Position numbers and translations under genes: made by a program. A model generated the notes under the pieces. It was not told the origin of the DNA. It worked only from the letters and a program-made list of their open reading frames with translations, and did no database searches. Positions 1 through 59,915 of a stretch of 59,915 nucleotides of DNA are shown here, piece after piece. Within the stretch, counting starts at the first letter, position 1; the number at the start of each line of letters is the position of its first letter. The DNA comes from an uncultured bacterium (lineage in GTDB: Bacteria; Bacillota_I; Bacilli_A; RFN20; CAG-826): contig CASFZJ010000006.1 in NCBI GenBank assembly GCA_949299165.1, positions 1 to 59,915 on the forward strand, written 5' to 3'.

Positions 1-5
1 CTAGC

Positions 6-35
6 AAAAAGGGTCCCGATTTCATTCGGTGACCC
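6..35 (-). terminator. Rho-independent terminator, minus strand
   Basis: Read on the minus strand, GGGTC-A-CCGA pairs with TCGG-GACCC around a 6-nt loop, with one bulged base, and is followed by five T. No intact minus-strand gene ends here, so it may be left from a lost gene. Confidence 0.6.
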
Positions 36-530
36 TAATTTGCCAACAAACTATTTTTTTGTGAAACCCTACAAAACCCTAAAATTTTGTAAAGGACCTT
101 TTAATCTAATAAGAATTCGTCTAATTAACATATTCAAGCAATCCTCCTTACGTGGAAAAAGTAAAATAAAAATATGCAGGATTTGCATATTGTATGCCTT
201 TTACAATAATAGAAAAGGACTTGAATCGATTGCATTTTCATTAGTTTTCCATATTTTCGGAAAATATCAATATCTAAAATGTTTTTGCCTTTATTATTGC
301 TCCACTTTTTATGGTTGCAAGTTACATCCATATTGTCTTTTATATGATGATGGCGCAGGTATAATGACATTAATTTCATCGTGTTATGATTTAATTCAAG
401 GAGTCATTTCTTCAATTGGATCTTTGGTTTTCTATAAATATTTCGGAAAATTCAAATTACGTTTACGTTTATCGAAAATCTTAATTCAAGAGACATTTTT
501 CATATATAGTGCTTTTCAAATAATAAATAT
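36..530. other. No supported gene; AT-rich, possibly degenerate
   Basis: A 164-codon plus-strand frame and an 81-codon minus-strand frame are open here. Neither has a ribosome binding site, a recognisable domain or plausible composition; both are rich in Cys, Tyr and Phe. The orphan minus-strand terminator at 6-35 suggests a minus-strand gene once ended here. I could not identify it. Confidence 0.4.
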
Positions 531-1025
531 TTAAGCTTGCTTGATTGCTTCACTATTTTTATCAGTCTTGTTCTTTTTATTCAAAATTAAATATCTTATT
601 GAAATAGTTAAAAGAATTGTGGTCGGAACCGAACCAAGTATAAAGAAATAGCAATAAAGATTTACTGCTAAGCTTGTCGTCAGAACTCTTTCAGGGAAAA
701 ACACGTAAATTATCATGTAGTTTAAACCAAACAAACTTAAAGCTAAAGTAATAATACCCAAAATAAACAGTAATATTACGCAAATATATTTCAACTTTTT
801 ATTCATTTTTATATCATTACTCACTTCTTTTTTTCTCTTTAAGCAAAGTAACGTTGAAATAGAAGTTAAGCCAATTAATGAAAAAATAAATAAAAAGAAA
901 GCTGCAATACTGTTGAAGTTTGGAAAAGCAAAACTAAGTCTAATTTCTAAAAAAATCATTATTATTAAAAAAACAACAATACAAACTGCATCTGATATTA
1001 AAAGTAATAAAGTATTTTTTTTCAT
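531..1025 (-). CDS. Small membrane protein with four predicted TM segments
   Basis: The 164-residue protein has four hydrophobic segments, roughly residues 5-27, 35-58, 78-102 and 120-145, and a Lys/Asn-rich C-terminal tail. The start is the ATG 7 nt after GGAGGTG, not the in-frame ATG 36 nt upstream. This ATG overlaps the TGA of the preceding 59-codon frame (ATGA), so the two are probably translationally coupled. I recognise no family. Small TM proteins coupled to short Cys-containing peptides are often immunity or export partners; that role is inference. Confidence 0.75.
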   Translation of the reverse strand: MKKNTLLLLISDAVCIVVFLIIMIFLEIRLSFAFPNFNSIAAFFLFIFSLIGLTSISTLLCLKRKKEVSNDIKMNKKLKYICVILLFILGIITLALSLFGLNYMIIYVFFPERVLTTSLAVNLYCYFFILGSVPTTILLTISIRYLILNKKNKTDKNSEAIKQA

Positions 1026-1201
1026 ATATTCACCTCCATGAAACAAATTGAAGTCATACAATCACAAAAATCATTACTGTTTATTGGCGCATTTATCGTA
1101 TAGTCATATTCAGAAATAGAATTTTTCAAATTTAACGGAGTAGGAATAATTAAATCACCGGTATTACTCAAACTTGAAAGAATAAAACTAGTCAAAATCA
1201 T
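1022..1201 (-). CDS. 59-residue peptide with C-terminal Cys cluster
   Basis: This short frame starts with ATG 7 nt after GGGGAG. It ends in a TGA overlapping the start of the 4-TM gene at 1025. The peptide has a short hydrophobic N-terminus, an Asn/Ser/Pro-rich middle and a C-terminal CDCMTSIC cluster. It could be a bacteriocin-like or signalling peptide, or just a coupling leader ORF. No modification enzyme is nearby, so a modified peptide is not supported. The call rests on the ribosome site and coupling, not homology. Confidence 0.5.
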   Translation of the reverse strand: MILTSFILSSLSNTGDLIIPTPLNLKNSISEYDYTINAPINSNDFCDCMTSICFMEVNI

Positions 1202-1267
1202 TTTTAAACTCCCCGTAAATTTAAGTCCTTTGCAATATTATAATATACGAACTGCTTTTTTAAAATA

Positions 1268-1295
1268 CAAAAAAATCCGGCAATTAGCCGGATTT
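1268..1295 (-). terminator. Terminator of the 46-residue peptide gene
   Basis: AATCCGGC and GCCGGATT form an 8-bp stem with a 5-nt loop. On the minus strand it is followed by a run of T, about 30 nt beyond the stop codon at 1324. Confidence 0.8.
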
Positions 1296-1323
1296 AATAA
1301 GCTGTAAAGTTAAATACTAAGGA

Positions 1324-1464
1324 TTATCTAGCTGCTTTAAAAAGAGGAGCTGCAAGGGTTAATCCGAATTCGTTGTAGTTGTTATAACCATAGATTGTGT
1401 AAACGTCCATTGCTTTGTACTCTTTTCTTAATTTTCTTTTTAACATAATCTTTCTAAAAAACAT
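1324..1464 (-). CDS. 46-residue small protein, unknown function
   Basis: The ATG lies 10 nt after AAGGAGGG and the frame closes about 30 nt before a strong terminator, so this is a complete transcription unit. The product has a basic N-terminal half (KIMLKRKLRKEYK), a Tyr/Asn-rich middle (YTIYGYNNYNEFG) and a neutral C-terminus. There is no signal peptide, TM segment or Cys. Upstream lie a promoter-like pair (TTGTTG, 17 nt, GATAAT) and three CRE-like palindromes, suggesting carbon control together with the neighbouring maltodextrin genes. No family recognised. Confidence 0.6.
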   Translation of the reverse strand: MFFRKIMLKRKLRKEYKAMDVYTIYGYNNYNEFGLTLAAPLFKAAR

Positions 1465-1516
1465 AATTTTTAAACCCTCCTTACAGCTAAAATATTATCT
1501 TATCACGTATAGTTTT

Positions 1517-1559
1517 CAACAATTTTGTTGCAATATCAAAAAGTATGAAAGCACTTTCA
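1517..1559. promoter_or_regulatory. Palindromic operator pair upstream of the 46-aa gene
   Basis: Two perfect palindromes sit close together: CAACAATTTTGTTG at 1517-1530 and TGAAAGCACTTTCA at 1546-1559. The second differs from the CRE/LacI-family consensus TGWAANCGNTNWCA at one position. Both precede the minus-strand promoter-like sequence of the 46-codon gene. Confidence 0.5.
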
Positions 1560-1576
1560 ACAAAAAAATAAACTAC

Positions 1577-1604
1577 AAAAAAAGCGATAAAAATCGCTTT
1601 TTTT
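1577..1604. terminator. Bidirectional terminator (AAGCGAT/ATCGCTT)
   Basis: AAAAAAAGCGAT and ATCGCTTTTTTT form a stem with A/T runs on both sides. It lies 70 nt beyond the stop of the neopullulanase gene and probably ends that minus-strand transcript. Confidence 0.75.
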
Positions 1605-1624
1605 GAAACGAACACTTTTTTTAA

Positions 1625-1673
1625 TGAAAGTGTTTACATTATTTTTTCTTACTAATTTATGAAAACACTTTCT
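1625..1673. promoter_or_regulatory. Two further CRE-like sites
   Basis: TGAAAGTGTTTACA at 1625-1638 has one mismatch to the CRE consensus. TGAAAACACTTTCT at 1660-1673 has two and overlaps the neopullulanase stop codon. With the site at 1546 this makes three related half-palindromes within 130 bp. Confidence 0.4.
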
Positions 1674-3396
1674 ATTTAGTTTTCATAACTACGAAACCTA
1701 AATTTTGAATCAATTCATTATCAAAATTGTGGCTTAACACTACATTTGATGCGCTGAAAGTTTGGCTTTTTCCGGAATTATTAATAACAACACGAAAGCT
1801 TTCTTTATCATTAAATCTATCAATAAATACTAAATCATCTTTCGAGAAAACTTTGATATCACCAGTCTTAAAAACTTCATATTTTCTTAACTTTGTTATA
1901 TCAATAAATAATTTATTCTCTTCAGAGCCAAATTCTTTGGAGCCCCAATCCATACCTCTTCTATTATCTGGATCAGTTCCGCCTTCCATAAATATTTCAT
2001 CGCCATAATAAATCATAGGCATACCTGTATAAGAAATTAATGTTAAATATGCTAAAAGATATAAATCTTTATTTGGCTTAACAAAGTTATAAAATCTTTC
2101 AGTATCATGACTATCCAAAAGATTAAGCATAACTTTATTTGAATTATCTGTGTAACGAACAAGCAATGTATTCAATCTATTAGCAAAATCTAAAGCATTA
2201 AATTTCTTTTCAACAAAGAAATATTTACAAGCTACTAGGAATGGATAATTCATGACTGAGTCAAATTCGGAAGCACTTAAAAAAGAGAAAGCGTTAGTCC
2301 AGTTTTCGCCAATCAAAATAACATCTTTTTTAACTCTTCTTAGTTCATGTTTAAAATGACGCCAAAAAGTATGAGAAACTTCATTTGCAACGTCGAGTCT
2401 ATATCCATCAACTCCAAATTCAGTTATAAAATATTTTCCAACTGTTACAAAATAATCTTGTTCATCGAAATTATTAGAATTTAGCTTTGGCATTTGGTCA
2501 GTAAATCCGAAAGTTTCGTAATTTACTCCACTATCTTTAAATTCTTCATCATGAATAAAATAAAAATCATAATATTTTGATTTTTTACCATTCTTTATAG
2601 CATCAAGAAACATTGGATTATATTTAGAAGAATGATTAAAAACTAAATCCAAAATAATCTTCATTCCTTTGCTATGTAATTTGTCAACTAATGCTTTAAA
2701 TTCTTCTTTTGTTCCAAACATTGGATCAAAATTAAAGTAATCAACAACATCATATTTGTGATTAGTTGGTGATTCACAAATCGGAGTTAAATATAAAACG
2801 TCTACACCAAGATCCTTTAAATAATCAACTTTTTCGTTTATGCCCTTAAAATCACCACCAATAAAAACATTTTGAATACGGTTGTTATTTGGCCCTTTTA
2901 AATCTAAGGTGTTCCAAGGTCTATTTACATAATCTTTAGCGGTGCCTTTCCCGTTTCTAAATCTTTCTGGAAAAATTTGATAAACAACATCGCCTTCAAA
3001 CGTTTTATTTCCGATAATATCGGATTCATTTATATAGTAAACGGAAAATCTATTGTAATAAGCAAACCTAAAATCATAATTTTTAGTTACGCCATCTTCG
3101 CTGAAATAATATCCTTCATCATTTTCGTCAACTATATAAAAGATATAAGATAATCTAGCATCATTTCCAGTTACTTTAAGAGTTGTTGAATAATAATCAA
3201 AGTATTGATCGCTAAATTCTAAGTTCATTTCTTGTTTATCATGTTTATGATAAAAATGTTCCGAATTACCCCATAAACAATAAACAGTTTTAATGTTATC
3301 ATCCTTTTTTGTTCTTAATCTTACTTTTAATTCTTTTTCATTAATAGTAAAAGAATATCTTGAATCACTATAATGTTCAATTGCAGAAAAATCCAT
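1672..3396 (-). CDS. Neopullulanase/cyclomaltodextrinase-type GH13 glycoside hydrolase
   Basis: The 574-residue cytoplasmic enzyme hydrolyses alpha-1,4 (and perhaps alpha-1,6) bonds in maltodextrins or cyclodextrins. The four GH13 regions are visible: DLVFNHSS, GYRLDVANEV with the nucleophile Asp, ILIGENW with the acid/base Glu, and LLDSHDTERF. About 130 residues before the barrel resemble the CBM34-type N-terminal domain of the neopullulanase/maltogenic amylase subgroup, and the length fits. The ATG follows GGAGG. No signal peptide. It sits downstream of the mal transport operon but is separated from it by a plus-strand gene, so it probably has its own promoter. Confidence 0.9.
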   Translation of the reverse strand: MDFSAIEHYSDSRYSFTINEKELKVRLRTKKDDNIKTVYCLWGNSEHFYHKHDKQEMNLEFSDQYFDYYSTTLKVTGNDARLSYIFYIVDENDEGYYFSEDGVTKNYDFRFAYYNRFSVYYINESDIIGNKTFEGDVVYQIFPERFRNGKGTAKDYVNRPWNTLDLKGPNNNRIQNVFIGGDFKGINEKVDYLKDLGVDVLYLTPICESPTNHKYDVVDYFNFDPMFGTKEEFKALVDKLHSKGMKIILDLVFNHSSKYNPMFLDAIKNGKKSKYYDFYFIHDEEFKDSGVNYETFGFTDQMPKLNSNNFDEQDYFVTVGKYFITEFGVDGYRLDVANEVSHTFWRHFKHELRRVKKDVILIGENWTNAFSFLSASEFDSVMNYPFLVACKYFFVEKKFNALDFANRLNTLLVRYTDNSNKVMLNLLDSHDTERFYNFVKPNKDLYLLAYLTLISYTGMPMIYYGDEIFMEGGTDPDNRRGMDWGSKEFGSEENKLFIDITKLRKYEVFKTGDIKVFSKDDLVFIDRFNDKESFRVVINNSGKSQTFSASNVVLSHNFDNELIQNLGFVVMKTK

Positions 3397-3444
3397 GTAT
3401 AACCTCCATTTATTTTTTGAACCTTTTGGTCTAAAATATAATAT

Positions 3445-3897
3445 ATGAAATTAAAAACTTTTAGTATTACTTTTGGAATTTTAATGTTCCTAACTGGTTC
3501 ATTAGCAGTCGCTTTAACTATATTATCTTTAGTCTTAAATAATAATGAAAACGACATAGTAATTAATGTATTAGCATTAGCCATTAATGCTGTTCTTTTC
3601 TTTATTGAGTCATTTCTCTTTTTTAGGGGAATATCTCATCCAGCCCTTTTGTTACCTGGCCTTTGCTTTCGTGAAAATTCCAAAATTAATAAAATTCCGC
3701 TTACTGTAATTGCAATTGGTGGACTTATTGGTCTAGTTTTCGGAATTATATTTACCTTGGAATCAACTCAAGTTACAAATATGTTCGAATTAAATCGAAG
3801 TGACAATTATTTATTCTTATCAATTTCATTAACACTATTTTTCAATGCACTTTCTGCATTAATTTTTAGTGTAATTGCAAAGTTTGAAGTTTATTAA
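3445..3897 (+). CDS. Small integral membrane protein, four TM segments
   Basis: The 150-residue hydrophobic protein has four TM segments at about 5-30, 40-63, 88-110 and 124-147. No domain recognised. The ATG has no Shine-Dalgarno site but lies directly behind a TAAAAT/TATAAT-like box, so the mRNA is probably leaderless. Its stop codon overlaps the stop of the convergent lipoprotein gene at 3894. Confidence 0.7.
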   Translation: MKLKTFSITFGILMFLTGSLAVALTILSLVLNNNENDIVINVLALAINAVLFFIESFLFFRGISHPALLLPGLCFRENSKINKIPLTVIAIGGLIGLVFGIIFTLESTQVTNMFELNRSDNYLFLSISLTLFFNALSALIFSVIAKFEVY

Positions 3898-4592
3898 TTA
3901 TAATTACCAGTAATTACATATTCAGCACAATTTTTTGTACTGTCTACAACTACCTTTTCACTACAATAAATTAACATACCTAATTTGTCGATTTGTAATT
4001 CTTGATCACAAGTTGCACCTTCAAACATGGTTTTGTCGTCTTTAATTTTAAATGTTAATATTTCGTTTTCTAAAATATAACTATTTCCATATTTATGAGA
4101 ATTAGCTTGAAAATAATCCCCATAATATAAACCACCATATCTAAAAGGATTATCACCAGTAAAGAAAATTGAATTCATCATTGAATAGGCTTGATCATAA
4201 GGTACTTCTTTAGAAGTTAACTCACCATTATTGGTAGTTTCTAGAATATATTCTTCATTAACTCCCTTAAGTTCAATTTTTGTTGATGAAATTTTTGTTT
4301 CACTATCTATTTGATTTCCGGTAAAACTAGCTTCATAAACAAAATAAAAATTTTGATTTTGCGCCGTTTTTGAAAAAGAAAGCTTTTCTTTTTTTTCACC
4401 AGCTACAAAACCAGTATTATCACTTTCTCTATATGAAAATTCAATTTCCCCAGAATTTACATTTTGATAAGTGTTATTAAATTCTATTGAATCTAAAAAA
4501 TTGTAGATATCATCCGGAATATCTACACTACTCGCACACCCTGTAACCAGGGTGGCGAGTAAAAATAATGGACTAAATTTTAAGATTTTCAT
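3894..4592 (-). CDS. Putative lipoprotein, unknown function
   Basis: The 232-residue protein starts with a type II signal peptide whose lipobox is LVTGC (Cys at about residue 19), so it should be lipid-anchored outside the membrane. The rest is polar and predicted beta-rich, with no recognised domain. It follows malK by 40 nt on the same strand and may be the last gene of the maltodextrin operon. There is no clear ribosome binding site. The 3' end overlaps a convergent gene. Confidence 0.75.
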   Translation of the reverse strand: MKILKFSPLFLLATLVTGCASSVDIPDDIYNFLDSIEFNNTYQNVNSGEIEFSYRESDNTGFVAGEKKEKLSFSKTAQNQNFYFVYEASFTGNQIDSETKISSTKIELKGVNEEYILETTNNGELTSKEVPYDQAYSMMNSIFFTGDNPFRYGGLYYGDYFQANSHKYGNSYILENEILTFKIKDDKTMFEGATCDQELQIDKLGMLIYCSEKVVVDSTKNCAEYVITGNYN

Positions 4593-4632
4593 ATTTAATA
4601 ATTAAAATATTAATCAAAAAATAAGTCAATTA

Positions 4633-7164
4633 TTAATAAAGTCTAATATCAAATTTGTTTTCGTAGACTCTAATGTTGTTTAAGTTAAATGTTAAATGTA
4701 ACAAGTCGCCGACTTTTATGTTGTCATTCGCTAAAACATAAATAACATTTTTGTTAACTAAACATTTTGCAAATTTTTCTTTACCATAATCTAAAATTTC
4801 GGTAACAGTAGCTTTTAAACCACCATCATTTAAGAATTTATAATCATAGTGAGAAATTTCGTAACGATAATTTGATTTAAAGAGTTTAGTTCCAAAAGCT
4901 TGGACAATTCTTCTTGTAATATCAAATGATGATTCTACATAGTGACCATTAATACCAATAAAGAATTTCTTGCATTTAAGGCCTTCTGTTTCTTCTTCTT
5001 TATCATATTTATCGTTAGTTCTTGCAATTTTCGATCTTATTGCGGCTTTTTCATCTTTATCTGCTGTATTTTTTAATTCAGCATATAAAGCATCAATTTC
5101 ATTCTTTCTTGCTTCTTTTAATTCAGCAAGTTTTGCTTGATAAGCTTGTTTAAGTTCTTCAACACCTTCATTTGCGATAGCATTTAAAGAACCGACATTA
5201 GAAGAAATATCGTTATTTATTGCTGCATAAAGATCTTTAACTTCTTTTTCTTTATTTACATAATCAGCTTTAATTTCTTCAACCGCTTTACGATCAGCAT
5301 CAGAAACTGTTGCCTTTTTAGCATCTAATTCTTGAATTCTTTCGTTATAAAGCTTTTTAGCGGCTTCATTTGCTGCTTTGAATTCAGCTCTAACTTTCTT
5401 TCTACCGTCTTTTCCTAAATCCATAGTAGTTAATTTGAAAGTTAAATCAGTTTTATTCCTATCAATGGTTTCTTTATAATCGTTTTTATATTCTTTATAA
5501 AGATAATCGTGGACGCCATGTTTAGCGAGTTCGACAGATTTTTCTTTTTCTAATTCTTTAACTTTTTCAGCGCAGATTGAATCACTTAAAGCACAAAGCG
5601 ATTTAGCTGCTCTAGTATTGTTTTCTAAATTAGTGAAAAGTCCAAGATATGTATCGTAAACTGGTAAAGGTTTAACAACATCAATCTCATCATCGCCTTC
5701 TTTAATAGCAATCGACTTATAATCGATATCAAAATTAACTACTTTTCCAACAGGTAATTCTTCTTTAACGATTGCAAAGAAAGTTCTTCCGCCAATTTGT
5801 AAATAAGAAACAATTGTTTCACCAACTACTTCATTATTAACAACTTTAGCATTGAATTGTCCGTTTTCGTTAATATAAATAGCATCTGTAGGAACAAGGA
5901 ATCTACCATCAGTTAAATCTTTACATTTAATTGCACTTGGCAATTTAACGTTAAGACCAAGGAAACTAATTGTATTATCTTTAACTGTACAATCGAAAAC
6001 ATTTTCTTTAGGTACGCGAGGAAGAATTGTTTCTTCGCTAACTTTATCAAAGAAATGTGCTTTCTTCATGTTAAAAGCTGCTTCGACAATATCACCAGGT
6101 TTAAGATTCATATAACCATGGTTAGATTTTGCGATAACTCTAGTCGATGATTCGACAAAGCCATCTCCACCCATATTTAAGTCGCCATAAATAAGAGTTT
6201 CACTTCCTAATTCTTCAAAGTGAGAGACTTTAATCTTCATTTTGTTTTTGCTATTTGCAAGATCGCTAGGTTCAAGTGAAATATCTTCACATCTTAAGCC
6301 GACCCAAACATGTTGTTTTCCATTTAGATACGCAGGTTTAACCTTCAATAAATCTTCAAATGGGACATAAAGTTTATTATCACAATAGTCGAAAGTTAAT
6401 TCAACAACATCACCATTTCTCTTTAAAGTTGCCTCAAAGAAGTTCATTTGAGGAGTTCCAATGAATCCTGCAACAAACTTATTTGCTGGGAAGTTATAAA
6501 GATTTTGTGGTGAATCAATTTGTTGAACTTCACCAAGTTTCATAACAACAACTCTTGTACCTAAAGTCATAGCTTCAGTTTGATCGTGAGTAACATAAAT
6601 AAATGTTGTTTGTAGTTGGCTATGAATCTTAGCAATTTCAGCTCTCATTTCAGTTCTTAACTTTGCGTCAAGATTGGATAAAGGTTCGTCAAGTAAGAAA
6701 ACTTTTGGATTTCTTAAAATTGCTCTACCTAAAGCGACTCTTTGTCTTTGACCACCAGACATTGCTCTTGGCTTTCTGTCCAAGAATTCAGTAATTTTTA
6801 AAACATCAGCAGCCCATAAAACTTTTTTATGAATTTCTGCTCTTGGAACGTGTCTTAATTTAAGACCAAAAGCCATGTTATCATAAACGGTCATATGTGG
6901 ATAAAGTGCATAGTTTTGGAAAACCATTGCAATATCTCTATCCTTAGGTTCAACATTATTGACAAGTTCATCACCAATATACAATTCACCTGCAGTAATA
7001 TCTTCAAGTCCAGCAATCATTCTTAATGTAGTTGATTTACCACAACCTGAAGGTCCGACAAAGACGATAAATTCTTTGTCTTTAATTTTCATATTAAAGT
7101 TTGAAACAGCTTTAACGCCATTTGGATAAACTTTATATATATTTTTTAAATATAAATCAGCCAT
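4633..7164 (-). CDS. malK: MalK/MsmK-like ABC ATPase with long coiled-coil extension
   Basis: This is the ATPase of the maltodextrin ABC importer. Residues 1-375 are a standard MalK/UgpC: Walker A GPSGCGKST (37-45), Q-loop VFQNYALYPH, signature MSGGQRQRVAL, Walker B VFLLDEPLSNLD, switch VTHDQTEA, then a TOBE/OB region. Family members are about 360-400 residues; this one has 843. The extra half has a second OB-like region (about 387-500), a Lys/Glu/Ala-rich predicted coiled coil (about 520-720) and a final OB-like segment. The frame is continuous with neighbour-like codon use, so I read one gene and not a frameshift join. It is 15 nt behind malG. Confidence 0.9.
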   Translation of the reverse strand: MADLYLKNIYKVYPNGVKAVSNFNMKIKDKEFIVFVGPSGCGKSTTLRMIAGLEDITAGELYIGDELVNNVEPKDRDIAMVFQNYALYPHMTVYDNMAFGLKLRHVPRAEIHKKVLWAADVLKITEFLDRKPRAMSGGQRQRVALGRAILRNPKVFLLDEPLSNLDAKLRTEMRAEIAKIHSQLQTTFIYVTHDQTEAMTLGTRVVVMKLGEVQQIDSPQNLYNFPANKFVAGFIGTPQMNFFEATLKRNGDVVELTFDYCDNKLYVPFEDLLKVKPAYLNGKQHVWVGLRCEDISLEPSDLANSKNKMKIKVSHFEELGSETLIYGDLNMGGDGFVESSTRVIAKSNHGYMNLKPGDIVEAAFNMKKAHFFDKVSEETILPRVPKENVFDCTVKDNTISFLGLNVKLPSAIKCKDLTDGRFLVPTDAIYINENGQFNAKVVNNEVVGETIVSYLQIGGRTFFAIVKEELPVGKVVNFDIDYKSIAIKEGDDEIDVVKPLPVYDTYLGLFTNLENNTRAAKSLCALSDSICAEKVKELEKEKSVELAKHGVHDYLYKEYKNDYKETIDRNKTDLTFKLTTMDLGKDGRKKVRAEFKAANEAAKKLYNERIQELDAKKATVSDADRKAVEEIKADYVNKEKEVKDLYAAINNDISSNVGSLNAIANEGVEELKQAYQAKLAELKEARKNEIDALYAELKNTADKDEKAAIRSKIARTNDKYDKEEETEGLKCKKFFIGINGHYVESSFDITRRIVQAFGTKLFKSNYRYEISHYDYKFLNDGGLKATVTEILDYGKEKFAKCLVNKNVIYVLANDNIKVGDLLHLTFNLNNIRVYENKFDIRLY

Positions 7165-7179
7165 AATATACTCCCTTTA

Positions 7180-8049
7180 TTAACCCTTAACAGCGCCACC
7201 TGTTACACCTTCAACGTAATATCTTTGTAACCAGAAGAATAATACGACAATTGGAATAGATACAAAGACACCGCCAGCACAGAACCTAGTAAAATACATA
7301 CCACTAAGTGTAGGTCCTAGCCATTTTTGTAAACCAACAGCTACAGTAAATGCTTCTTGAGATCCACGACCGACTAGATAGTTTGCCATCATGAAGTCGC
7401 CCCATGGTGCCAAGAAAGCTGTCAAAACTGTATAAACAACAATTGGTTTTGCTAATGGAATAATAATTCTCCAAAAAACAGTATTACGATTTGCTCCATC
7501 AATTAAAGCAGCTTCATCAAGCGATCTTGGAATAGTATCAAAGAATCCTTTTGAAATATAGTAGTTCATTGCGCTACCAGAAATATAAACTAGGAATAAA
7601 CCAAAGATACTAGTTTGTAATCCGACAGCTTGTAAAATTTTGTAAATACAAATCATTCCAAGGAAGCCTGGGAACATGCCAATAATAAGCATGAATTTCA
7701 TTAATCCTTTTCTTCCTTTAAATCTTAATCTAGATAAAGCATATGCAGTCATTAAGACTAAGATAGTTTGGAATATGGTAGTAAGTACAGCGATAATTAA
7801 TGTGTTAAGGTACCATCTACCGAAATTATAAGCACTATCAGTAAATAATTTAATATAGTTATCAAACCCATATTGGAAATTATCTGGGAATAAAGTTAAT
7901 GATAAACCTGGGTTATCAATTCTTAAAGATTGAATAATTAAATAGAAGAAAGGGAAAAGCCAAATCACAGAAATCAATACTAAGATTATATAAATGATAG
8001 TATTAGAAATAATTCTACGTCCCTTTTGTCCGATTTTTCTACCACTCAT
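7180..8049 (-). CDS. malG: Maltodextrin ABC transporter permease MalG
   Basis: The 289-residue inner-membrane permease has six TM segments and the EAA motif EAALIDGANRNTVFWRIIIP, which contacts the ATPase. Its length is normal for MalG. The ATG shares one base with the malF stop, implying translational coupling. The order malE-malF-malG-malK supports a maltose/maltodextrin importer and not another CUT1 sugar system. Confidence 0.9.
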   Translation of the reverse strand: MSGRKIGQKGRRIISNTIIYIILVLISVIWLFPFFYLIIQSLRIDNPGLSLTLFPDNFQYGFDNYIKLFTDSAYNFGRWYLNTLIIAVLTTIFQTILVLMTAYALSRLRFKGRKGLMKFMLIIGMFPGFLGMICIYKILQAVGLQTSIFGLFLVYISGSAMNYYISKGFFDTIPRSLDEAALIDGANRNTVFWRIIIPLAKPIVVYTVLTAFLAPWGDFMMANYLVGRGSQEAFTVAVGLQKWLGPTLSGMYFTRFCAGGVFVSIPIVVLFFWLQRYYVEGVTGGAVKG

Positions 8050-9551
8050 TATTGGAAATCCTCCTCATTCTTTAAGCTCTTACTTCTAGAATAGAAGATT
8101 AATGAGAAAACAGCACAAATAATAAAGATTAAAATACCAATAACTGATGCCATGTCATATGATTGTTCTGTAACAGTCAAATCATAGAGCCAAGTGATAA
8201 GTAAGTCAGTTTGACCTGCACTACTAATCATTGCTGGATCAAGGTTTGGACCACCACCAGTTAAAAGATAAATAATGTTAAAATTGTTAATGTTTCCAAC
8301 AAACGTTGTAATTAACGAAGGTGTCATAACAAACATCATATAAGGTAATGTGATGTTGACAAACATTCTATAAGGATTTGCGCCATCGATTCTTGCAGCT
8401 TCATATAAATCCTCAGGAATGTTAAGTAAAATACCTGTACAACTTAAAACTGTAAATGGAACACCAACCCATAAATTAACAACAACAACAGTAACCTTTG
8501 CAATTGTTGGATCCATTAAGAATCGAATTGGCTCAAGTCCCATGGAGGTTAATAATTGATTATAAATACCATTATCTTGAAGCATTTTACTCATTAATAA
8601 CAAGGAAACAAATTGTGGAACAGCAATAGTTGCAACTAAAATTGTTCTCCAAAGTTTTTTCAATTTAATGCCTTTTTTATTAATGACTACAGCGACAATC
8701 ATACCAATGATGAAGTTAGTAAATGTAGCAAGAATTGCCCATAAAATTGTCCATCCAAGAACAACCCAGAAAGTGTAAGTAAATCTTGCATTATCTCCTC
8801 CACCAATTCCGCTTCCAGTTAACATGGTTTCGAAATTATCGAATCCAACCCATGTAAATAAAGCATTAGGTGGTACGTGATCATAATTGTAGTTCGTAAA
8901 TGATACGAAAATCATGAAGATTAATGGTACAATTGTAAAGCAAATCAACCCAATCATTGGTAAAGCAAGAAGAGTTGTATGATAATATCTATCACCCAGA
9001 TGAGCTAAATCTTCTCTACCACTAACAAGTTTTTTGTTTATTTCTTGCATTTCTTGTGCAAGATAAGCTTGTTTAATTGATTGATACCATACAAAGAAAG
9101 TACATAAAATAACCAAAATTGTTATTACACTATAAAGAAGGATATTGAAAGAATCGTCACCGACTACAATAAATCCTGTTTCTGGATCTTTACCCGAAAG
9201 AACAGTTCCTAAAGTTCCAAATTTTGAAATGTATTGTCCGCCAAAGAATATCATGTAAAGTATGAAAACAATTTCATAGATTAAAAATAAAAAACCTCTA
9301 AAAAATTGTTTTCTTAAAATATTCCCAAAGCCAAAAAGTATAAATGATAATCTAGTTTTCCAATCGCCATAGATGGCAGCATCGCCAACGATTGAAAATG
9401 TTTCTTTAATTTTTGAACCAAAGTTCTTAAATGCATAAGGTATACTTCTAAAGAAACCTTTTGCTCTTTTCCCTAAACCTCTAAATCCCTTCGTGGCTTT
9501 ATAAATGAATTTTCTTGGCTTAGACAAACCTAAATAAGCTAAATCAGTCAT
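8049..9551 (-). CDS. malF: Maltodextrin ABC transporter permease MalF
   Basis: The 500-residue permease has a roughly 60-residue basic cytoplasmic N-terminus, TM segments before a periplasm-facing loop, and the C-terminal six-TM core with EAA motif YEAARIDGANPYRMFVNITL. MalF is normally longer than MalG and has extra N-terminal TM segments, as here. The basic N-terminal stretch looks lineage-specific. It lies behind malE across a stem-loop at 9579-9606. Confidence 0.9.
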   Translation of the reverse strand: MTDLAYLGLSKPRKFIYKATKGFRGLGKRAKGFFRSIPYAFKNFGSKIKETFSIVGDAAIYGDWKTRLSFILFGFGNILRKQFFRGFLFLIYEIVFILYMIFFGGQYISKFGTLGTVLSGKDPETGFIVVGDDSFNILLYSVITILVILCTFFVWYQSIKQAYLAQEMQEINKKLVSGREDLAHLGDRYYHTTLLALPMIGLICFTIVPLIFMIFVSFTNYNYDHVPPNALFTWVGFDNFETMLTGSGIGGGDNARFTYTFWVVLGWTILWAILATFTNFIIGMIVAVVINKKGIKLKKLWRTILVATIAVPQFVSLLLMSKMLQDNGIYNQLLTSMGLEPIRFLMDPTIAKVTVVVVNLWVGVPFTVLSCTGILLNIPEDLYEAARIDGANPYRMFVNITLPYMMFVMTPSLITTFVGNINNFNIIYLLTGGGPNLDPAMISSAGQTDLLITWLYDLTVTEQSYDMASVIGILIFIICAVFSLIFYSRSKSLKNEEDFQ

Positions 9552-9578
9552 AAAAGCTCCTCATTTTCATTTATAAAA

Positions 9579-9606
9579 CAGGACTCAATTTCAAAATTGA
9601 GTCCTG
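9579..9606 (-). terminator. Strong hairpin between malE and malF
   Basis: CAGGACTCAATT and its complement form a perfect 12-bp stem with a 4-nt loop in the malE-malF gap. The T tract is weak (TTTT). Partial termination or protection of the malE 3' end is common in binding-protein operons and would give more malE than malF. Confidence 0.7.
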
Positions 9607-9619
9607 AAAACAACAACAA

Positions 9620-11077
9620 CTATTTAGTTGCTAATTCGATATCAGATTGTAAGTTCTCTAATGTAGTTTTAATAGATTCTACACTTCCATATCCGTTATC
9701 AGTTTTTGCATTAATATTTTCGAATAAATTTCTTCCAAATGTTGCAATTGGATCCCAGAAGTTTGTTGGAGTAGAATCTTGAACTCTATAACCAATATTG
9801 TTACCTTCTTTATCAGTCAAAGCGTATTGATCTGCTAATGCTGATAAGAATGGGCTTGCTTGAACTTTTTCATCAGCTTGCGCTTCTAAATTAGAAGGTC
9901 CAAGTCCTGATGTCTCAAATCTAGCCATTGAAGCATCTTTACCAGTTAAGAATTTTGCTAATTCTCTTAAAATACTTAAGTTTTGTGGGTCTTTTCTTGC
10001 AAATGCAGAGTATGGGTTAATGCCCATGAGTTTATATCCACCAAAAGTTTTCCAAGTATATTTTTTACCAGTACCGTCTAATTGAGCTGTATCAGATTCA
10101 AGTGTTGGTAAAACAGTTGCACGATAATCATCACCCCAACCATTTTCTGCGCTGCCAAATACAGAACCATTATTCCAAGAAACAATACCAGCTAAAGGTT
10201 GATCTTTCGCAACAATATATTGAGTAACAAGGTCATTATATGCAGGTCTTTCATCAGCAGAGAACATAAAGTGTTTACTAACCGAACCGTCTTCATTGGT
10301 ATAAGAATTAACCATACAACGTGCTGCTTCTAAACCAATTGTATAATCTTTGACACCATTTTCTTCTGTATAGCCAAACCAGCATTCAGCAGATTCTTGT
10401 TTTCCTTCGCTATCGAATTTAATTGAATAGTCACCACCAGTTCCAAAGAATACACCAGATTCATACCAAGCAGAACCAGCTGGCCATAAAACTAAACCAT
10501 TACTCCAATTTTGACCATCGCTTCCTGTGCCTCTTTCATCAAGGGCTTTGTAGAGGTCTCTAAATGTATAACCTTCTTTAAGAGAGTCTTTTTCTTCATC
10601 CCAAACAGATGTTCCAACAAAAGCATCTTTGCTATAGCAGAAAACATAGCCATTATCAGCTGAAACAGGGAAACCATAATACTTACCTTCAATTTTGCCT
10701 GCATCATTGGCTGCTTGAGTATGATTTTCTTCAATCCATTTTGAATCTTCTTCATTTAAAGCAGCTGCTGCGCCAATTCTAACAATGTTAGCTAATTGGT
10801 CGTTAGCAAATGTGTAAAGTGAAGCACCAGATTGAACGTCAACAGCTAAGTTGTCATAAGCTCCAGCATCACCATTTGAACCATATTGGAATTCTATATC
10901 AGCGTATTCTGGGTGAGCTTCAATAAAATCAGCCCATAAAGCTTGATAAACCGCTTCGTGTTCTGCTGGTCCCCATAAAAGAATACCTTCGAAGGTACCA
11001 CATGATGTTAATGAAGCAGTTGTACCAACGCCGATAGCTGCTGCAGCAAATGTCATTAAAAGTTTTGCTTTTTTCAT
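9620..11077 (-). CDS. malE: Maltodextrin-binding lipoprotein MalE
   Basis: The 485-residue extracellular solute-binding protein has a type II signal peptide ending SLTSC with Cys26, so it is lipid-anchored. The body is typical of family 1 sugar-binding proteins and rich in aromatic residues. The start follows a good AGGAGG. It lies between malQ and malF. Maltodextrin specificity is inferred from the flanking malQ and GH13 enzymes. It is longer than E. coli MalE (about 396), with several inserted loops. Confidence 0.9.
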   Translation of the reverse strand: MKKAKLLMTFAAAAIGVGTTASLTSCGTFEGILLWGPAEHEAVYQALWADFIEAHPEYADIEFQYGSNGDAGAYDNLAVDVQSGASLYTFANDQLANIVRIGAAAALNEEDSKWIEENHTQAANDAGKIEGKYYGFPVSADNGYVFCYSKDAFVGTSVWDEEKDSLKEGYTFRDLYKALDERGTGSDGQNWSNGLVLWPAGSAWYESGVFFGTGGDYSIKFDSEGKQESAECWFGYTEENGVKDYTIGLEAARCMVNSYTNEDGSVSKHFMFSADERPAYNDLVTQYIVAKDQPLAGIVSWNNGSVFGSAENGWGDDYRATVLPTLESDTAQLDGTGKKYTWKTFGGYKLMGINPYSAFARKDPQNLSILRELAKFLTGKDASMARFETSGLGPSNLEAQADEKVQASPFLSALADQYALTDKEGNNIGYRVQDSTPTNFWDPIATFGRNLFENINAKTDNGYGSVESIKTTLENLQSDIELATK

Positions 11078-11150
11078 TTTTTTATCCTCCTATATATAAC
11101 TTTTAATTTCAATTTATATTAACTCATCACGAGTTTAATATCTTTTTAAT

Positions 11151-12662
11151 TTAATCACGCTCTGAATTATCAATCCATCTAGTTAATAGATCGATTTTTT
11201 CTTTTTGATTTTCCTTAAAAATTTTTTCGTCCATCCTCCAAGACCAATTGTCATCAGATAAAGTAGATGGGAAATTTATTCTTGCTTCTTTTCCAAAAGC
11301 GAATAAATCCATAATAGGAACAATTGCAGTTTTTGCCTTATTCACGAAATTAAGTTCACAAATTTTATAAGTTAGGTCTTCGTTTGAGAATTTTTTACTG
11401 AATGGAATATCGAAGTACTCGCACTCCTTTTCCATTACATTAAGTAATCTTATTTTACTTTCTTCATCTAAATTATCAATAAACTGTCTCGTAGTTGCTG
11501 AATCATGAGTGGCTGTATAAGAAAAGAAATTCTTAGTGTAATTACTTGGTCTCCAAACACTCTTTGGATCATCATCATCAAATGCTTGAGTTACAATTTT
11601 CATACCTGGATAGCCTGTATCATTCATAAGCTTTAAGAATTTAGCATCAATTAAACCGAGATCTTCAGCAACAATTGGCAAATTCAATTTATCCTTAAAT
11701 AAATCTAATCCTGGTCCGCTAACCCAAACCCCTCTTTCAGCAGTTTTGTCTCCGTATGGAATTGCGTAATAATCACTAAAACCTTTGAAATGATCAATTC
11801 TAATCAAATCATATAAAGCTAGTGCACTATTAATTCTTGCATTCCACCATTTATAACGACTTTTTTTGTGATATTCCCAATTATATAATGGATTACCCCA
11901 AAGTTGACCCGTTGTACTAAACATATCTGGTGGTACACCAGCTACTCTTTTTGGATAATGTCTTTCATCTAATTCGAATAACTCAGGATACTTCCAGACT
12001 TCAACCGAATCAAATGCCACATATATAGGTAAATCACCCATTATCTTTATTTTACTACTATTTGCATAATTTTTAAGAGCGAAGTATTGATTAAGAAACT
12101 CAAATTGAGTCCACATATAAAAACTATATTCGTCTTTGTATTTGGTTTTTACAGTTTGTTCAATTTGAGAACTATATTTTTTTAACTTTTCATCCCACTC
12201 ATACCATGGTTTTAAGTTTTGATGATCTTTAATGACCATAAAAACAGAAAAATCAGAATAATTCTTTTCAGTTTCTAAGAATTTTTTAAAATTTTCATCA
12301 TCTTTATCAAAACGAGAGTATGCTTTTCTAAGAACGTTAAGTTTATTAGCAAAAATAGCACCATAATCAACTCTTGAAGAATTTTTACCCCAATTTATAG
12401 ATTGAACTTCTTCTTTGGTTAAAAGTCCTTTTTCAATTAAAATTTCAAAATCAATAAAATAATAATTCATTCCATAGTTTGAAGGCGATTGATAAGGGGA
12501 GTTACCAAAACTTGTAACATTCAATGGCAAAATTTGCCAAATTTTAGCTCCACAACGCTTTAAAAAATCAACGAATTCATAAGCAGCTTTTCCAAATGTG
12601 CCAATTCCATACTCACTCCACAATGATGAAATTGGCATTAAAATTCCTGCGTTTCTATCCAT
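11151..12662 (-). CDS. malQ: 4-alpha-glucanotransferase (amylomaltase, GH77)
   Basis: The 503-residue cytoplasmic enzyme disproportionates imported maltodextrins. GH77 features are visible: N-terminal GILMPISSLWSEYGIGTFG, IMGDLPIYVAFDSVEVW, LIRIDHFKGF with the nucleophile Asp, PIVAEDLGLID with the acid/base Glu, TATHDSATTRQ, and a C-terminal ARINFPSTLSDDNWSWRM. Length is normal. First gene of the malQ-malE-malF-malG-malK unit, with its own consensus promoter and CRE. Ribosome site GGGGAA. Confidence 0.95.
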   Translation of the reverse strand: MDRNAGILMPISSLWSEYGIGTFGKAAYEFVDFLKRCGAKIWQILPLNVTSFGNSPYQSPSNYGMNYYFIDFEILIEKGLLTKEEVQSINWGKNSSRVDYGAIFANKLNVLRKAYSRFDKDDENFKKFLETEKNYSDFSVFMVIKDHQNLKPWYEWDEKLKKYSSQIEQTVKTKYKDEYSFYMWTQFEFLNQYFALKNYANSSKIKIMGDLPIYVAFDSVEVWKYPELFELDERHYPKRVAGVPPDMFSTTGQLWGNPLYNWEYHKKSRYKWWNARINSALALYDLIRIDHFKGFSDYYAIPYGDKTAERGVWVSGPGLDLFKDKLNLPIVAEDLGLIDAKFLKLMNDTGYPGMKIVTQAFDDDDPKSVWRPSNYTKNFFSYTATHDSATTRQFIDNLDEESKIRLLNVMEKECEYFDIPFSKKFSNEDLTYKICELNFVNKAKTAIVPIMDLFAFGKEARINFPSTLSDDNWSWRMDEKIFKENQKEKIDLLTRWIDNSERD

Positions 12663-12682
12663 AAAAATTCTTCCCCTTTTAT

Positions 12683-12724
12683 TGAAAGCGCTTACATTAT
12701 AAAATCAAAAAATCTCATTGTCAA
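12683..12724 (-). promoter_or_regulatory. Consensus sigma-A promoter with CRE over the start site
   Basis: On the minus strand TTGACA (12724-12719), a 17-bp spacer and TATAAT (12701-12696) form a perfect consensus promoter. The CRE TGTAAGCGCTTTCA (12696-12683) overlaps the predicted start of transcription, a location where CcpA or a LacI-type maltose repressor would block initiation. It drives malQ and the transporter genes. Confidence 0.85.
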
Positions 12725-13371
12725 AATAAAAAAATATGATAATTATCGTTAAATTTAGATATGTTTAAATAATTTATGCAAGTTGATTAATTTTTAATGG
12801 TAAATTTTACATAGAATTGAAATTCATTCGATTATAATCGTATTTTTATATATTTGTTTTTGATTAATAAAAAATTCGAATATTATCTTTTTTTTAAATA
12901 AACAGTCAATTTTTATCTTTTTCCAATAATTTTTAACTTTATTTATAGCGATTAAAATTATTTAAATATTTTTCATTTCGTTAATTATTTTATTACTTAA
13001 ATCTGACCATAAAAAATGGTAAGTCCGATTATCTTCATTAACAGTTCCTGGTTCATTAATTCTCTATTCTTTTTTTTGAAATAAAATGTCTTGCATAGTT
13101 AACGTAATGTGTCGAGTGCCACTAGCTAACGCTAAATTCATCAAAAATCTAGTTTTCTCATACAAAGAAATTGGGATCTATTAAATATCGGTGAATACTC
13201 CTACTTTCCAAGTAAAGTAAATATTAGTAATAAGACCTCGCATTCTTTTTTCGCTCATAATAAAATTGTTATTTAAATTAGAGATATTTTGAAACGAAAA
13301 TTCAAATTAAGACGATTAATTTCGTATAATTTTGACAAATATTAAAACATTGTAAATTTTTAACAAATATC
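12725..13371. other. Intergenic stretch before the GH13 amylase
   Basis: Apart from the malQ remnant the region is AT-rich without an open gene. A TATAAT-like box near 13332 may be the -10 element for the GH13 gene; its -35 is poor. I see no CRE on this side. Confidence 0.4.
12962..13180 (-). pseudogene. C-terminal remnant of a second 4-alpha-glucanotransferase
   Basis: One frame reads through a single TAG and resembles the MalQ C-terminus: a segment like FLMNLALASGTRHITLTMQD, the stop, then RINEPGTVNEDN, matching the family's MQD-(L)-L...RxNxPGTxxxNW end. It ends at an in-frame TAA at 12962. Upstream the frame closes, and the rest of the gene is missing. It is probably a decayed paralogue of the adjacent malQ. 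Confidence 0.6.
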
Positions 13372-13407
13372 TTGAAAATCAAAAAACACTTAATTAAGAT
13401 AATTGGC

Positions 13408-14697
13408 ATGAAAAACTATTTGAAGAAAAGCGTTATATACCAAGTGTATGTAAGAAACTTTACAGAAAAGGGTACATTTAACGCATTAGCAGAAAAACTT
13501 GATTATTTAAAAAATTTGGGCGTTGATATTGTTTATCTTTTACCAATTTCTCCTATTGGAGAAAAAGATAGAAAAGGCGAATTAGGTTCACCTTATTCAA
13601 TCAAAGATTACACCAAAATCAATCCTGAACTTGGTAGTTTAGACGATTTCAAATCATTAATTAAGAAAGTACATGAGAAAGGAATGAAAATAATGATTGA
13701 TATCGTTTATAACCACACTTCTCGTGATTCTTGGATCTTAGAAAATCACCCAGAATGGATGTTTCACAACAAAAAGGGTAAGGTTTCTAACAAAATCGAA
13801 GATTGGTCAGATGTTTATGATTTAGACTATTCACATCCAGAATTAATCAAATATCTTGTTGATGTAATTGATAATTATAGTTCGATGGGGGTCGATGGTT
13901 ACCGTTTTGATGTTGCAAGCCTTATTACAAAAGATTTTTATGATGCATTAAAAGCATTGCTTAACAAAAAGCATCCTCAAACAATCATGCTTGCTGAATC
14001 TGTCCACCCAGGATTTGTCAGTTTTTTAAGAGGTGAAAATTATAATTGTTTAAGTGATGGTGAATTAATTGATCATGCTTTCGATCTTCTTTACCCATAT
14101 AATTCCTATGAAAATCTTAGAAATTATCTCGAAACTAAAGATCAAAAATGGTTAGACTTCTATAAATACGCATTGCTTCTTGAAGAAAGTATGTGTCCTG
14201 ATAGTTCAATGCGTGTTAGATGCTTAGAAAACCACGACCAAAAAGCATTATATGAATTTACACATGACTTTACTATTTTGAGAAACCTTGCTGCTTTAAC
14301 ACCATTTCAAAAAGGTCCTATGTTTATTTACAATGGTTTAGAAACTAAAAATGACCACTTGCTAGATCTTTTCAACAAAGATACAATGTCCTGGGAAATC
14401 GATGAAGAATGGTTAGCATTTATAAAAAAATTAATTGCGTTTAAGAAGGAAGAAAAGAACTTAAAATTAAATACTTCAACACCATTATTAAATGGCGGTG
14501 ATTCTATTGCCTTCAAAAATGTTTATGAAGATGGTAACTATGCTTATGGCATCTTCTCTTTAAGTGGAAAAGATGAAACAATTGTAGACCAAGCATTGAC
14601 TGATGGTATCTATGTTGACTATCTAACTGGAAAAGAAGTTACTATCAAAAACCATTCTGTAACCACAAAAGAACCTTTATATTTATTCAAAAAATAA
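13408..14697 (+). CDS. Alpha-amylase-family (GH13) glycoside hydrolase
   Basis: The 429-residue cytoplasmic enzyme probably acts on maltodextrins. GH13 regions: DIVYNHTS, GYRFDVASLI with the catalytic Asp, MLAESVHP with the catalytic Glu, and LENHDQKAL. There is no N-terminal CBM and only a short C-terminal beta domain, so it is smaller than the neopullulanase at 1672. An upstream TTG at 13372 extends the frame by 12 codons, but the ATG here begins where family similarity begins; neither has a good Shine-Dalgarno site. Exact specificity (amylase, glucosidase or transferase) cannot be read from the sequence. Confidence 0.85.
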   Translation: MKNYLKKSVIYQVYVRNFTEKGTFNALAEKLDYLKNLGVDIVYLLPISPIGEKDRKGELGSPYSIKDYTKINPELGSLDDFKSLIKKVHEKGMKIMIDIVYNHTSRDSWILENHPEWMFHNKKGKVSNKIEDWSDVYDLDYSHPELIKYLVDVIDNYSSMGVDGYRFDVASLITKDFYDALKALLNKKHPQTIMLAESVHPGFVSFLRGENYNCLSDGELIDHAFDLLYPYNSYENLRNYLETKDQKWLDFYKYALLLEESMCPDSSMRVRCLENHDQKALYEFTHDFTILRNLAALTPFQKGPMFIYNGLETKNDHLLDLFNKDTMSWEIDEEWLAFIKKLIAFKKEEKNLKLNTSTPLLNGGDSIAFKNVYEDGNYAYGIFSLSGKDETIVDQALTDGIYVDYLTGKEVTIKNHSVTTKEPLYLFKK

Positions 14698-14720
14698 AAA
14701 TTTATTAAAACTGAATGATT

Positions 14721-14776
14721 AAAAAGGGGCTGCCAGAAAACTAACTTTTAAGTTAGGAATCTGAAGCCTCTTTTTT
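14721..14776. terminator. Bidirectional terminator with inner hairpin
   Basis: AAAAAGGGGCT pairs with AGCCTCTTTTTT (one G-T-type mismatch), enclosing a second hairpin CTAACTT/AAGTTAG. It lies between the convergent GH13 and DUF1848 genes and can serve both. Confidence 0.7.
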
Positions 14777-14820
14777 ACTCATTTCTATAATTATCTTTAG
14801 CTTCTTGATTAGGCTATTTT

Positions 14821-15747
14821 TTATTCAATTCTTTCTTTTATAACGTCACCACTTTCAATTTCACCAACAAGTAATGAAGAATCATCACTATGCAAAAGAG
14901 CGTTTTCCTTAACTTTATTTTCATCAAAATTTGCGTAGCAATATCTACAAAAAGATTTACAAGAATTGTAAGCGCCAATATCGACTGTTTGAATACATTC
15001 ACAAGTCGAATTATCTTTACGATTGGTTTGCTTTTTAAATTTTGCACTTTTACCAACTTTATTTAACAACTTAGTTGCAAACTCCTTAGTTAAACAACTT
15101 CCTTTATCAAAACCAAATTTCATTAAATTATTTCTCTCGCCACAGGTAAAAACTTTAAAACCGTGTTCTTTAGCAAGTTTAGAAAAATTTATACCTATTC
15201 TTTCATAATCTTCACTTGTAAAACTTTGAATATGAAGATATTTATCATTGTTTTTAAGTGTATTCTTGTATAAATCTATAAAAGAAATAATAATATTTTC
15301 ACTATATCCTTCAAGTTCTTCTACTACTTTTTTAAAAGCTTTAATGTGGTAGTAAATTGTATATTTCTCGTTTTTTAAAATAGGATCAAAACGAATAAAA
15401 ATATTTTCTTTTCCATATCTTTTAGCAAGATATTTAATATCTTCAATAACTTGCTTTTTGATTTTACCAATTACTGGTTCAATATCATTGTGATATGGCG
15501 TTAAAGTGATATGAAAAACAAGAGGAACATTTGGTAATAATTTATCTAATTCATCAAGATATTTTAAAAATGGATGAGGATTTTTAGTACAAAACATAAT
15601 GATATCTACTAAATCAAAATATATTCTTGATACTAGTGAATCTTTATATGGATTTCGTGTATCAGCAAATCCTTCTTTTACTCTATTAATAAACCACTTA
15701 GGATAATAAGATAAAATATCAGTTCTTCCACTAACAAATAAAACCAT
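14821..15747 (-). CDS. DUF1848 family protein (radical-SAM-like Cys motif)
   Basis: The 308-residue protein matches DUF1848: N-terminal SGRTDILSYYPKWF, DIIMFCTKNPHPFLKYL, FRFDPIL-like IRFDPI, and a C-terminal CECIQTVDIGAYNSCKSFC-RYCYAN cluster. The last has the CxxxCxYC-type spacing suggestive of an Fe-S site. The family is widespread in Firmicutes with no established reaction. It stands alone between convergent and divergent neighbours. Confidence 0.85.
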   Translation of the reverse strand: MVLFVSGRTDILSYYPKWFINRVKEGFADTRNPYKDSLVSRIYFDLVDIIMFCTKNPHPFLKYLDELDKLLPNVPLVFHITLTPYHNDIEPVIGKIKKQVIEDIKYLAKRYGKENIFIRFDPILKNEKYTIYYHIKAFKKVVEELEGYSENIIISFIDLYKNTLKNNDKYLHIQSFTSEDYERIGINFSKLAKEHGFKVFTCGERNNLMKFGFDKGSCLTKEFATKLLNKVGKSAKFKKQTNRKDNSTCECIQTVDIGAYNSCKSFCRYCYANFDENKVKENALLHSDDSSLLVGEIESGDVIKERIE

Positions 15748-15925
15748 AAATCTTGTCCAAACATATTTTACGATAAATATCGATTTTTATCATTTTTAAA
15801 GGACGCACAGATTAAATTCTAAAGTGAATATGTATTTTTGCGGCATAAATTATATAAAATCGAAAAAATTTTAAAGCGATTTTAAAACAATTTCAATTTA
15901 TTCTCAAATAATCATAACTTTATTT

Positions 15926-15954
15926 TTGTATTATTACTTAATTAAAGTTATAAT
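15926..15954 (+). promoter_or_regulatory. Promoter of the AbiE-like pair
   Basis: TTGTAT (15926-15931), a 17-bp spacer and TATAAT (15949-15954) precede the AAGGAG ribosome site of the regulator gene by a few bases. Confidence 0.7.
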
Positions 15955-15976
15955 ACAGAAAAGGAGTTATGATTTT

Positions 15977-16933
15977 ATGCTATCTTTAAACTATACAGAA
16001 AAACTACTAGGAATCAAAACAAAAGCTATAGATTTTTCACTTTTAAATTTGCCATACTACATTTTAGATAGATATGAATTGCAATTAACTACTTTTGATT
16101 CACTTAAAGTCCTGTTAATTCATCCAAAAATTAAATTAGAAGATTTAAAATTGCTTAAAACTCACCTTCAAGTAATTAAAAAAGAATACAAAATTCCATT
16201 AGTTGTGATTCTAGATAAATTAACTTTTAGACAAAAAGAATATCTTTTGAAAGAAAAAATTCCTTTTATTGTCAATGATAAGCAAATATATTTACCTTTT
16301 TTGGCTACATATTTACAAGAAAGATCAGATAGTGAAGATATTGAAAAAGAAAATCTATTGCCATCTGCTCAGTTGCTATTATTTTATTTTATTTACAACA
16401 AATGCAATGAAATTACAACCATTCAAGCATCCAAACAATTAGAACTTACCCCTACTTCAATTTCAAGAGCAACAAAACAATTAGAACAACTAGATATTTT
16501 ACATAGCAAAAAAGATGGAGTTAATAAAATTTTAAGTTTTGATGGTAAGCCTTCAGATTTATTTAAAAAATCTAAAGATTTTCTTATAAATCCAGTAAAA
16601 AAGACGATATACCTGGCAAAAAACGAACTAAAAGGTAATTTTTTGATGTCTAATTTATCAGCTCTTTCAGAATGGTCCTTATTAAGTGAACCAAAATTGA
16701 AATATTATGCAACCGACAATATTTCATTAGTAAATGAAAATTTTAGTGAAAAATTAATAGATTCAGAGGATCAGATTGCAATAGAATTGTGGCGCTATAA
16801 TCCAAAAATTTTAACAAACACAAATATGGTCGATAAATTATCGCTCTGTTTATCAATAAACGAAGGAGATGAAAGAATAGAAATTGCTAAAGAAAATATT
16901 TTGAATAAATTATGGGAGGAATTAGATGGTTAA
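15977..16933 (+). CDS. Winged-helix regulator, likely antitoxin of a nucleotidyltransferase toxin
   Basis: The 318-residue soluble protein has a MarR-like winged helix at about residues 115-170 (EITTIQASKQLELTPTSISR and following recognition helix). The N-terminal part looks like an effector or protein-binding domain. The start is the ATG 10 nt behind AAGGAG; a longer frame from 15926 would run through the promoter. It overlaps the downstream nucleotidyltransferase gene by 8 nt, the usual layout of type IV AbiEi/AbiEii-like pairs, so I call it the antitoxin/autorepressor. Confidence 0.7.
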   Translation: MLSLNYTEKLLGIKTKAIDFSLLNLPYYILDRYELQLTTFDSLKVLLIHPKIKLEDLKLLKTHLQVIKKEYKIPLVVILDKLTFRQKEYLLKEKIPFIVNDKQIYLPFLATYLQERSDSEDIEKENLLPSAQLLLFYFIYNKCNEITTIQASKQLELTPTSISRATKQLEQLDILHSKKDGVNKILSFDGKPSDLFKKSKDFLINPVKKTIYLAKNELKGNFLMSNLSALSEWSLLSEPKLKYYATDNISLVNENFSEKLIDSEDQIAIELWRYNPKILTNTNMVDKLSLCLSINEGDERIEIAKENILNKLWEELDG

Positions 16934-17696
16934 CGGTTTAGAAAAATTTAAAGAATGGTTTAAGGATACCAAGGAACAATATGTCATAATAGGCGGCACC
17001 GCTTGCGATATTCTTATGGAGGAAGCTGGATTAGAATTTAGAGCCACCAAGGATATCGATCTGGTAATAATCATCGAAGCATTAACACCTGATTTTGGCA
17101 AAAAATTATGGCAATTTATAGAAGAAGGTTGCTATGAACATCGTAATGCAAGCCTTCAAACACCACAATTTTATAAATTTTCAAAGCCAAAATCCAAGGA
17201 ATATCCAGCGATGTTAGAACTTTTTACAAGAAAATTAGACAAAATTAATCTCCCCAAAAACGCAATCTTAACACCACTTCCAATGGAAGAAGATATATCA
17301 AGCCTCTCAGCGATTCTTTTAAATGATGATTATTATGAATTTTTAAAACGTGGAATAATCTCAGAAAATGATGTTTCTATTTTAAATGCCGAATATTTGA
17401 TTCCTTTTAAGGCAAAAGCTTGGATTGACCTTACAAACAGTAAAAATAATGGCTGTTTGATCGACAGCAAAAATATCAAAAAACATAAGAATGATATTTT
17501 TCGATTATCTCAATTAATTAGAATCGGTGATAAAATTCCACTTACAATTAATATCTATAACGACATACAACATTTTATTTCTCAAATGATTGATGAAGAT
17601 GTTGATTTAAAACAACTCGGTTTGATTAATCAAAACAAAGAAGATGTGTTGGAAAAAATTAAAAATCTATATTTCCTAAACGAAAATAAAGACTGA
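16926..17696 (+). CDS. AbiEii-like nucleotidyltransferase toxin
   Basis: The 256-residue protein has the nucleotidyltransferase core of AbiEii/MenA-type toxins: IIGGTACDIL (about 21-30), Arg39, and the metal-binding pair D43-I-D45. Known relatives transfer nucleotides to RNA (for example tRNA ends) and stop growth. A second conserved block, LNAEYLIPFKAKAWIDL, corresponds to the helical region following the core. It is coupled to the winged-helix antitoxin gene upstream. Confidence 0.8.
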   Translation: MVNGLEKFKEWFKDTKEQYVIIGGTACDILMEEAGLEFRATKDIDLVIIIEALTPDFGKKLWQFIEEGCYEHRNASLQTPQFYKFSKPKSKEYPAMLELFTRKLDKINLPKNAILTPLPMEEDISSLSAILLNDDYYEFLKRGIISENDVSILNAEYLIPFKAKAWIDLTNSKNNGCLIDSKNIKKHKNDIFRLSQLIRIGDKIPLTINIYNDIQHFISQMIDEDVDLKQLGLINQNKEDVLEKIKNLYFLNENKD

Positions 17697-17859
17697 GCAA
17701 GAATTCTTAAGATAAAAATAAATTCGCCATTTACTTTTTTAAACATTTATTTAAATACGTTTCTTAAAATAGGACTTTTTCATTTTCAAAATGTTATTCA
17801 TATATAAGTTTAGAATCCTTATTTATTAACTTAAGTAAGATGTTCAAATTTTTGGACTT

Positions 17860-18396
17860 TTATAAAGTTGCAAAAATTCGAATTTCATTAAAATTCAATT
17901 TATAAAAAGTTTCTTCATCAATTCTTAAATCTTCAAATAGCAACTCTCTCAATTGTTTAACCGAATATACTGGATCCATTTCGTATAATTTATCGCACAA
18001 TGCTTTTTCGGCTGTTGCGATGTTGAAACCATATCCATTTTTGATGATTGCCTTTATTCCATAACTGAAAACACTAGAAGGAACATCTCTATAAATGTAA
18101 GTACCAATTTTATTTTTGTATATTTTAGTTTTTCTCTTCTCAAAAGAAGCACATGTAAAAACATTATAAGTAGCTTCAGGAATTAAGTTATAAAATGCTA
18201 AAGCAAAATCAAAAGATAGATATGATGGCGCTAGTATATATTGAGCTAAGAGATAACCATCACCGTGAGAATTTGTTTCATAAAGTCCTCTTACTAAAGA
18301 AATTAAATTTCCTTTCTCTATTTCTCTAGCAATTTTTCCGTTGATATCTTTGTAATTATTATACTTTTGTTTAAGTTCAACAATATTAGTTATCAT
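17860..18396 (-). CDS. Orphan AbiEi-type antitoxin domain protein
   Basis: The 178-residue protein matches type IV AbiEi antitoxins: an N-terminal winged helix with LVRGLYE, then LAQYILAPSYLSFDFALAFYNLIPEA, the KRKTKIYKNKIGTYIYRDV segment and IATAEKALCDKLY. It ends slightly early for the family. No AbiEii toxin follows on this strand. The nearby toxin at 16926 is convergent and has its own partner. So this is either a solitary antitoxin or the remains of a second pair. Confidence 0.75.
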   Translation of the reverse strand: MITNIVELKQKYNNYKDINGKIAREIEKGNLISLVRGLYETNSHGDGYLLAQYILAPSYLSFDFALAFYNLIPEATYNVFTCASFEKRKTKIYKNKIGTYIYRDVPSSVFSYGIKAIIKNGYGFNIATAEKALCDKLYEMDPVYSVKQLRELLFEDLRIDEETFYKLNFNEIRIFATL

Positions 18397-18658
18397 TATT
18401 GATTTTCTCCACTTAATTGAATTTTTTACAATTATCTGGAGAAAATAAAGTACTTTTTTAAGAAATAAATAGAGAAATAAAACAGCTTGGTCTATTTAAT
18501 CGAAACAAAAGAAGACATATTTAACAAAAAATACTGCCTATCTTTTTAATGAAAAGACGAATTAAGGAACCTCTTCTAAATGATATATACGCAACTTTAT
18601 ACGTAAAGATAATAGGGAAAACAACGGCTATTCCGCTTGTAAGTAATCATATTTAATA
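18397..18658. other. Intergenic, nothing recognised
   Basis: AT-rich sequence with TTTTCTCC and GGAGAAAA as a distant inverted repeat near the AbiEi gene start (18407-18447). I see no gene or terminator. Confidence 0.4.
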
Positions 18659-20014
18659 TCAATACTCATTTTTAAACAAAGCAAAAATAAGATAATAAGG
18701 TAAAGTTATATATTCACCACTATAACCTATATTGTAATCGCCAAACTTAATTAATTTAACTTTGCCATAGTGATCAGGGTGAGACATTATTGTTTTTGAC
18801 GATTTTACATTTCCGCTTTTTGTTTTCACTTCAATTAATGTTGAATATCCTTTAAATGAGATGACAAAGTCAATTTCAAGTCCACTATTTTTTCTGAAAT
18901 AATATAAAGGCATATTAGCTTTATACAAGTTATCAGCAACAATTGCTTCATAAATATATCCTTTATTCATGCCAATTGTATCATTCATTATTGCTTCGAT
19001 TGTGTCAAAGCCATAACTAGCAATTAAAATACCAATATCTGAATAAAATAATTTAAAATCGTTTAAAATGGCGCCTTGTTTAAGTGGAAGCGAAAGATTT
19101 GATACATTATAAGTTTTAAAAGCGACATTTGCGTTTAATAAATAGTCAATTGCATCTCGTTTTTGTATGCCATTTCCACCAATGATTTTAGAAACAACAT
19201 AACGTTTGTTGTCATTATTTAATGATGTTGCGATAAGTTCAAAAGCATTTTGAATTCGAGAAATCTCAAATGGTGTATAAAGTGGCTCACCTTTTTCATT
19301 TTTACGTTTTGCTGGATCACCTTTGATATCATAAATTAAACTAGTTAATTTTTTAAAAGCCAAATTGTAATTTTTATTGTTGTTCAAAAAAAGTGATAAA
19401 ACTTCAGGATAGCCACCAATACACATATAAGTCTTATAAAGTTCTTTCATTTTTGAATGAATGCTATTTGGAATTGGAATTTTGTTTTTTAAACAGTTAT
19501 ATAAGAGATTAAGTTGGTTCGAATCATACCCAAAAGCCCAAAGAAATTCTTCAAAATCCATTGTTTTCATGAAAATAATGTCTTCTGCTCCATTTGGTTT
19601 TGGTACACTCTCTTGAATTTTGTTTTCGATATTTAATCCAATATAAGAACCACTAGCGATTACTTCAAATCTGTTATCTTCTTTAAAGCTTTTAAGAGAA
19701 AGGCGAGCATTTGGACAATCTTGAATTTCATCAAAAATTAAAATTGTTTGATTTTCTACGAAGCGAAAAGTTGGATCTTTAAAAGACAAAGAACTTATTA
19801 TATCGTCAACTTTTAGTGAATCTTTAAACGCATCCTTCATTGAAGGAGTTTCCCAAAAATTGATATAAATTACATTTTTAAAATATTTAGAAGCAAATTG
19901 TTTAATGCTTCTAGTTTTTCCGCATTGTCTAACGCCACTTACAAGTGCCGGAGAATGTCCTTTTGTGTTTAACCACACATATAATTCGTCATCAATCTTC
20001 CTTTTAAAATACAT
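18659..20014 (-). CDS. AAA_14/DUF4143 family ATPase
   Basis: The 451-residue protein has an N-terminal P-loop ATPase domain (GVRQCGKT at about 27-34, Walker B TILIFDEIQD, sensor VIASGSYIG). Its C-terminal DUF4143 domain has a PD-(D/E)xK-like pattern, GLEIDFVISF...LIEVKTKSG. The family is common and often mobile in gut bacteria; its role is unknown, and toxin or defence functions have been suggested. A three-copy tandem repeat starts about 50 bp upstream of the ATG. Confidence 0.85.
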   Translation of the reverse strand: MYFKRKIDDELYVWLNTKGHSPALVSGVRQCGKTRSIKQFASKYFKNVIYINFWETPSMKDAFKDSLKVDDIISSLSFKDPTFRFVENQTILIFDEIQDCPNARLSLKSFKEDNRFEVIASGSYIGLNIENKIQESVPKPNGAEDIIFMKTMDFEEFLWAFGYDSNQLNLLYNCLKNKIPIPNSIHSKMKELYKTYMCIGGYPEVLSLFLNNNKNYNLAFKKLTSLIYDIKGDPAKRKNEKGEPLYTPFEISRIQNAFELIATSLNNDNKRYVVSKIIGGNGIQKRDAIDYLLNANVAFKTYNVSNLSLPLKQGAILNDFKLFYSDIGILIASYGFDTIEAIMNDTIGMNKGYIYEAIVADNLYKANMPLYYFRKNSGLEIDFVISFKGYSTLIEVKTKSGNVKSSKTIMSHPDHYGKVKLIKFGDYNIGYSGEYITLPYYLIFALFKNEY

Positions 20015-20061
20015 AGAATTACCTTTATTAGTTAATTCATTATACCACGAAAAAACAATCT

Positions 20062-20150
20062 CGCACTAAATTTCAAGGGAGTTTTGGTGTCTTTCGCACT
20101 AAATTTCAAGGGAGTTTTGGTGTCTTTCGCACTAAATTTCAAGGGAGTTT
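20062..20150. repeat. 33-bp tandem repeat, 2.7 copies
   Basis: A unit beginning CGCACTAAATTTCAAGGGAG repeats with a period of exactly 33 bp at 20062, 20095 and 20128. The third copy stops after 23 bp. Copies are identical, so duplication is recent or maintained. It lies upstream of the AAA/DUF4143 gene, in its promoter region. No spacers vary between copies, so it is not a CRISPR array. Confidence 0.9.
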
Positions 20151-20236
20151 GATATTTAAAAAGTTAGAAAAAATGCCAATTTAATTCATAACGAAATTTT
20201 TGAGATTTGTTCAAATAATTTGAATATTTATACTTT

Positions 20237-21637
20237 TTAGTTCTTGTTTTCTAAGTTTTTAATTTCTTCAACTTCTGTTGCTCTTCTATTAATAACTTTC
20301 GGAAAAGTAGTAAATATTACAATTCCAGTTATAACTCCAGCAACTAAATCAGTAATGCCTTCTGACATATATACACCTTGAAAGCCAACTGTGTAAGTTA
20401 AGATAAAGCACAAAGGAATTAAAATAACAACTTTCCTTAAAGTTGCTAAAATAACAGCGCTCTTTCCTTGACCAAGAGCAACATTGATATTTTGTAAAGT
20501 CATTTGAATAACAAACATTATAGTTCCCATCAAAAATAATGGTGTATAAGTTTTAACAAGCGCCATTACTTCTTGATCAGCGCTAAAAACATAACCATAA
20601 ATTTCTGGAACAGACATCGATACTGTATAAATTACAATGTCAAAAACTAAACCAATTAAAAATGTATAAATAATTCCCTTTTTTAGACGAGCAGAATCGC
20701 CTTTCCCATAGTTATAACTAACAAAAGGCGCAATTCCATAACCTAGTCCATTTAATGGTAAAGAAATTAATTGAAGAGCACTTAGCATAATAGTTAAAGC
20801 TGCAGTATATGAACTACTTGTTCCGCCCGTTGCAATCTTTAAGCAAACATTAAATACAATTTGAATCATGCTTTCTGTTAAAGTCATAATAAATGGCGAT
20901 AAACCTAGGAATAAAATCGGCGCAATAATTTTCCAATTTAGCCTCATTTCTTTTAATTTCAGCGTAAAAGTCGACCCTTTTGTAAAAAATAAAATAATTA
21001 ACCAAATGAATGATGCAAGTTGAGATAAAACAGTTGCAAGCGCTGCTCCATCTACTCCCATATTAAAAGTAAAGATAAATAATGGATCTAAAGCAACGTT
21101 TAAAAGAGCGCCTAAAAGGGTTGTCCCCATCGCTAATATTGAATGTCCTTGAGCACTAATAAAAGGATTTAATCCTTGAACCATCATTATAAAAATTGTT
21201 CCTAAAGCATAAATTTTTAAATAACCTGTCGCGTAAGTGATTGCATTATCAGGACAGCCAAACAAAATAACTATTGGCTCTGCGAAAAAATAAAGAACAA
21301 GAGTTAAAATTAAGCCAATTATAAACAATAAAACAAACGAATTATTGAAAATTTTATTACTTCTTTCGTTGTCTTTTTCGCCTAAAGCCATTGATGCTTT
21401 TGGTGAAGCACCTAGTCCAATTAAATTTGCAAAAGCTTGAACGATAAGAGTAATTGGTAAAACAATTCCTAAAGCAGCTAGTGCTTCGGTTTTAATTTCT
21501 TCAATATTTGAAACATACATTCTATCAACTAAGTTATATAAAAATGTAATAAGCTGAGCAATAACTGCTGGCACTGTAAGCTTTAAAACTAAAGGAAATA
21601 TCTTTCCACTTTCAAATTCACTAGTAAGAACTTTCAT
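20237..21637 (-). CDS. MATE family efflux transporter
   Basis: The 466-residue polytopic protein has about 12 TM segments and MATE-typical segments: PAVIAQLITFLYNLVDRMYV, GLGASPKASMALGEKD, NPFISAQGHS in the first half and FVSYNYGKGD in the second half. Cation-coupled export of drugs or metabolites is the family role; substrate unknown. Monocistronic, with no nearby regulator. Confidence 0.9.
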   Translation of the reverse strand: MKVLTSEFESGKIFPLVLKLTVPAVIAQLITFLYNLVDRMYVSNIEEIKTEALAALGIVLPITLIVQAFANLIGLGASPKASMALGEKDNERSNKIFNNSFVLLFIIGLILTLVLYFFAEPIVILFGCPDNAITYATGYLKIYALGTIFIMMVQGLNPFISAQGHSILAMGTTLLGALLNVALDPLFIFTFNMGVDGAALATVLSQLASFIWLIILFFTKGSTFTLKLKEMRLNWKIIAPILFLGLSPFIMTLTESMIQIVFNVCLKIATGGTSSSYTAALTIMLSALQLISLPLNGLGYGIAPFVSYNYGKGDSARLKKGIIYTFLIGLVFDIVIYTVSMSVPEIYGYVFSADQEVMALVKTYTPLFLMGTIMFVIQMTLQNINVALGQGKSAVILATLRKVVILIPLCFILTYTVGFQGVYMSEGITDLVAGVITGIVIFTTFPKVINRRATEVEEIKNLENKN

Positions 21638-22203
21638 ATCAAAAACCTAATTGATTATAAGGTACTAGTTTTGAAAGTCAAACGAAAAAGGTTAAAAGTT
21701 TTGACACTAAGAAGAAGATTTAGTCATGCTTTTTTATTAAAGAATCAAGTTCACCATTTAAAACTACCTCTTTCTTTCTCTTATTAGCGAAAAATGCATA
21801 TTCCACCACATTTCGTCATTAGCTCTGATTAATGAAAATTAGCTAATCTATTAAATTCCGTAAAAATCATAAAATTCCTATAAATATTGCAAAAATATAG
21901 TCTTTTTGATTATTTTTCTAGAAAATTTTCATTTTTCATGGAAAAAATTGAAAAAAGTATATATTTTTAAATTTGCATTTTTAAATTTAATTAGCGAAAA
22001 ATGCATATTTAGAAAGGAATCGTCATTGATGATTATGAATCGCGATTTTTACTTTAACCAAATTATTAATAGAAAAAAATAGTAAAGCAATTAAAGTTAT
22101 AACGGGAAATAGAAGATTTAAATTCTTTTTTGCTATTTAATTTATACAAAATTTTTTTAAATAAAAAATAGTCTACTCCCCTCAAAATTTTTATAATATT
22201 TTT
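21638..22203. other. 566-bp intergenic region with a 20-bp direct repeat
   Basis: ATTAGCGAAAAATGCATATT occurs at 21783-21802 and again at 21990-22009, 207 bp apart. The sequence between is very AT-rich. A TATAAT at 22192-22197 lies 6 bp before the GTG of the next gene. No gene seen. Confidence 0.6.
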
Positions 22204-24183
22204 GTGGAACGGAATAAAATACAGAAAGAAAAAAGAGAATCATTAAATTTATCCTTTAAAGATTTAAAAGAGTTAACAAAAATTCCTATTTTTCATCTTA
22301 AAAATATTGAAAATGGACTTATTTATCCATCTAAAAAAGAGAAGGAAATATTAATTAAAGCGCTTCAAATTTCATCAAGCGAGTACGATGAAGCTAGCGA
22401 TTTACATTATCCTTATATATTTAAAAAAGATCCTAAATCAAATAGATTAGGCAGTTTACTTTCTTCAAAAATAATTTTAATTATTTCGATTTTACTATCT
22501 TTAATTTTTGGAATTTCACTAGGCTTTTCAATTAGAGAAAGTGTGCCTTATGCTTATAATGTTGAATCTTTTTACAATGAAAATTTAATTAAAATTCGTT
22601 ATGATTTGGTAAAAAAGTCTGCAAAAGTCGACTCAAATTATATTTTTTCAATAAATATAGATGATGCAAAAATTGATTATGTATTTAACGAAAACATCAA
22701 TTATATTCCTGAAACTAAAATTAATTATACCTTCAAAAATAGTGATTATAATTTTGTTTACTCTTTTAGTGCTGATTCTTTTGAAAGACTTTTAACTGTT
22801 AATGTCGAAAATTTAAATACGCACACTACTTTCACTTATTTCTATTTTTTAAATTACTTAGACGAAGGTTTGTATTTTGATCACGAAATAATAGATGAAG
22901 AAAATATTATTGAAAGTTTAGAGCTTGTTACCTTAGTTGAAAACTATTATCCATATATTTATGAAGCTGTCGATAGTTCAACAAAAGAGATATGTGCTAC
23001 TTCGCTTGATAATTTTTTAGATTATCTAAAAGATGGACAATATGCATGTTACTCACACGAATCAGAATTTTATTATATTTCGTTTATAATTTTTCTTGGA
23101 CTTTTAATTTCGCTTTCTTTACTTCTTTTTAACCTCTTTTTAAGTCACAAAAAGAACAAAAACGAAATTCAAGAAATTGAAAAAAAAGAAATTTTATGCA
23201 AAGAACATAAAGCGCTTAAAAAAGATATAGCGATTGTGCCATTCATCCAAGAAAATTGGTTGATTATTATGAGTCAAATTTTCTATTTTATCGCATCATT
23301 TAGCCTTTACTTAAGCTTTGCTAATATGTTTGAAGTAAATAATATTAACACCATTCCTCATATTGAAACTATTATTGATATTTTGAGAAATTGTTTACCA
23401 CTTGCAAATATCTTAATCCTCTTCTTAAATCTAAACCGAAAAATAATTAACAATAAAACGCTTAAAACTGCTTTAACTTATCTATTTATTGGATCTATTT
23501 TTGCTTCGCTTGAATGTATTTTAATCTATGATCTTTCAAGAGCTGATGATTTTTTCTTAAATCTTGTAATTTTATTTTTCCCTAAGAATTTATTCTTTGC
23601 AATGGGACTTTATGCTTTAATTTATTATTTCTTATTTCATGAGTCGAATAACTTAAATCAAAATAAAATAAGAAAAATCTTATTTAGATTGTCTTCTGTT
23701 CCTTTTTTATTTTTTTTAATCTTTTCTTTAATTTATCCTCAACTAATAAGTGCAGGAATTATCGAAATTAATCTATATCTCAATTCATTTTTAGCTTCAA
23801 TTGATATTTCCTTTTCCTTCTTAGCTTTAGGTTTCATCTTTATTAAGAAATTAGTTGATCTATTTTTTCTTTATATATATGGCGAAAGCAATTTCGCTAA
23901 ATATCAAAGGGGTAATCGATATCAATTTATAATGAATATCATTTTTATAGCACTTCTTCTTATAACTTTCATCATTGCTCTTTCATATTTCAACAACACA
24001 GATATGCAAACCATTTTAGGATTAGAAAACTTTATTTATGTTCCTTGTTTAATGCCATTTATTTTCTTCTTTAAGAAAAGATTTGATGAAAGAAATGTTG
24101 TTATTGATGGTATCTCTAGTGTTGCATTTTTAACTAGTAACATTTTGTCATACCTTTTAATTTTCTTAACTATTACTGCTTAA
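22204..24183 (+). CDS. Membrane protein with N-terminal XRE helix-turn-helix
   Basis: The 659-residue protein starts with an XRE-like HTH (residues 4-60; ESLNLSFKDLKELTKIPIFH, then a KNIENGLIYPSKKE recognition region). A TM segment follows at about 90-112, then a roughly 180-residue extracytoplasmic domain, a second TM segment near 290 and about ten TM segments in the C-terminal half. This suggests a DNA-binding membrane sensor. The GTG start has no Shine-Dalgarno site and lies 6 bp after TATAAT, so translation is probably leaderless. No close family recognised. Confidence 0.7.
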   Translation: MERNKIQKEKRESLNLSFKDLKELTKIPIFHLKNIENGLIYPSKKEKEILIKALQISSSEYDEASDLHYPYIFKKDPKSNRLGSLLSSKIILIISILLSLIFGISLGFSIRESVPYAYNVESFYNENLIKIRYDLVKKSAKVDSNYIFSINIDDAKIDYVFNENINYIPETKINYTFKNSDYNFVYSFSADSFERLLTVNVENLNTHTTFTYFYFLNYLDEGLYFDHEIIDEENIIESLELVTLVENYYPYIYEAVDSSTKEICATSLDNFLDYLKDGQYACYSHESEFYYISFIIFLGLLISLSLLLFNLFLSHKKNKNEIQEIEKKEILCKEHKALKKDIAIVPFIQENWLIIMSQIFYFIASFSLYLSFANMFEVNNINTIPHIETIIDILRNCLPLANILILFLNLNRKIINNKTLKTALTYLFIGSIFASLECILIYDLSRADDFFLNLVILFFPKNLFFAMGLYALIYYFLFHESNNLNQNKIRKILFRLSSVPFLFFLIFSLIYPQLISAGIIEINLYLNSFLASIDISFSFLALGFIFIKKLVDLFFLYIYGESNFAKYQRGNRYQFIMNIIFIALLLITFIIALSYFNNTDMQTILGLENFIYVPCLMPFIFFFKKRFDERNVVIDGISSVAFLTSNILSYLLIFLTITA

Positions 24184-24350
24184 TAAACAAATTTCATTAA
24201 TAAAAAATCTGAAAATTTAAATTTACCTTAAAAATTAAAAACCATATTTTCATAATTTTATTTTCGATTTTTGCAAAAATTTATACAAAAATGAAAAATA
24301 AAATTTTAATTTGTTGTAATTTGTTATAAAATATTTCTTAAGGAGAGATT

Positions 24351-25583
24351 ATGCTTTTAGAATTTTCTGTAACGAATTTTAAATCAATTAAAGATACATT
24401 AAAGATTTCTTTGGTTTGCCAAAATGAAAAAGATGAAACTAGTTACAACAATGTTTTTAAATTCCATAAATTAACCGTTTCTAAAGTTGAAGTCATATAC
24501 GGAAAAAATGCCTCAGGAAAATCGGCAATTATAGAGGCACTAGCAAATTTGCAAAGTTTATTTTTGCCTACAACTTATTTTCTGCCTTACACACCATTTA
24601 AATTTTCTGACTCAACTTTGAAATCGCCTACTACTTTTGAAATATTATTTACACCAAACAATTCTGAAAATAGTTCTATTTATAGGTACAAAATTTCTTA
24701 CAACAAACATGCAATTTTGTTTGAACAATTACAAAAATACGAATCTAATCGTCCAACAGAAGTTTATATTAGAAACTACGTAAACAACGATGAAATCATC
24801 AAAGTAAATCCAAAGTTTAATAAAAATAACTTTGCTGATTTATTCACTAATTCAGTTAAACCAAATATTCCTTATCTGAAATTATTTACTAATTTGTCTA
24901 TTAGTGAATTTTCAGAACCACTAAAATTTTTCACCAGTCAATTAATTAATATTTCTCCAGAAGTCACAAGAAGAGAACTCTTTGTTCCTGGAGATCAATA
25001 CATTGATGACCCTGAGTTGAAAAAATTTACAATTAATTTTTTAAAAAGCGCAGACATTAATGTTAGTGATTACAATATTGAAAAACAAATAATGCAAGTC
25101 GCTTCATTAAACAACACCAAAATCAATACCGAACTAAACACTCTTTATTTGCATCATTTTGGCGATGAAGCGGAAGGAAAAATACCATTAAATCAAGAAT
25201 CATTAGGCACTAAGAAAATGTTAATTTTGGCGCAGTACATTTACCGAGCCATTTCAAAACCATCCGTTATAGTTATTGATGAGCTTGAATCATCTCTCCA
25301 TCCGGAGCTTACAAAATTAATCTTGACATGTTTTTTAGATGAAACAATAAACAAATTCAGTTCTCAAATTATAATCACTTCTTTTGAAACAAGTTTGCTA
25401 TCTTTGGACTTTTTAAGAAAAGATCAAATTATTTTCTGCTATAAAGATAAAAAAACCTGCAAAACCTTCATCAAATATTTAAAAGAATTCTCACCAAGGA
25501 AAACAGATAATATCGAAAAACACTATATTGCTGGAAGATATGAGACAAATCCAGATACTGATATTGAAAGGATTGCCAATTAA
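24351..25583 (+). CDS. RloA-like AAA ATPase of a two-gene defence system
   Basis: The 410-residue AAA_15/AAA_21 ATPase is of the SMC/OLD-like type: LLEFSVTNFKSIKDTL, Walker A GKNASGKSA (51-59), signature-like region LNQESLGTKKM, Walker B SVIVIDELESSLHPEL and a following switch region. Paired with RloB-type proteins such ATPases occur in phage-defence loci. The start follows AAGGAGAG. The stop is directly followed by the rloB-like ATG. Confidence 0.85.
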   Translation: MLLEFSVTNFKSIKDTLKISLVCQNEKDETSYNNVFKFHKLTVSKVEVIYGKNASGKSAIIEALANLQSLFLPTTYFLPYTPFKFSDSTLKSPTTFEILFTPNNSENSSIYRYKISYNKHAILFEQLQKYESNRPTEVYIRNYVNNDEIIKVNPKFNKNNFADLFTNSVKPNIPYLKLFTNLSISEFSEPLKFFTSQLINISPEVTRRELFVPGDQYIDDPELKKFTINFLKSADINVSDYNIEKQIMQVASLNNTKINTELNTLYLHHFGDEAEGKIPLNQESLGTKKMLILAQYIYRAISKPSVIVIDELESSLHPELTKLILTCFLDETINKFSSQIIITSFETSLLSLDFLRKDQIIFCYKDKKTCKTFIKYLKEFSPRKTDNIEKHYIAGRYETNPDTDIERIAN

Positions 25584-26135
25584 ATGTCTTCAGCAAAAAA
25601 GTTAATAATTTTTTCATTTGAGGGGAAAAACAACAAAACAGAGTCACTCTATTTTAGGCACTTCATTCCGTGTGATGAAAACTTTATCTTAAAAACTTTT
25701 TCTTCAGGTTGTACAGATGTAAAAAATATGATCAACTCATCCAAGAGAAAAGCAGCTTGTTTAGGTTTTACAGCAAAAGATTTGCTTTATATTTTTATTG
25801 ATGCTGATTGCGATAAAAGTAAAATAGAATTAATAAAAAAGTATCGTGCAAAATTACCAAAAAATATAAAACTCATCGTTTCAAATCCTTGTTTCGAAAT
25901 TTGGTTCATATATCATTTCGCAAAATTCAATAAACCTATTCATTCAAATGAAGAGTTATTAAACAATTTAACAAAATTCATCCCTAATTACCAAAAGAAC
26001 AAGGATTATTTTGATCTATTAAAAGACAAATGCAAGGTTGCAATCGAAAATATAAAAAATGTTAAAGAAGCAAATAGTCTTTATTATAGTGAAGTTTATT
26101 CATTATTTGATGAGGATTTAATTAAATTTAAATAA
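25584..26135 (+). CDS. RloB-like (Toprim-fold) effector
   Basis: The 183-residue protein fits the RloB family: FSFEGKNNKTESLYF near the N-terminus (the acidic EG...E motif), IFIDADCDKSK, and the signature SNPCFEIWFIYHF. The fold is related to Toprim nucleases of OLD/AriB type; nuclease activity is inferred. No intergenic space separates it from the ATPase gene. Confidence 0.85.
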   Translation: MSSAKKLIIFSFEGKNNKTESLYFRHFIPCDENFILKTFSSGCTDVKNMINSSKRKAACLGFTAKDLLYIFIDADCDKSKIELIKKYRAKLPKNIKLIVSNPCFEIWFIYHFAKFNKPIHSNEELLNNLTKFIPNYQKNKDYFDLLKDKCKVAIENIKNVKEANSLYYSEVYSLFDEDLIKFK

Positions 26136-26206
26136 TAGGAAATTTTCGTTAAAGTTGGTGCGAATTAATGGAAAAAGAATCAAAAACTAAAACTTCTAAC
26201 CAAATT

Positions 26207-26273
26207 ATCAAAAAAACGGAAGTAAAACATCAAAAAAATCAGAAGTAAAACATCAAAAAACCTGAAGTAAGAC
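26207..26273. repeat. Three imperfect 22-23-bp tandem repeats
   Basis: ATCAAAAAA-(N2-4)-GAAGTAAAAC recurs at 26207, 26229 and 26252 with small differences. It follows the rloB-like stop and precedes the broken methyltransferase. A 26-codon frame beginning at 26168 runs through the first copies, but it has no family match. Confidence 0.65.
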
Positions 26274-26285
26274 TGGACAAAAAGG

Positions 26286-26490
26286 TGAATTATTTATACT
26301 CCTCTAAGATCTTTTTAACTATATCTTCATAATGAGAATAGACTCCGAAATACGTTCCATAACGATTATTTTCAAAATCAATACTAGCCGCGTTTTGAAC
26401 AAGAGTTTCGTGCATCTCTTCATATCCATATTCATCTATTAAACTTCTTACAGCGAATTCAACGATTTTGTCATAATCAACATCAATTGT
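26286..26490 (-). pseudogene. Fragment of an unidentified gene (C-terminal 60-odd codons)
   Basis: A minus-strand frame without a start codon encodes an acidic, helical segment (DYDKIVEFAVRSLIDEYGY... ending DIVKKILEEYK) and stops at 26286. Its upstream part is cut off at about 26490, where the methyltransferase remnant begins. It has the composition of real protein but no family I recognise. The 26490 junction probably joins two unrelated broken genes. Confidence 0.4.
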
Positions 26491-26495
26491 TCTTA

Positions 26496-26964
26496 TTTAT
26501 ACATCAGTTTTATTGCACAAGAAATGAAATCTAACGGCATAGAAGTTAAAGATATTTTGATTTGGCAAAAATCAAATCCTATGCCACGCAATATTAATCG
26601 CAGTTATGTACAAGACATGACATTCGCTATATGGGGAGTAAAAAAAGGTGCAAAATGGACTTTCAATAAAGAAAAAAATAAACCTTATATGCGCTCATTA
26701 TTTAAAGCGCCAATTGTATCAGGAACTGAAAAATTAAATCATCCAACCCAAAAAAGTCTGCAGATTATGTCAGACATTATTAAAATTCATACGAACAAAA
26801 ATGATGTTATTCTAGACCCATTTTCAGGCACTGGTTCAATTGGTGAAGCGTGTTTGCTTAATGGTCGAAAATATATTGAAATCGAAATAACACCAAAGTA
26901 CTATGAACTTTCCGTGAAGAGATTATCAAAGTATAACCAAATCCGAAAAATAGCACATTTTTAA
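26496..26964 (+). pseudogene. 5'-truncated DNA methyltransferase (N4/N6 type)
   Basis: The C-terminal part of a site-specific DNA methyltransferase is present: EVKDILIWQKSNPMPRNINR, WGVKKGAKWTFN, NHPTQKSLQIM, and the SAM-binding DPFSGTGSIGEACLLNGRKY. The catalytic DPPY/SPPY motif and the first about 100 residues are missing. Similarity continues some nine codons upstream of the first ATG (26524), then is lost. So this is a remnant, probably of a type II or III modification gene. No restriction gene remains. Confidence 0.8.
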
Positions 26965-26968
26965 ACCG

Positions 26969-27123
26969 GGGACCCAGAATTTAAGTCGAACCATTTATAA
27001 AATTTAAAAATACGATAAAATGCGTGTTTTTTATGTTTGGATAGACTCTTGCTAGGTACGGCAAAATCAATTTTCGTATTTTTTCGGAAAAGTGGATAGT
27101 TTTTTATAAAAGTGGGTATCCCC
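26969..27123. other. 155-bp stretch bounded by imperfect inverted GGGGAYACCC-like ends
   Basis: The segment opens with GGGGACCCAG and closes with AAGTGGGTATCCCC, an imperfect terminal inverted repeat. It contains no gene. It may be a decayed insertion element; this is weak. Confidence 0.25.
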
Positions 27124-27156
27124 TAAAACAGTGTCAACGTTGAGACCTAAAAAGTA

Positions 27157-27204
27157 TAAAAAAAGGCCGATTTTATCGTACTTTTTTGAGTGACAAATCG
27201 ACCT
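27157..27204 (-). terminator. Terminator of tRNA-Arg
   Basis: On the minus strand AGGTCGATTT pairs with AAATCGGCCT (one G-T pair) across a 21-nt loop, followed by seven T, just beyond the tRNA 3' end. Confidence 0.75.
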
Positions 27205-27216
27205 AATAAATTTCCG

Positions 27217-27293
27217 TGGCCTCCTAGGCAGGAGTCGAACCCGCAACCTTTTGGTTCGTAGCCAAATACTCTATCCAGTTGAGCTACTAGGAG
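27217..27293 (-). tRNA. tRNA-Arg (anticodon ACG)
   Basis: The 77-nt gene folds as a complete cloverleaf. Acceptor CTCCTAG/CTAGGAG, D arm GCTC...GAG, anticodon arm TTTGG-CTACGAA-CCAAA with anticodon ACG, T arm GCGGG-TTCGACT-CCTGC, discriminator G and encoded CCA. A34 is normally deaminated to inosine to read CGN codons. An inverted repeat CTAACGAA/TTCGTTAG lies just upstream. Confidence 0.95.
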
Positions 27294-27404
27294 AAGTCTA
27301 ACGAAGCGTTGTCTTTTCGTTAGCCGTTATATTCTATAATAATAAAACAAAAAATCAAGTATTTTCTTAAGCGATATGTCGGCAAAGCTCGTTTAGTATA
27401 AGCT

Positions 27405-27989
27405 TCATTTTTGATCGGTTTTGAAGAACTCGATCATTTCGTCTGTCATTATTTTATAGCCATTTTCGTTAGGATGGATATTATCAGACATGATATTTTT
27501 AAACTCAGAATTTAGCATTTTTTCATTATTGTAAAAATCTAAAATTTCAAAAATATTTGAGTTTTGCATGGTTTTTAAAGAATTAATTAGATTTTCATAA
27601 CGTGAATTTCTTTTCATGAAGCATGTATAGAAGATTATTTTTCCATTAAAATTTTCTTTTAAATAATTAAATATAGCTTCTATTGCACCAAGCGTAGTTT
27701 TTTCAGGATTTTTATTGCGTTTCCTAAAAAGCTTAAATATGTCGTTAGTCGATAGTTGAATTAAAACATAAACATATTCTTTTAAATCATCACTTGAATA
27801 ATTTCTTAAACGTGCAAGATAAGATTTTGAGTTTAAATTCGCTAAAGTTGTGCCGTTAATCGCTTCTTTTTTAACACTAAAACTAATTTCTTCATCCTTA
27901 TATTCATTTAACATTTCAACAAAAGATACATCGTGATTTCCATATCCTCTTGTTATGCTACTTCCAAGAGCTAAGATTTTAATTTCCAT
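27405..27989 (-). CDS. SGNH/GDSL-type hydrolase
   Basis: The 194-residue cytoplasmic esterase-like protein has the SGNH blocks: LGSSITRG with Ser11 as nucleophile (Gly-Ser-Ser replaces Gly-Asp-Ser), INGTT, LSTNDI and the C-terminal DNIHPNENGY with the Asp-x-x-His pair. Substrate unknown. It starts 2 nt after a Nudix gene stop and forms an operon with two Nudix genes. Confidence 0.85.
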   Translation of the reverse strand: MEIKILALGSSITRGYGNHDVSFVEMLNEYKDEEISFSVKKEAINGTTLANLNSKSYLARLRNYSSDDLKEYVYVLIQLSTNDIFKLFRKRNKNPEKTTLGAIEAIFNYLKENFNGKIIFYTCFMKRNSRYENLINSLKTMQNSNIFEILDFYNNEKMLNSEFKNIMSDNIHPNENGYKIMTDEMIEFFKTDQK

Positions 27990-27991
27990 AT

Positions 27992-28387
27992 TTATGCCTC
28001 ATCAATTAATTTATAAAGTTCTTCAAAATCCATCGACAATTTGTATTTTTTGATATCTTTTTTATCAATCCAAAAAACTTTACCTTCATTGCTACTTTTT
28101 AACTCACCACTAAAATTATCGCATTTATAAAGTAGACCTAAATACCTCACTCCTTCTCCCCAATCCCATTCTTTGATAGCACAAAGTTTAGGTTTAACTA
28201 TTGTTAAACCAGTCTCTTCTTTCATCTCGCGAATTACGCTTTCTTCAAGAGTTTTATTTTCTTCGACGTGCCCTCCAGGAAAAGAAAGACCAGGCCAATC
28301 AGATTTGGTGCGTTCAATTACAAGGATCTTTTCATCCTTATAAATCATGCACATATTTGACAATATACAACGATAAGTTTTTTCCAT
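27992..28387 (-). CDS. Nudix hydrolase (MutT/8-oxo-dGTPase-like)
   Basis: The 131-residue protein carries a complete Nudix box, GGHVEENKTLEESVIREMKEE followed by TGL (GX5EX7REUXEEXGU). The short length and overall pattern resemble 8-oxo-dGTP diphosphatases; substrate is inferred. It has no clear Shine-Dalgarno site, lies 32 nt behind the other Nudix gene and 4 nt before the SGNH gene. Confidence 0.85.
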   Translation of the reverse strand: MEKTYRCILSNMCMIYKDEKILVIERTKSDWPGLSFPGGHVEENKTLEESVIREMKEETGLTIVKPKLCAIKEWDWGEGVRYLGLLYKCDNFSGELKSSNEGKVFWIDKKDIKKYKLSMDFEELYKLIDEA

Positions 28388-28419
28388 AATTTTAAAAATA
28401 TCTTAGATTTGCAGGGTTT

Positions 28420-28908
28420 TTAATCAATAATTAAATCTTTTTGCTTTTTTACAAAGTAATTATTTAGAACTTTTTGATCCATTTTTAAGCAACGAGAAAT
28501 ATCGATTTTATCAAATGGATAAAATTTGATTTCTTTGCTTTCTTTATCAAGCGGATTGATTTTTACTTCGTTTTCATTAACACGAGCTAAAAAGACAATA
28601 TCAGTATAATAAGTTATATCAGAGTTTGGATAAACCATTCTACCTTCTTTACCAGAATAAATTCCAATTAAAGATAAATCACTTTCTTTTAATTTAATTC
28701 CAGTTTCTTCATAGCATTCTCTTATCGCGCCTTCTTTAATTTTTTCACCCATATTTAAAGCGCCACCCGGAAAAGAATATCCAAGTCCATCACTGCGAGT
28801 TTCAAGAAGTACTTCTTCTTTTTCATTTAGAACTAGAGTTGCTACTCCTATTGCCATAATTTCATTATGGCCAACTATTTTTCTAATATATTTAATGTAA
28901 TCTTCCAT
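28420..28908 (-). CDS. Nudix hydrolase
   Basis: The 162-residue protein has the Nudix box GGALNMGEKIKEGAIRECYEE plus TGI. It is slightly longer than its neighbour, with an N-terminal YIRKIVGHNEIMAIGV typical of ADP-sugar or nucleoside-diphosphate hydrolases. The ATG directly follows the T tract of the terminator at 28911 and has no ribosome site, so its message may be leaderless from GATAAT 8 bp upstream or depend on read-through. Confidence 0.85.
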   Translation of the reverse strand: MEDYIKYIRKIVGHNEIMAIGVATLVLNEKEEVLLETRSDGLGYSFPGGALNMGEKIKEGAIRECYEETGIKLKESDLSLIGIYSGKEGRMVYPNSDITYYTDIVFLARVNENEVKINPLDKESKEIKFYPFDKIDISRCLKMDQKVLNNYFVKKQKDLIID

Positions 28909-28910
28909 AT

Positions 28911-28955
28911 AAAAAAATTATCTACTTTTCCTTTCGGAAAGTGTAGATAATTTTT
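28911..28955 (-). terminator. Terminator after the 255-aa lipoprotein gene
   Basis: AAATTATCTAC-TTTTCC pairs with GGAAA-GTAGATAATTTTT (one mismatch). The minus-strand T run abuts the ATG of the Nudix gene. Confidence 0.8.
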
Positions 28956-28977
28956 AATTAATTTAGTGTTTTATTTA

Positions 28978-29745
28978 TTATTTTGTTTCGATGATTTTGA
29001 TTCTTCTATCAACGTCTTCATTAACAGAAATGGTGCCTTTAGCCTGAGATGACATTTTCATGGTTACTTCATTAACTGTTGCTTCAAGAGTAGCATTAAC
29101 ATCCATATCTCTCATAATTCCATCATAACCAAAACCATATTTTACCGAACCTTCAACTTTAGCGTCAGTAATTTGAGTTGAAAGTGAGTCATCAAACATT
29201 GTGCTTGCGCTCATTTCAAAATTAATTCGATCGCCAGTTTTTATGATTTTCATTGATGTATCGGCAGTATTCAAATCTCCGACCATCGCTTCGAAAGTAT
29301 AATCTTCTAAAGATATATTTTGTGATAAGTTTGCTAAAATTTCGTCTAAATCGTTTTGTGTAAATTCTTCACCTTCATTTGAAACAGGTTCAGCTCCATT
29401 TTCAGCCATTGCTGTCCATAAAACGCCATCAATTACAGCAATTTCCATTTCCATTGAATTTTTAGAACCGGATCCCTCAGTGCTCATGAAAGAGTAAGCA
29501 TAAAAATCTTCAACAGAACTAGCATCAATAACAGAAACAATCTTTTGAGTGGCTGATTGAGTTTTTTCTCCTACAGTTTGAGAAGAATTCATATCCATAT
29601 TAACAGACATCTTCAAAACTTCACTCATGTCATCGATTTTGTTTTCTGCAAAAATTTTCTTTGCTTCTTCAAGAGTAATTTCTTCCCCACCACAAGAAAC
29701 AAGTGTTAATGGTAAAACGAGTAACGATAAATATTTTTTCTTCAT
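28978..29745 (-). CDS. Putative lipoprotein, unknown function
   Basis: The 255-residue protein has a type II signal peptide with lipobox LTLVSC (Cys19), so it is anchored on the outer face of the membrane. The mature part is Ser/Met/Glu-rich with alternating beta strands, resembling DUF6612/LppX-like lipoproteins in outline only. Ribosome site AAGGAG. It has its own terminator, so monocistronic. Confidence 0.75.
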   Translation of the reverse strand: MKKKYLSLLVLPLTLVSCGGEEITLEEAKKIFAENKIDDMSEVLKMSVNMDMNSSQTVGEKTQSATQKIVSVIDASSVEDFYAYSFMSTEGSGSKNSMEMEIAVIDGVLWTAMAENGAEPVSNEGEEFTQNDLDEILANLSQNISLEDYTFEAMVGDLNTADTSMKIIKTGDRINFEMSASTMFDDSLSTQITDAKVEGSVKYGFGYDGIMRDMDVNATLEATVNEVTMKMSSQAKGTISVNEDVDRRIKIIETK

Positions 29746-29832
29746 ATGAGTTTAACTCCTTCTTTGCATTAATTATAAAATAACTGACATTTTTTTCAAT
29801 GTTATTTGAAAGTTTATATTGAGAAAATAAAC

Positions 29833-29874
29833 GAAAAATTCCTGGGATTTTTTCAAAATTTCCCAGGAAATTTT
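29833..29874. terminator. Terminator after the hydroxyacyl-CoA dehydrogenase gene
   Basis: AAATTCCTGGGA and TCCCAGGAAATTT form a strong stem with a 13-nt A/T loop and T runs on both strands. The bases to 29935 contain two CGTGAAAAC copies and no gene. Confidence 0.75.
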
Positions 29875-29935
29875 CATTTTATTTTTCTATCTTTCTAGTC
29901 GTGAAAACTATTACGTTTTTCGTGAAAACAACTAT

Positions 29936-30907
29936 TTACTTATATTTATAGAAACCTTCTCCACTAGCAACGCCAGTTTTGCCTTCATCAAGATATTTTT
30001 TAAGAAGTTTTTCCATTCCTTTAAAATTATATGGCATCATCATCTTTTTGAGTAATGGTGAAATAATTCCTGGAACTTTTTGATATTGAGTGACGATATT
30101 ATAAGCGGTTTGAAGTCCAACAATATCAAAGATTCTAAATGGACCTTGAGGAGCTCCTGTGCCAGTAGTCCAAGCTTTATCAATGCTTGCGGGATCACTT
30201 ACGCCATTAACATATAAATCAAGACCACTTAATAAGAAAGGAACAAGTAAAGAATTTAAAAGATAACCATTTTTCTCTTTTAAAACTGGAAGAGGGAACA
30301 TTCTAATTGCTTTTGCAAATTCGAATGCTTTATCAAAACTTTCTTTACTAGTTTTATCGTGTCCCATAACTTCCGTTACATTATTTTTCCGAATATGATT
30401 TGCAAAATGTAATGCTAAAAAGTGTGTTGGATTACCAGTATATTTAGCAAATTGAGATGGAAGTAATGTACTTGAGTTAGACAAAATTAAAGCGTTTTTA
30501 TTTAAAAATGGCGCTACTTTTTTATAAAACTCAATTTTTTGATCAGCGAATTCTGCCATTGATTCAATTAATAAATCACAATCTTTTAATGATTCTTTTA
30601 AATCTGTTGAAAGTTTTAAATTTTTATAAGCTTCTTCAACTTTTTTAACGCATTCTTCTTTATTAAATGTTTCAAAATCGCTAATTCCACTTGCCCAAAT
30701 AGCAGGATTTGGCTCCTTTAAACTAGCCATCTCTTCAATAGTTTCAAGATAAACCTTATGTAAATTATCAATTTTAGGTTGACATCTTTTAACACTAGCT
30801 TCACTTCTTAACCAAATAGTAACGTTAAAGCCACAATATGCTGCTTGAAAAGCGATTTGGCTACCTAAAACGCCTCCACCAGCAACAACAACATTTTTAA
30901 TATCCAT
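29936..30907 (-). CDS. 3-hydroxyacyl-CoA dehydrogenase family protein
   Basis: The 323-residue NAD-dependent dehydrogenase has a Rossmann domain VVVAGGGVLGSQIAFQAAYCG, the SNSSTLLPSQFA segment and ALHFANHIRKNNVTEV (catalytic His region, with HFANH in place of the usual HFFNP). The C-terminal helical domain ends with GKTGVASGEGFYKYK. It would interconvert 3-hydroxyacyl-CoA and 3-oxoacyl-CoA. No other beta-oxidation or butyrate genes are here, so the pathway is open. Good GGAGG site. Confidence 0.85.
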   Translation of the reverse strand: MDIKNVVVAGGGVLGSQIAFQAAYCGFNVTIWLRSEASVKRCQPKIDNLHKVYLETIEEMASLKEPNPAIWASGISDFETFNKEECVKKVEEAYKNLKLSTDLKESLKDCDLLIESMAEFADQKIEFYKKVAPFLNKNALILSNSSTLLPSQFAKYTGNPTHFLALHFANHIRKNNVTEVMGHDKTSKESFDKAFEFAKAIRMFPLPVLKEKNGYLLNSLLVPFLLSGLDLYVNGVSDPASIDKAWTTGTGAPQGPFRIFDIVGLQTAYNIVTQYQKVPGIISPLLKKMMMPYNFKGMEKLLKKYLDEGKTGVASGEGFYKYK

Positions 30908-31370
30908 TATTTTTTCCTCCGATATTTATATTTAAATTATATCACTTTTATTAAAGTAAGCTTAAAAACAACTCCATAATGAAATTTTTTTAAAAAAATT
31001 ATTGTTAAATTTCTCGATATTTATCGTATAAATTTGAGATGTCAGACAATTATTTCAAAATTTTTTAAAAAAATTTTTTAACATTTTTTGAATTGATATC
31101 CATTGTACTATATGAGGAGGTATTAAATTATGACTTAGCGTAAGATATATCAAAACGCTAACCGGAAGGCCTAGCTCCATGGTTATAAAATCGCTTCTAT
31201 TACTCACCTGATAGAATGAGTATGTAAAAGGAAGAAACACTTAGTGTACTAGGAAAGTTTATATTAATTTAACTCTATCAATTTTAGTAGGGATGGCCGG
31301 CCCCGAATTGACGCTTGTGGAGACTCTAGATAAAACTTAGAAATAAGTGAGTCGTTGAAGCAAGAAGCAA
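30908..31370. other. Intergenic region holding a leader block and a TnpB-like remnant
   Basis: No intact gene is present. The region contains the conserved leader block (31071-31138), hairpins such as TTAGCGT/ACGCTAA, and a TnpB-like 3' remnant running to the ppx stop codon; each is listed separately. Confidence 0.6.
31071..31138 (+). promoter_or_regulatory. Conserved leader block, copy A, with 2-codon ORF
   Basis: A T-rich tract, GATATCC, a TATATGA element, GAGGAGG and then ATG-ACT-TAG. The same ordered block occurs at 50138 and 53849 with a different very short ORF each time. In this copy no toxin peptide follows. I infer a strong promoter/ribosome-site leader; no precise start site can be assigned. 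Confidence 0.55.
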
Positions 31371-31371
31371 C
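31251..31371 (+). pseudogene. TnpB-like C-terminal remnant with IS200/IS605-type right end
   Basis: The frame ending at 31340 encodes INLTLSILVGMAGPELTLVE, resembling the end of TnpB proteins (NIxxVGxxxPExTPVE). About 14 nt later GTTGAAGCAAGAAGCAAC (31354-31371) resembles the 3' end typical of TnpB/omega-RNA loci. No start, active-site or zinc-finger region remains. The remnant reaches the ppx stop codon. The call is from memory of family ends, not a search. Confidence 0.4.
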
Positions 31372-32276
31372 TAGAGCACGTTGATGTAGTTTTCGATTAA
31401 AGTGTCAACGATTGAATCACTTAAACCAATCATTGGCACATAAATTGTTTTAGATTTTAAAATCTCGCTGGCTTTTTTAAAAATATTACCAGCAGGAATA
31501 ATAACATCAGCTCGATCTGGTTTAAGGTCAAACTTAGCCATTCTTTGTGAAGGAGTATATTTAATTAAATCATCGTAAATTGAATTTAAATCATCAACAC
31601 TTAAATAATTTAAATCCTTTTTATTAGATTTCTTTTTACTCATCTTCCAATAACGGTTAATATTTCCACCAGTTCCGACGATATCTAAATTTCCATACTT
31701 TTTATGGTAATCTTCAAGTAGATCTTCAAATCTACCCCATGTTTCTTTTTTATCTTTATGAGCTAAAATTCTTAAAGTACCAAGTTCAAAAGAAGTACTT
31801 TCGGTGGCTTTACCTTTAGAAACTAATGTGACTTCTGTAGAGCCACCACCAACATCGATAAAAACATATTTATCGTCATCAAGTGCAAAATCTTTAGCAA
31901 TCTTAGAAATTGTTTTAGCTTCAGTTTCACCATCAATTATTGAAATTTGAACACCAGTTTCTTTACGTATTCTTTCGATAACTTCAGCACCATTTCGCGC
32001 TTCTCGCATCGCACTGGTTGCAAGACACGAGTAGGAAACAACATCATAAATATTCATCAAATCTCTGAATGAAGAGATGCATAATGATAATTGATGAATT
32101 TTTCTTTCAGATAACTCACCAATACTATAAACATCAGCACCTAGTCTAAGAGGAACTCTTACTTTATTAACTTCCACTGCTTCGAGTTCTCTATTTTCAT
32201 TATAAAAGGCATCTTTAATTACAAGACGTGCACCATTTGTGCCGATATCAATACCTGCGTAATAACCACTTTTCAT
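31371..32276 (-). CDS. ppx: Ppx/GppA-type exopolyphosphatase
   Basis: The 301-residue protein has the actin-like ATPase fold of exopolyphosphatase/guanosine pentaphosphatase: AGIDIGTNGARLVI (phosphate 1), LATSAMREARNG, FIDVGGGSTEVTLV and VGTGGNINRYW. It has the short two-domain form without the C-terminal HD-like domain. It follows ppk1 by 13 nt, so synthesis and breakdown of polyphosphate are encoded together. Its stop codon lies at the edge of the TnpB-like remnant. Confidence 0.9.
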   Translation of the reverse strand: MKSGYYAGIDIGTNGARLVIKDAFYNENRELEAVEVNKVRVPLRLGADVYSIGELSERKIHQLSLCISSFRDLMNIYDVVSYSCLATSAMREARNGAEVIERIRKETGVQISIIDGETEAKTISKIAKDFALDDDKYVFIDVGGGSTEVTLVSKGKATESTSFELGTLRILAHKDKKETWGRFEDLLEDYHKKYGNLDIVGTGGNINRYWKMSKKKSNKKDLNYLSVDDLNSIYDDLIKYTPSQRMAKFDLKPDRADVIIPAGNIFKKASEILKSKTIYVPMIGLSDSIVDTLIENYINVL

Positions 32277-32289
32277 GTATAAACCTCAT

Positions 32290-34374
32290 TTATTTATTTG
32301 TTTTGCTGTAATAATTATACAACTCTTCTTGACTTCTAAAAGGCTTATCTTGATTTAGATATTTCTTATACTCGTCATTTCCTAAGGCTAAAACGCCTTT
32401 AACGTTGTCTTTTAAGCCATAATCAACAATCATTGTTAACTCTTTTTTGATATCTTCATCATAAACAGGAGTTATAACTTCTATTCTGTTATATAAATTT
32501 CTTGGCATCCAATCTGCGCTACCCATAAATACTAAAGGGTTACCGGCATTTTCAAAAATAAAAATACGAGAATGCTCTAGATAGCGATCAATAATAGCAT
32601 GGACATTTAAATTTTTAGCAAGTTCTTCATTTAATTTAAGAGATGAGTTGCCTCTTATTAAAAGATCAACTTTTACCCCTTTTAAACTAGCTTCATATAA
32701 AAGTTTAACCATTGGTTTATCGGTTATATGGTTAATTTTAATCTTAATTCCACTTGGTAAACCTGCTTCATGATTTTTGATTTCTTTTTTGATTAATTTT
32801 TCAAAAACTGTTTGCATGTGTAATGGTGAAACAAGTAAGTTTTTGAAATTATGTTTTTCAAATGGATTTGCAATTAAATCAAAAATTTCTTTTACTTCAT
32901 TAACAATCTTTGGATTAGAAGTAAAAAGCAAACAATCCGTGTAAGTTTTGGCGTTTCCTTCATGGAAGTTACCTGTTGAAATAATTGCAATGTCTCTTCC
33001 GTTTTTCACCTTGATATAAACAATCTTTCCGTGAACTTTAAAACCTTCTTTACCAGTTAAAATTTCAACCCCAGCATCACGAAGTGTTTGTGAAATTAAA
33101 ATATTACTTGATTCATCAAAACGAGCTAAAAGTTCAACCATACAAGTGACTTTTTTGCCATTTTTTGAAGCATTTGACAAGGCTTGAATAACTTTCGAAT
33201 CTTTAGCGGCACGATAAATTGAAGCTTTGATTTCAGTAACATTGGGTGAAATTGCAGCTTCTTGTAAAACATTTATAAAAGCATTAAATGATTCATAAGG
33301 CACATGAATCAAAATGTCTTTTTTAGCAATAATATCAATTAAGGAAGGCGTAATCTTAAAAGCTTTCTCAAAAGATTGAGGCCAAGCAGGATAAGCAAGA
33401 CCATTTCCTTCAACACGAGGGAATTTCATTAAATCTTTATTATTATGATATTTACCACCACGAGTAATGATATCAGTGTCTTCGATTTCAAGTTTCTTAA
33501 TAAGTTTTTCTTGTAAATCTTTAGGCATGTCTTCGCCAAAAACTATACGAACAGGAATTCCTCTTTTTCTTTCTTTTACAGCAGCCGAAATTGATTTTAA
33601 AACACCTTCTTCAGGATCAGATTCAACTTCCATTTCAGCGTCTTTTGAAAATTTAAAAGCGTAAGCTTCAAATTTTAAGTATGGTAAATTTTTAAAGATG
33701 TAATCTAAATTTAAACGAACAACATCGTCGAGATAGATATAATAATGATTATTATCTTCACTTGGTAAAGAAATAAATCTGCCACAATGTGATGTTGGAA
33801 GAGGAATTAAAGCGTAGCAATTTTTATCTTCTTGATTTGTTAAAGGATTACTCATTTTTACTGCAAGATAAATATGTGTATCGTTAACCGAAGAAAAATC
33901 TGCTTTTTTAGAAATAATTAGAGGATTAATGTCTAAAGAAATGTTTTTGATGAAATATTGTCTTAAATATTCTTTTTGTTTTTCACTTACTGTATTTTCA
34001 TCAAGAAGGATAATTCCTTTTTCTTTTAATTCTTCAAAAACTTGTTTTGAAGCTTTGTTATATTCTTCAGCATAATCAGAAACAAGCGAAAAAATCTTTT
34101 TTAATGTGTGTTTTGCAAGGTTTTTCTCTTTTTTGAAGTCTTTTGAAGAGCTACTAGCAATACGATTTAATGTTGCAACACGAACTTTATAAAACTCATC
34201 AAGATTTGAAGAGTAGATTCCTAAAAAAGACAACCTTTCATAAAGAGGCACTTCTTTATTTTCAGCTTCTTTTAAAATACGGTAATTAAAATAACACCAT
34301 GACACGTCTCTTTCACAATAATTAGTTTCATCAATTTTTATAATATTTCTTTTTCTTTTAGCATTTTTTTCCAT
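32290..34374 (-). CDS. ppk1: Polyphosphate kinase 1
   Basis: The 694-residue enzyme transfers the ATP gamma phosphate to polyphosphate. It has the Ppk1 N-terminus (RDVSWCYFNYRILKEAENKE), the phospholipase-D-like halves, the autophosphorylated His in GFKVHGKIVY and the second conserved His in YLEHSRIFIF. Length is normal (about 690). A GTG two codons earlier (34380) is an alternative start. Neither has a Shine-Dalgarno site, but a TATAAA box lies close upstream. Phased CTTCACT-like repeats lie 120-330 bp upstream. Confidence 0.95.
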   Translation of the reverse strand: MEKNAKRKRNIIKIDETNYCERDVSWCYFNYRILKEAENKEVPLYERLSFLGIYSSNLDEFYKVRVATLNRIASSSSKDFKKEKNLAKHTLKKIFSLVSDYAEEYNKASKQVFEELKEKGIILLDENTVSEKQKEYLRQYFIKNISLDINPLIISKKADFSSVNDTHIYLAVKMSNPLTNQEDKNCYALIPLPTSHCGRFISLPSEDNNHYYIYLDDVVRLNLDYIFKNLPYLKFEAYAFKFSKDAEMEVESDPEEGVLKSISAAVKERKRGIPVRIVFGEDMPKDLQEKLIKKLEIEDTDIITRGGKYHNNKDLMKFPRVEGNGLAYPAWPQSFEKAFKITPSLIDIIAKKDILIHVPYESFNAFINVLQEAAISPNVTEIKASIYRAAKDSKVIQALSNASKNGKKVTCMVELLARFDESSNILISQTLRDAGVEILTGKEGFKVHGKIVYIKVKNGRDIAIISTGNFHEGNAKTYTDCLLFTSNPKIVNEVKEIFDLIANPFEKHNFKNLLVSPLHMQTVFEKLIKKEIKNHEAGLPSGIKIKINHITDKPMVKLLYEASLKGVKVDLLIRGNSSLKLNEELAKNLNVHAIIDRYLEHSRIFIFENAGNPLVFMGSADWMPRNLYNRIEVITPVYDEDIKKELTMIVDYGLKDNVKGVLALGNDEYKKYLNQDKPFRSQEELYNYYSKTNK

Positions 34375-34491
34375 ATACACAATTTTATAAATATATTTAT
34401 AAAATTACAAAACAAGAATTGTAAATTTTTCATAATGTAATTCGTGATTTTCTCATTTTTAACAGACTTCTACTTCTATTAAATTTTCAGA

Positions 34492-34706
34492 ATGAAGTAG
34501 TGAAGTTTTAGTGAAGTGGAGTGAAGTAATCAGTGAAGCGGAGTGAAGTAAAAATAAACTTTCGCTGAGAATCTAAGTCGAAATAATAAGCTTTCAAATT
34601 GTAAATTTTAAATTTTTTCCCTTACTATTGCTATTTTTTCATCAAAGTGAAGTAAAGAAGTTACAGTGAAGTGGAATGAAGTAACTGTGAAGTAAAGTGA
34701 AGTAAT
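34492..34706. promoter_or_regulatory. Two arrays of phased TGAAGT (CTTCACT) repeats upstream of ppk1
   Basis: TGAAGT occurs at 34493, 34501, 34512, 34522, 34534 (TGAAGC) and 34544. It recurs at 34648, 34667, 34677, 34688 and 34698, with a related GAAGT at 34657. Most spacings are 10-12 bp, so copies lie on one DNA face. On the ppk1 strand the repeats read ACTTCACT, reminiscent of PhoP direct repeats (TTMACA, 11-bp period). Regulation by phosphate is inference. The rest of 34381-34759 holds no gene. Confidence 0.6.
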
Positions 34707-34759
34707 TAGTAAAAATAACAGTTTATTAGAAAAATTTATAAAAATCATTTCTTCAATTT

Positions 34760-37291
34760 TTATCGATTAACAAGATCGCTTAAATTTGGATATTCGTTAA
34801 GCCAACTTCCATCACTTGCTTTAATGCCAATAATTTTATGATTATTAAATCCTAAAACATTTGATGAAGCTCTAAGCATTGCAACTTTCATTGTTTCATA
34901 TTTTGCATATGGATCTGTCATAAAGTGATCGCTATGAACTGCTTTTAAAGAAAGTGAATAAGTAAATGGATCAATTTCATAAGTGTTTGTCATTTTTTGA
35001 CTTAATTCACTAGAAAATACGATATCACTATTATTAAATCCACCACCTTGATAATAAACAGGTAAATTTATTTTTTCTTCGTTAATTAATTCACTTGAAT
35101 AATTATCTAACAATATCTTTTTAATTGGTAAATAATCGTCTTCTGTAATTTCAACATTAAAACCACTTCCTAAACCGCCATGCGCAACAATTAAACTTCT
35201 AATGTCTTGTCCAACAAGCGACTCATAAGTAAGCATATCTTTATTTTTCCAATCATAAAATCTTGTATCACCCATTACTTCAACTCGAGTTGGATAACCT
35301 GTTAAAGCTGAGTTTTTAACAGAAGCTCCATTCATATATTGAGCAAGAAGCATTCCAAAAATACTAGTTGTGTTATTTTCAAGATAACTTCCTTGAGGAA
35401 GTGAATCTAAAGAAATGGCACTTATTCCACTATTTGAAAAATAAACATTATTGATGGTTGTGTTTCCGGCATAATTTTTGGTGCCATCTGTATTTAGCAT
35501 TCCGCTTTCGTTAGTTAACGCTTCAATTAAGATATCTTTAAATTTTGTATATTCTTCAATGGTGTAGTTTGGACCAGTAATACCTAAAAATTCTCCAGCT
35601 TGAGTATTTAATATCGCCGAAAAAGTAAGCATTGAATCAGCTTTATATGATTTTTCTAAAAATGAAGCTGTATCACCAATATTAAGTGGAGCAAGATAAA
35701 CATTTTTATTAGAGCTGAGTTTTCTTCCATTTTCACCTTCATAATTTACTTTTTCATTGTAGTCAACATGATTAAATTCATTGCTACCACTTCTAAAAAG
35801 AAATTCCATTGAATTTTGAATAAGTGAATTATCAATTGATAGATTTTTAGAAGAGTAACTTCTGATAACATTTCTTCCATTTTCTAGTATGGAATCTTTG
35901 ATTGTGACGTTATCTGCATTGATATCAAGTGTTGTTCCAACATATTCTAGATTTGATAAGTTATTACCAAAGTCACAGTTTTTAAAATGAACATCAATTA
36001 AATCGACATTATCATTATCAATATAAAAGGCAGAATTATCTTGTCCATATAAAGTAAACATTGGTAAAGTTTCACTCATTGAATAATTTGGATTACCAAG
36101 TGTTACAAAAGGAAGAGGTCCACGATATAAATCATCACTTTCTAAATAAGGCACAACAAGCGTTTCGCCATTTACTGTAATAGTTTGACTTCCACTAGGA
36201 TAAGTAAGTTCATGAGCATTTATCGTGAAGCCATTCCCATAAAAATCATCTGTAAGATGGATTCCTGTTTTTACGTAGATATTTGTTACTTCTCCTTCAT
36301 GCACACCACTATTTACTTCTTCGTTCCATTTATTTAAGAAATCATGATTATAAGTCGTTTCAAAAGAATAGATATCTTGATCAAATTTATCTACTTTATT
36401 TTCATCGTTTAATTTGCCAAAAAGTTCAGTATCTGCAGATTTTTTATTTAATATATTACCATTTTCATCAAAATTATAAGTATTTGTAAATGACTCTAAA
36501 TTTCTTCTTAAAACTATCTTATAAGGTTTTGTTGCTCTATTTGTTAAAGAAAGCAAATCTTCATAATCATAGGCATTAACTGCATCAACTAAAGTAAATG
36601 AAACATAAGCTGATCCACTTGAAGAGAATGGATTAATAAAATTAATGTAAGCTTCACCAACATTATTGAAACTTAATCTTTGATTCGATCTATCATAACT
36701 TACATTTTCACTTGTTTCAATTGTGATACTATCCATTCCAATTTGACTACCAATCAATTCAACCTTGAGTTCGAGTTTAGCATCACTATTTGAATATAAA
36801 TTCCCTTTTGTATCATAAGCATTTTTTGTGTCGTATAAACCAATATATCTTACCCCACTAATTGAAGTTTGAGAAAAAGGAATTATTGGATTAACAATTA
36901 TTGCTCCACCATCTCCAACAATAATTGCGGTAAATTTTCTTTCAGGAAGTGTACCTTTGGCATTTGTAACGCTAATTACAGTTTGTCCTTCTTTTTTAGG
37001 CACAATATAAGTGTCACTTTCCATTATTTCAATTGTTGCTACACTTTCATCACTACTTTTCCAAACAAGATTATTGTTTTCACTTAACGGATATTTAGCA
37101 TCATAAATTGGTGTCGCCTCTAATTTTTGTCTTCCATCTTTTAACATAAATGGAGTGTTTTCTTCATAATTCCAAGAAATTCCACTAATATCAACTTCAC
37201 TTGCTCTAATAACATAAGTTGCTGTAACAAAAGCAAGTATTGCAATAATAAAAGGAATAAGAAGTAAAAATAAAAATGCTTTCTTTTTCAT
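34760..37291 (-). CDS. Secreted surface protein with Ig-like and beta-helix-like regions
   Basis: The 843-residue protein has an N-terminal signal/anchor (about residues 5-22) ending in ATYVI (24-28), a motif shared with three other products of this operon. Residues about 35-130 look like a bacterial Ig-like (BIG2) domain: LVWKSSDESVATIEI...GQTVISVTNAKG. Residues about 330-700 contain repeated Asn/Leu/Ile rungs suggestive of a right-handed beta helix. There is no LPXTG. It is the last gene of the operon and overlaps the ABC permease gene by 4 nt. It may be the cargo or tip of the surface structure. Confidence 0.7.
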   Translation of the reverse strand: MKKKAFLFLLLIPFIIAILAFVTATYVIRASEVDISGISWNYEENTPFMLKDGRQKLEATPIYDAKYPLSENNNLVWKSSDESVATIEIMESDTYIVPKKEGQTVISVTNAKGTLPERKFTAIIVGDGGAIIVNPIIPFSQTSISGVRYIGLYDTKNAYDTKGNLYSNSDAKLELKVELIGSQIGMDSITIETSENVSYDRSNQRLSFNNVGEAYINFINPFSSSGSAYVSFTLVDAVNAYDYEDLLSLTNRATKPYKIVLRRNLESFTNTYNFDENGNILNKKSADTELFGKLNDENKVDKFDQDIYSFETTYNHDFLNKWNEEVNSGVHEGEVTNIYVKTGIHLTDDFYGNGFTINAHELTYPSGSQTITVNGETLVVPYLESDDLYRGPLPFVTLGNPNYSMSETLPMFTLYGQDNSAFYIDNDNVDLIDVHFKNCDFGNNLSNLEYVGTTLDINADNVTIKDSILENGRNVIRSYSSKNLSIDNSLIQNSMEFLFRSGSNEFNHVDYNEKVNYEGENGRKLSSNKNVYLAPLNIGDTASFLEKSYKADSMLTFSAILNTQAGEFLGITGPNYTIEEYTKFKDILIEALTNESGMLNTDGTKNYAGNTTINNVYFSNSGISAISLDSLPQGSYLENNTTSIFGMLLAQYMNGASVKNSALTGYPTRVEVMGDTRFYDWKNKDMLTYESLVGQDIRSLIVAHGGLGSGFNVEITEDDYLPIKKILLDNYSSELINEEKINLPVYYQGGGFNNSDIVFSSELSQKMTNTYEIDPFTYSLSLKAVHSDHFMTDPYAKYETMKVAMLRASSNVLGFNNHKIIGIKASDGSWLNEYPNLSDLVNR

Positions 37292-38901
37292 CTTGCTTCT
37301 CCTTCATATTTCATAAATAAATTTGTCACACGTCTTTTTATATTTATTAAGAAGAAAGATAAAAGAGCTATCTCTAAAAAGATAATTGAACCAAAGAAAA
37401 CGTAAACTTCAAATTCTGGATCAACAAGAAGAGATAATCCCATTCCTAGTGCTACTGATATAAGTGGAAAAACAAAACCAATTAAAAGAGAAACAAAACT
37501 TGAAGCGCTCTTACTCTTTAAATCATTAAATAAAGAAAAGATATTAAGTAAAGCAATACTTAAAGTACCAACAAGAATTAAAAATAAAAATTCAATCCAG
37601 GTAACTTCACCAAATGAAACAAGAATTATTAAAGTAACTAGATAAGAAAATAACGAAATTAAAGATGGCACTAAAACTTTAATTAATAACTGTTTAAAAT
37701 AACTTACTGGCATTGTTTTCATAAGAATTAAAGTTGATTGTTCTTTAATTAAAGACATGCTAGTTGTGGTATTAATAACTGCTAAAAATAACATAATGAG
37801 TATCGTATCAACTGTTAAAAATATTGACGGAAATAAACTAGGTATATAATTTAAATTTCCAGTTGAAAATATTAAATTCACTGCAGAAATGACACTGAAT
37901 ACTAAAAATGGTTGAAGAATAATAAGTGAAATATAAGAAAAAATTCCATCACTATTACTTAAAGCAAGACTTAATTCTTTTTGGATTAAGGCTCCATTAA
38001 TTGATGTAAGTTTAATCGAAAAAGTTGAATTAGCTTTTCTTAAATTTTTGTCAAGCTTCCCCTGATAAAATGAAGTTAAATAGTGATTTAATAAAAATAT
38101 TCCTAGAACGAAAGTAAAAATTACAAAAGTCAAAATAATGACGAAATTAACATTCATCATATTAAGTTTAGAAAATTCAATAAATGAATTTATTGGGTAT
38201 AAATATGAAGAAATATTTCTTAACGTTTCCACTCTTTCAGTTGTAAAAAGTGAACCAATATCATCATTTCGAATCAAGTTAACAAATAGATTTAAAATTG
38301 CCCCATATAAAAAGGCTGCCATAAGTAAAAAGACAAGCATCAAAATAAACGAAGCAATTTTAAAGCGACTTATTAATTTTCTAAGTTCACCAAATGGCAA
38401 AACAAGAATCATTCCTAGCGTTTCACATAAAAAAGCCATTCCAAGAGAGGAGAAAAACATCAAAACATGGAACAAGAAATCTTTTTCACTCTTCACACCA
38501 TACGCAACACTTAAAGCAAATATAGTCGAAAAAACAAAGATCAATAATTTGAAATAGATATTAATGCTTTTCGCAAATATAACATCATACGTTGAAGAAG
38601 GCGTAACACCTAATATTATTTTTTCTTTGTTATTTTTAAAGAAGTCTCCATAAAAAAGATTAACACTACTTATCACACCAAAAATAAATAAAACAAAAGA
38701 AACGATAATAAATAAAGCATCATTTAACCCACTATAAACATTAATCTTATCAAAGATATTGATATAAAGAATTACTTCTAAACTTACAAAAAGAGCAAGC
38801 AAAATTAAAGAAGAGACTAAAGCTATTATCTTTTTAATAATACCTTTTTTAGCCAAAAATGAATTAGTCTTAATTTCCTTTAATAATAACTCTCCAATCA
38901 T
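37288..38901 (-). CDS. ABC exporter permease, about 12 TM
   Basis: The 537-residue polytopic membrane protein has about 12 hydrophobic segments in two groups, and no Walker motifs. It resembles large ABC-2-type permease subunits. Its start overlaps the stop of the ABC ATPase gene by 4 nt. Together the two form an exporter, probably for a component of this operon or for an inhibitory substrate; cargo cannot be read from the sequence. Confidence 0.75.
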   Translation of the reverse strand: MIGELLLKEIKTNSFLAKKGIIKKIIALVSSLILLALFVSLEVILYINIFDKINVYSGLNDALFIIVSFVLFIFGVISSVNLFYGDFFKNNKEKIILGVTPSSTYDVIFAKSINIYFKLLIFVFSTIFALSVAYGVKSEKDFLFHVLMFFSSLGMAFLCETLGMILVLPFGELRKLISRFKIASFILMLVFLLMAAFLYGAILNLFVNLIRNDDIGSLFTTERVETLRNISSYLYPINSFIEFSKLNMMNVNFVIILTFVIFTFVLGIFLLNHYLTSFYQGKLDKNLRKANSTFSIKLTSINGALIQKELSLALSNSDGIFSYISLIILQPFLVFSVISAVNLIFSTGNLNYIPSLFPSIFLTVDTILIMLFLAVINTTTSMSLIKEQSTLILMKTMPVSYFKQLLIKVLVPSLISLFSYLVTLIILVSFGEVTWIEFLFLILVGTLSIALLNIFSLFNDLKSKSASSFVSLLIGFVFPLISVALGMGLSLLVDPEFEVYVFFGSIIFLEIALLSFFLINIKRRVTNLFMKYEGEAR

Positions 38902-39635
38902 TTCACTTCTTTTTCTTGATATAACCTTAAGAAAATATTTTGAATCTTATTTCTTAAACTTGGCTCATGTTTAAGATCAAATATTTGATATATTCTTCCA
39001 TCTTTTATGATTGCTACTCGATCACAAAGTTTTGAGACGAGATCTATATTGTGTGATGCCACAAAACAAGTATTTCCGTGTTTTACATAATCTTTCATTA
39101 AAAGAGAAAGTTCATTTGCACTCATTGCATCAAGTCCTACTGTTGGCTCATCAAGTATCCATATTTTTGGGTTATGAATGAGAGATGCAATCAAACAAAT
39201 CTTTTGTTTCATACCATGTGAATATTCTTTAATTTGTCGATATAAATCTTCTTCTTTGAATTCAAATTTTTTAAGTAAGTAATCTAAATTTTTAACAAAG
39301 ATTTGCGGAGATATTTCATAAATTGACGCAACAAATTGAAGATATTTAGCTCCTGTCATATCTTCATAACAAGTAGGTTCACTTGCAACATATCCAATCA
39401 TCTTTTTAGCTTTGATTGGTTTTTCTTTGATGTTTAAATCGTTAACTAAAATCTCACCAGAATCAAAAAGTTTTGAACCTAAAATACAATCAATCGTCGT
39501 TGATTTACCAACCCCGTTTTTACCAATAAAACCAAAAAGTTCGCCTTGATAAATTTCAAGATTGATATCGTATAGCACCTGCTTTTTGCCATAGGATTTA
39601 TTGAGGTTTGTGAGTTTGATTGCGGTGTGTGGCAT
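38898..39635 (-). CDS. ABC exporter ATP-binding protein
   Basis: The 245-residue ATPase has Walker A GKNGVGKST, a Q-loop region SEPTCYEDMTG, signature YSHGMKQKICL and Walker B IWILDEPTVGLD. It resembles CcmA/NatA-type ATPases of two-component exporters. It overlaps the 900-residue surface-protein gene by one base and the permease gene by four, so all are translated together. Confidence 0.9.
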   Translation of the reverse strand: MPHTAIKLTNLNKSYGKKQVLYDINLEIYQGELFGFIGKNGVGKSTTIDCILGSKLFDSGEILVNDLNIKEKPIKAKKMIGYVASEPTCYEDMTGAKYLQFVASIYEISPQIFVKNLDYLLKKFEFKEEDLYRQIKEYSHGMKQKICLIASLIHNPKIWILDEPTVGLDAMSANELSLLMKDYVKHGNTCFVASHNIDLVSKLCDRVAIIKDGRIYQIFDLKHEPSLRNKIQNIFLRLYQEKEVK

Positions 39636-42337
39636 TATGAGAGCCTCCGGGCAGGGTGGCCATAGTAAGAATCATTAGAATTAACACGTTTAGCATTTAG
39701 CAGTTGTTCTGTTGTATTGTCATCAATCATTTTGTATCTTTGCACATTTATTTGAAATGTACCTGATGAAGTCATTCTTAATTCAGCAAATGTGCCTCTA
39801 AAGAAAGCAAACATTTGATTATTAAAATTAACACGCGTGTCATTAACAGTAACATAATCTGCCGAATTTGTACCTGGTGTAATATCTCGTGTCTCCACTT
39901 TTAAATAAAGTCCGGCTAAGTCATCGTTTCCATTATAATAAGATCTCCGATCAGAATAATTCGCTCTAAAGAAGTGTCTTAAACTGGTTTTATTATAATT
40001 TCCATTAGAATTTATAACAGGAAAATAGCCATAAAAAGAACTATTTTGTTTTATTAATCCGGTCGACAAATCATAAGAGCTTGAAATATAATAATCACTT
40101 CTAACAGTATAAACATCATCAACATCAGTTAAAACATTATTGTTCGAAATTACAGGTAAAGAGAAATAATCAGAAATATTAAGCCTATAGCACTTTTCAG
40201 GTATAAGCCCAGTTTTTTTGGTCAATCTATCAGGCCCTGATTTAAATGCATCGCCTACTAATTTTACATTACCATTTCTATCTACTTCATTTTTGAAAAG
40301 CTCGATATATTTTATATTAATTATTCCTCCCAATTGGTAAGGCATAATCTTACCTGTACCTAAATTAGGCAATAAAGAAGCATCTATATCATCAAATTTA
40401 ATACTTCCATTCAGATTCATAGATGCATGTTTGTGATTCATATGTTTCCAAAAAACAGAGGTATCACTAAAAACTCTTGAGTTATTAGTCATCATCGTCC
40501 CAGGTGTATCATTCGAATCATTATATTTTCTAATATCACCATTTGCCGATTCATCAAAATCATATTTTTCTAGAAGGAAAATCATACTACCAACATGCAC
40601 AAAACAATTAGAAGGCAATTCAATTCCCAAACGCGATACCGCAGTGGTTTTATTTTCGCCGCCATAACCAAAATGAAGCATCGACAGTTCATCAACGTTT
40701 ACAGTAGAACCAGGCATAAAAACAAAAGGGTTTTTAATTAAGGCTTTAGTGTTAAACAAATTAAAATCAAAATAAGGAGGTATGAACCACATACCATAAT
40801 TAAAATTTATGTGTAAATCTGTTCCACTAATACTTGCTTTCATATCACTAGGTAAATTTATACGTATGTCTAGATTCTCAAAATTATACGTTATTTTTTG
40901 ATGCATCAAATTATTTAAACCTATTGATTTTGCTTCACTATTAAATTTTTCCTCTAGTTCATTATCATAAGATACGCATCTTGTTAAATAACCAACGGAA
41001 TTTCCTTTTTTTGCTAAATTAAAAATATAGTTATCATTATCGCCTATAATATTAATGTCTCCATTATATATTGTATTTCCACTAGTTATTGACAATGTAC
41101 CACCATAATCTAACTGCATCCTTCCTTTTAAGAAAGAACCGACTTCAAATATAATGTTGCAATTTAAGTAAGGTATTTTATACATAGAAAATATAGGCCC
41201 ACCATAAACATAAGTCATTGGACCAGCCGTTTCATGGTGTTGGTCTTCTACAACAAATGTAGCCGTAAGGGTTGAACCACTTTTCATTATTATTTTCCCG
41301 GTTTTATTTGGAGAAGAGTCGGTAATAGACCCTATAGCAGTAATTGAACTTCCAGACTCCACCACTAAAGTATGACCACACAAATCTAATTCATTATATT
41401 GGCCAATTATATAACCTTGCCAATTTCTTTGAGACCAATTATTTAAGTACCCATAAAAACCCGTCAAGGCGCCTAAATTCAACTGTGTAGATCCGGTAAG
41501 AATAGTATCTCTAGTTAACGAAATTCTTGCAACGCAATAATTTCTGCTTTGAGATTGTTCAGTACCTGAATTTCCATCTTTAATTCCGACACTTTTTTTA
41601 GGCTTATAAGAAGAAATGGCCGATGTAGGGTCTTCCAATGCAATAGTGTAATCAGAGTTTGTCTGTTCGTCATCGTGCCTCCATGCTGCAGAATCGGAAA
41701 AATCGAATTTGTTGGAAATCAATTGTTCCCCATCACGATTAATATATGAATTTAAAATAAAGTTATTATAAACTCCAGCATCTAAATTAACCTTAATTGC
41801 AGGTTCAGAATTAGAATTTCCGTTTTTAAAATCGTCATTCGAAGATTCTTCAATTCTAAAGTCATCGTGTGCTCCATAACCTAGAATCCCGCCATCATCT
41901 GGTTCATCTATTACAGTTCTCCCGGTTTCGATTATTTCTCCAATATCACTAGCGCTTTCAGGGGATGAAGGAAATGATACAAAAGTTGGCTCGAATTCCA
42001 TGTCTCTATTAACAGCAACTTTGCTTCCGATTGAGTTAGCATTATCGCTTACCAAATCATTAAATACAACTCCGCTTCCCTTTGTTTCTTTCCAAACATA
42101 ATAACCATTCGAATCTGTTAAATACGGAGCGTCATTAGCCGTGATAAAACTATTGTTTTTTAAATACAAAACTTTTGGACTATTACCATTAAAAGTTACT
42201 TTATGATAGGTATCGTCATCATTGTTTGAAACAATTACATTAGTAATTGCCAAATTCTCAATTATATAAGCTGAAAAAGCTACGCTCATCGCGATAAAGA
42301 AACAAAAAACTAATGAAAAAAGAAACTTTTTGATCAT
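39635..42337 (-). CDS. Large secreted surface protein
   Basis: The 900-residue protein has a signal peptide (5-21) ending in SAYII (22-26), the operon's common motif. The body is Asn/Ser/Gly/Asp-rich and predicted beta-sheet, with stretches such as IIMKSGSTLTATFVVEDQHH and NELDLCGHTLVVESGSSITA that resemble beta-helix or pectate-lyase-like rungs. No catalytic domain or cell-wall anchor is visible. It starts 5 nt after the 248-residue gene. It is probably a structural or adhesive surface component. Confidence 0.7.
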   Translation of the reverse strand: MIKKFLFSLVFCFFIAMSVAFSAYIIENLAITNVIVSNNDDDTYHKVTFNGNSPKVLYLKNNSFITANDAPYLTDSNGYYVWKETKGSGVVFNDLVSDNANSIGSKVAVNRDMEFEPTFVSFPSSPESASDIGEIIETGRTVIDEPDDGGILGYGAHDDFRIEESSNDDFKNGNSNSEPAIKVNLDAGVYNNFILNSYINRDGEQLISNKFDFSDSAAWRHDDEQTNSDYTIALEDPTSAISSYKPKKSVGIKDGNSGTEQSQSRNYCVARISLTRDTILTGSTQLNLGALTGFYGYLNNWSQRNWQGYIIGQYNELDLCGHTLVVESGSSITAIGSITDSSPNKTGKIIMKSGSTLTATFVVEDQHHETAGPMTYVYGGPIFSMYKIPYLNCNIIFEVGSFLKGRMQLDYGGTLSITSGNTIYNGDINIIGDNDNYIFNLAKKGNSVGYLTRCVSYDNELEEKFNSEAKSIGLNNLMHQKITYNFENLDIRINLPSDMKASISGTDLHINFNYGMWFIPPYFDFNLFNTKALIKNPFVFMPGSTVNVDELSMLHFGYGGENKTTAVSRLGIELPSNCFVHVGSMIFLLEKYDFDESANGDIRKYNDSNDTPGTMMTNNSRVFSDTSVFWKHMNHKHASMNLNGSIKFDDIDASLLPNLGTGKIMPYQLGGIINIKYIELFKNEVDRNGNVKLVGDAFKSGPDRLTKKTGLIPEKCYRLNISDYFSLPVISNNNVLTDVDDVYTVRSDYYISSSYDLSTGLIKQNSSFYGYFPVINSNGNYNKTSLRHFFRANYSDRRSYYNGNDDLAGLYLKVETRDITPGTNSADYVTVNDTRVNFNNQMFAFFRGTFAELRMTSSGTFQINVQRYKMIDDNTTEQLLNAKRVNSNDSYYGHPARRLS

Positions 42338-42342
42338 TTTAT

Positions 42343-43089
42343 CTATCCTAAATAGCTTTCCAATTCAATACTAACATTTACATTCCCAAATTTTTCTATA
42401 GTTGCAAATGATTCATTCAAACAGTACCCATAATATTCATCAACAATATCAAAGTTTAAATTAATAAAGAAATTCCAGTAGCCATCAAAATTATTTAAAG
42501 AAGCTTCTTCAGCTAATTTATAGACATAAAAACTTGAATTCGCAAAATTTTGATTTATAGAAATAGAAAATATTATTTGTTTATCTTTATATTGAAAACA
42601 TTCAACGTTATTTGCTAAATATCTTTTGGAGTTATCAATTTTTATTCTGTAAGCATCCATTCCGTTCTGATAAGATAAATCAATAAAAGAATTTCCAACA
42701 TTATTTTTCACAAATTCAAACAATTCAAGATTTTGAAAAGTTACAATAACTTTTAATCCAGAATTATTATATAAATCCATCAAAAACTTATTAGTCAAAC
42801 TTCCGTTCAGCGCTTTTAAATAATCGCTATTATTAAATTTCAGTTCCATTGAAAAATTGTCTTCAACAATGTAATTTTCACTTGTTTTTAGGTTTGACTT
42901 ATTGATGTAAGTAATTAAATTTTGAACAGAATCAATGACTTCAAGATTAATTGGGTTAATATTTAAACTTTTATTGATTTCGGAAGAAATAAGATAAGAA
43001 GCGTAACCGAATCCAAAAGAAATAAGGGAACTAATACTTGTTCCAAATAAAATTATTTTCTTCTTAGCACTAATGTTAAATTTCTTCAT
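42343..43089 (-). CDS. Secreted/anchored protein, unknown, SipW-like signal motif
   Basis: The 248-residue protein has a basic N-terminus, a hydrophobic segment (12-28) and ASYLI at 30-34, matching the other substrates of this operon. The mature part is hydrophilic and predicted alpha/beta, with no recognised domain. It overlaps the preceding lipoprotein gene by 14 nt. It is probably a minor component of the same assembly. Confidence 0.65.
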   Translation of the reverse strand: MKKFNISAKKKIILFGTSISSLISFGFGYASYLISSEINKSLNINPINLEVIDSVQNLITYINKSNLKTSENYIVEDNFSMELKFNNSDYLKALNGSLTNKFLMDLYNNSGLKVIVTFQNLELFEFVKNNVGNSFIDLSYQNGMDAYRIKIDNSKRYLANNVECFQYKDKQIIFSISINQNFANSSFYVYKLAEEASLNNFDGYWNFFINLNFDIVDEYYGYCLNESFATIEKFGNVNVSIELESYLG

Positions 43090-44221
43090 AATAAGCGTAA
43101 AAAACTGTATCTTTATAAATCGGTGTTAAGTCAGTTAACTTCCCAGAGAAAGGATTTATTGGGCCTTCTTTAGTTGTGTAATAGCCTAAAAAATAGTGCC
43201 CATCTTTTGCACAATGTGGAATACTAGCCAAATCAATTGTTTTGCCATATTGGACATTTACTTTACCAATAGTTTCACTAACAAAATAACCGCCGTTAGC
43301 ATCAAAAGTTACTTTACAGAATTCAGTAACTTTGTTATCTAATGTTAAATTAATGACTTCAATAAAAGTAGTACCATCAAAAGTATAAATAATATAATTA
43401 TCTAAATCGAAATAATAGTCTCCTTTAATTGAGTTACTGATAACTTCCTGAGTAGGCGCACCATGTCCGGACAACCGTTTATTAACTTGCGGCAAAGGTA
43501 TAGGATCTAAATTTTGAACCGTATTATCAGTGTAATAGATAGTAATGTAAAAGTTATTTCCGACGGTTGAAGTCGAAATAAAATTAATACCTCTTCCATC
43601 CTCACCATTTTGATATGGCAAAGTAATAGTCGTTTCAGTTACTCCTTCAGCGATTTCTCCGGAATATGTAATTTTTATCGTATAATCTAGAGTTGTTTCA
43701 TCTTGTTCACATGTAACATTCGTTATGCCAACTCCATCTTTACCATTAGTAATCTTAATTTCATCTTCTCCATCACGAGGAATTACAGTGCCATCACTTA
43801 ATGTGAAAGTAATGATTGTGGTATTGTCTTCTGGATTATAACTCGAATTTGTACTAACAATGCTCACTCCATTAGGAACAGTAAATTCTTTATCAGGCAT
43901 TTCTTCACTTGTAAAAGAGACAGTTAAAATTGTGCTTTTTCCATCATCTGATGGACGACTTGTGATATTTTCAATACCAACTCCTGCTGCGCCAATTGGT
44001 CCGGCTTCACCTACTTCGCCTCGAGGAATTTCAAAAGTTAAAGGTTCTAAATCTTCATCAGTAAAATACATTGTGACGATTGTTGTACCTTCTTCATTGG
44101 TTGAAGATTCAACGCGGTCAATCATGACTCCACTTTCACTTCCTCCAAATATCGAACAAGAAGAGGAAAATAAAACAGAAGCAAGTAAGTTTAGTCCCAT
44201 AAATATCTTTTTAAATTTCAT
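43076..44221 (-). CDS. Lipoprotein with collagen-like stretch and InlB B-repeat
   Basis: The 381-residue lipoprotein has lipobox SSSC (Cys about 22). It has repeated modules of the form (acidic) TxxTIxVxFTS...(G-x-x) with a short collagen-like GEVGEAGPIGAAG near residue 80. A C-terminal Listeria/Bacteroides InlB B-type repeat follows (VTFDANGGYFV...DGHYFLGYYT). The start follows GAGGAGG; an upstream ATG at 44254 has no site. It is the only lipoprotein in the operon, so it may anchor the structure. It overlaps the DUF2357-like gene by 11 nt. Confidence 0.8.
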   Translation of the reverse strand: MKFKKIFMGLNLLASVLFSSSCSIFGGSESGVMIDRVESSTNEEGTTIVTMYFTDEDLEPLTFEIPRGEVGEAGPIGAAGVGIENITSRPSDDGKSTILTVSFTSEEMPDKEFTVPNGVSIVSTNSSYNPEDNTTIITFTLSDGTVIPRDGEDEIKITNGKDGVGITNVTCEQDETTLDYTIKITYSGEIAEGVTETTITLPYQNGEDGRGINFISTSTVGNNFYITIYYTDNTVQNLDPIPLPQVNKRLSGHGAPTQEVISNSIKGDYYFDLDNYIIYTFDGTTFIEVINLTLDNKVTEFCKVTFDANGGYFVSETIGKVNVQYGKTIDLASIPHCAKDGHYFLGYYTTKEGPINPFSGKLTDLTPIYKDTVFYAYYEEI

Positions 44222-45335
44222 AATTTTCCTCCTCAAGATTAAGTGCGAAAACATTTAAAATCCATGCAAATCTAGTATTTTCTTTGAAAAAATATAAAAA
44301 TTCAGAATTGCAATGATAGCAACTATTTCTTTCAATTTCTTTTTTACAAAGCGGACAGATTCCTTCTTTTGAAGCAACTATCGTTAATAAAGATAATATA
44401 ATTTCATAAATATCTTCTTGAGTATTTATGTTAAGTAGATATTCTTTATGATCATAAGTTAAGATTAACTTTTTAACGAAAAGATTGATCTTAAAATCGA
44501 TTTCATAATCTACTTTTTCATTTATTGCTTTTAAAAGAATACTTAAATAAATCTTGTTATCTTTTTTAAAAGAAAGAACAAAATCATCTCTTTTAAAAGA
44601 AAGAAAATCTTTTTTATCAAAGATTAAATCATTTTTGTTTCTTTCTTTTAAAAGAGTAAATAAAGAAGAGATTGTTTCTTCTTTTAAGATAGAGCTATTT
44701 TCTTTATTTTTAAGATAATAGGTATAACAATATGCATAGTCTTTATCGTTAAGAAGAATATTTGTAGCATATACTTCATCAAATTTAACTTTCTTAACGC
44801 GTTTAAAGAATTCATTTTGAAGTAAATTATTAATTCTTCTTAAAAGAGAAAGAGTGTAATCTCTATTTTCTTTTATGATATTTTCTTCATGCATTGAATT
44901 TATGGCATATTTATTAAGTAAAGAATATGTGCCATATTTTCCATAACTTACTCCTGCTTTTAAAAATGGAAGCTTTTCTTTTTCAAGCATTCGATAACTT
45001 TCTTCCATATCTTCTTTAAGGGAAGTTAATAAATAAGCAATAAATCTATTTTCATAAGTATCAACATTTTCTTCGTAGTTATATTGATATAATTTTTTAG
45101 GATAAATAGAGTTATTTTCGTTAGTAAATAAACGTGCATCTTTCATTGTTTTGTTAAGTAATGATTTATCGTAGCGTCTAAATTCTTCAATTCGCACAAT
45201 TTCTTCTTCTCGGCTAAGATCAATTTTGTAATTTGAAGAAATATTTAAGACGTGCTCTAAAAGAATACTTATTTCATCAAGTACGTTAAGATTTAAACTT
45301 AATGTTTTATTTTCTTTTAAAGCTTTATCAATCAT
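44211..45335 (-). CDS. DUF2357/McrC-like partner protein with C-terminal zinc ribbon
   Basis: The 374-residue protein contains the DUF2357 hallmark VDTYENRFIAYLLTSL (about 91-106), followed by long helices. DUF2357 proteins usually accompany McrB-type AAA+ ATPases and often carry a PD-(D/E)xK nuclease. None is visible here; the C-terminus instead has CPLC...CYHC, a zinc ribbon. It starts at the stop of the AAA+ gene. I infer an adaptor for the ATPase rather than a restriction nuclease. Confidence 0.65.
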   Translation of the reverse strand: MIDKALKENKTLSLNLNVLDEISILLEHVLNISSNYKIDLSREEEIVRIEEFRRYDKSLLNKTMKDARLFTNENNSIYPKKLYQYNYEENVDTYENRFIAYLLTSLKEDMEESYRMLEKEKLPFLKAGVSYGKYGTYSLLNKYAINSMHEENIIKENRDYTLSLLRRINNLLQNEFFKRVKKVKFDEVYATNILLNDKDYAYCYTYYLKNKENSSILKEETISSLFTLLKERNKNDLIFDKKDFLSFKRDDFVLSFKKDNKIYLSILLKAINEKVDYEIDFKINLFVKKLILTYDHKEYLLNINTQEDIYEIILSLLTIVASKEGICPLCKKEIERNSCYHCNSEFLYFFKENTRFAWILNVFALNLEEENYEI

Positions 45336-47173
45336 TAAATCGATCTCCTGAGGTATTTATTAATAATCTTTCTCGAAGTCAGAAAACTTTCTTTTCCATA
45401 AAGTTCATCCAAAAGTTTATTAAGTTTAAGAAGTCCACTTCTAAGACTTGAATCATAGCGCGATTCAAGTTTTCTTAAGATTTTACTTGCAAATAAATTA
45501 TCAACACATTCTTCGTAATTTATTTCCATAGCAAGATATATTGGTACCATCTTATCAAGTTGACGAATGATACGATTACCAATTGTGATATCAAGTTCAC
45601 TAGCCATAAAATCTAATAGCGACAAGAACTTTTTACGATCACTAGGTTTAAATTTATAGGCATCTTCTGCATCAACAAATAGAGATTTTAATTTTTCATA
45701 ACTTAGTGAAATTGGTTCAAATTCCTCGTCAAAGTCGAGTTCTTTTTGAGTATTTTCAAAATCAATTACGATTGCTCTATCAATAACTTTATCAGTGATA
45801 GTAAATGTTGAATCGTCTTTATTTGCTGTACCAATAAAATAGGTATTAGGAGTTAAAATAAGTTCACCTTTTTCAAGATTTTCTGGTGCATCATAATCAT
45901 CTGGAAGAAGAGTTAACGAAATTCTTCTTTCACTTTCTGGAAATTCCATAACTGATAAGAAATCAGCAAAATAATATTCAACACGAGAAATATTCATTTC
46001 ATCAAGTACGACAAGATTCATCTTTCCTGTTTCATAACTTGCACGATATAAATTTTCTAAAAATGGAGTTTCGTTATATTTACCAGTGAGTTCGTTATAA
46101 AAACCAAGTAAATCTGTTTTTTCTTTATATGTTACTTGAATGGCTTCAAAATAAGCTTCTTCGCCAATAAATTTAGCAAAATAACGTGGAAGAGAAGATT
46201 TACCAGTTCCACTAATACCTTCTAAAATGATGAATTTAGAAGCGTTAAGTCCTGCAATAAACTGAGCTAGTTCTTTTTTGTCATAATATAAATGTTCTTT
46301 AGTAGCAAGATAACCTTGTAAACGATTAATTAAATCTTTAAGTGAGATATCTTCACTATCTGAAAGAGATGAAAAACCTAAATTTTGATTATCAATTGCA
46401 ACAAGGTTTTTAAAAACTACTTCTTTTGGCCCAAGTTCTTTTGAAAGAATGCCATTTCCTTGTGCGGCGCCAGCAATAAATCCCGCATTCGTAGCTCCAT
46501 TAAGAGGAGTATTAACATCTGAAAAAGAGTTAGCTAAATCTGCCTTTTCCTCTTCTTCTTTTCTTTTTTCTTCTTTTTCTTTTTCGCTTTCTTCTTCGTC
46601 TAGATCATTAATACTTTTCGGTTTTCTTTTTAAACAATAATTAATAAGTCCAATTATTGCCCAAACAAAAGCACCAACAAGCACATAAAGAATTAAAGCA
46701 AGAAGCAAGGCTCCAAAAACAAAACCAAATGTATCATCTAAATTTTCAATGCCTCCATAATGAACAATAGTTTCATCACGAAGTGTAACATCAATTCCTT
46801 TATCACCAAGTTGGAATAAAATTCCAAAACCAATTCCAAAACCAAACGATAAAGCAAAAGCTAAAATATAAAAACAAATTGCTTTAAATGAATAAGTTTT
46901 TTCTTCTCTTTTTATGAAATAACGGCGCAAAACTACAACTAAAATAGAAAAAACAATAATAAATACTAAAACAAAAATAAGTAAGATCCAAAGTCCAGCA
47001 TAACTTGGAAGACGAGGCATATTGAATAATTCAGCAAGACCATAAAAAAGATTATTTTTGTTCATTGCGGTATGAGATTCATCCATACCAAGAGCAACAA
47101 TAAAGGTTAATATTGCATAGAATATTGTAAGACCTATTCCTAGCCACTCTCCACTAGTTAACTTTTTCTTCAT
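45335..47173 (-). CDS. Membrane-anchored McrB/MoxR-like AAA+ ATPase
   Basis: The 612-residue protein has four N-terminal TM segments (about 11-30, 60-82, 96-122, 148-180), a highly charged linker (190-212) and a C-terminal AAA+ domain. Walker A is GISGTGKS (319-326), Walker B LVVLDEMN (387-394), then the McrB-type RVEYYFADFLS and a sensor-1 region FIGTANKDDS. Restriction McrB proteins are not membrane anchored. In this operon a role in remodelling or assembling surface proteins at the membrane is more likely; this is inference. Confidence 0.85.
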   Translation of the reverse strand: MKKKLTSGEWLGIGLTIFYAILTFIVALGMDESHTAMNKNNLFYGLAELFNMPRLPSYAGLWILLIFVLVFIIVFSILVVVLRRYFIKREEKTYSFKAICFYILAFALSFGFGIGFGILFQLGDKGIDVTLRDETIVHYGGIENLDDTFGFVFGALLLALILYVLVGAFVWAIIGLINYCLKRKPKSINDLDEEESEKEKEEKRKEEEEKADLANSFSDVNTPLNGATNAGFIAGAAQGNGILSKELGPKEVVFKNLVAIDNQNLGFSSLSDSEDISLKDLINRLQGYLATKEHLYYDKKELAQFIAGLNASKFIILEGISGTGKSSLPRYFAKFIGEEAYFEAIQVTYKEKTDLLGFYNELTGKYNETPFLENLYRASYETGKMNLVVLDEMNISRVEYYFADFLSVMEFPESERRISLTLLPDDYDAPENLEKGELILTPNTYFIGTANKDDSTFTITDKVIDRAIVIDFENTQKELDFDEEFEPISLSYEKLKSLFVDAEDAYKFKPSDRKKFLSLLDFMASELDITIGNRIIRQLDKMVPIYLAMEINYEECVDNLFASKILRKLESRYDSSLRSGLLKLNKLLDELYGKESFLTSRKIINKYLRRSI

Positions 47174-48081
47174 TTTGATTGTTCCTTTTTTAATATTTTT
47201 GTTTCATTATCTATTTTTAAAGTAGTTTCCTTTTTTATTTTGTTTTTCTCTTCAGTTTCTTCGTATGCATAAGTGCCATCACTAACAATTAATGTGCCAC
47301 TTGTTGAAAGAAGAGTGTAATTTGAGTTTGCGCCAACTTCACTTGCAAGATAAATTAAGCGTTTATTAATTTCTTTATCAATTGAAGATTTCACAAAAGA
47401 ATATGTAATTGAGATTACAAGAATTGAAGCAATAGTTGAAATTCCATAATCTGATGTAAGGAAGAAAGTTATAGCGCCAATGCCAGGCACTTTCATTCCA
47501 TTATATTTTCCAACAATACGCTCTAAATCAATTTCAATTCCATCATTAACATTATTTGCATCGCCTCGAGTTAATAAATATTCATCATTTACTTCAACTA
47601 CTCGATGAACGATTTGTTCTCCATTATCGTTCCGATAACAAATAATATCGTAAAGTTTAATTTCCTCTAGCGAGTTAACTTTTTCTAAAAATATTAAGTC
47701 ATTAACTTGAATTTGATTATCTAATTTGTTTTCAAATAGATAATCATTTTCTTCGTTTTTACTAGACATTGAACCTGTTGCAATTACAACTGTTTTTATA
47801 GGAAGAGCGGAATTATTCATTATTTTGTCGACAAGTCCTAATAAAAAAAGAATTCCTAATAATCCTATTAATATGTCTAGACCAATATTTAAACTTTTCT
47901 TTAATATTTTATGTTTTTTGTTAACTTCTTTGAGCTTTTCTTCATGGTCTTCATATATTATTTGTGAGTCAACTTCTCCGTTTTTTATCTCTTTTACTGT
48001 CACTTCTCTTTCATAAATTAAGAAAGCAACAATTCCAAGAGTAAAAACGATTAATATGACTAAAACAATATAGAAAACCAT
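47170..48081 (-). CDS. sipW: SipW-type (ER-type) signal peptidase I
   Basis: The 303-residue membrane peptidase has TM segments near 5-22, 68-88 and 200-228. The catalytic pattern is of the SipW/archaeal-ER type: Ser104 in ATGSMS, His159 (not Lys) in IVHRVV, and Asp residues in GDANNVND (173-180). SipW processes TasA and camelysin-type substrates in Bacillus; here such a substrate gene lies directly upstream. It has extra N- and C-terminal cytoplasmic tails compared with Bacillus SipW (about 190 residues). Confidence 0.85.
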   Translation of the reverse strand: MVFYIVLVILIVFTLGIVAFLIYEREVTVKEIKNGEVDSQIIYEDHEEKLKEVNKKHKILKKSLNIGLDILIGLLGILFLLGLVDKIMNNSALPIKTVVIATGSMSSKNEENDYLFENKLDNQIQVNDLIFLEKVNSLEEIKLYDIICYRNDNGEQIVHRVVEVNDEYLLTRGDANNVNDGIEIDLERIVGKYNGMKVPGIGAITFFLTSDYGISTIASILVISITYSFVKSSIDKEINKRLIYLASEVGANSNYTLLSTSGTLIVSDGTYAYEETEEKNKIKKETTLKIDNETKILKKEQSK

Positions 48082-48101
48082 GAAAGAGAGAGGTTAATTA
48101 A

Positions 48102-48722
48102 TTAAGCTCCAGCTTTAGCAATTGTAACTTTAAATGAGGAAGCTGCGACAGCATCACGGAATGCTTCTAATGTAGAACCAACCGTTTTATCATCTATAGC
48201 AGATCCTACTTCATCTTCATTGAAATATGTAGTTGGCTCTTCTCCGCCAAATGTAGAACCCCAATCCCATGTTAAAGTTATAGTTTTAGTGAATGTGCCA
48301 TTATCGCCACCCCAAGTATCAGTGATACTTAGTGTTTCAGGTAAAGTAACATAATTTCCACTTACTAAAGTTCCACCTTTAGCTTCTGTTACAGTAACAG
48401 TTAAATCAGGAATTTTATCCTTGGATGTAGCTGTAACTGTTAAATCATAAGAAACAGTTAAATTGCCTTTTGTATCTGATGTAACTCTTCCAGAATCCAC
48501 TATACTGGCAGGATAAAATAAAAGTTCTCCTATTTGTTCGCCAACAGTTAGATTAACGACATTATTGGTTACTAGAATCTCTGTTGGATCAATATCTTTT
48601 TTAGGTTGCCCAATTGTACCGCCCGTAATAATATAAGCTGCAAGTGCGCTACTTGTGATCGCTGAAATGCCTAGTATGATAGCACTAGCGAGAACGACTT
48701 TTTTGTTCTTCAAAATTTTCAT
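48102..48722 (-). CDS. Camelysin/TasA-like secreted protein, likely SipW substrate
   Basis: The 206-residue protein has a signal peptide (8-27) ending in AAYII (28-32). The mature part is Thr/Val-rich and beta-sandwich-like with no Cys, as in TasA/CalY fibre proteins. The start is the ATG 7 nt after GGGGAG; a TTG five codons upstream is less likely. It is the first gene of the ten-gene operon and lies 20 nt before sipW. By analogy it would be the main fibre subunit. Confidence 0.75.
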   Translation of the reverse strand: MKILKNKKVVLASAIILGISAITSSALAAYIITGGTIGQPKKDIDPTEILVTNNVVNLTVGEQIGELLFYPASIVDSGRVTSDTKGNLTVSYDLTVTATSKDKIPDLTVTVTEAKGGTLVSGNYVTLPETLSITDTWGGDNGTFTKTITLTWDWGSTFGGEEPTTYFNEDEVGSAIDDKTVGSTLEAFRDAVAASSFKVTIAKAGA

Positions 48723-48800
48723 ATTTTTTCTCCCCAACAGGTTTTTAAATTATTCGCCTGTTTAAATCCAAAAAGGATTTGTCTTTTTTTTGATACTTAA

Positions 48801-48829
48801 ATTTTAACCCCCCCCCGTAACAAAATCAA
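48801..48829 (-). promoter_or_regulatory. Promoter with G9 spacer tract (putative phase-variable)
   Basis: On the minus strand TTGATT (48829-48824), a 17-bp spacer and TAAAAT (48806-48801) form a promoter. The spacer contains nine consecutive G (48816-48808), a strong outlier in this AT-rich genome. Gain or loss of a G would shift the spacing from the optimal 17 bp. The predicted transcript begins near 48794, about 70 nt before the first gene, and its leader contains an AAATCC/GGATTT hairpin. Confidence 0.75.
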
Positions 48830-49055
48830 TCTTTATTTCAAATTGTGTCGATTATATCTTGATTATTTTGATTTTGACTCAGTCAATGAAAGAAAGAAAA
48901 ACACGAAAAACTCGGCAAAACTAGTTTCAATCGGTACTATTATAGGGAAAATGTTTTATGAAGAAATTTTTATTAAAATTTATATTTTAATAAGCAATAT
49001 GGTGAGCATTTTCCTAACTTTCATAAAGTGATTTAGTGTGTGATAATCAAAATAT
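48830..49055. other. Divergent intergenic region
   Basis: Upstream of the surface operon and of the plus-strand membrane gene. Apart from the G9 promoter and a GATAAT box (8 bp before the ATG at 49056) I see no feature; a 62-codon plus-strand frame has no ribosome site. Confidence 0.4.
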
Positions 49056-49814
49056 ATGGAATATTATTGGCTATCTTTTTTACTAGTTGGAATATTAATT
49101 CTTTTTATCGCTTTTACGTGTTTAGTTAAAAATGAAAAGCTAGTTGCTTTTATTTTAGTATTTCTTTCAGCTCTAATTTTAATTTGGAAAATCATCGAAT
49201 TTAGTTATTATGCTATCGCTCATACTGGAACATATCCAATTGAAATATCTCATATTAGTTATTTTGTTTTTTCAGTGATTATTCTTTCAGGAATTAAAAG
49301 ACTTTATTTTACAGCTGGAGTTTTTGGTTTAGTAAGCGGACTTGGTTATATGGTTGGTGGCGTTGTTTCGCCAAAAACCATCATTACTACATTAGAGCCT
49401 CATATTTTTATTATGGGAATAGTTTCACATATGATTTTGCTATTAGGTGGAATGCTTACAATATTTAAGTATTCAAAATATAAACTTAGATATTTTTATT
49501 TTCCAATTGTTGGTCTTTGTCTTGCTTTAATTTTTGCCTACTTTGTTAATGAAGGTTACATCTATCCTGAAGCAACTGGATTAAATAATCTTGTCATTAT
49601 TAAATTAGTTAATGGATCAATCTTAACTTATCTTGGTGTAAATACTGATAATCAACTTATAAATCGGACCGTTACAATATTAATTTACATCTTAGTTTTC
49701 TTTGTAATTTTCTTACTAAATATTTGGAATAATTATGTATTTAAAACTAAACTTGATAACAAAATTAACATTGGTTTTAAGAACTGGTTATCAACAATTT
49801 TTGTGTATAAATAA
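49056..49814 (+). CDS. Polytopic membrane protein, possibly YwaF-like
   Basis: The 252-residue protein has seven or eight TM segments. The loop TYPIEISHISYFVFS and a following GYMVGG resemble the YwaF/TIGR02206 family (LPLHLC...), but the match is weak. Function unknown. The ATG lacks a Shine-Dalgarno site and follows GATAAT by 8 bp, suggesting a leaderless mRNA. Divergent from the surface operon. Confidence 0.65.
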   Translation: MEYYWLSFLLVGILILFIAFTCLVKNEKLVAFILVFLSALILIWKIIEFSYYAIAHTGTYPIEISHISYFVFSVIILSGIKRLYFTAGVFGLVSGLGYMVGGVVSPKTIITTLEPHIFIMGIVSHMILLLGGMLTIFKYSKYKLRYFYFPIVGLCLALIFAYFVNEGYIYPEATGLNNLVIIKLVNGSILTYLGVNTDNQLINRTVTILIYILVFFVIFLLNIWNNYVFKTKLDNKINIGFKNWLSTIFVYK

Positions 49815-49881
49815 GAATTAAATTGAACAAAAAACCTGCAAAAATCAAGTTTTATTTCAAAATAACAATTTTAATATCGTG

Positions 49882-49926
49882 CCTAAATTAAAAATAAAAA
49901 ACGACGCTAACGATGAAGATCGCTAA
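49882..49926 (+). pseudogene. 3' relic of a type-I-toxin-like peptide gene
   Basis: The last 14 codons read PKLKIKNDANDEDR and stop, matching the C-terminal tails of the two small peptides at 50327 and 54041. The hydrophobic half and start are missing. The following minus-strand promoter and stem-loops are kept. Confidence 0.5.
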
Positions 49927-49935
49927 CGCCAAACC
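49894..49935 (-). ncRNA. Putative short antisense RNA, relic module
   Basis: A minus promoter (TTGCTT, 16 bp, TATAAT at 49947-49942) would start near 49935. The transcript runs into a 12-bp stem (with G-T pairs) followed by TTTTTT. It covers the 3' end of the relic peptide gene. Confidence 0.35.
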
Positions 49936-49970
49936 ATTTAAATTATAAACCAAAACTAGTCTAAAGCAAT

Positions 49971-50110
49971 AGACAGTTTAAAGACAAAAACTGAGGTCTC
50001 AAACTTGAGGAACAGCTTATCAATGTACACCTCTTGATGTCGATAACGCGTTATCGTTGACTCAATAAATCTCGAGGAAAAATTGAGCCATAAAAGCTTG
50101 TTCCTTCCTT
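49971..50110. repeat. Long inverted repeat beside the relic module
   Basis: GAGGAACAGCTT (near 50007) and AAGCTTGTTCCTTCC (near 50092) can form a long hairpin that contains the palindrome GATAACGCGTTATC. Its position matches the AGAAGTTAATC/GATTAACTTCT hairpin of the 135-bp element at 50472. Confidence 0.5.
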
Positions 50111-50137
50111 TAATAAAAAATATTTTTATAGTTTTAA

Positions 50138-50217
50138 AAATATTTTTAACATTTTTCAAATTGATTTCCTTCGTAATATATGAAAGGAGATTTTTATTTA
50201 TGATTAACAAAGATTAG
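50138..50217 (+). promoter_or_regulatory. Conserved leader block, copy B, with 5-codon ORF
   Basis: Same order as copies A and C: T-rich tract, TTGATTTCC, TATATGA, AAAGGAG and a short ORF ATG-ATT-AAC-AAA-GAT-TAG (50200-50217). It lies 110 nt upstream of the small peptide gene. Between them AGCTAAA/TTTAGCT and ACTTG/CAAGT stems form. Confidence 0.6.
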
Positions 50218-50326
50218 TGACAAGAGCTAAAGTCGTTAAAACTCCCTACTTGTTTAACAAGTTCTATTGTTTTAGCTAGTTGGTTTATAACACCAAATTT
50301 GCGCGCATGCGAAAGGAGGTGAGAAA

Positions 50327-50407
50327 ATGGAAGTTGTTTTTATACTTCTTTTACTAGTGATCCTAGTAAAAGAGATTAAAAAAAGCGATAACGACGAAAA
50401 TCGTTAA
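50327..50407 (+). CDS. 26-residue single-TM peptide, type I toxin-like
   Basis: The peptide has a hydrophobic helix MEVVFILLLLVILV followed by a charged tail KEIKKSDNDENR. This layout matches Fst/TxpA/BsrG-type membrane toxins of Firmicutes. It has a strong GGAGGTG ribosome site that lies in a structured leader. A second peptide of the same layout is at 54041. The last codons encode a hairpin which, on the other strand, is a terminator. Toxicity is inferred. Confidence 0.65.
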   Translation: MEVVFILLLLVILVKEIKKSDNDENR

Positions 50408-50417
50408 CGCTCAACCC
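50376..50417 (-). ncRNA. Putative antisense RNA over the peptide 3' end
   Basis: A minus promoter TTGTTT (50451-50446), 16 bp, TATAAT (50429-50424) points into the peptide gene. The predicted RNA starts near 50417 and meets the AGCG.TAACGA/TCGTTA.CGCT stem (50384-50411) followed by eight T. It would pair with the end of the toxin message, as antitoxin RNAs of TxpA/RatA type do. Confidence 0.45.
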
Positions 50418-50471
50418 ATTTAAATTATAAACCAAATTTAGCCTAAAACAATAGATAGTTTAAAGACAAAA

Positions 50472-50606
50472 ACCGAGGTTTTAAGCTTGAGAAGTTAATC
50501 CTTTCTAATGTTTTAGAACACTAGAGCGATATTGAATTATCGTTTTTATTAATAAATCAGGATGAATAAATAAAGTAAAACGATTAACTTCTTTACCAAA
50601 CAATTT
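50472..50606 (-). repeat. 135-bp conserved non-coding element, copy 1
   Basis: Nearly identical to 52503-52637 and located just beyond the 72-codon gene of each XRE cassette. It contains an outer hairpin AGAAGTTAATC/GATTAACTTCT and an inner GATATTGAATTATC dyad. It may be a 3' RNA element of the cassette transcript. Confidence 0.8.
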
Positions 50607-50633
50607 AGATTAATTAATTCGCTCATACCAAAA

Positions 50634-50852
50634 TTAAAGTGTAATTTTTATATAGCCACCATCCTTGCTTTCTACTTCTATAAGCAGAAAATTTTTATGA
50701 GTTTTTCTAAAGACTTTAAGTTCATGAATTAAATCTTTTACGACATCTTTTTCCACTTCTTTACCTATCTTTTTTAATACAAAGCCAAGAAAAGGAAGAG
50801 GCACGAAAATTATAATTGGAATGTTTTTATTTTCTTTTACTACTATTTTCAT
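50634..50852 (-). CDS. 72-residue cassette protein, copy 1
   Basis: The small protein has a hydrophobic segment (about 12-28) and a C-terminal EVESKDGGYIKITL strand pair resembling the SHOCT-like tail of the preceding regulator (NIESKDGSRVIIKVEY). It starts directly at the stop of the XRE gene. Function unknown; possibly a membrane-associated partner of the regulator. Confidence 0.7.
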   Translation of the reverse strand: MKIVVKENKNIPIIIFVPLPFLGFVLKKIGKEVEKDVVKDLIHELKVFRKTHKNFLLIEVESKDGGYIKITL

Positions 50853-51335
50853 TTAATACTCAACTTTGATAATAACTCTGCTTCCATCTTTACTTTCAAT
50901 ATTCACAAGTTCGCCAATTACGCCTTGTTTAACAAGCTCAAAAATTTTCTCAAAATCAATGTCTTTTAATGCTTCAGATTCATTTTTAAGACCTAATTTT
51001 ATATAAGTTCCAAGTAATATTTCGCCTAATGCAATAGGAAAATTGATTGAAACTTTATCATCTTCATCAATGACAATTATTTTAAGTACGGCCTTTTTAT
51101 AATCATAATCTTGCAAAACTTGGGTTTTTTCTTTTTCTTCTCCTAGTAATTCTTCTACACTTACTCCTAATATTTCAGCAAGTTTAACTAAAATATTTAT
51201 GTCTGGCGAAGAAAGATCGTTTTCCCATTTTGAAACTCCTTGAGGTGTGATACCTACTTTTTCTGCCACTTCTTCTTGAGTTAATCCTGCTTCTTTTCTT
51301 AAGCGTTGAAATCTTTGACCAAATGTTTCTTTCAT
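50853..51335 (-). CDS. XRE-family transcriptional regulator, copy 1
   Basis: The 160-residue protein has an N-terminal XRE HTH (residues 8-62: LRKEAGLTQEEVAEKVGITP then QGVSKWENDLSSPDI) and a C-terminal helical region with LVKQGVIGELVNIESKDG, like the SHOCT-like domain of YvlB-type proteins. Good GGAGG site. The promoter region carries TCAAC/GTTGA inverted repeats that could be its own operator. Confidence 0.85.
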   Translation of the reverse strand: MKETFGQRFQRLRKEAGLTQEEVAEKVGITPQGVSKWENDLSSPDINILVKLAEILGVSVEELLGEEKEKTQVLQDYDYKKAVLKIIVIDEDDKVSINFPIALGEILLGTYIKLGLKNESEALKDIDFEKIFELVKQGVIGELVNIESKDGSRVIIKVEY

Positions 51336-51416
51336 TTATTTGTCCTCCTGATTTTATCTTAGAGTAAATGCTTATTTTTCCTATAACTTAGATGGTGAAT
51401 ATAGTTAAATTTACTC

Positions 51417-51446
51417 AACTATTGGTTGAATTTGTGGTTGAGTTGT
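51417..51446. promoter_or_regulatory. Operator-like repeats before XRE copy 1
   Basis: CTCAACTATTGGTTGA is followed by GTGGTTGAG, giving nested TCAAC/GTTGA inverted repeats. The same arrangement precedes copy 2 (about 53451-53480), so it is probably the autoregulatory site. Confidence 0.55.
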
Positions 51447-51457
51447 TATTTTTTCAA

Positions 51458-52411
51458 CTAAATTTTATTTGAATAAATGCCTAATCCATTAAATTCAATT
51501 TCACTTAAACTCACTTTATGAAGCGCCATTTCTTCATATGTTTTATAGAAACATTCAAGCGTGTTTACATCATAAACTGAGGTGTAAATAGTAATTTCAC
51601 TTTTGTTTTCAAGAGTTAAAGCTGCGCCTTTTATTACAGAAACATTCTCAAAGATATGAAAGGCTTCTTTTATTAAATCATCATTTTGTGAAAGATTTTC
51701 TTCCATTTTTTCTTTTAAATATAAAGTCTTGATGAATCGAGATGGTGAAGATGAATCTCCTGGTAAACCATGAGCATTTAAACCAATACAAAATGGTTTT
51801 AATTCTTCTTTTTTAGTTAGATTATTTTCATAATATTTATTTGATAAATTCCCATATTGCTTAACGCTTTCTAAGTGAAATGGAAATGAAGGATTATTAG
51901 TTAATACTTCATAAGGATTATCATAAATTTTTATTCCTTCTTTATCTGGTTCAATAACAATTGATTTATTTTTATCTGAGACTAAATAATGAAGATAACT
52001 TAAAGGCATTCCTTGAATGAATGGTTTAGCTACAAGATGAACTTTTTCAAAAACATCTTTCACTTCATCAACGTTTTTACAATTTAATAAAACATAGTTA
52101 ATAATTTCATAAGGTGCAAGATTAATCGCTCCTTCTTTAGCTTCTTCATTGTAAAAAGCATTATCCGGATAATTTAATCCTGCAATAAATAAGCCATCAT
52201 TATTTATAGCTTCAGCAAATAAAGGATAATTATCAACTAAACTGCCTATACCAAGTATTTTTTTATTAGTTTTAACTTCATCTAAAAATTTAAATTTCAT
52301 TAGATAATTTTCGTTTATGGCAATAACGCTTTCGCCAAAATGATATTCAAGATCTAAATTTCGGCCACAAACGTAATGATTTTTGAATTTGAGTTTTAAA
52401 GATGTGCACAT
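51458..52411 (-). CDS. Choloylglycine hydrolase family acylase (bile salt hydrolase-like)
   Basis: The 317-residue Ntn hydrolase has Cys2 as nucleophile after removal of Met1, and all the usual active-site residues in order: Arg17, Asp20, Asn80 (GLNYP), Asn172 (LTNNP) and Arg225 (SPSRF). Known members deconjugate glycine/taurine bile salts or penicillin V; which applies here cannot be decided. No signal peptide, so cytoplasmic. It lies between two copies of the XRE cassette. Confidence 0.85.
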   Translation of the reverse strand: MCTSLKLKFKNHYVCGRNLDLEYHFGESVIAINENYLMKFKFLDEVKTNKKILGIGSLVDNYPLFAEAINNDGLFIAGLNYPDNAFYNEEAKEGAINLAPYEIINYVLLNCKNVDEVKDVFEKVHLVAKPFIQGMPLSYLHYLVSDKNKSIVIEPDKEGIKIYDNPYEVLTNNPSFPFHLESVKQYGNLSNKYYENNLTKKEELKPFCIGLNAHGLPGDSSSPSRFIKTLYLKEKMEENLSQNDDLIKEAFHIFENVSVIKGAALTLENKSEITIYTSVYDVNTLECFYKTYEEMALHKVSLSEIEFNGLGIYSNKI

Positions 52412-52502
52412 ATTTTTGTTCCTTATTAATGTTATTTATATTTTAAACCACGAAGTAAAATATTTGTAAGTTTTATCAACGTATAAGTTATCATTTAAAT
52501 AC

Positions 52503-52637
52503 ACCGAGGTTTTAAACTTGAGAAGTTAATTACTTCTAGCGTTTTAGAACACTAGAGCGATATTGAATTATCGTTTTTATTAATAAATCAGGATGAATAA
52601 ATAAAGTAAAACGATTAACTTCTTTACCAAACAATTT
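52503..52637 (-). repeat. 135-bp conserved non-coding element, copy 2
   Basis: Same length and almost the same sequence as 50472-50606, again just beyond the cassette genes. No toxin-like peptide or antisense promoter follows on this side, unlike copy 1. Confidence 0.8.
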
Positions 52638-52687
52638 GTAATAGTTTCTAAAATTTAGATGTGCCCAAATCAGAGTGTAATTTTGAC

Positions 52688-52888
52688 TTATGTGCCATCA
52701 CTAGAATTCACTTCTAAAAGAACAAAACGCCTATGTGTTCTTTTAAACTTTTTAAGATTACGAACGAGTTCGCGTAAAATTTCTTTTTCTTTATCTTCTT
52801 CACTAAGTTTTATAGCATACTTTAAAAAAGTTAGAGGAAAAATAATGACAAAGACTGTTTTCTTTTTATGTTTAACAATTAGTTTCAC
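52688..52888 (-). CDS. Cassette protein, copy 2, truncated by a stop codon
   Basis: The 66-residue product matches the 72-residue copy: KFKRTHRRFVLLEVNSSDGT against VFRKTHKNFLLIEVESKDGG. A TAA replaces the expected Tyr codon; after it VKITL and a TGA continue in frame to 52673. So the last six residues are lost and the copy is probably decaying. Confidence 0.65.
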   Translation of the reverse strand: MKLIVKHKKKTVFVIIFPLTFLKYAIKLSEEDKEKEILRELVRNLKKFKRTHRRFVLLEVNSSDGT

Positions 52889-53372
52889 TTAATATTCAAC
52901 TCTAATTGAGACTTTTGTGCCATCGCTACTTTCAACGTTTACGAGTTCGCCAATTACGCCTTGTTTTACAAGATCAAATATCTTTTCAAAATCAATTCCT
53001 TCTAAAGCATCTTCTTCATCTTTTAAGCCAAGTTTTAAATATGTGCATAACACTGCTTCACCAAGTGCCAAAGGAAAATTGATTTTTTACTTTATCGCCA
53101 TCTCCATCTACAACTATCTTTAAAATAGCTTTTTTATAATCATAATCCTGCAAAACTTCGGTTTTTTCCTTTTCTTTTCCAAGTAATTCTTCTACACTTA
53201 CTCCTAAAATATCTGCAAGATTTAATAAGATATTTATATCAGGAGAAGATAAATTGTTTTCCCATTTTGAAATGCCTTGAGGAGTTATACCTATTTTTTC
53301 TGCTACTTCTTCTTGAGTAAGATTACGTTCTTTTCTTAAACGTTGTAATCTTTGACCAAATGTTTCTTTCAT
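52889..53372 (-). pseudogene. XRE regulator, copy 2, frameshifted
   Basis: The N-terminal 95 or so codons (53372 down to about 53088) match copy 1. A run of six A on the coding strand (53088-53083) where five are needed shifts the frame, and the rest continues in another frame to 52889 (ALGEAVLCTYLKLGLKDEED...). The frame as read ends NQFSFGTW. It may be a real lesion, a slippage site or a sequencing error; the intact HTH could still be made. Confidence 0.8.
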
Positions 53373-53382
53373 TTTTTGGTCC

Positions 53383-53848
53383 TCCTGATTTTATCTTAGA
53401 TTAAATCTTAAATTTTCCTATAATCTATAAGTTGAAATTGATGTTAATTATTCAACTATTAGTTGAATTTGTGGTTGAGTTAAAGGTTTTGCAACTGTTA
53501 CATGCCTTATTTGCTTTTTAAATACAAATTTAATTATCTTTACATAACTTGTGTTCAATATCGTTTATAAGATTTTTTATTACAAATGTTATATATATTT
53601 TAAACTATTTCATAAATCGATGTTAGACTTCTGTTTCTTGCACATATTAAAAATTCTAAAAGACCTTAAATATAGCTTATGTAAAAAAATCTTATAAAAT
53701 ATATTTTTTACTTAAATCGATTTAAGTAAAATTGATTTAAGTAAAAATCATTAAAAACTAAAAAAGAAAATGAAAATTTTAATTTCCAGAAAAATACGAT
53801 AATAATCGAACTTTTTACATTCAATAAATAATTTATCAAAATTTTCTT
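53383..53848. other. Intergenic region upstream of XRE copy 2
   Basis: Contains the copy-2 promoter and TCAAC/GTTGA operator repeats (about 53451-53480). Beyond about 53490 it is very AT-rich, with ATTTAAGTAAAA-type repeats near 53710-53745. No gene seen. Confidence 0.5.
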
Positions 53849-53926
53849 AAATTTTTTTAACTTTTTTCAAGTTGATATCCTTCGTATTAAATGAGGAGGT
53901 ATAAATTTATGATCTTTGAAAGTTAA
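53849..53926 (+). promoter_or_regulatory. Conserved leader block, copy C, with 5-codon ORF
   Basis: T-rich tract, TTGATATCC, GTATTAAATGA, GAGGAGG and the short ORF ATG-ATC-TTT-GAA-AGT-TAA (53909-53926). It is followed by paired segments GAGAAG/CTTCTC, CTTACT/AGTAAG and the palindrome AACGGTACCGTT before the peptide gene. Confidence 0.6.
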
Positions 53927-54040
53927 GTGTGAGAAGAAACACCGGAAAAAACTTCTTACTTCTCGGAGTAAGTAAAGTTGCTAAACGGTACCGTTCCTAA
54001 ATACTTATTTCGCGAGTAGGTAAGAAAGGAGGTATGCCTT

Positions 54041-54124
54041 ATGATTTACGAGATTTTGTTAGTCATCGCACTAATATTTTTAATCAAAGAATTAAAAAAC
54101 GATGATCGCAAAGATCATCGATAA
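54041..54124 (+). CDS. 27-residue single-TM peptide, type I toxin-like
   Basis: The peptide is MIYEILLVIALIFLI followed by KELKNDDRKDHR, the same layout as the peptide at 50327 and as Fst/TxpA-type toxins. Ribosome site AAAGGAGG. As in the other module the last codons encode a perfect stem (CGATGATC/GATCATCG) that is a minus-strand terminator with six T. Toxicity is inferred from layout only. Confidence 0.65.
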   Translation: MIYEILLVIALIFLIKELKNDDRKDHR

Positions 54125-54128
54125 ACCC
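54094..54128 (-). ncRNA. Putative antisense RNA over the second peptide 3' end
   Basis: A minus promoter TTGCTA (54163-54158), 17 bp, TATTAT (54140-54135) would start near 54128 and end at the hairpin 54120-54100 plus T run. Its position is the same as in the module at 50376. Confidence 0.4.
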
Positions 54129-54373
54129 AATATCATAATAGCGCGCTAGAGGTTAAATAGCAACTATTGTTGTCAAAGACAAGACACCAATTAAATCATA
54201 AAAAACTTGAGGTATATTCATAAAAAACTCGAGTAATAACGAATTTCTTATAAATTAAGTCAGAAAATCTAGATATGAATATGCCTTTGACTTTTAAAAC
54301 TTCCAATTATCAATCAAGTTTAATTTATCAAGAAAATTGAGGTACTACTTGTTTAAAAGTTTTTGTTGTACTG
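54125..54373. other. Non-coding stretch after the second peptide module
   Basis: Contains the antisense promoter and several A/T-rich stems, with no gene visible. It differs from the 135-bp element seen after the other module. Confidence 0.4.
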
Positions 54374-54517
54374 ATTAATAATTTAGTTATCAATGTAGGT
54401 TGGCCGGCAGCCAAATATAAGCTCGTTTGAGAACACTTGCTGCCCGACTCGGTCGAGGTAGGTTCTATGATTCGAGAAACTTCAAAAGAGCACTTGGACA
54501 GAGAAGTTACTCTATAA
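54374..54517 (+). pseudogene. Second TnpB-like C-terminal remnant
   Basis: The frame INNLVINVGWPAAKYKLV, a TGA, then EHLLPDSVEVGSM matches the remnant at 31251 at both nucleotide (TATCAAT..TAG..TGGCCGGC) and protein level. One in-frame stop is present and no upstream TnpB part remains. Confidence 0.35.
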
Positions 54518-54540
54518 CACTTTAAAGACAATTTTATTCA

Positions 54541-55329
54541 TCAAGAATAAATTTTGACTTCCGATCTTAATTTATTCTTCTTATTAACGTATAAAACTTT
54601 AAGGAAGATAAATTTCCCTTTAGATTTAACGGAAATTCGATCATTTTCTTTCACATTATATGTTAAAGAATGAATTGTATTTCCATTTATAAAAACAAAT
54701 TCTTTTTCGATAAGCTCTTGTGCCTCATTTCTTGATAAATTAAAAACTTCTTTAATAATTGTGTCTATTCTTAACGATGAAGAATAAATCTCTTTAATCT
54801 CAAAATGAGGTTTAATTGTAATTTCATTTTTATCTACTTCTTCTATTAAAATATCAGTGTGTTTAATCTTAGGTAAATTATCAATAATGAATTCTTTAAC
54901 TGAAGAAATAATAAAAATTATTCCTTCATCTTTCTTGTCGTGATTAATAATGATGTCGCCTATTGTGTCTCTTTTTATTCCAATGTTCATTAAAGCACCA
55001 AGCACATCACGATGCGACAAAGTATCACTATATTTCGAATTTTTAGCTTTAAAATATAAAGAAGTTATATAAGAGTTTTCATATTCTTTTAAAATTTCTT
55101 CATCTAAAAACTTAGGTTTAATAAGCAAAACTTTTCGATCACTATCGTTAAAATCAGAAAAAACAAAGTCTAATTCATCTTTATTATCTTTCATTAATTG
55201 CTGGCACTCTTTTAAAAATAAAGCTTGTTCACTTAAAGATAAAAAGGTAGTTGAAGTTATATAACTAAACCTTTTAGCTTGTTCAACTAAATCTTTAATA
55301 TGTGCAATTAAATAACTCTTTTCTTCCAT
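54541..55329 (-). CDS. YlmH-like RNA-binding S4-domain protein
   Basis: The 262-residue protein has the YlmH arrangement: an N-terminal alpha/beta domain, a middle domain with SHRDVLGALMNIGIKRDTIGDI, and a C-terminal S4 domain SSLRIDTIIKEVFNLSRNEA...VFINGNTI. YlmH binds RNA/ribosomes and lies near ftsZ in many Firmicutes; here it stands alone. Length is normal. The ribosome site is weak. Confidence 0.85.
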   Translation of the reverse strand: MEEKSYLIAHIKDLVEQAKRFSYITSTTFLSLSEQALFLKECQQLMKDNKDELDFVFSDFNDSDRKVLLIKPKFLDEEILKEYENSYITSLYFKAKNSKYSDTLSHRDVLGALMNIGIKRDTIGDIIINHDKKDEGIIFIISSVKEFIIDNLPKIKHTDILIEEVDKNEITIKPHFEIKEIYSSSLRIDTIIKEVFNLSRNEAQELIEKEFVFINGNTIHSLTYNVKENDRISVKSKGKFIFLKVLYVNKKNKLRSEVKIYS

Positions 55330-55467
55330 AACGAAATATATTTTATAGGTTTTCTCCTTCTCTTAATAACAAATTGTTAAGAAATTATTAAAGATATTTA
55401 AGTTTTAATTAAATAACTTGTTAATTTTTAATCTTGTTTGATAATTTTAGTTGTGAGGTAAAAACAA

Positions 55468-57357
55468 ATGAAACAAGAATTTAATACTAAAGTAAGAATA
55501 GAAGATGATTTATATTCTTACGTTAATGGGAAATGGATTGAAAAAGCCAAAATCCCAGATGATAAACCATCAGTTGGTGGATTTATCACTTTAAGCGATG
55601 AAGTTGAAAAAACAATGATCAAAGAGCTTAAATCTCTTTCTAAAAAGGAAGTAAAAGATGAACTTTTACATCGTGCCATATCTTTTTATAAAAAGGTAAT
55701 CGATGAAGAAGATAGAATTAAAGGTATTTCCTTTTTAAAAGAAAAAGTAAGTTATCTTGATAATATTAAAAGCGAATCTGATTTAATTCTTTCTTTATAT
55801 TATCTATATGATAATAACTACTACTTACCATTTAATATGGGAGTCACAGAAGACATGAAAGATGCTACAAAATACTCTCTTGTTTTGACGTCTTTAGATA
55901 TCATTCTTCCAGATACTACAATATATGGCACAGAGCAAGGAAACGCTTTACTTGAAGTATATAAAACTATGGCGCAAGAAGTTTTAGAAAAACTTGAAGT
56001 TACTGACGCTCAAGACATTATCTTAAAAGCATTATCTTTTGATGCGCGTTTATCAAAAATAGTTAAATCTCAAGAAGAATGGTCAGATTATATTAAATGT
56101 TATAATCCATATGATGTTGAAGATGTAAATTCACTTTTAGGATTTGATATTAAACCACTAATTCTCTCCCGTTTTGGAAAAATCCCTGCAAAACTTATAG
56201 TTTTTGACCCAAAATTCTTTGAAAATTATAAAGAACTCATGTCAGGAAATCTTGAAGAATATCTAGCGCGGAGCAAACTGAAACTCTATCTTTCTGGCGC
56301 AAGTTATCTCTCAGAAGAATTTAGAAATATTTCTGGAATTTATTCTCGTGCACTTAATGGCACAAAAGAGATGACCAGTTTAGATAAATATGCATATCGC
56401 TTAACAAATAGATATTTTGATGAAATTCTTGGTGTTTATTATGGCAAGAAATATTTTGGCGAAGAAGCTAAAAAAGACGTCATTGAACTAGTTAAAAACT
56501 TAATCACTACATATAAAGAAAGATTAAGCGCCAATACATGGTTATCAAAAGATACCATCAAAAAAGCTATATTAAAACTTGATACGATGGGAATAAAAAT
56601 TGGCTATCCTGATAAGATACAAGATAAATATTACACTCTTGTATTTTCCGAAAACGCAAGTTTAGTTGAAATCATCGATACTTTAGATAAATTAAGAGGT
56701 ACATATAGCGATTCACTTCTTTATAAAACAGTTGACCACTCTGTTTGGATAATGAGTGGGAACACTGTTAATGCTTGTTATAATCCTTCTTTTAACGATA
56801 TTACTTTCCCTGCTGCAATATTATCTGCTCCATTTTATTCAATAAAACAAAGTGTTGAAGAAAATTATGGTGGAATTGGTTGCGTAATTGGACATGAAAT
56901 TTCTCATGCATTTGATAATAATGGTGCTCAAATGGATGAAAAAGGAAATATCTCTAATTGGTGGACTGAAGAAGACTATGCTCATTTTAAAGAGAAAACC
57001 GAAGAAATGATTAAAGAATTTGATGGACTTGAATTAATTGGCGAAAAAGTAAATGGACGTTTAACAGTTAGTGAAAATATCGCTGATAATGGAGGCGTTA
57101 CATCATCTCTTGCTTCTTTAAAAAGAGTTAAACCAGATGCTGATCTTAAAAAATTCTTCATTAACTACGCCAGAATTTGGTGTCAAAAGGCGCGACCAGA
57201 ATATACTAAACTTTTGTTAACAGTTGATGTTCATGGTCCATGTTATTATCGAGCAAATATGCAAGTTAGAAATTTTGAAGAATTCCATAAAGCATTCAAT
57301 ATCAAAGAAACAGATAAGATGTATTTAGCGCCTGAAAAGCGTGTAATTATTTGGTAA
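55468..57357 (+). CDS. pepO: M13-family zinc endopeptidase (PepO-like)
   Basis: The 629-residue peptidase has the neprilysin-type zinc site VIGHEISHAF, the downstream ENIADNGG with the third ligand Glu, and the NACYNPSFNDITFPAAIL substrate-binding segment. No signal peptide, so a cytoplasmic oligopeptidase as in lactobacilli. Promoter TTGTTA (55418-55423), 16 bp, GATAAT (55440-55445); ribosome site GAGG. It ends in a clear terminator. Confidence 0.95.
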   Translation: MKQEFNTKVRIEDDLYSYVNGKWIEKAKIPDDKPSVGGFITLSDEVEKTMIKELKSLSKKEVKDELLHRAISFYKKVIDEEDRIKGISFLKEKVSYLDNIKSESDLILSLYYLYDNNYYLPFNMGVTEDMKDATKYSLVLTSLDIILPDTTIYGTEQGNALLEVYKTMAQEVLEKLEVTDAQDIILKALSFDARLSKIVKSQEEWSDYIKCYNPYDVEDVNSLLGFDIKPLILSRFGKIPAKLIVFDPKFFENYKELMSGNLEEYLARSKLKLYLSGASYLSEEFRNISGIYSRALNGTKEMTSLDKYAYRLTNRYFDEILGVYYGKKYFGEEAKKDVIELVKNLITTYKERLSANTWLSKDTIKKAILKLDTMGIKIGYPDKIQDKYYTLVFSENASLVEIIDTLDKLRGTYSDSLLYKTVDHSVWIMSGNTVNACYNPSFNDITFPAAILSAPFYSIKQSVEENYGGIGCVIGHEISHAFDNNGAQMDEKGNISNWWTEEDYAHFKEKTEEMIKEFDGLELIGEKVNGRLTVSENIADNGGVTSSLASLKRVKPDADLKKFFINYARIWCQKARPEYTKLLLTVDVHGPCYYRANMQVRNFEEFHKAFNIKETDKMYLAPEKRVIIW

Positions 57358-57381
57358 TAAACAAGATAAATGTAGTATTTT

Positions 57382-57412
57382 GACAGCAGTTTTGAAAAAA
57401 CTGCTGTTTTTT
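57382..57412 (+). terminator. Terminator of the M13 peptidase gene
   Basis: ACAGCAGTTTT and AAACTGCTGT form a perfect stem around a short A-rich loop, followed by TTTTTT, 25 nt after the stop codon. Confidence 0.9.
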
Positions 57413-57502
57413 AGTGGTGATTTGCAGGGTTTTTGATAAAAATTATAGTAAATTTTAACTTTTTTATTTTTCAGTGAAAACTTTTGCTCAAGTTTTCACG
57501 CA

Positions 57503-58177
57503 TTACTTCTTTTTCGCTAGTTCGTAGCTTCTATCAATTAATATTGCAATTTCTTCAAGAGATAACTCTTGATAAACAAGAGGAATGCTAATCCAACTAT
57601 TCTTATTCATATGATATCCAGGAAGGATATTTTTATTGTCCATCAATCTTTCAATATCACTTTTTTTCATTCTTATATCAATGATTGGAATTAACTAGTC
57701 ACTATTTAAAATTTTTAGTTTATTAGCTTTAACTTTAAGATAAGCTAAATACCACTTTCGATTGTCTTTTCTTCTAATTGCTCCATCTTCTGGAAGATCT
57801 TTCCAAAGATATTCAATTTCATCACCATATTTATCTTTAATGTATTTAAAAATATCTTGTGTTAAATCCTTATAGGTCTTTTCAAAACATTTATCTCTAA
57901 AAGAAAGTAAAACATTAATGTATTCATCTCTAACCTTTAAAGCGTAATCACCAATGCGTCCTTCGTTTAAATATAAGATATATTCTTCATTAAAATCATT
58001 ATCAATGATTTTTGAAGATATATTATCATTTGTAATTTTTATCTTAAGTATAAAAGCGTTATCTAATAATACTTTCGTTAAAAGATAGTCATTGTTTTCT
58101 TTTTTAAAACCAAAAGAAATTAAATTATCTTCCTTTAATCGATATCCTTTAAATAAATCTTCTTCAATCTTATTCAT
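57503..58177 (-). pseudogene. MmcQ/YjbR family gene split by an in-frame amber codon
   Basis: The first 160 codons (58177-57695) contain the MmcQ-like DGAIRRKDNRKWYLAYLKVK. After a TAG the same frame continues for 63 codons with LIPIIDIRM...GYHMNKNSWISIPLVY...LIDRSYELAKKK, the family's C-terminal half. Sense-codon restoration would give a 224-residue protein. Either a nonsense mutation or read-through; no suppressor is seen. The ATG is 6 bp behind TAAAAT with no Shine-Dalgarno site. Confidence 0.8.
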
Positions 58178-58200
58178 ATCATTATTTTAGCAAACTACAT

Positions 58201-58272
58201 AGTGAATGTAGTAAAACTACACACCTACTACACTCAAAACTACATAGGTACTACACTCGAAACTACATTCAC
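58201..58272. promoter_or_regulatory. ACTAC/GTAGT repeat cluster, downstream copy
   Basis: Within 72 bp are GTAGTAAAACTAC (a dyad) and repeats of ACTACAC/ACTACAT, bounded by AGTGAATGTAGT and ACTACATTCACT as inverted ends. It lies in the promoter region of the MmcQ-like gene. The first 30 bp match 59786-59817. Confidence 0.7.
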
Positions 58273-58274
58273 TT

Positions 58275-59738
58275 TTATTCAACATTTACCAGATTGTGGT
58301 TAGTGAAATATTTGGAAAAGCTTTCATCCTGTATAGCAAGTAAATATCCTTCATTAACAAGTCTTTCAATGACGTTTGATCTAAAATATGATGAAGGATT
58401 AATCTTTAACATACTTGCAATTTCTGAAACACTTTTCGCTTTGTTATAGCAAAAAGATAGTATCTTTAAATCATGTTTTCCTTTTAAAGGTTCGCTGGTT
58501 GAAATTGGCGGAAATTCATTATACATGATTAATCCACCTTTATGAGCAAGGTCAGGTAAAGTTAAACTGAAAAATTGATTATTGGCACTTGCAAATGGTG
58601 CATATTTATCACCATATGGTTTATAATCCTCTTCAATCTTGTCAAATCCTGAGCCTCGTTCATCCATGAGCTTTAAAATGTAAAAAGTGTCGCAAATAAC
58701 TTCATTTCTTCTGATTGGTGGAATCGAAGCAAGATTCTTTTCATCTTTCAACCATTTAGAATTTACTAAAGATCCAGGTGAAATTATCTCTAATCGATCC
58801 TTATATAAATTTACTTCAGTTTGAGAACCACTAATAAAATAATTACGATGTGCTAAAGCATTAACAATAGCCTCAACAAGCGATCTTCTTGGATAAGATA
58901 TTAAATCTACTCTACCAATATCTTTTTTAATAAACCCATTAGCCGTACGGCTCTCTACAAAGTTTAAAATCTCCTTGAGTTCCTTTATGAGATTTCCTTT
59001 AATTTCTTGAGTTTTATAGAACTCATTCGCACCTTTACTCACACCTAAAAATTGTGTGCAAACAACTAAGGTTTGATTATTGTTGCAATCATCTTTAAAA
59101 AGCAAAGCACCTTTTGAGAGTTTATTATCAATTGAAATAAAACCTATAGAAACCAAATCTTTTCTTGTTAAAACTCGATTATTTTCTTGGAAAAAGGTTT
59201 CATATAAAGTTTTAAAATCTTCTTCTTTAAAATCAATTTCAGTAAAAGGAACATCATAAGAAATTTGTTCACTATTTAAAACCATATTTCTGATTTCTTC
59301 ATTTGTTGCAATAGAAGTTAAACCAAAATGTCTAACATAGATTGAAGCACTTCCATTAAATTTAAGACTGATCGGTGGGTACATAGTTTTCTTAACATCA
59401 ATCATCAAAATATATCTTGATGGATTATTTTCTACCTTAATTGGTGAAATCATGTATCTAATTGGCGGTTCAACATGTTCTTTGATTTGTCGGTGAATCA
59501 TCAAAGTTAATTTATCAACAGTTGAATGATCAAGAGATAAAATTTGATGTGTTTTATTGTCAACGCCAATATAAAGCCTTCCGCCATTAGTGTTAGCAAA
59601 AGCGACTATTTCTTTTAACCAACTAATTTCAAGTCTTTTTGTAGGATCATTTTTGTTTTCACCTTCGAAAATCATTCCCTTGAATTCGACTTCATAATTT
59701 TCTAAATTAACACCTTCAATCAAATCTTCAATGTACAT
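58275..59738 (-). CDS. AlbA_2 domain ATP-binding transcriptional regulator
   Basis: The 487-residue protein has an N-terminal Schlafen AlbA_2 domain (VEFKGMIFEG, EIVAFANTNGGRLYIGVDN), a middle DUF4325/HATPase_c_4-type region (SLVEAIVNALAHRNY, RLEIISPGSL, DERGSGFDKI) and a C-terminal winged helix (about 425-475). Such proteins are putative DNA-binding regulators. Matching GTAGT/ACTAC dyads lie on both sides, in its own promoter and in that of the MmcQ-like gene, so it probably controls both. Confidence 0.85.
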   Translation of the reverse strand: MYIEDLIEGVNLENYEVEFKGMIFEGENKNDPTKRLEISWLKEIVAFANTNGGRLYIGVDNKTHQILSLDHSTVDKLTLMIHRQIKEHVEPPIRYMISPIKVENNPSRYILMIDVKKTMYPPISLKFNGSASIYVRHFGLTSIATNEEIRNMVLNSEQISYDVPFTEIDFKEEDFKTLYETFFQENNRVLTRKDLVSIGFISIDNKLSKGALLFKDDCNNNQTLVVCTQFLGVSKGANEFYKTQEIKGNLIKELKEILNFVESRTANGFIKKDIGRVDLISYPRRSLVEAIVNALAHRNYFISGSQTEVNLYKDRLEIISPGSLVNSKWLKDEKNLASIPPIRRNEVICDTFYILKLMDERGSGFDKIEEDYKPYGDKYAPFASANNQFFSLTLPDLAHKGGLIMYNEFPPISTSEPLKGKHDLKILSFCYNKAKSVSEIASMLKINPSSYFRSNVIERLVNEGYLLAIQDESFSKYFTNHNLVNVE

Positions 59739-59785
59739 TATTGTAACCTCTTTTAATCTATTATATCCTAAATTTTAAAAATAGT

Positions 59786-59817
59786 GTAGTAAAACTACAC
59801 ACCTACTACACTCAAAA
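59786..59817. promoter_or_regulatory. ACTAC/GTAGT repeat cluster, upstream copy
   Basis: GTAGTAAAACTACACACCTA and the next 12 bp are the same as at 58209. The copy lies just before the -35 position of the AlbA_2 gene, whose TATAAT is about 25 bp upstream of the ATG, so a bound protein would block it. Confidence 0.65.
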
Positions 59818-59915
59818 TACGGCTATCGCAAGAACACTTCCTGTTCGTTATATTCCAAAATATGTCCATAAAAACAAAATTAAGATTAAAAAACTATTGT
59901 TTTTCAGGTCCAAAA
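59818..59915. other. Window end, no assignable gene
   Basis: A plus-strand frame stays open from about 59813 to the end, but it has no start codon or recognisable motif. Nothing further can be said. Confidence 0.3.

Follow-up and report, generated by a model that had tools for sequence, protein, structure and literature searches.

A candidate phase-variable operon in uncultured Bacilli combining a SipW-type signal peptidase, a membrane-anchored McrB-like AAA+/DUF2357 pair and an ABC/beta-helix module

Ten open reading frames run head to tail on the minus strand from position 48722 to position 34760 of the window, by which we mean the whole stretch of DNA analysed (59.9 kb, GC content 28.8%); in order of transcription we label them T, S, A, D, L, x, y, a, p and 8. 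The original prediction of ten tightly spaced same-strand genes was borne out, with every ORF and its coordinates recovered: gaps and overlaps do not exceed 20 nt, except at the D–L junction. T and S are separated by 20 nt; S overlaps A by 4 nt and A overlaps D by 1 nt; D overlaps L by 44 nt, or by 11 nt if a later ATG is used; L overlaps x by 14 nt, and 5 nt lie between x and y; y overlaps a by 1 nt, and the a–p and p–8 overlaps are 4 nt each. T begins at its first ATG (48722), and the ORF tool also offers an alternative TTG at 48737. The operon is separated by 379 nt from the next downstream gene (34380), and its upstream neighbour is divergent (49056–49814). Scans for promoters and terminators inside the operon gave results near chance level. 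Elsewhere in the window, an AAA_21-type ATPase (24351–26135, plus strand; 3e-27) with a short downstream gene resembles a two-gene defence or toxin unit, and the minus strand encodes, at 58275–59738, a protein that joins a Schlafen/AlbA_2 domain to a C-terminal domain of RecG type.

S (47170–48081) has three TM segments and the Ser-His signature of a signal peptidase I. It matches TIGR02228, the ER/archaeal-type signal peptidase model, above the cut-off (1.2e-16), and the SipW model NF046067 below that model's cut-off (1.2e-12); among 86 relatives, [ST]GSM is present in 70 and HR[IVL] in 74. With family model and Ser-His motifs in agreement, S is classed as a SipW/ER-type signal peptidase; its C-terminal tail extends about 70 aa beyond the last TM segment.

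The predicted substrates of S are encoded around it. T (48102–48722), x (42343–43089; 248 aa) and y (39635–42337; 900 aa) are secreted proteins that carry SipW-type signal motifs (LAAYI, YASYL and FSAYI, respectively), and relatives of y occupy the same position in loci that share the window's sub-architecture. The motif [AGS]-x-[WFY] ends the hydrophobic stretch of the signal in 167 of 183 T proteins (91%), compared to 19% of the background, i.e. other ORFs with such a hydrophobic stretch, and we take it to resemble the SipW cleavage region of TasA. This motif is the only SipW-like feature of T, which had been predicted to be camelysin-like: none of 54 T relatives matched a TasA/camelysin family at E≤0.01 in Pfam and NCBIfam, and the predicted model of T (pLDDT 77.5, mostly beta) found no match in the PDB at E≤0.001; its weak top matches, which include donor-strand pilins, are non-significant (E about 0.06–0.17). 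T is likely an exported subunit; as it has no significant fold or family match, any fibre built from it is putative. T is also the most variable component, with 18% mean column identity compared to 53% for A, and a conserved A beside a variable T is the pattern of a machine and its exposed product. L (43076–44254) is a lipoprotein with a short collagen-like stretch and a C-terminal Flg_new/InlB-like repeat. Its lipobox is conserved in 77 of 82 relatives, in agreement with the lipoprotein originally described, and the InlB-type repeat is weaker, as its match to PF09479 (3.8e-5; 24.2 bits) falls below the Pfam cut-off of 27 bits.

A (45335–47173) is a McrB-like AAA+ protein, anchored in the membrane by 4–5 predicted TM segments at its N-terminus. 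The full protein has no Pfam match above the cut-off, and profile searches of the PDB with A1–A3 were dominated by TM segments and zinc ribbons; searched alone, the AAA domain has E. coli McrB (6hz4, 1.6e-4) as its best PDB sequence. Residues invariant among 23 relatives include the Walker A motif SGTGKSS, the Walker B motif DExNI, and the N and D of NKDD, which form an NxD motif (N451-K-D453). By these motifs A belongs to the NxD McrB branch, the form reported for CoCoNuT and CoCoPALM (PMC11090510). The FtsB/DivIC family is absent among the 22 Pfam matches of A up to E=1.

D (44211–45335) matches DUF2357 (PF09823, the McrC N-terminal family) at 3.6e-12, above the cut-off, as do 33 of 52 D relatives, and ends in a zinc ribbon. 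It carries no recognisable nuclease: no PD-(D/E)xK nuclease family was detected among the 52 D proteins, no conserved D/E/K triad was found in their alignment, and invariance is confined to the start methionine, YEN and the four cysteines of the zinc ribbon (CxxC..CxxC). The predicted model of D is confident (pLDDT 88.6) and contains long helices, but a fold search against the PDB returned nothing significant and no nuclease fold; the link to McrC thus rests on Pfam and gene context. The A/D pair belongs to the McrBC family, as expected from its suggested origin in a restriction-type module.

The last three genes form a second module. Gene a (38898–39635) encodes an ABC transporter ATPase (PF00005, 3.3e-25), for which DrrA and GldA are the nearest models; its match to TIGR01188 (9.8e-50) is below the model's cut-off. 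The product of p (37288–38901), with about 12 TM segments, has no Pfam match in its window copy; 8 of 38 relatives match PF16949 and 5 match PF12730, and through these relatives only it is classed as an ABC-2-type permease. Gene 8 (34760–37291) encodes an 843-aa membrane-anchored secreted protein of a right-handed beta-helix family (PF13229 in 5 of 37 relatives, best 3.3e-5), and the family alignment has 31 invariant columns. The originally predicted Ser/His signal peptidase, McrB-type AAA+ protein, DUF2357 protein and ABC ATPase were thus all recovered, and the permease was recovered by way of its relatives.

The arrangement recurs well beyond the window. In a set of 86 loci with an A longer than 560 aa, from which duplicates had been removed, S lies upstream of A in 82, and D is the next gene in all 82 of these, a result that led us to reject the idea that A/D had entered a surface operon by chance. 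Genes a, p and 8 follow in 72 of the 82 loci; the remaining ten end at contig ends. Two sub-architectures were found, T(1-7)-S-A-D-a-p-8-L in 61 complete loci and T-S-A-D-L-x-y-a-p-8, that of the window, in 11; the window's genome has both, as it carries a second operon copy (A identity 41%). The original prediction had proposed gene order beyond close relatives as a test, and by this test the genes are a unit conserved well past close relatives: the intact order recurs in these 72 complete loci, far more often than chance would allow. The 82 S-A-D loci come from mostly uncultured gut Bacilli and Clostridia, and the hosts, named as in the sequence records, are uncultured Bacilli, Acholeplasmatales, Cand. 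Scatoplasma, Cand. Alloenteromonas, Anaeroplasma and various Clostridia. Among 146 genomes of the family, 92 have a relative of A; such relatives are present in 166 of the 245 genomes examined for the order and in 86 of 247 for the class, counts that pool all architectures. In the order, a full-length 8 lies within 15 kb of A for 51 of the 61 A genes listed, and the others are on short or broken contigs; one A that has no 8 nearby (G213) is 1.8 kb from its contig end. Conversely, 50 of the 63 gene-8 copies have an A nearby; broken contigs account for another seven, and the last six truly lack a neighbouring A. Distances between components are correlated (A–D 0.85, D–p 0.87, p–8 0.89), to which shared species history contributes. 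Nearly all of these data are from metagenome-assembled genomes (MAGs), and the profile matches were computed on small local sequence sets. On this comparative evidence the ten genes are a system and not a chance neighbourhood.

The two modules also occur apart from each other. One locus (L205) lacks A/D but retains S, x, y, a, p and 8, and five further a/p/8 loci are without the pair, so that the absence of the pair from otherwise identical loci, named beforehand as a result that would speak against the system, is found in part. In the opposite direction, four of the 86 loci (L176, L180, L185 and L187), all from Clostridia, have an A–D pair but neither S nor the ABC module, and in L176 and L185 the contig is cut soon after D. 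The pairs in L180 (9245–13471) and L187 (1976–5128) are stand-alone, with a 5-TM AAA+ protein, and the 792-aa D of L180 is far longer than elsewhere. The pair is also found in type IV pilus clusters: in L170 it comes immediately after genes for prepilin, prepilin peptidase, T2SSF and T2SSE; it lies amid many prepilin-like genes in L165, and has a similar setting in L183 and L184. In view of the lone Clostridia pairs and the type IV pilus loci, we dropped the generalization that the AAA+ protein never occurs without the peptidase. Distant a-p-8 genes lie beside prepilin and prepilin-peptidase genes in L208 (445–7893), and the ABC/beta-helix module may therefore serve pilus systems too.

Two further arrangements were seen. 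Type B loci (L048–L051) encode AWF-type secreted proteins, an A with a single TM segment, D and a protein resembling signal peptidases, together with two EAL proteins (PF00563, 5.3e-67 and 1.1e-20) and a member of the phosphorylase superfamily; the combination suggests c-di-GMP control of a surface system. Type C loci have the order A-D-A together with a transglutaminase-domain protein; in one of them (L206, 1–19901) a type II/IV secretion ATPase and a set of distant a-p-8 genes accompany the cluster. A 923-aa AAA+ protein with about 11 TM segments and a 524-aa partner are encoded just upstream of a type A operon in L053 (106–4451). The occurrence of the pair alone in Clostridia and in type IV pilus clusters indicates a module shared by several surface systems: A/D and a/p/8 usually travel together, yet by gene content each is a separable module. 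As the pilus clusters contain prepilins and prepilin peptidase, the company that A/D keeps throughout is processed surface subunits, and its contexts have in common that a dedicated peptidase cuts the exported proteins.

A G9 homopolymer (48808–48816, minus strand), detected by a run scan 86 nt before the first start codon, is the sole G/C run of at least 7 nt in the window. A consensus scan places it in the spacer of a predicted promoter, TTGATT-17 nt-TAAAAT (48801–48829, minus strand); an equally good hexamer pair was found at random positions in about 5% of trials, so the hexamers by themselves count for little. The position of such tracts is more telling. Across 69 operons, 11 of the 15 runs of at least 8 nt fall in the 200 nt upstream, which make up 1% of the DNA (0.15 expected); against this stands that only 12 of the 69 have a G/C run of at least 7 nt. 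Two operons (L116 and L118) have a perfect TTGACA-17-TATAAT around the tract, and a third (L177) has the same hexamers with a 20-nt spacer and a G10. All tract lengths are to be read with the caution that MAG assemblies can miscount homopolymers. The window's genome has six G/C tracts of at least 8 nt: four at T-type genes, one before a family-L lipoprotein gene and one unrelated. Genus-wide, 10 of 47 tracts are at T starts (0.07 expected).

Several loci with tracts deserve description in their own right. A third SipW locus of the window's genome (L224, C2:40000–54000; 3079–8926) has the order T-SipW-T followed by a gene for a secreted protein of 991 aa; a G8 tract precedes the first gene of this locus by 76 nt. 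In L225 (C21:10000–21877; 5271–9008), an 836-aa T-type gene adjoining a sipW gene has an 8-nt G/C tract inside its coding sequence, directly after the signal motif, where a translational switch is possible. In L226 (C8:40000–52000; 5972–8030), a G9 lies 38 nt before the gene for a 670-aa collagen-like, L-related lipoprotein. The pilus-type locus L165 has a G10 tract within a TTGACA-16-TAAAAT promoter ahead of a prepilin-like gene.

That five of the six tracts in the genome are at SipW-type (T) or lipoprotein genes suggests phase variation, and it is likely that the operon is switched on and off at random through its G tract. Phase variation by homopolymers in promoter spacers is known, for example at the porA and fim promoters. 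The operon resembles these cases in that a G tract lies between the −35 and −10 elements of genes for exposed proteins; it differs in that it comes from Bacillota MAGs, that a whole assembly operon would be switched, and that here switching is read from sequence.

The linkage of the genes, the motor motifs, the lack of a recognisable nuclease, the peptidase, the exported substrates and the outer platform are best fitted by an export and assembly machine. We regard a role of the operon in a surface structure as highly probable; that it encodes a phase-variable, NTP-driven machine which exports and assembles surface proteins, with a McrBC-type pair devoid of recognisable nuclease, we consider rather more probable than its alternatives; and we see about even chances that A and D act directly on the exported subunits. 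In the proposed mechanism, slippage at the G tract would alter the −35/−10 spacing and so switch transcription between cells; Sec would export T, x and y, and S would cut them; A, anchored by its TM helices, would assemble into an AAA+ ring on the inner side of the membrane, which D would activate as a McrC-like stalk, and NTP hydrolysis would extract, deliver or proof-read membrane-held precursor subunits; a/p, the beta-helix protein 8 and the lipoprotein L would form an outward platform that displays or polymerises them. Type IV pilus clusters own a motor, hence A/D need not be a polymerisation motor, and the presence of A/D in such clusters favours extraction, delivery or proof-reading over polymerisation. 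That a fibre is assembled, that energy is used and that the genes share one transcript is what we infer.

The strongest rival, which we nonetheless consider unlikely, assigns A/D to regulation or quality control and not to the driving of export or assembly; the pair could, for instance, be a membrane chaperone of the signal peptidase or the ABC transporter. In favour of this view, there are A/D-less loci (L203, L204 and L205), the pair is found alone and in pilus clusters with their own motor, and the cytoplasm-facing tail of S could be its partner; yet wherever S and A occur together D is always next and a/p/8 follow on every contig that is long enough, and A is the most conserved membrane part of the system.

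An anti-phage defence of the CoCoNuT/McrBC kind, with the membrane proteins as sensor or effector, is improbable. A and D do belong to the McrBC family, and the PADLOC candidate model PDC-M26A matches the AAA domain (4.6e-42), but this match spans only residues 264–420 of A, D has no recognisable nuclease, no plasmid record matched 80% of A, a phage search gave two distant matches, and the linked genes seen encode a peptidase, exported proteins and ABC parts. The ABC ATPase resembles those of drug and lantibiotic transporters, and the operon might be built around the ABC pair to export a peptide or bacteriocin, with immunity genes alongside; we give this very little credence, as no small precursor gene or modifying enzyme was seen in the window operon and the secreted products are 200–900 aa long.

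Should the export and assembly machine prove true, a restriction-type motor has been turned to the handling of exported proteins at the membrane. We further propose, tentatively and at slightly less than even odds, that the nuclease-less McrBC-derived NTPase ring is a general membrane module for surface structures, combined either with SipW and the ABC/beta-helix platform, with SipW and proteins that have EAL domains, or with genes of type IV pili, and that it drives a phase-variable surface coat in gut Bacilli. Given that 166 of the order's 245 genomes carry a relative of A, such systems may influence the way in which a large, poorly known group of gut bacteria meets its host.

The operon can be placed among several known systems. 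Like the tapA-sipW-tasA and sipW-calY matrix operons of Bacillus, it places a SipW-type peptidase next to secreted proteins that bear SipW-type signals; unlike them, as they are described (PMC10151520, PMC13082335), it contains AAA+, DUF2357 and ABC genes, and its T has no TasA/camelysin match. With type IV pilus and type II secretion clusters it shares a dedicated peptidase and processed subunits, the same A/D pair (L165, L170) and an a/p/8 module nearby (L208), but it uses a SipW-type peptidase and has no prepilin, T2SSF or T2SSE genes. McrBC type IV restriction has in common with it the AAA+ domain and a DUF2357 partner adjoining the AAA+ gene; the window pair differs in having no recognisable nuclease or DNA-specificity domain, an NxD instead of an NxxD motif, a membrane anchor and a place in a surface-protein operon.

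The original prediction knew of no described system with this set of genes. A related kind, CoCoPALM, had already been named (Bell et al. 2024, PMC11090510); our literature search found it described only in one paragraph of that paper and in its preprint, and found no paper with both SipW and DUF2357. CoCoPALM comprises a NxD McrB GTPase with an FtsB-like TM/coiled coil, a DUF2357 McrC partner and a linked signal peptidase family protein, with coiled coils in the McrB and McrC homologues and pilus-type company (PMC11090510). The NxD McrB NTPase, the DUF2357 partner, the linked signal peptidase, the link to the membrane and the pilus-type company are common to both, whereas A of the window has a 4–5-TM anchor in place of the FtsB-like TM/coiled coil; the one-TM type B loci (L048–L051) may be a better fit to CoCoPALM than the window operon. 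The ABC transporter, the beta-helix protein, the lipoprotein and the SipW-type substrates are unmentioned in that paragraph, and the phase-variation tract is a further addition. The window operon is thus a form distinct from CoCoPALM, its closest published relative, and it supplies a gene order, likely substrates and a candidate on/off switch for a family whose published description amounts to a single paragraph.
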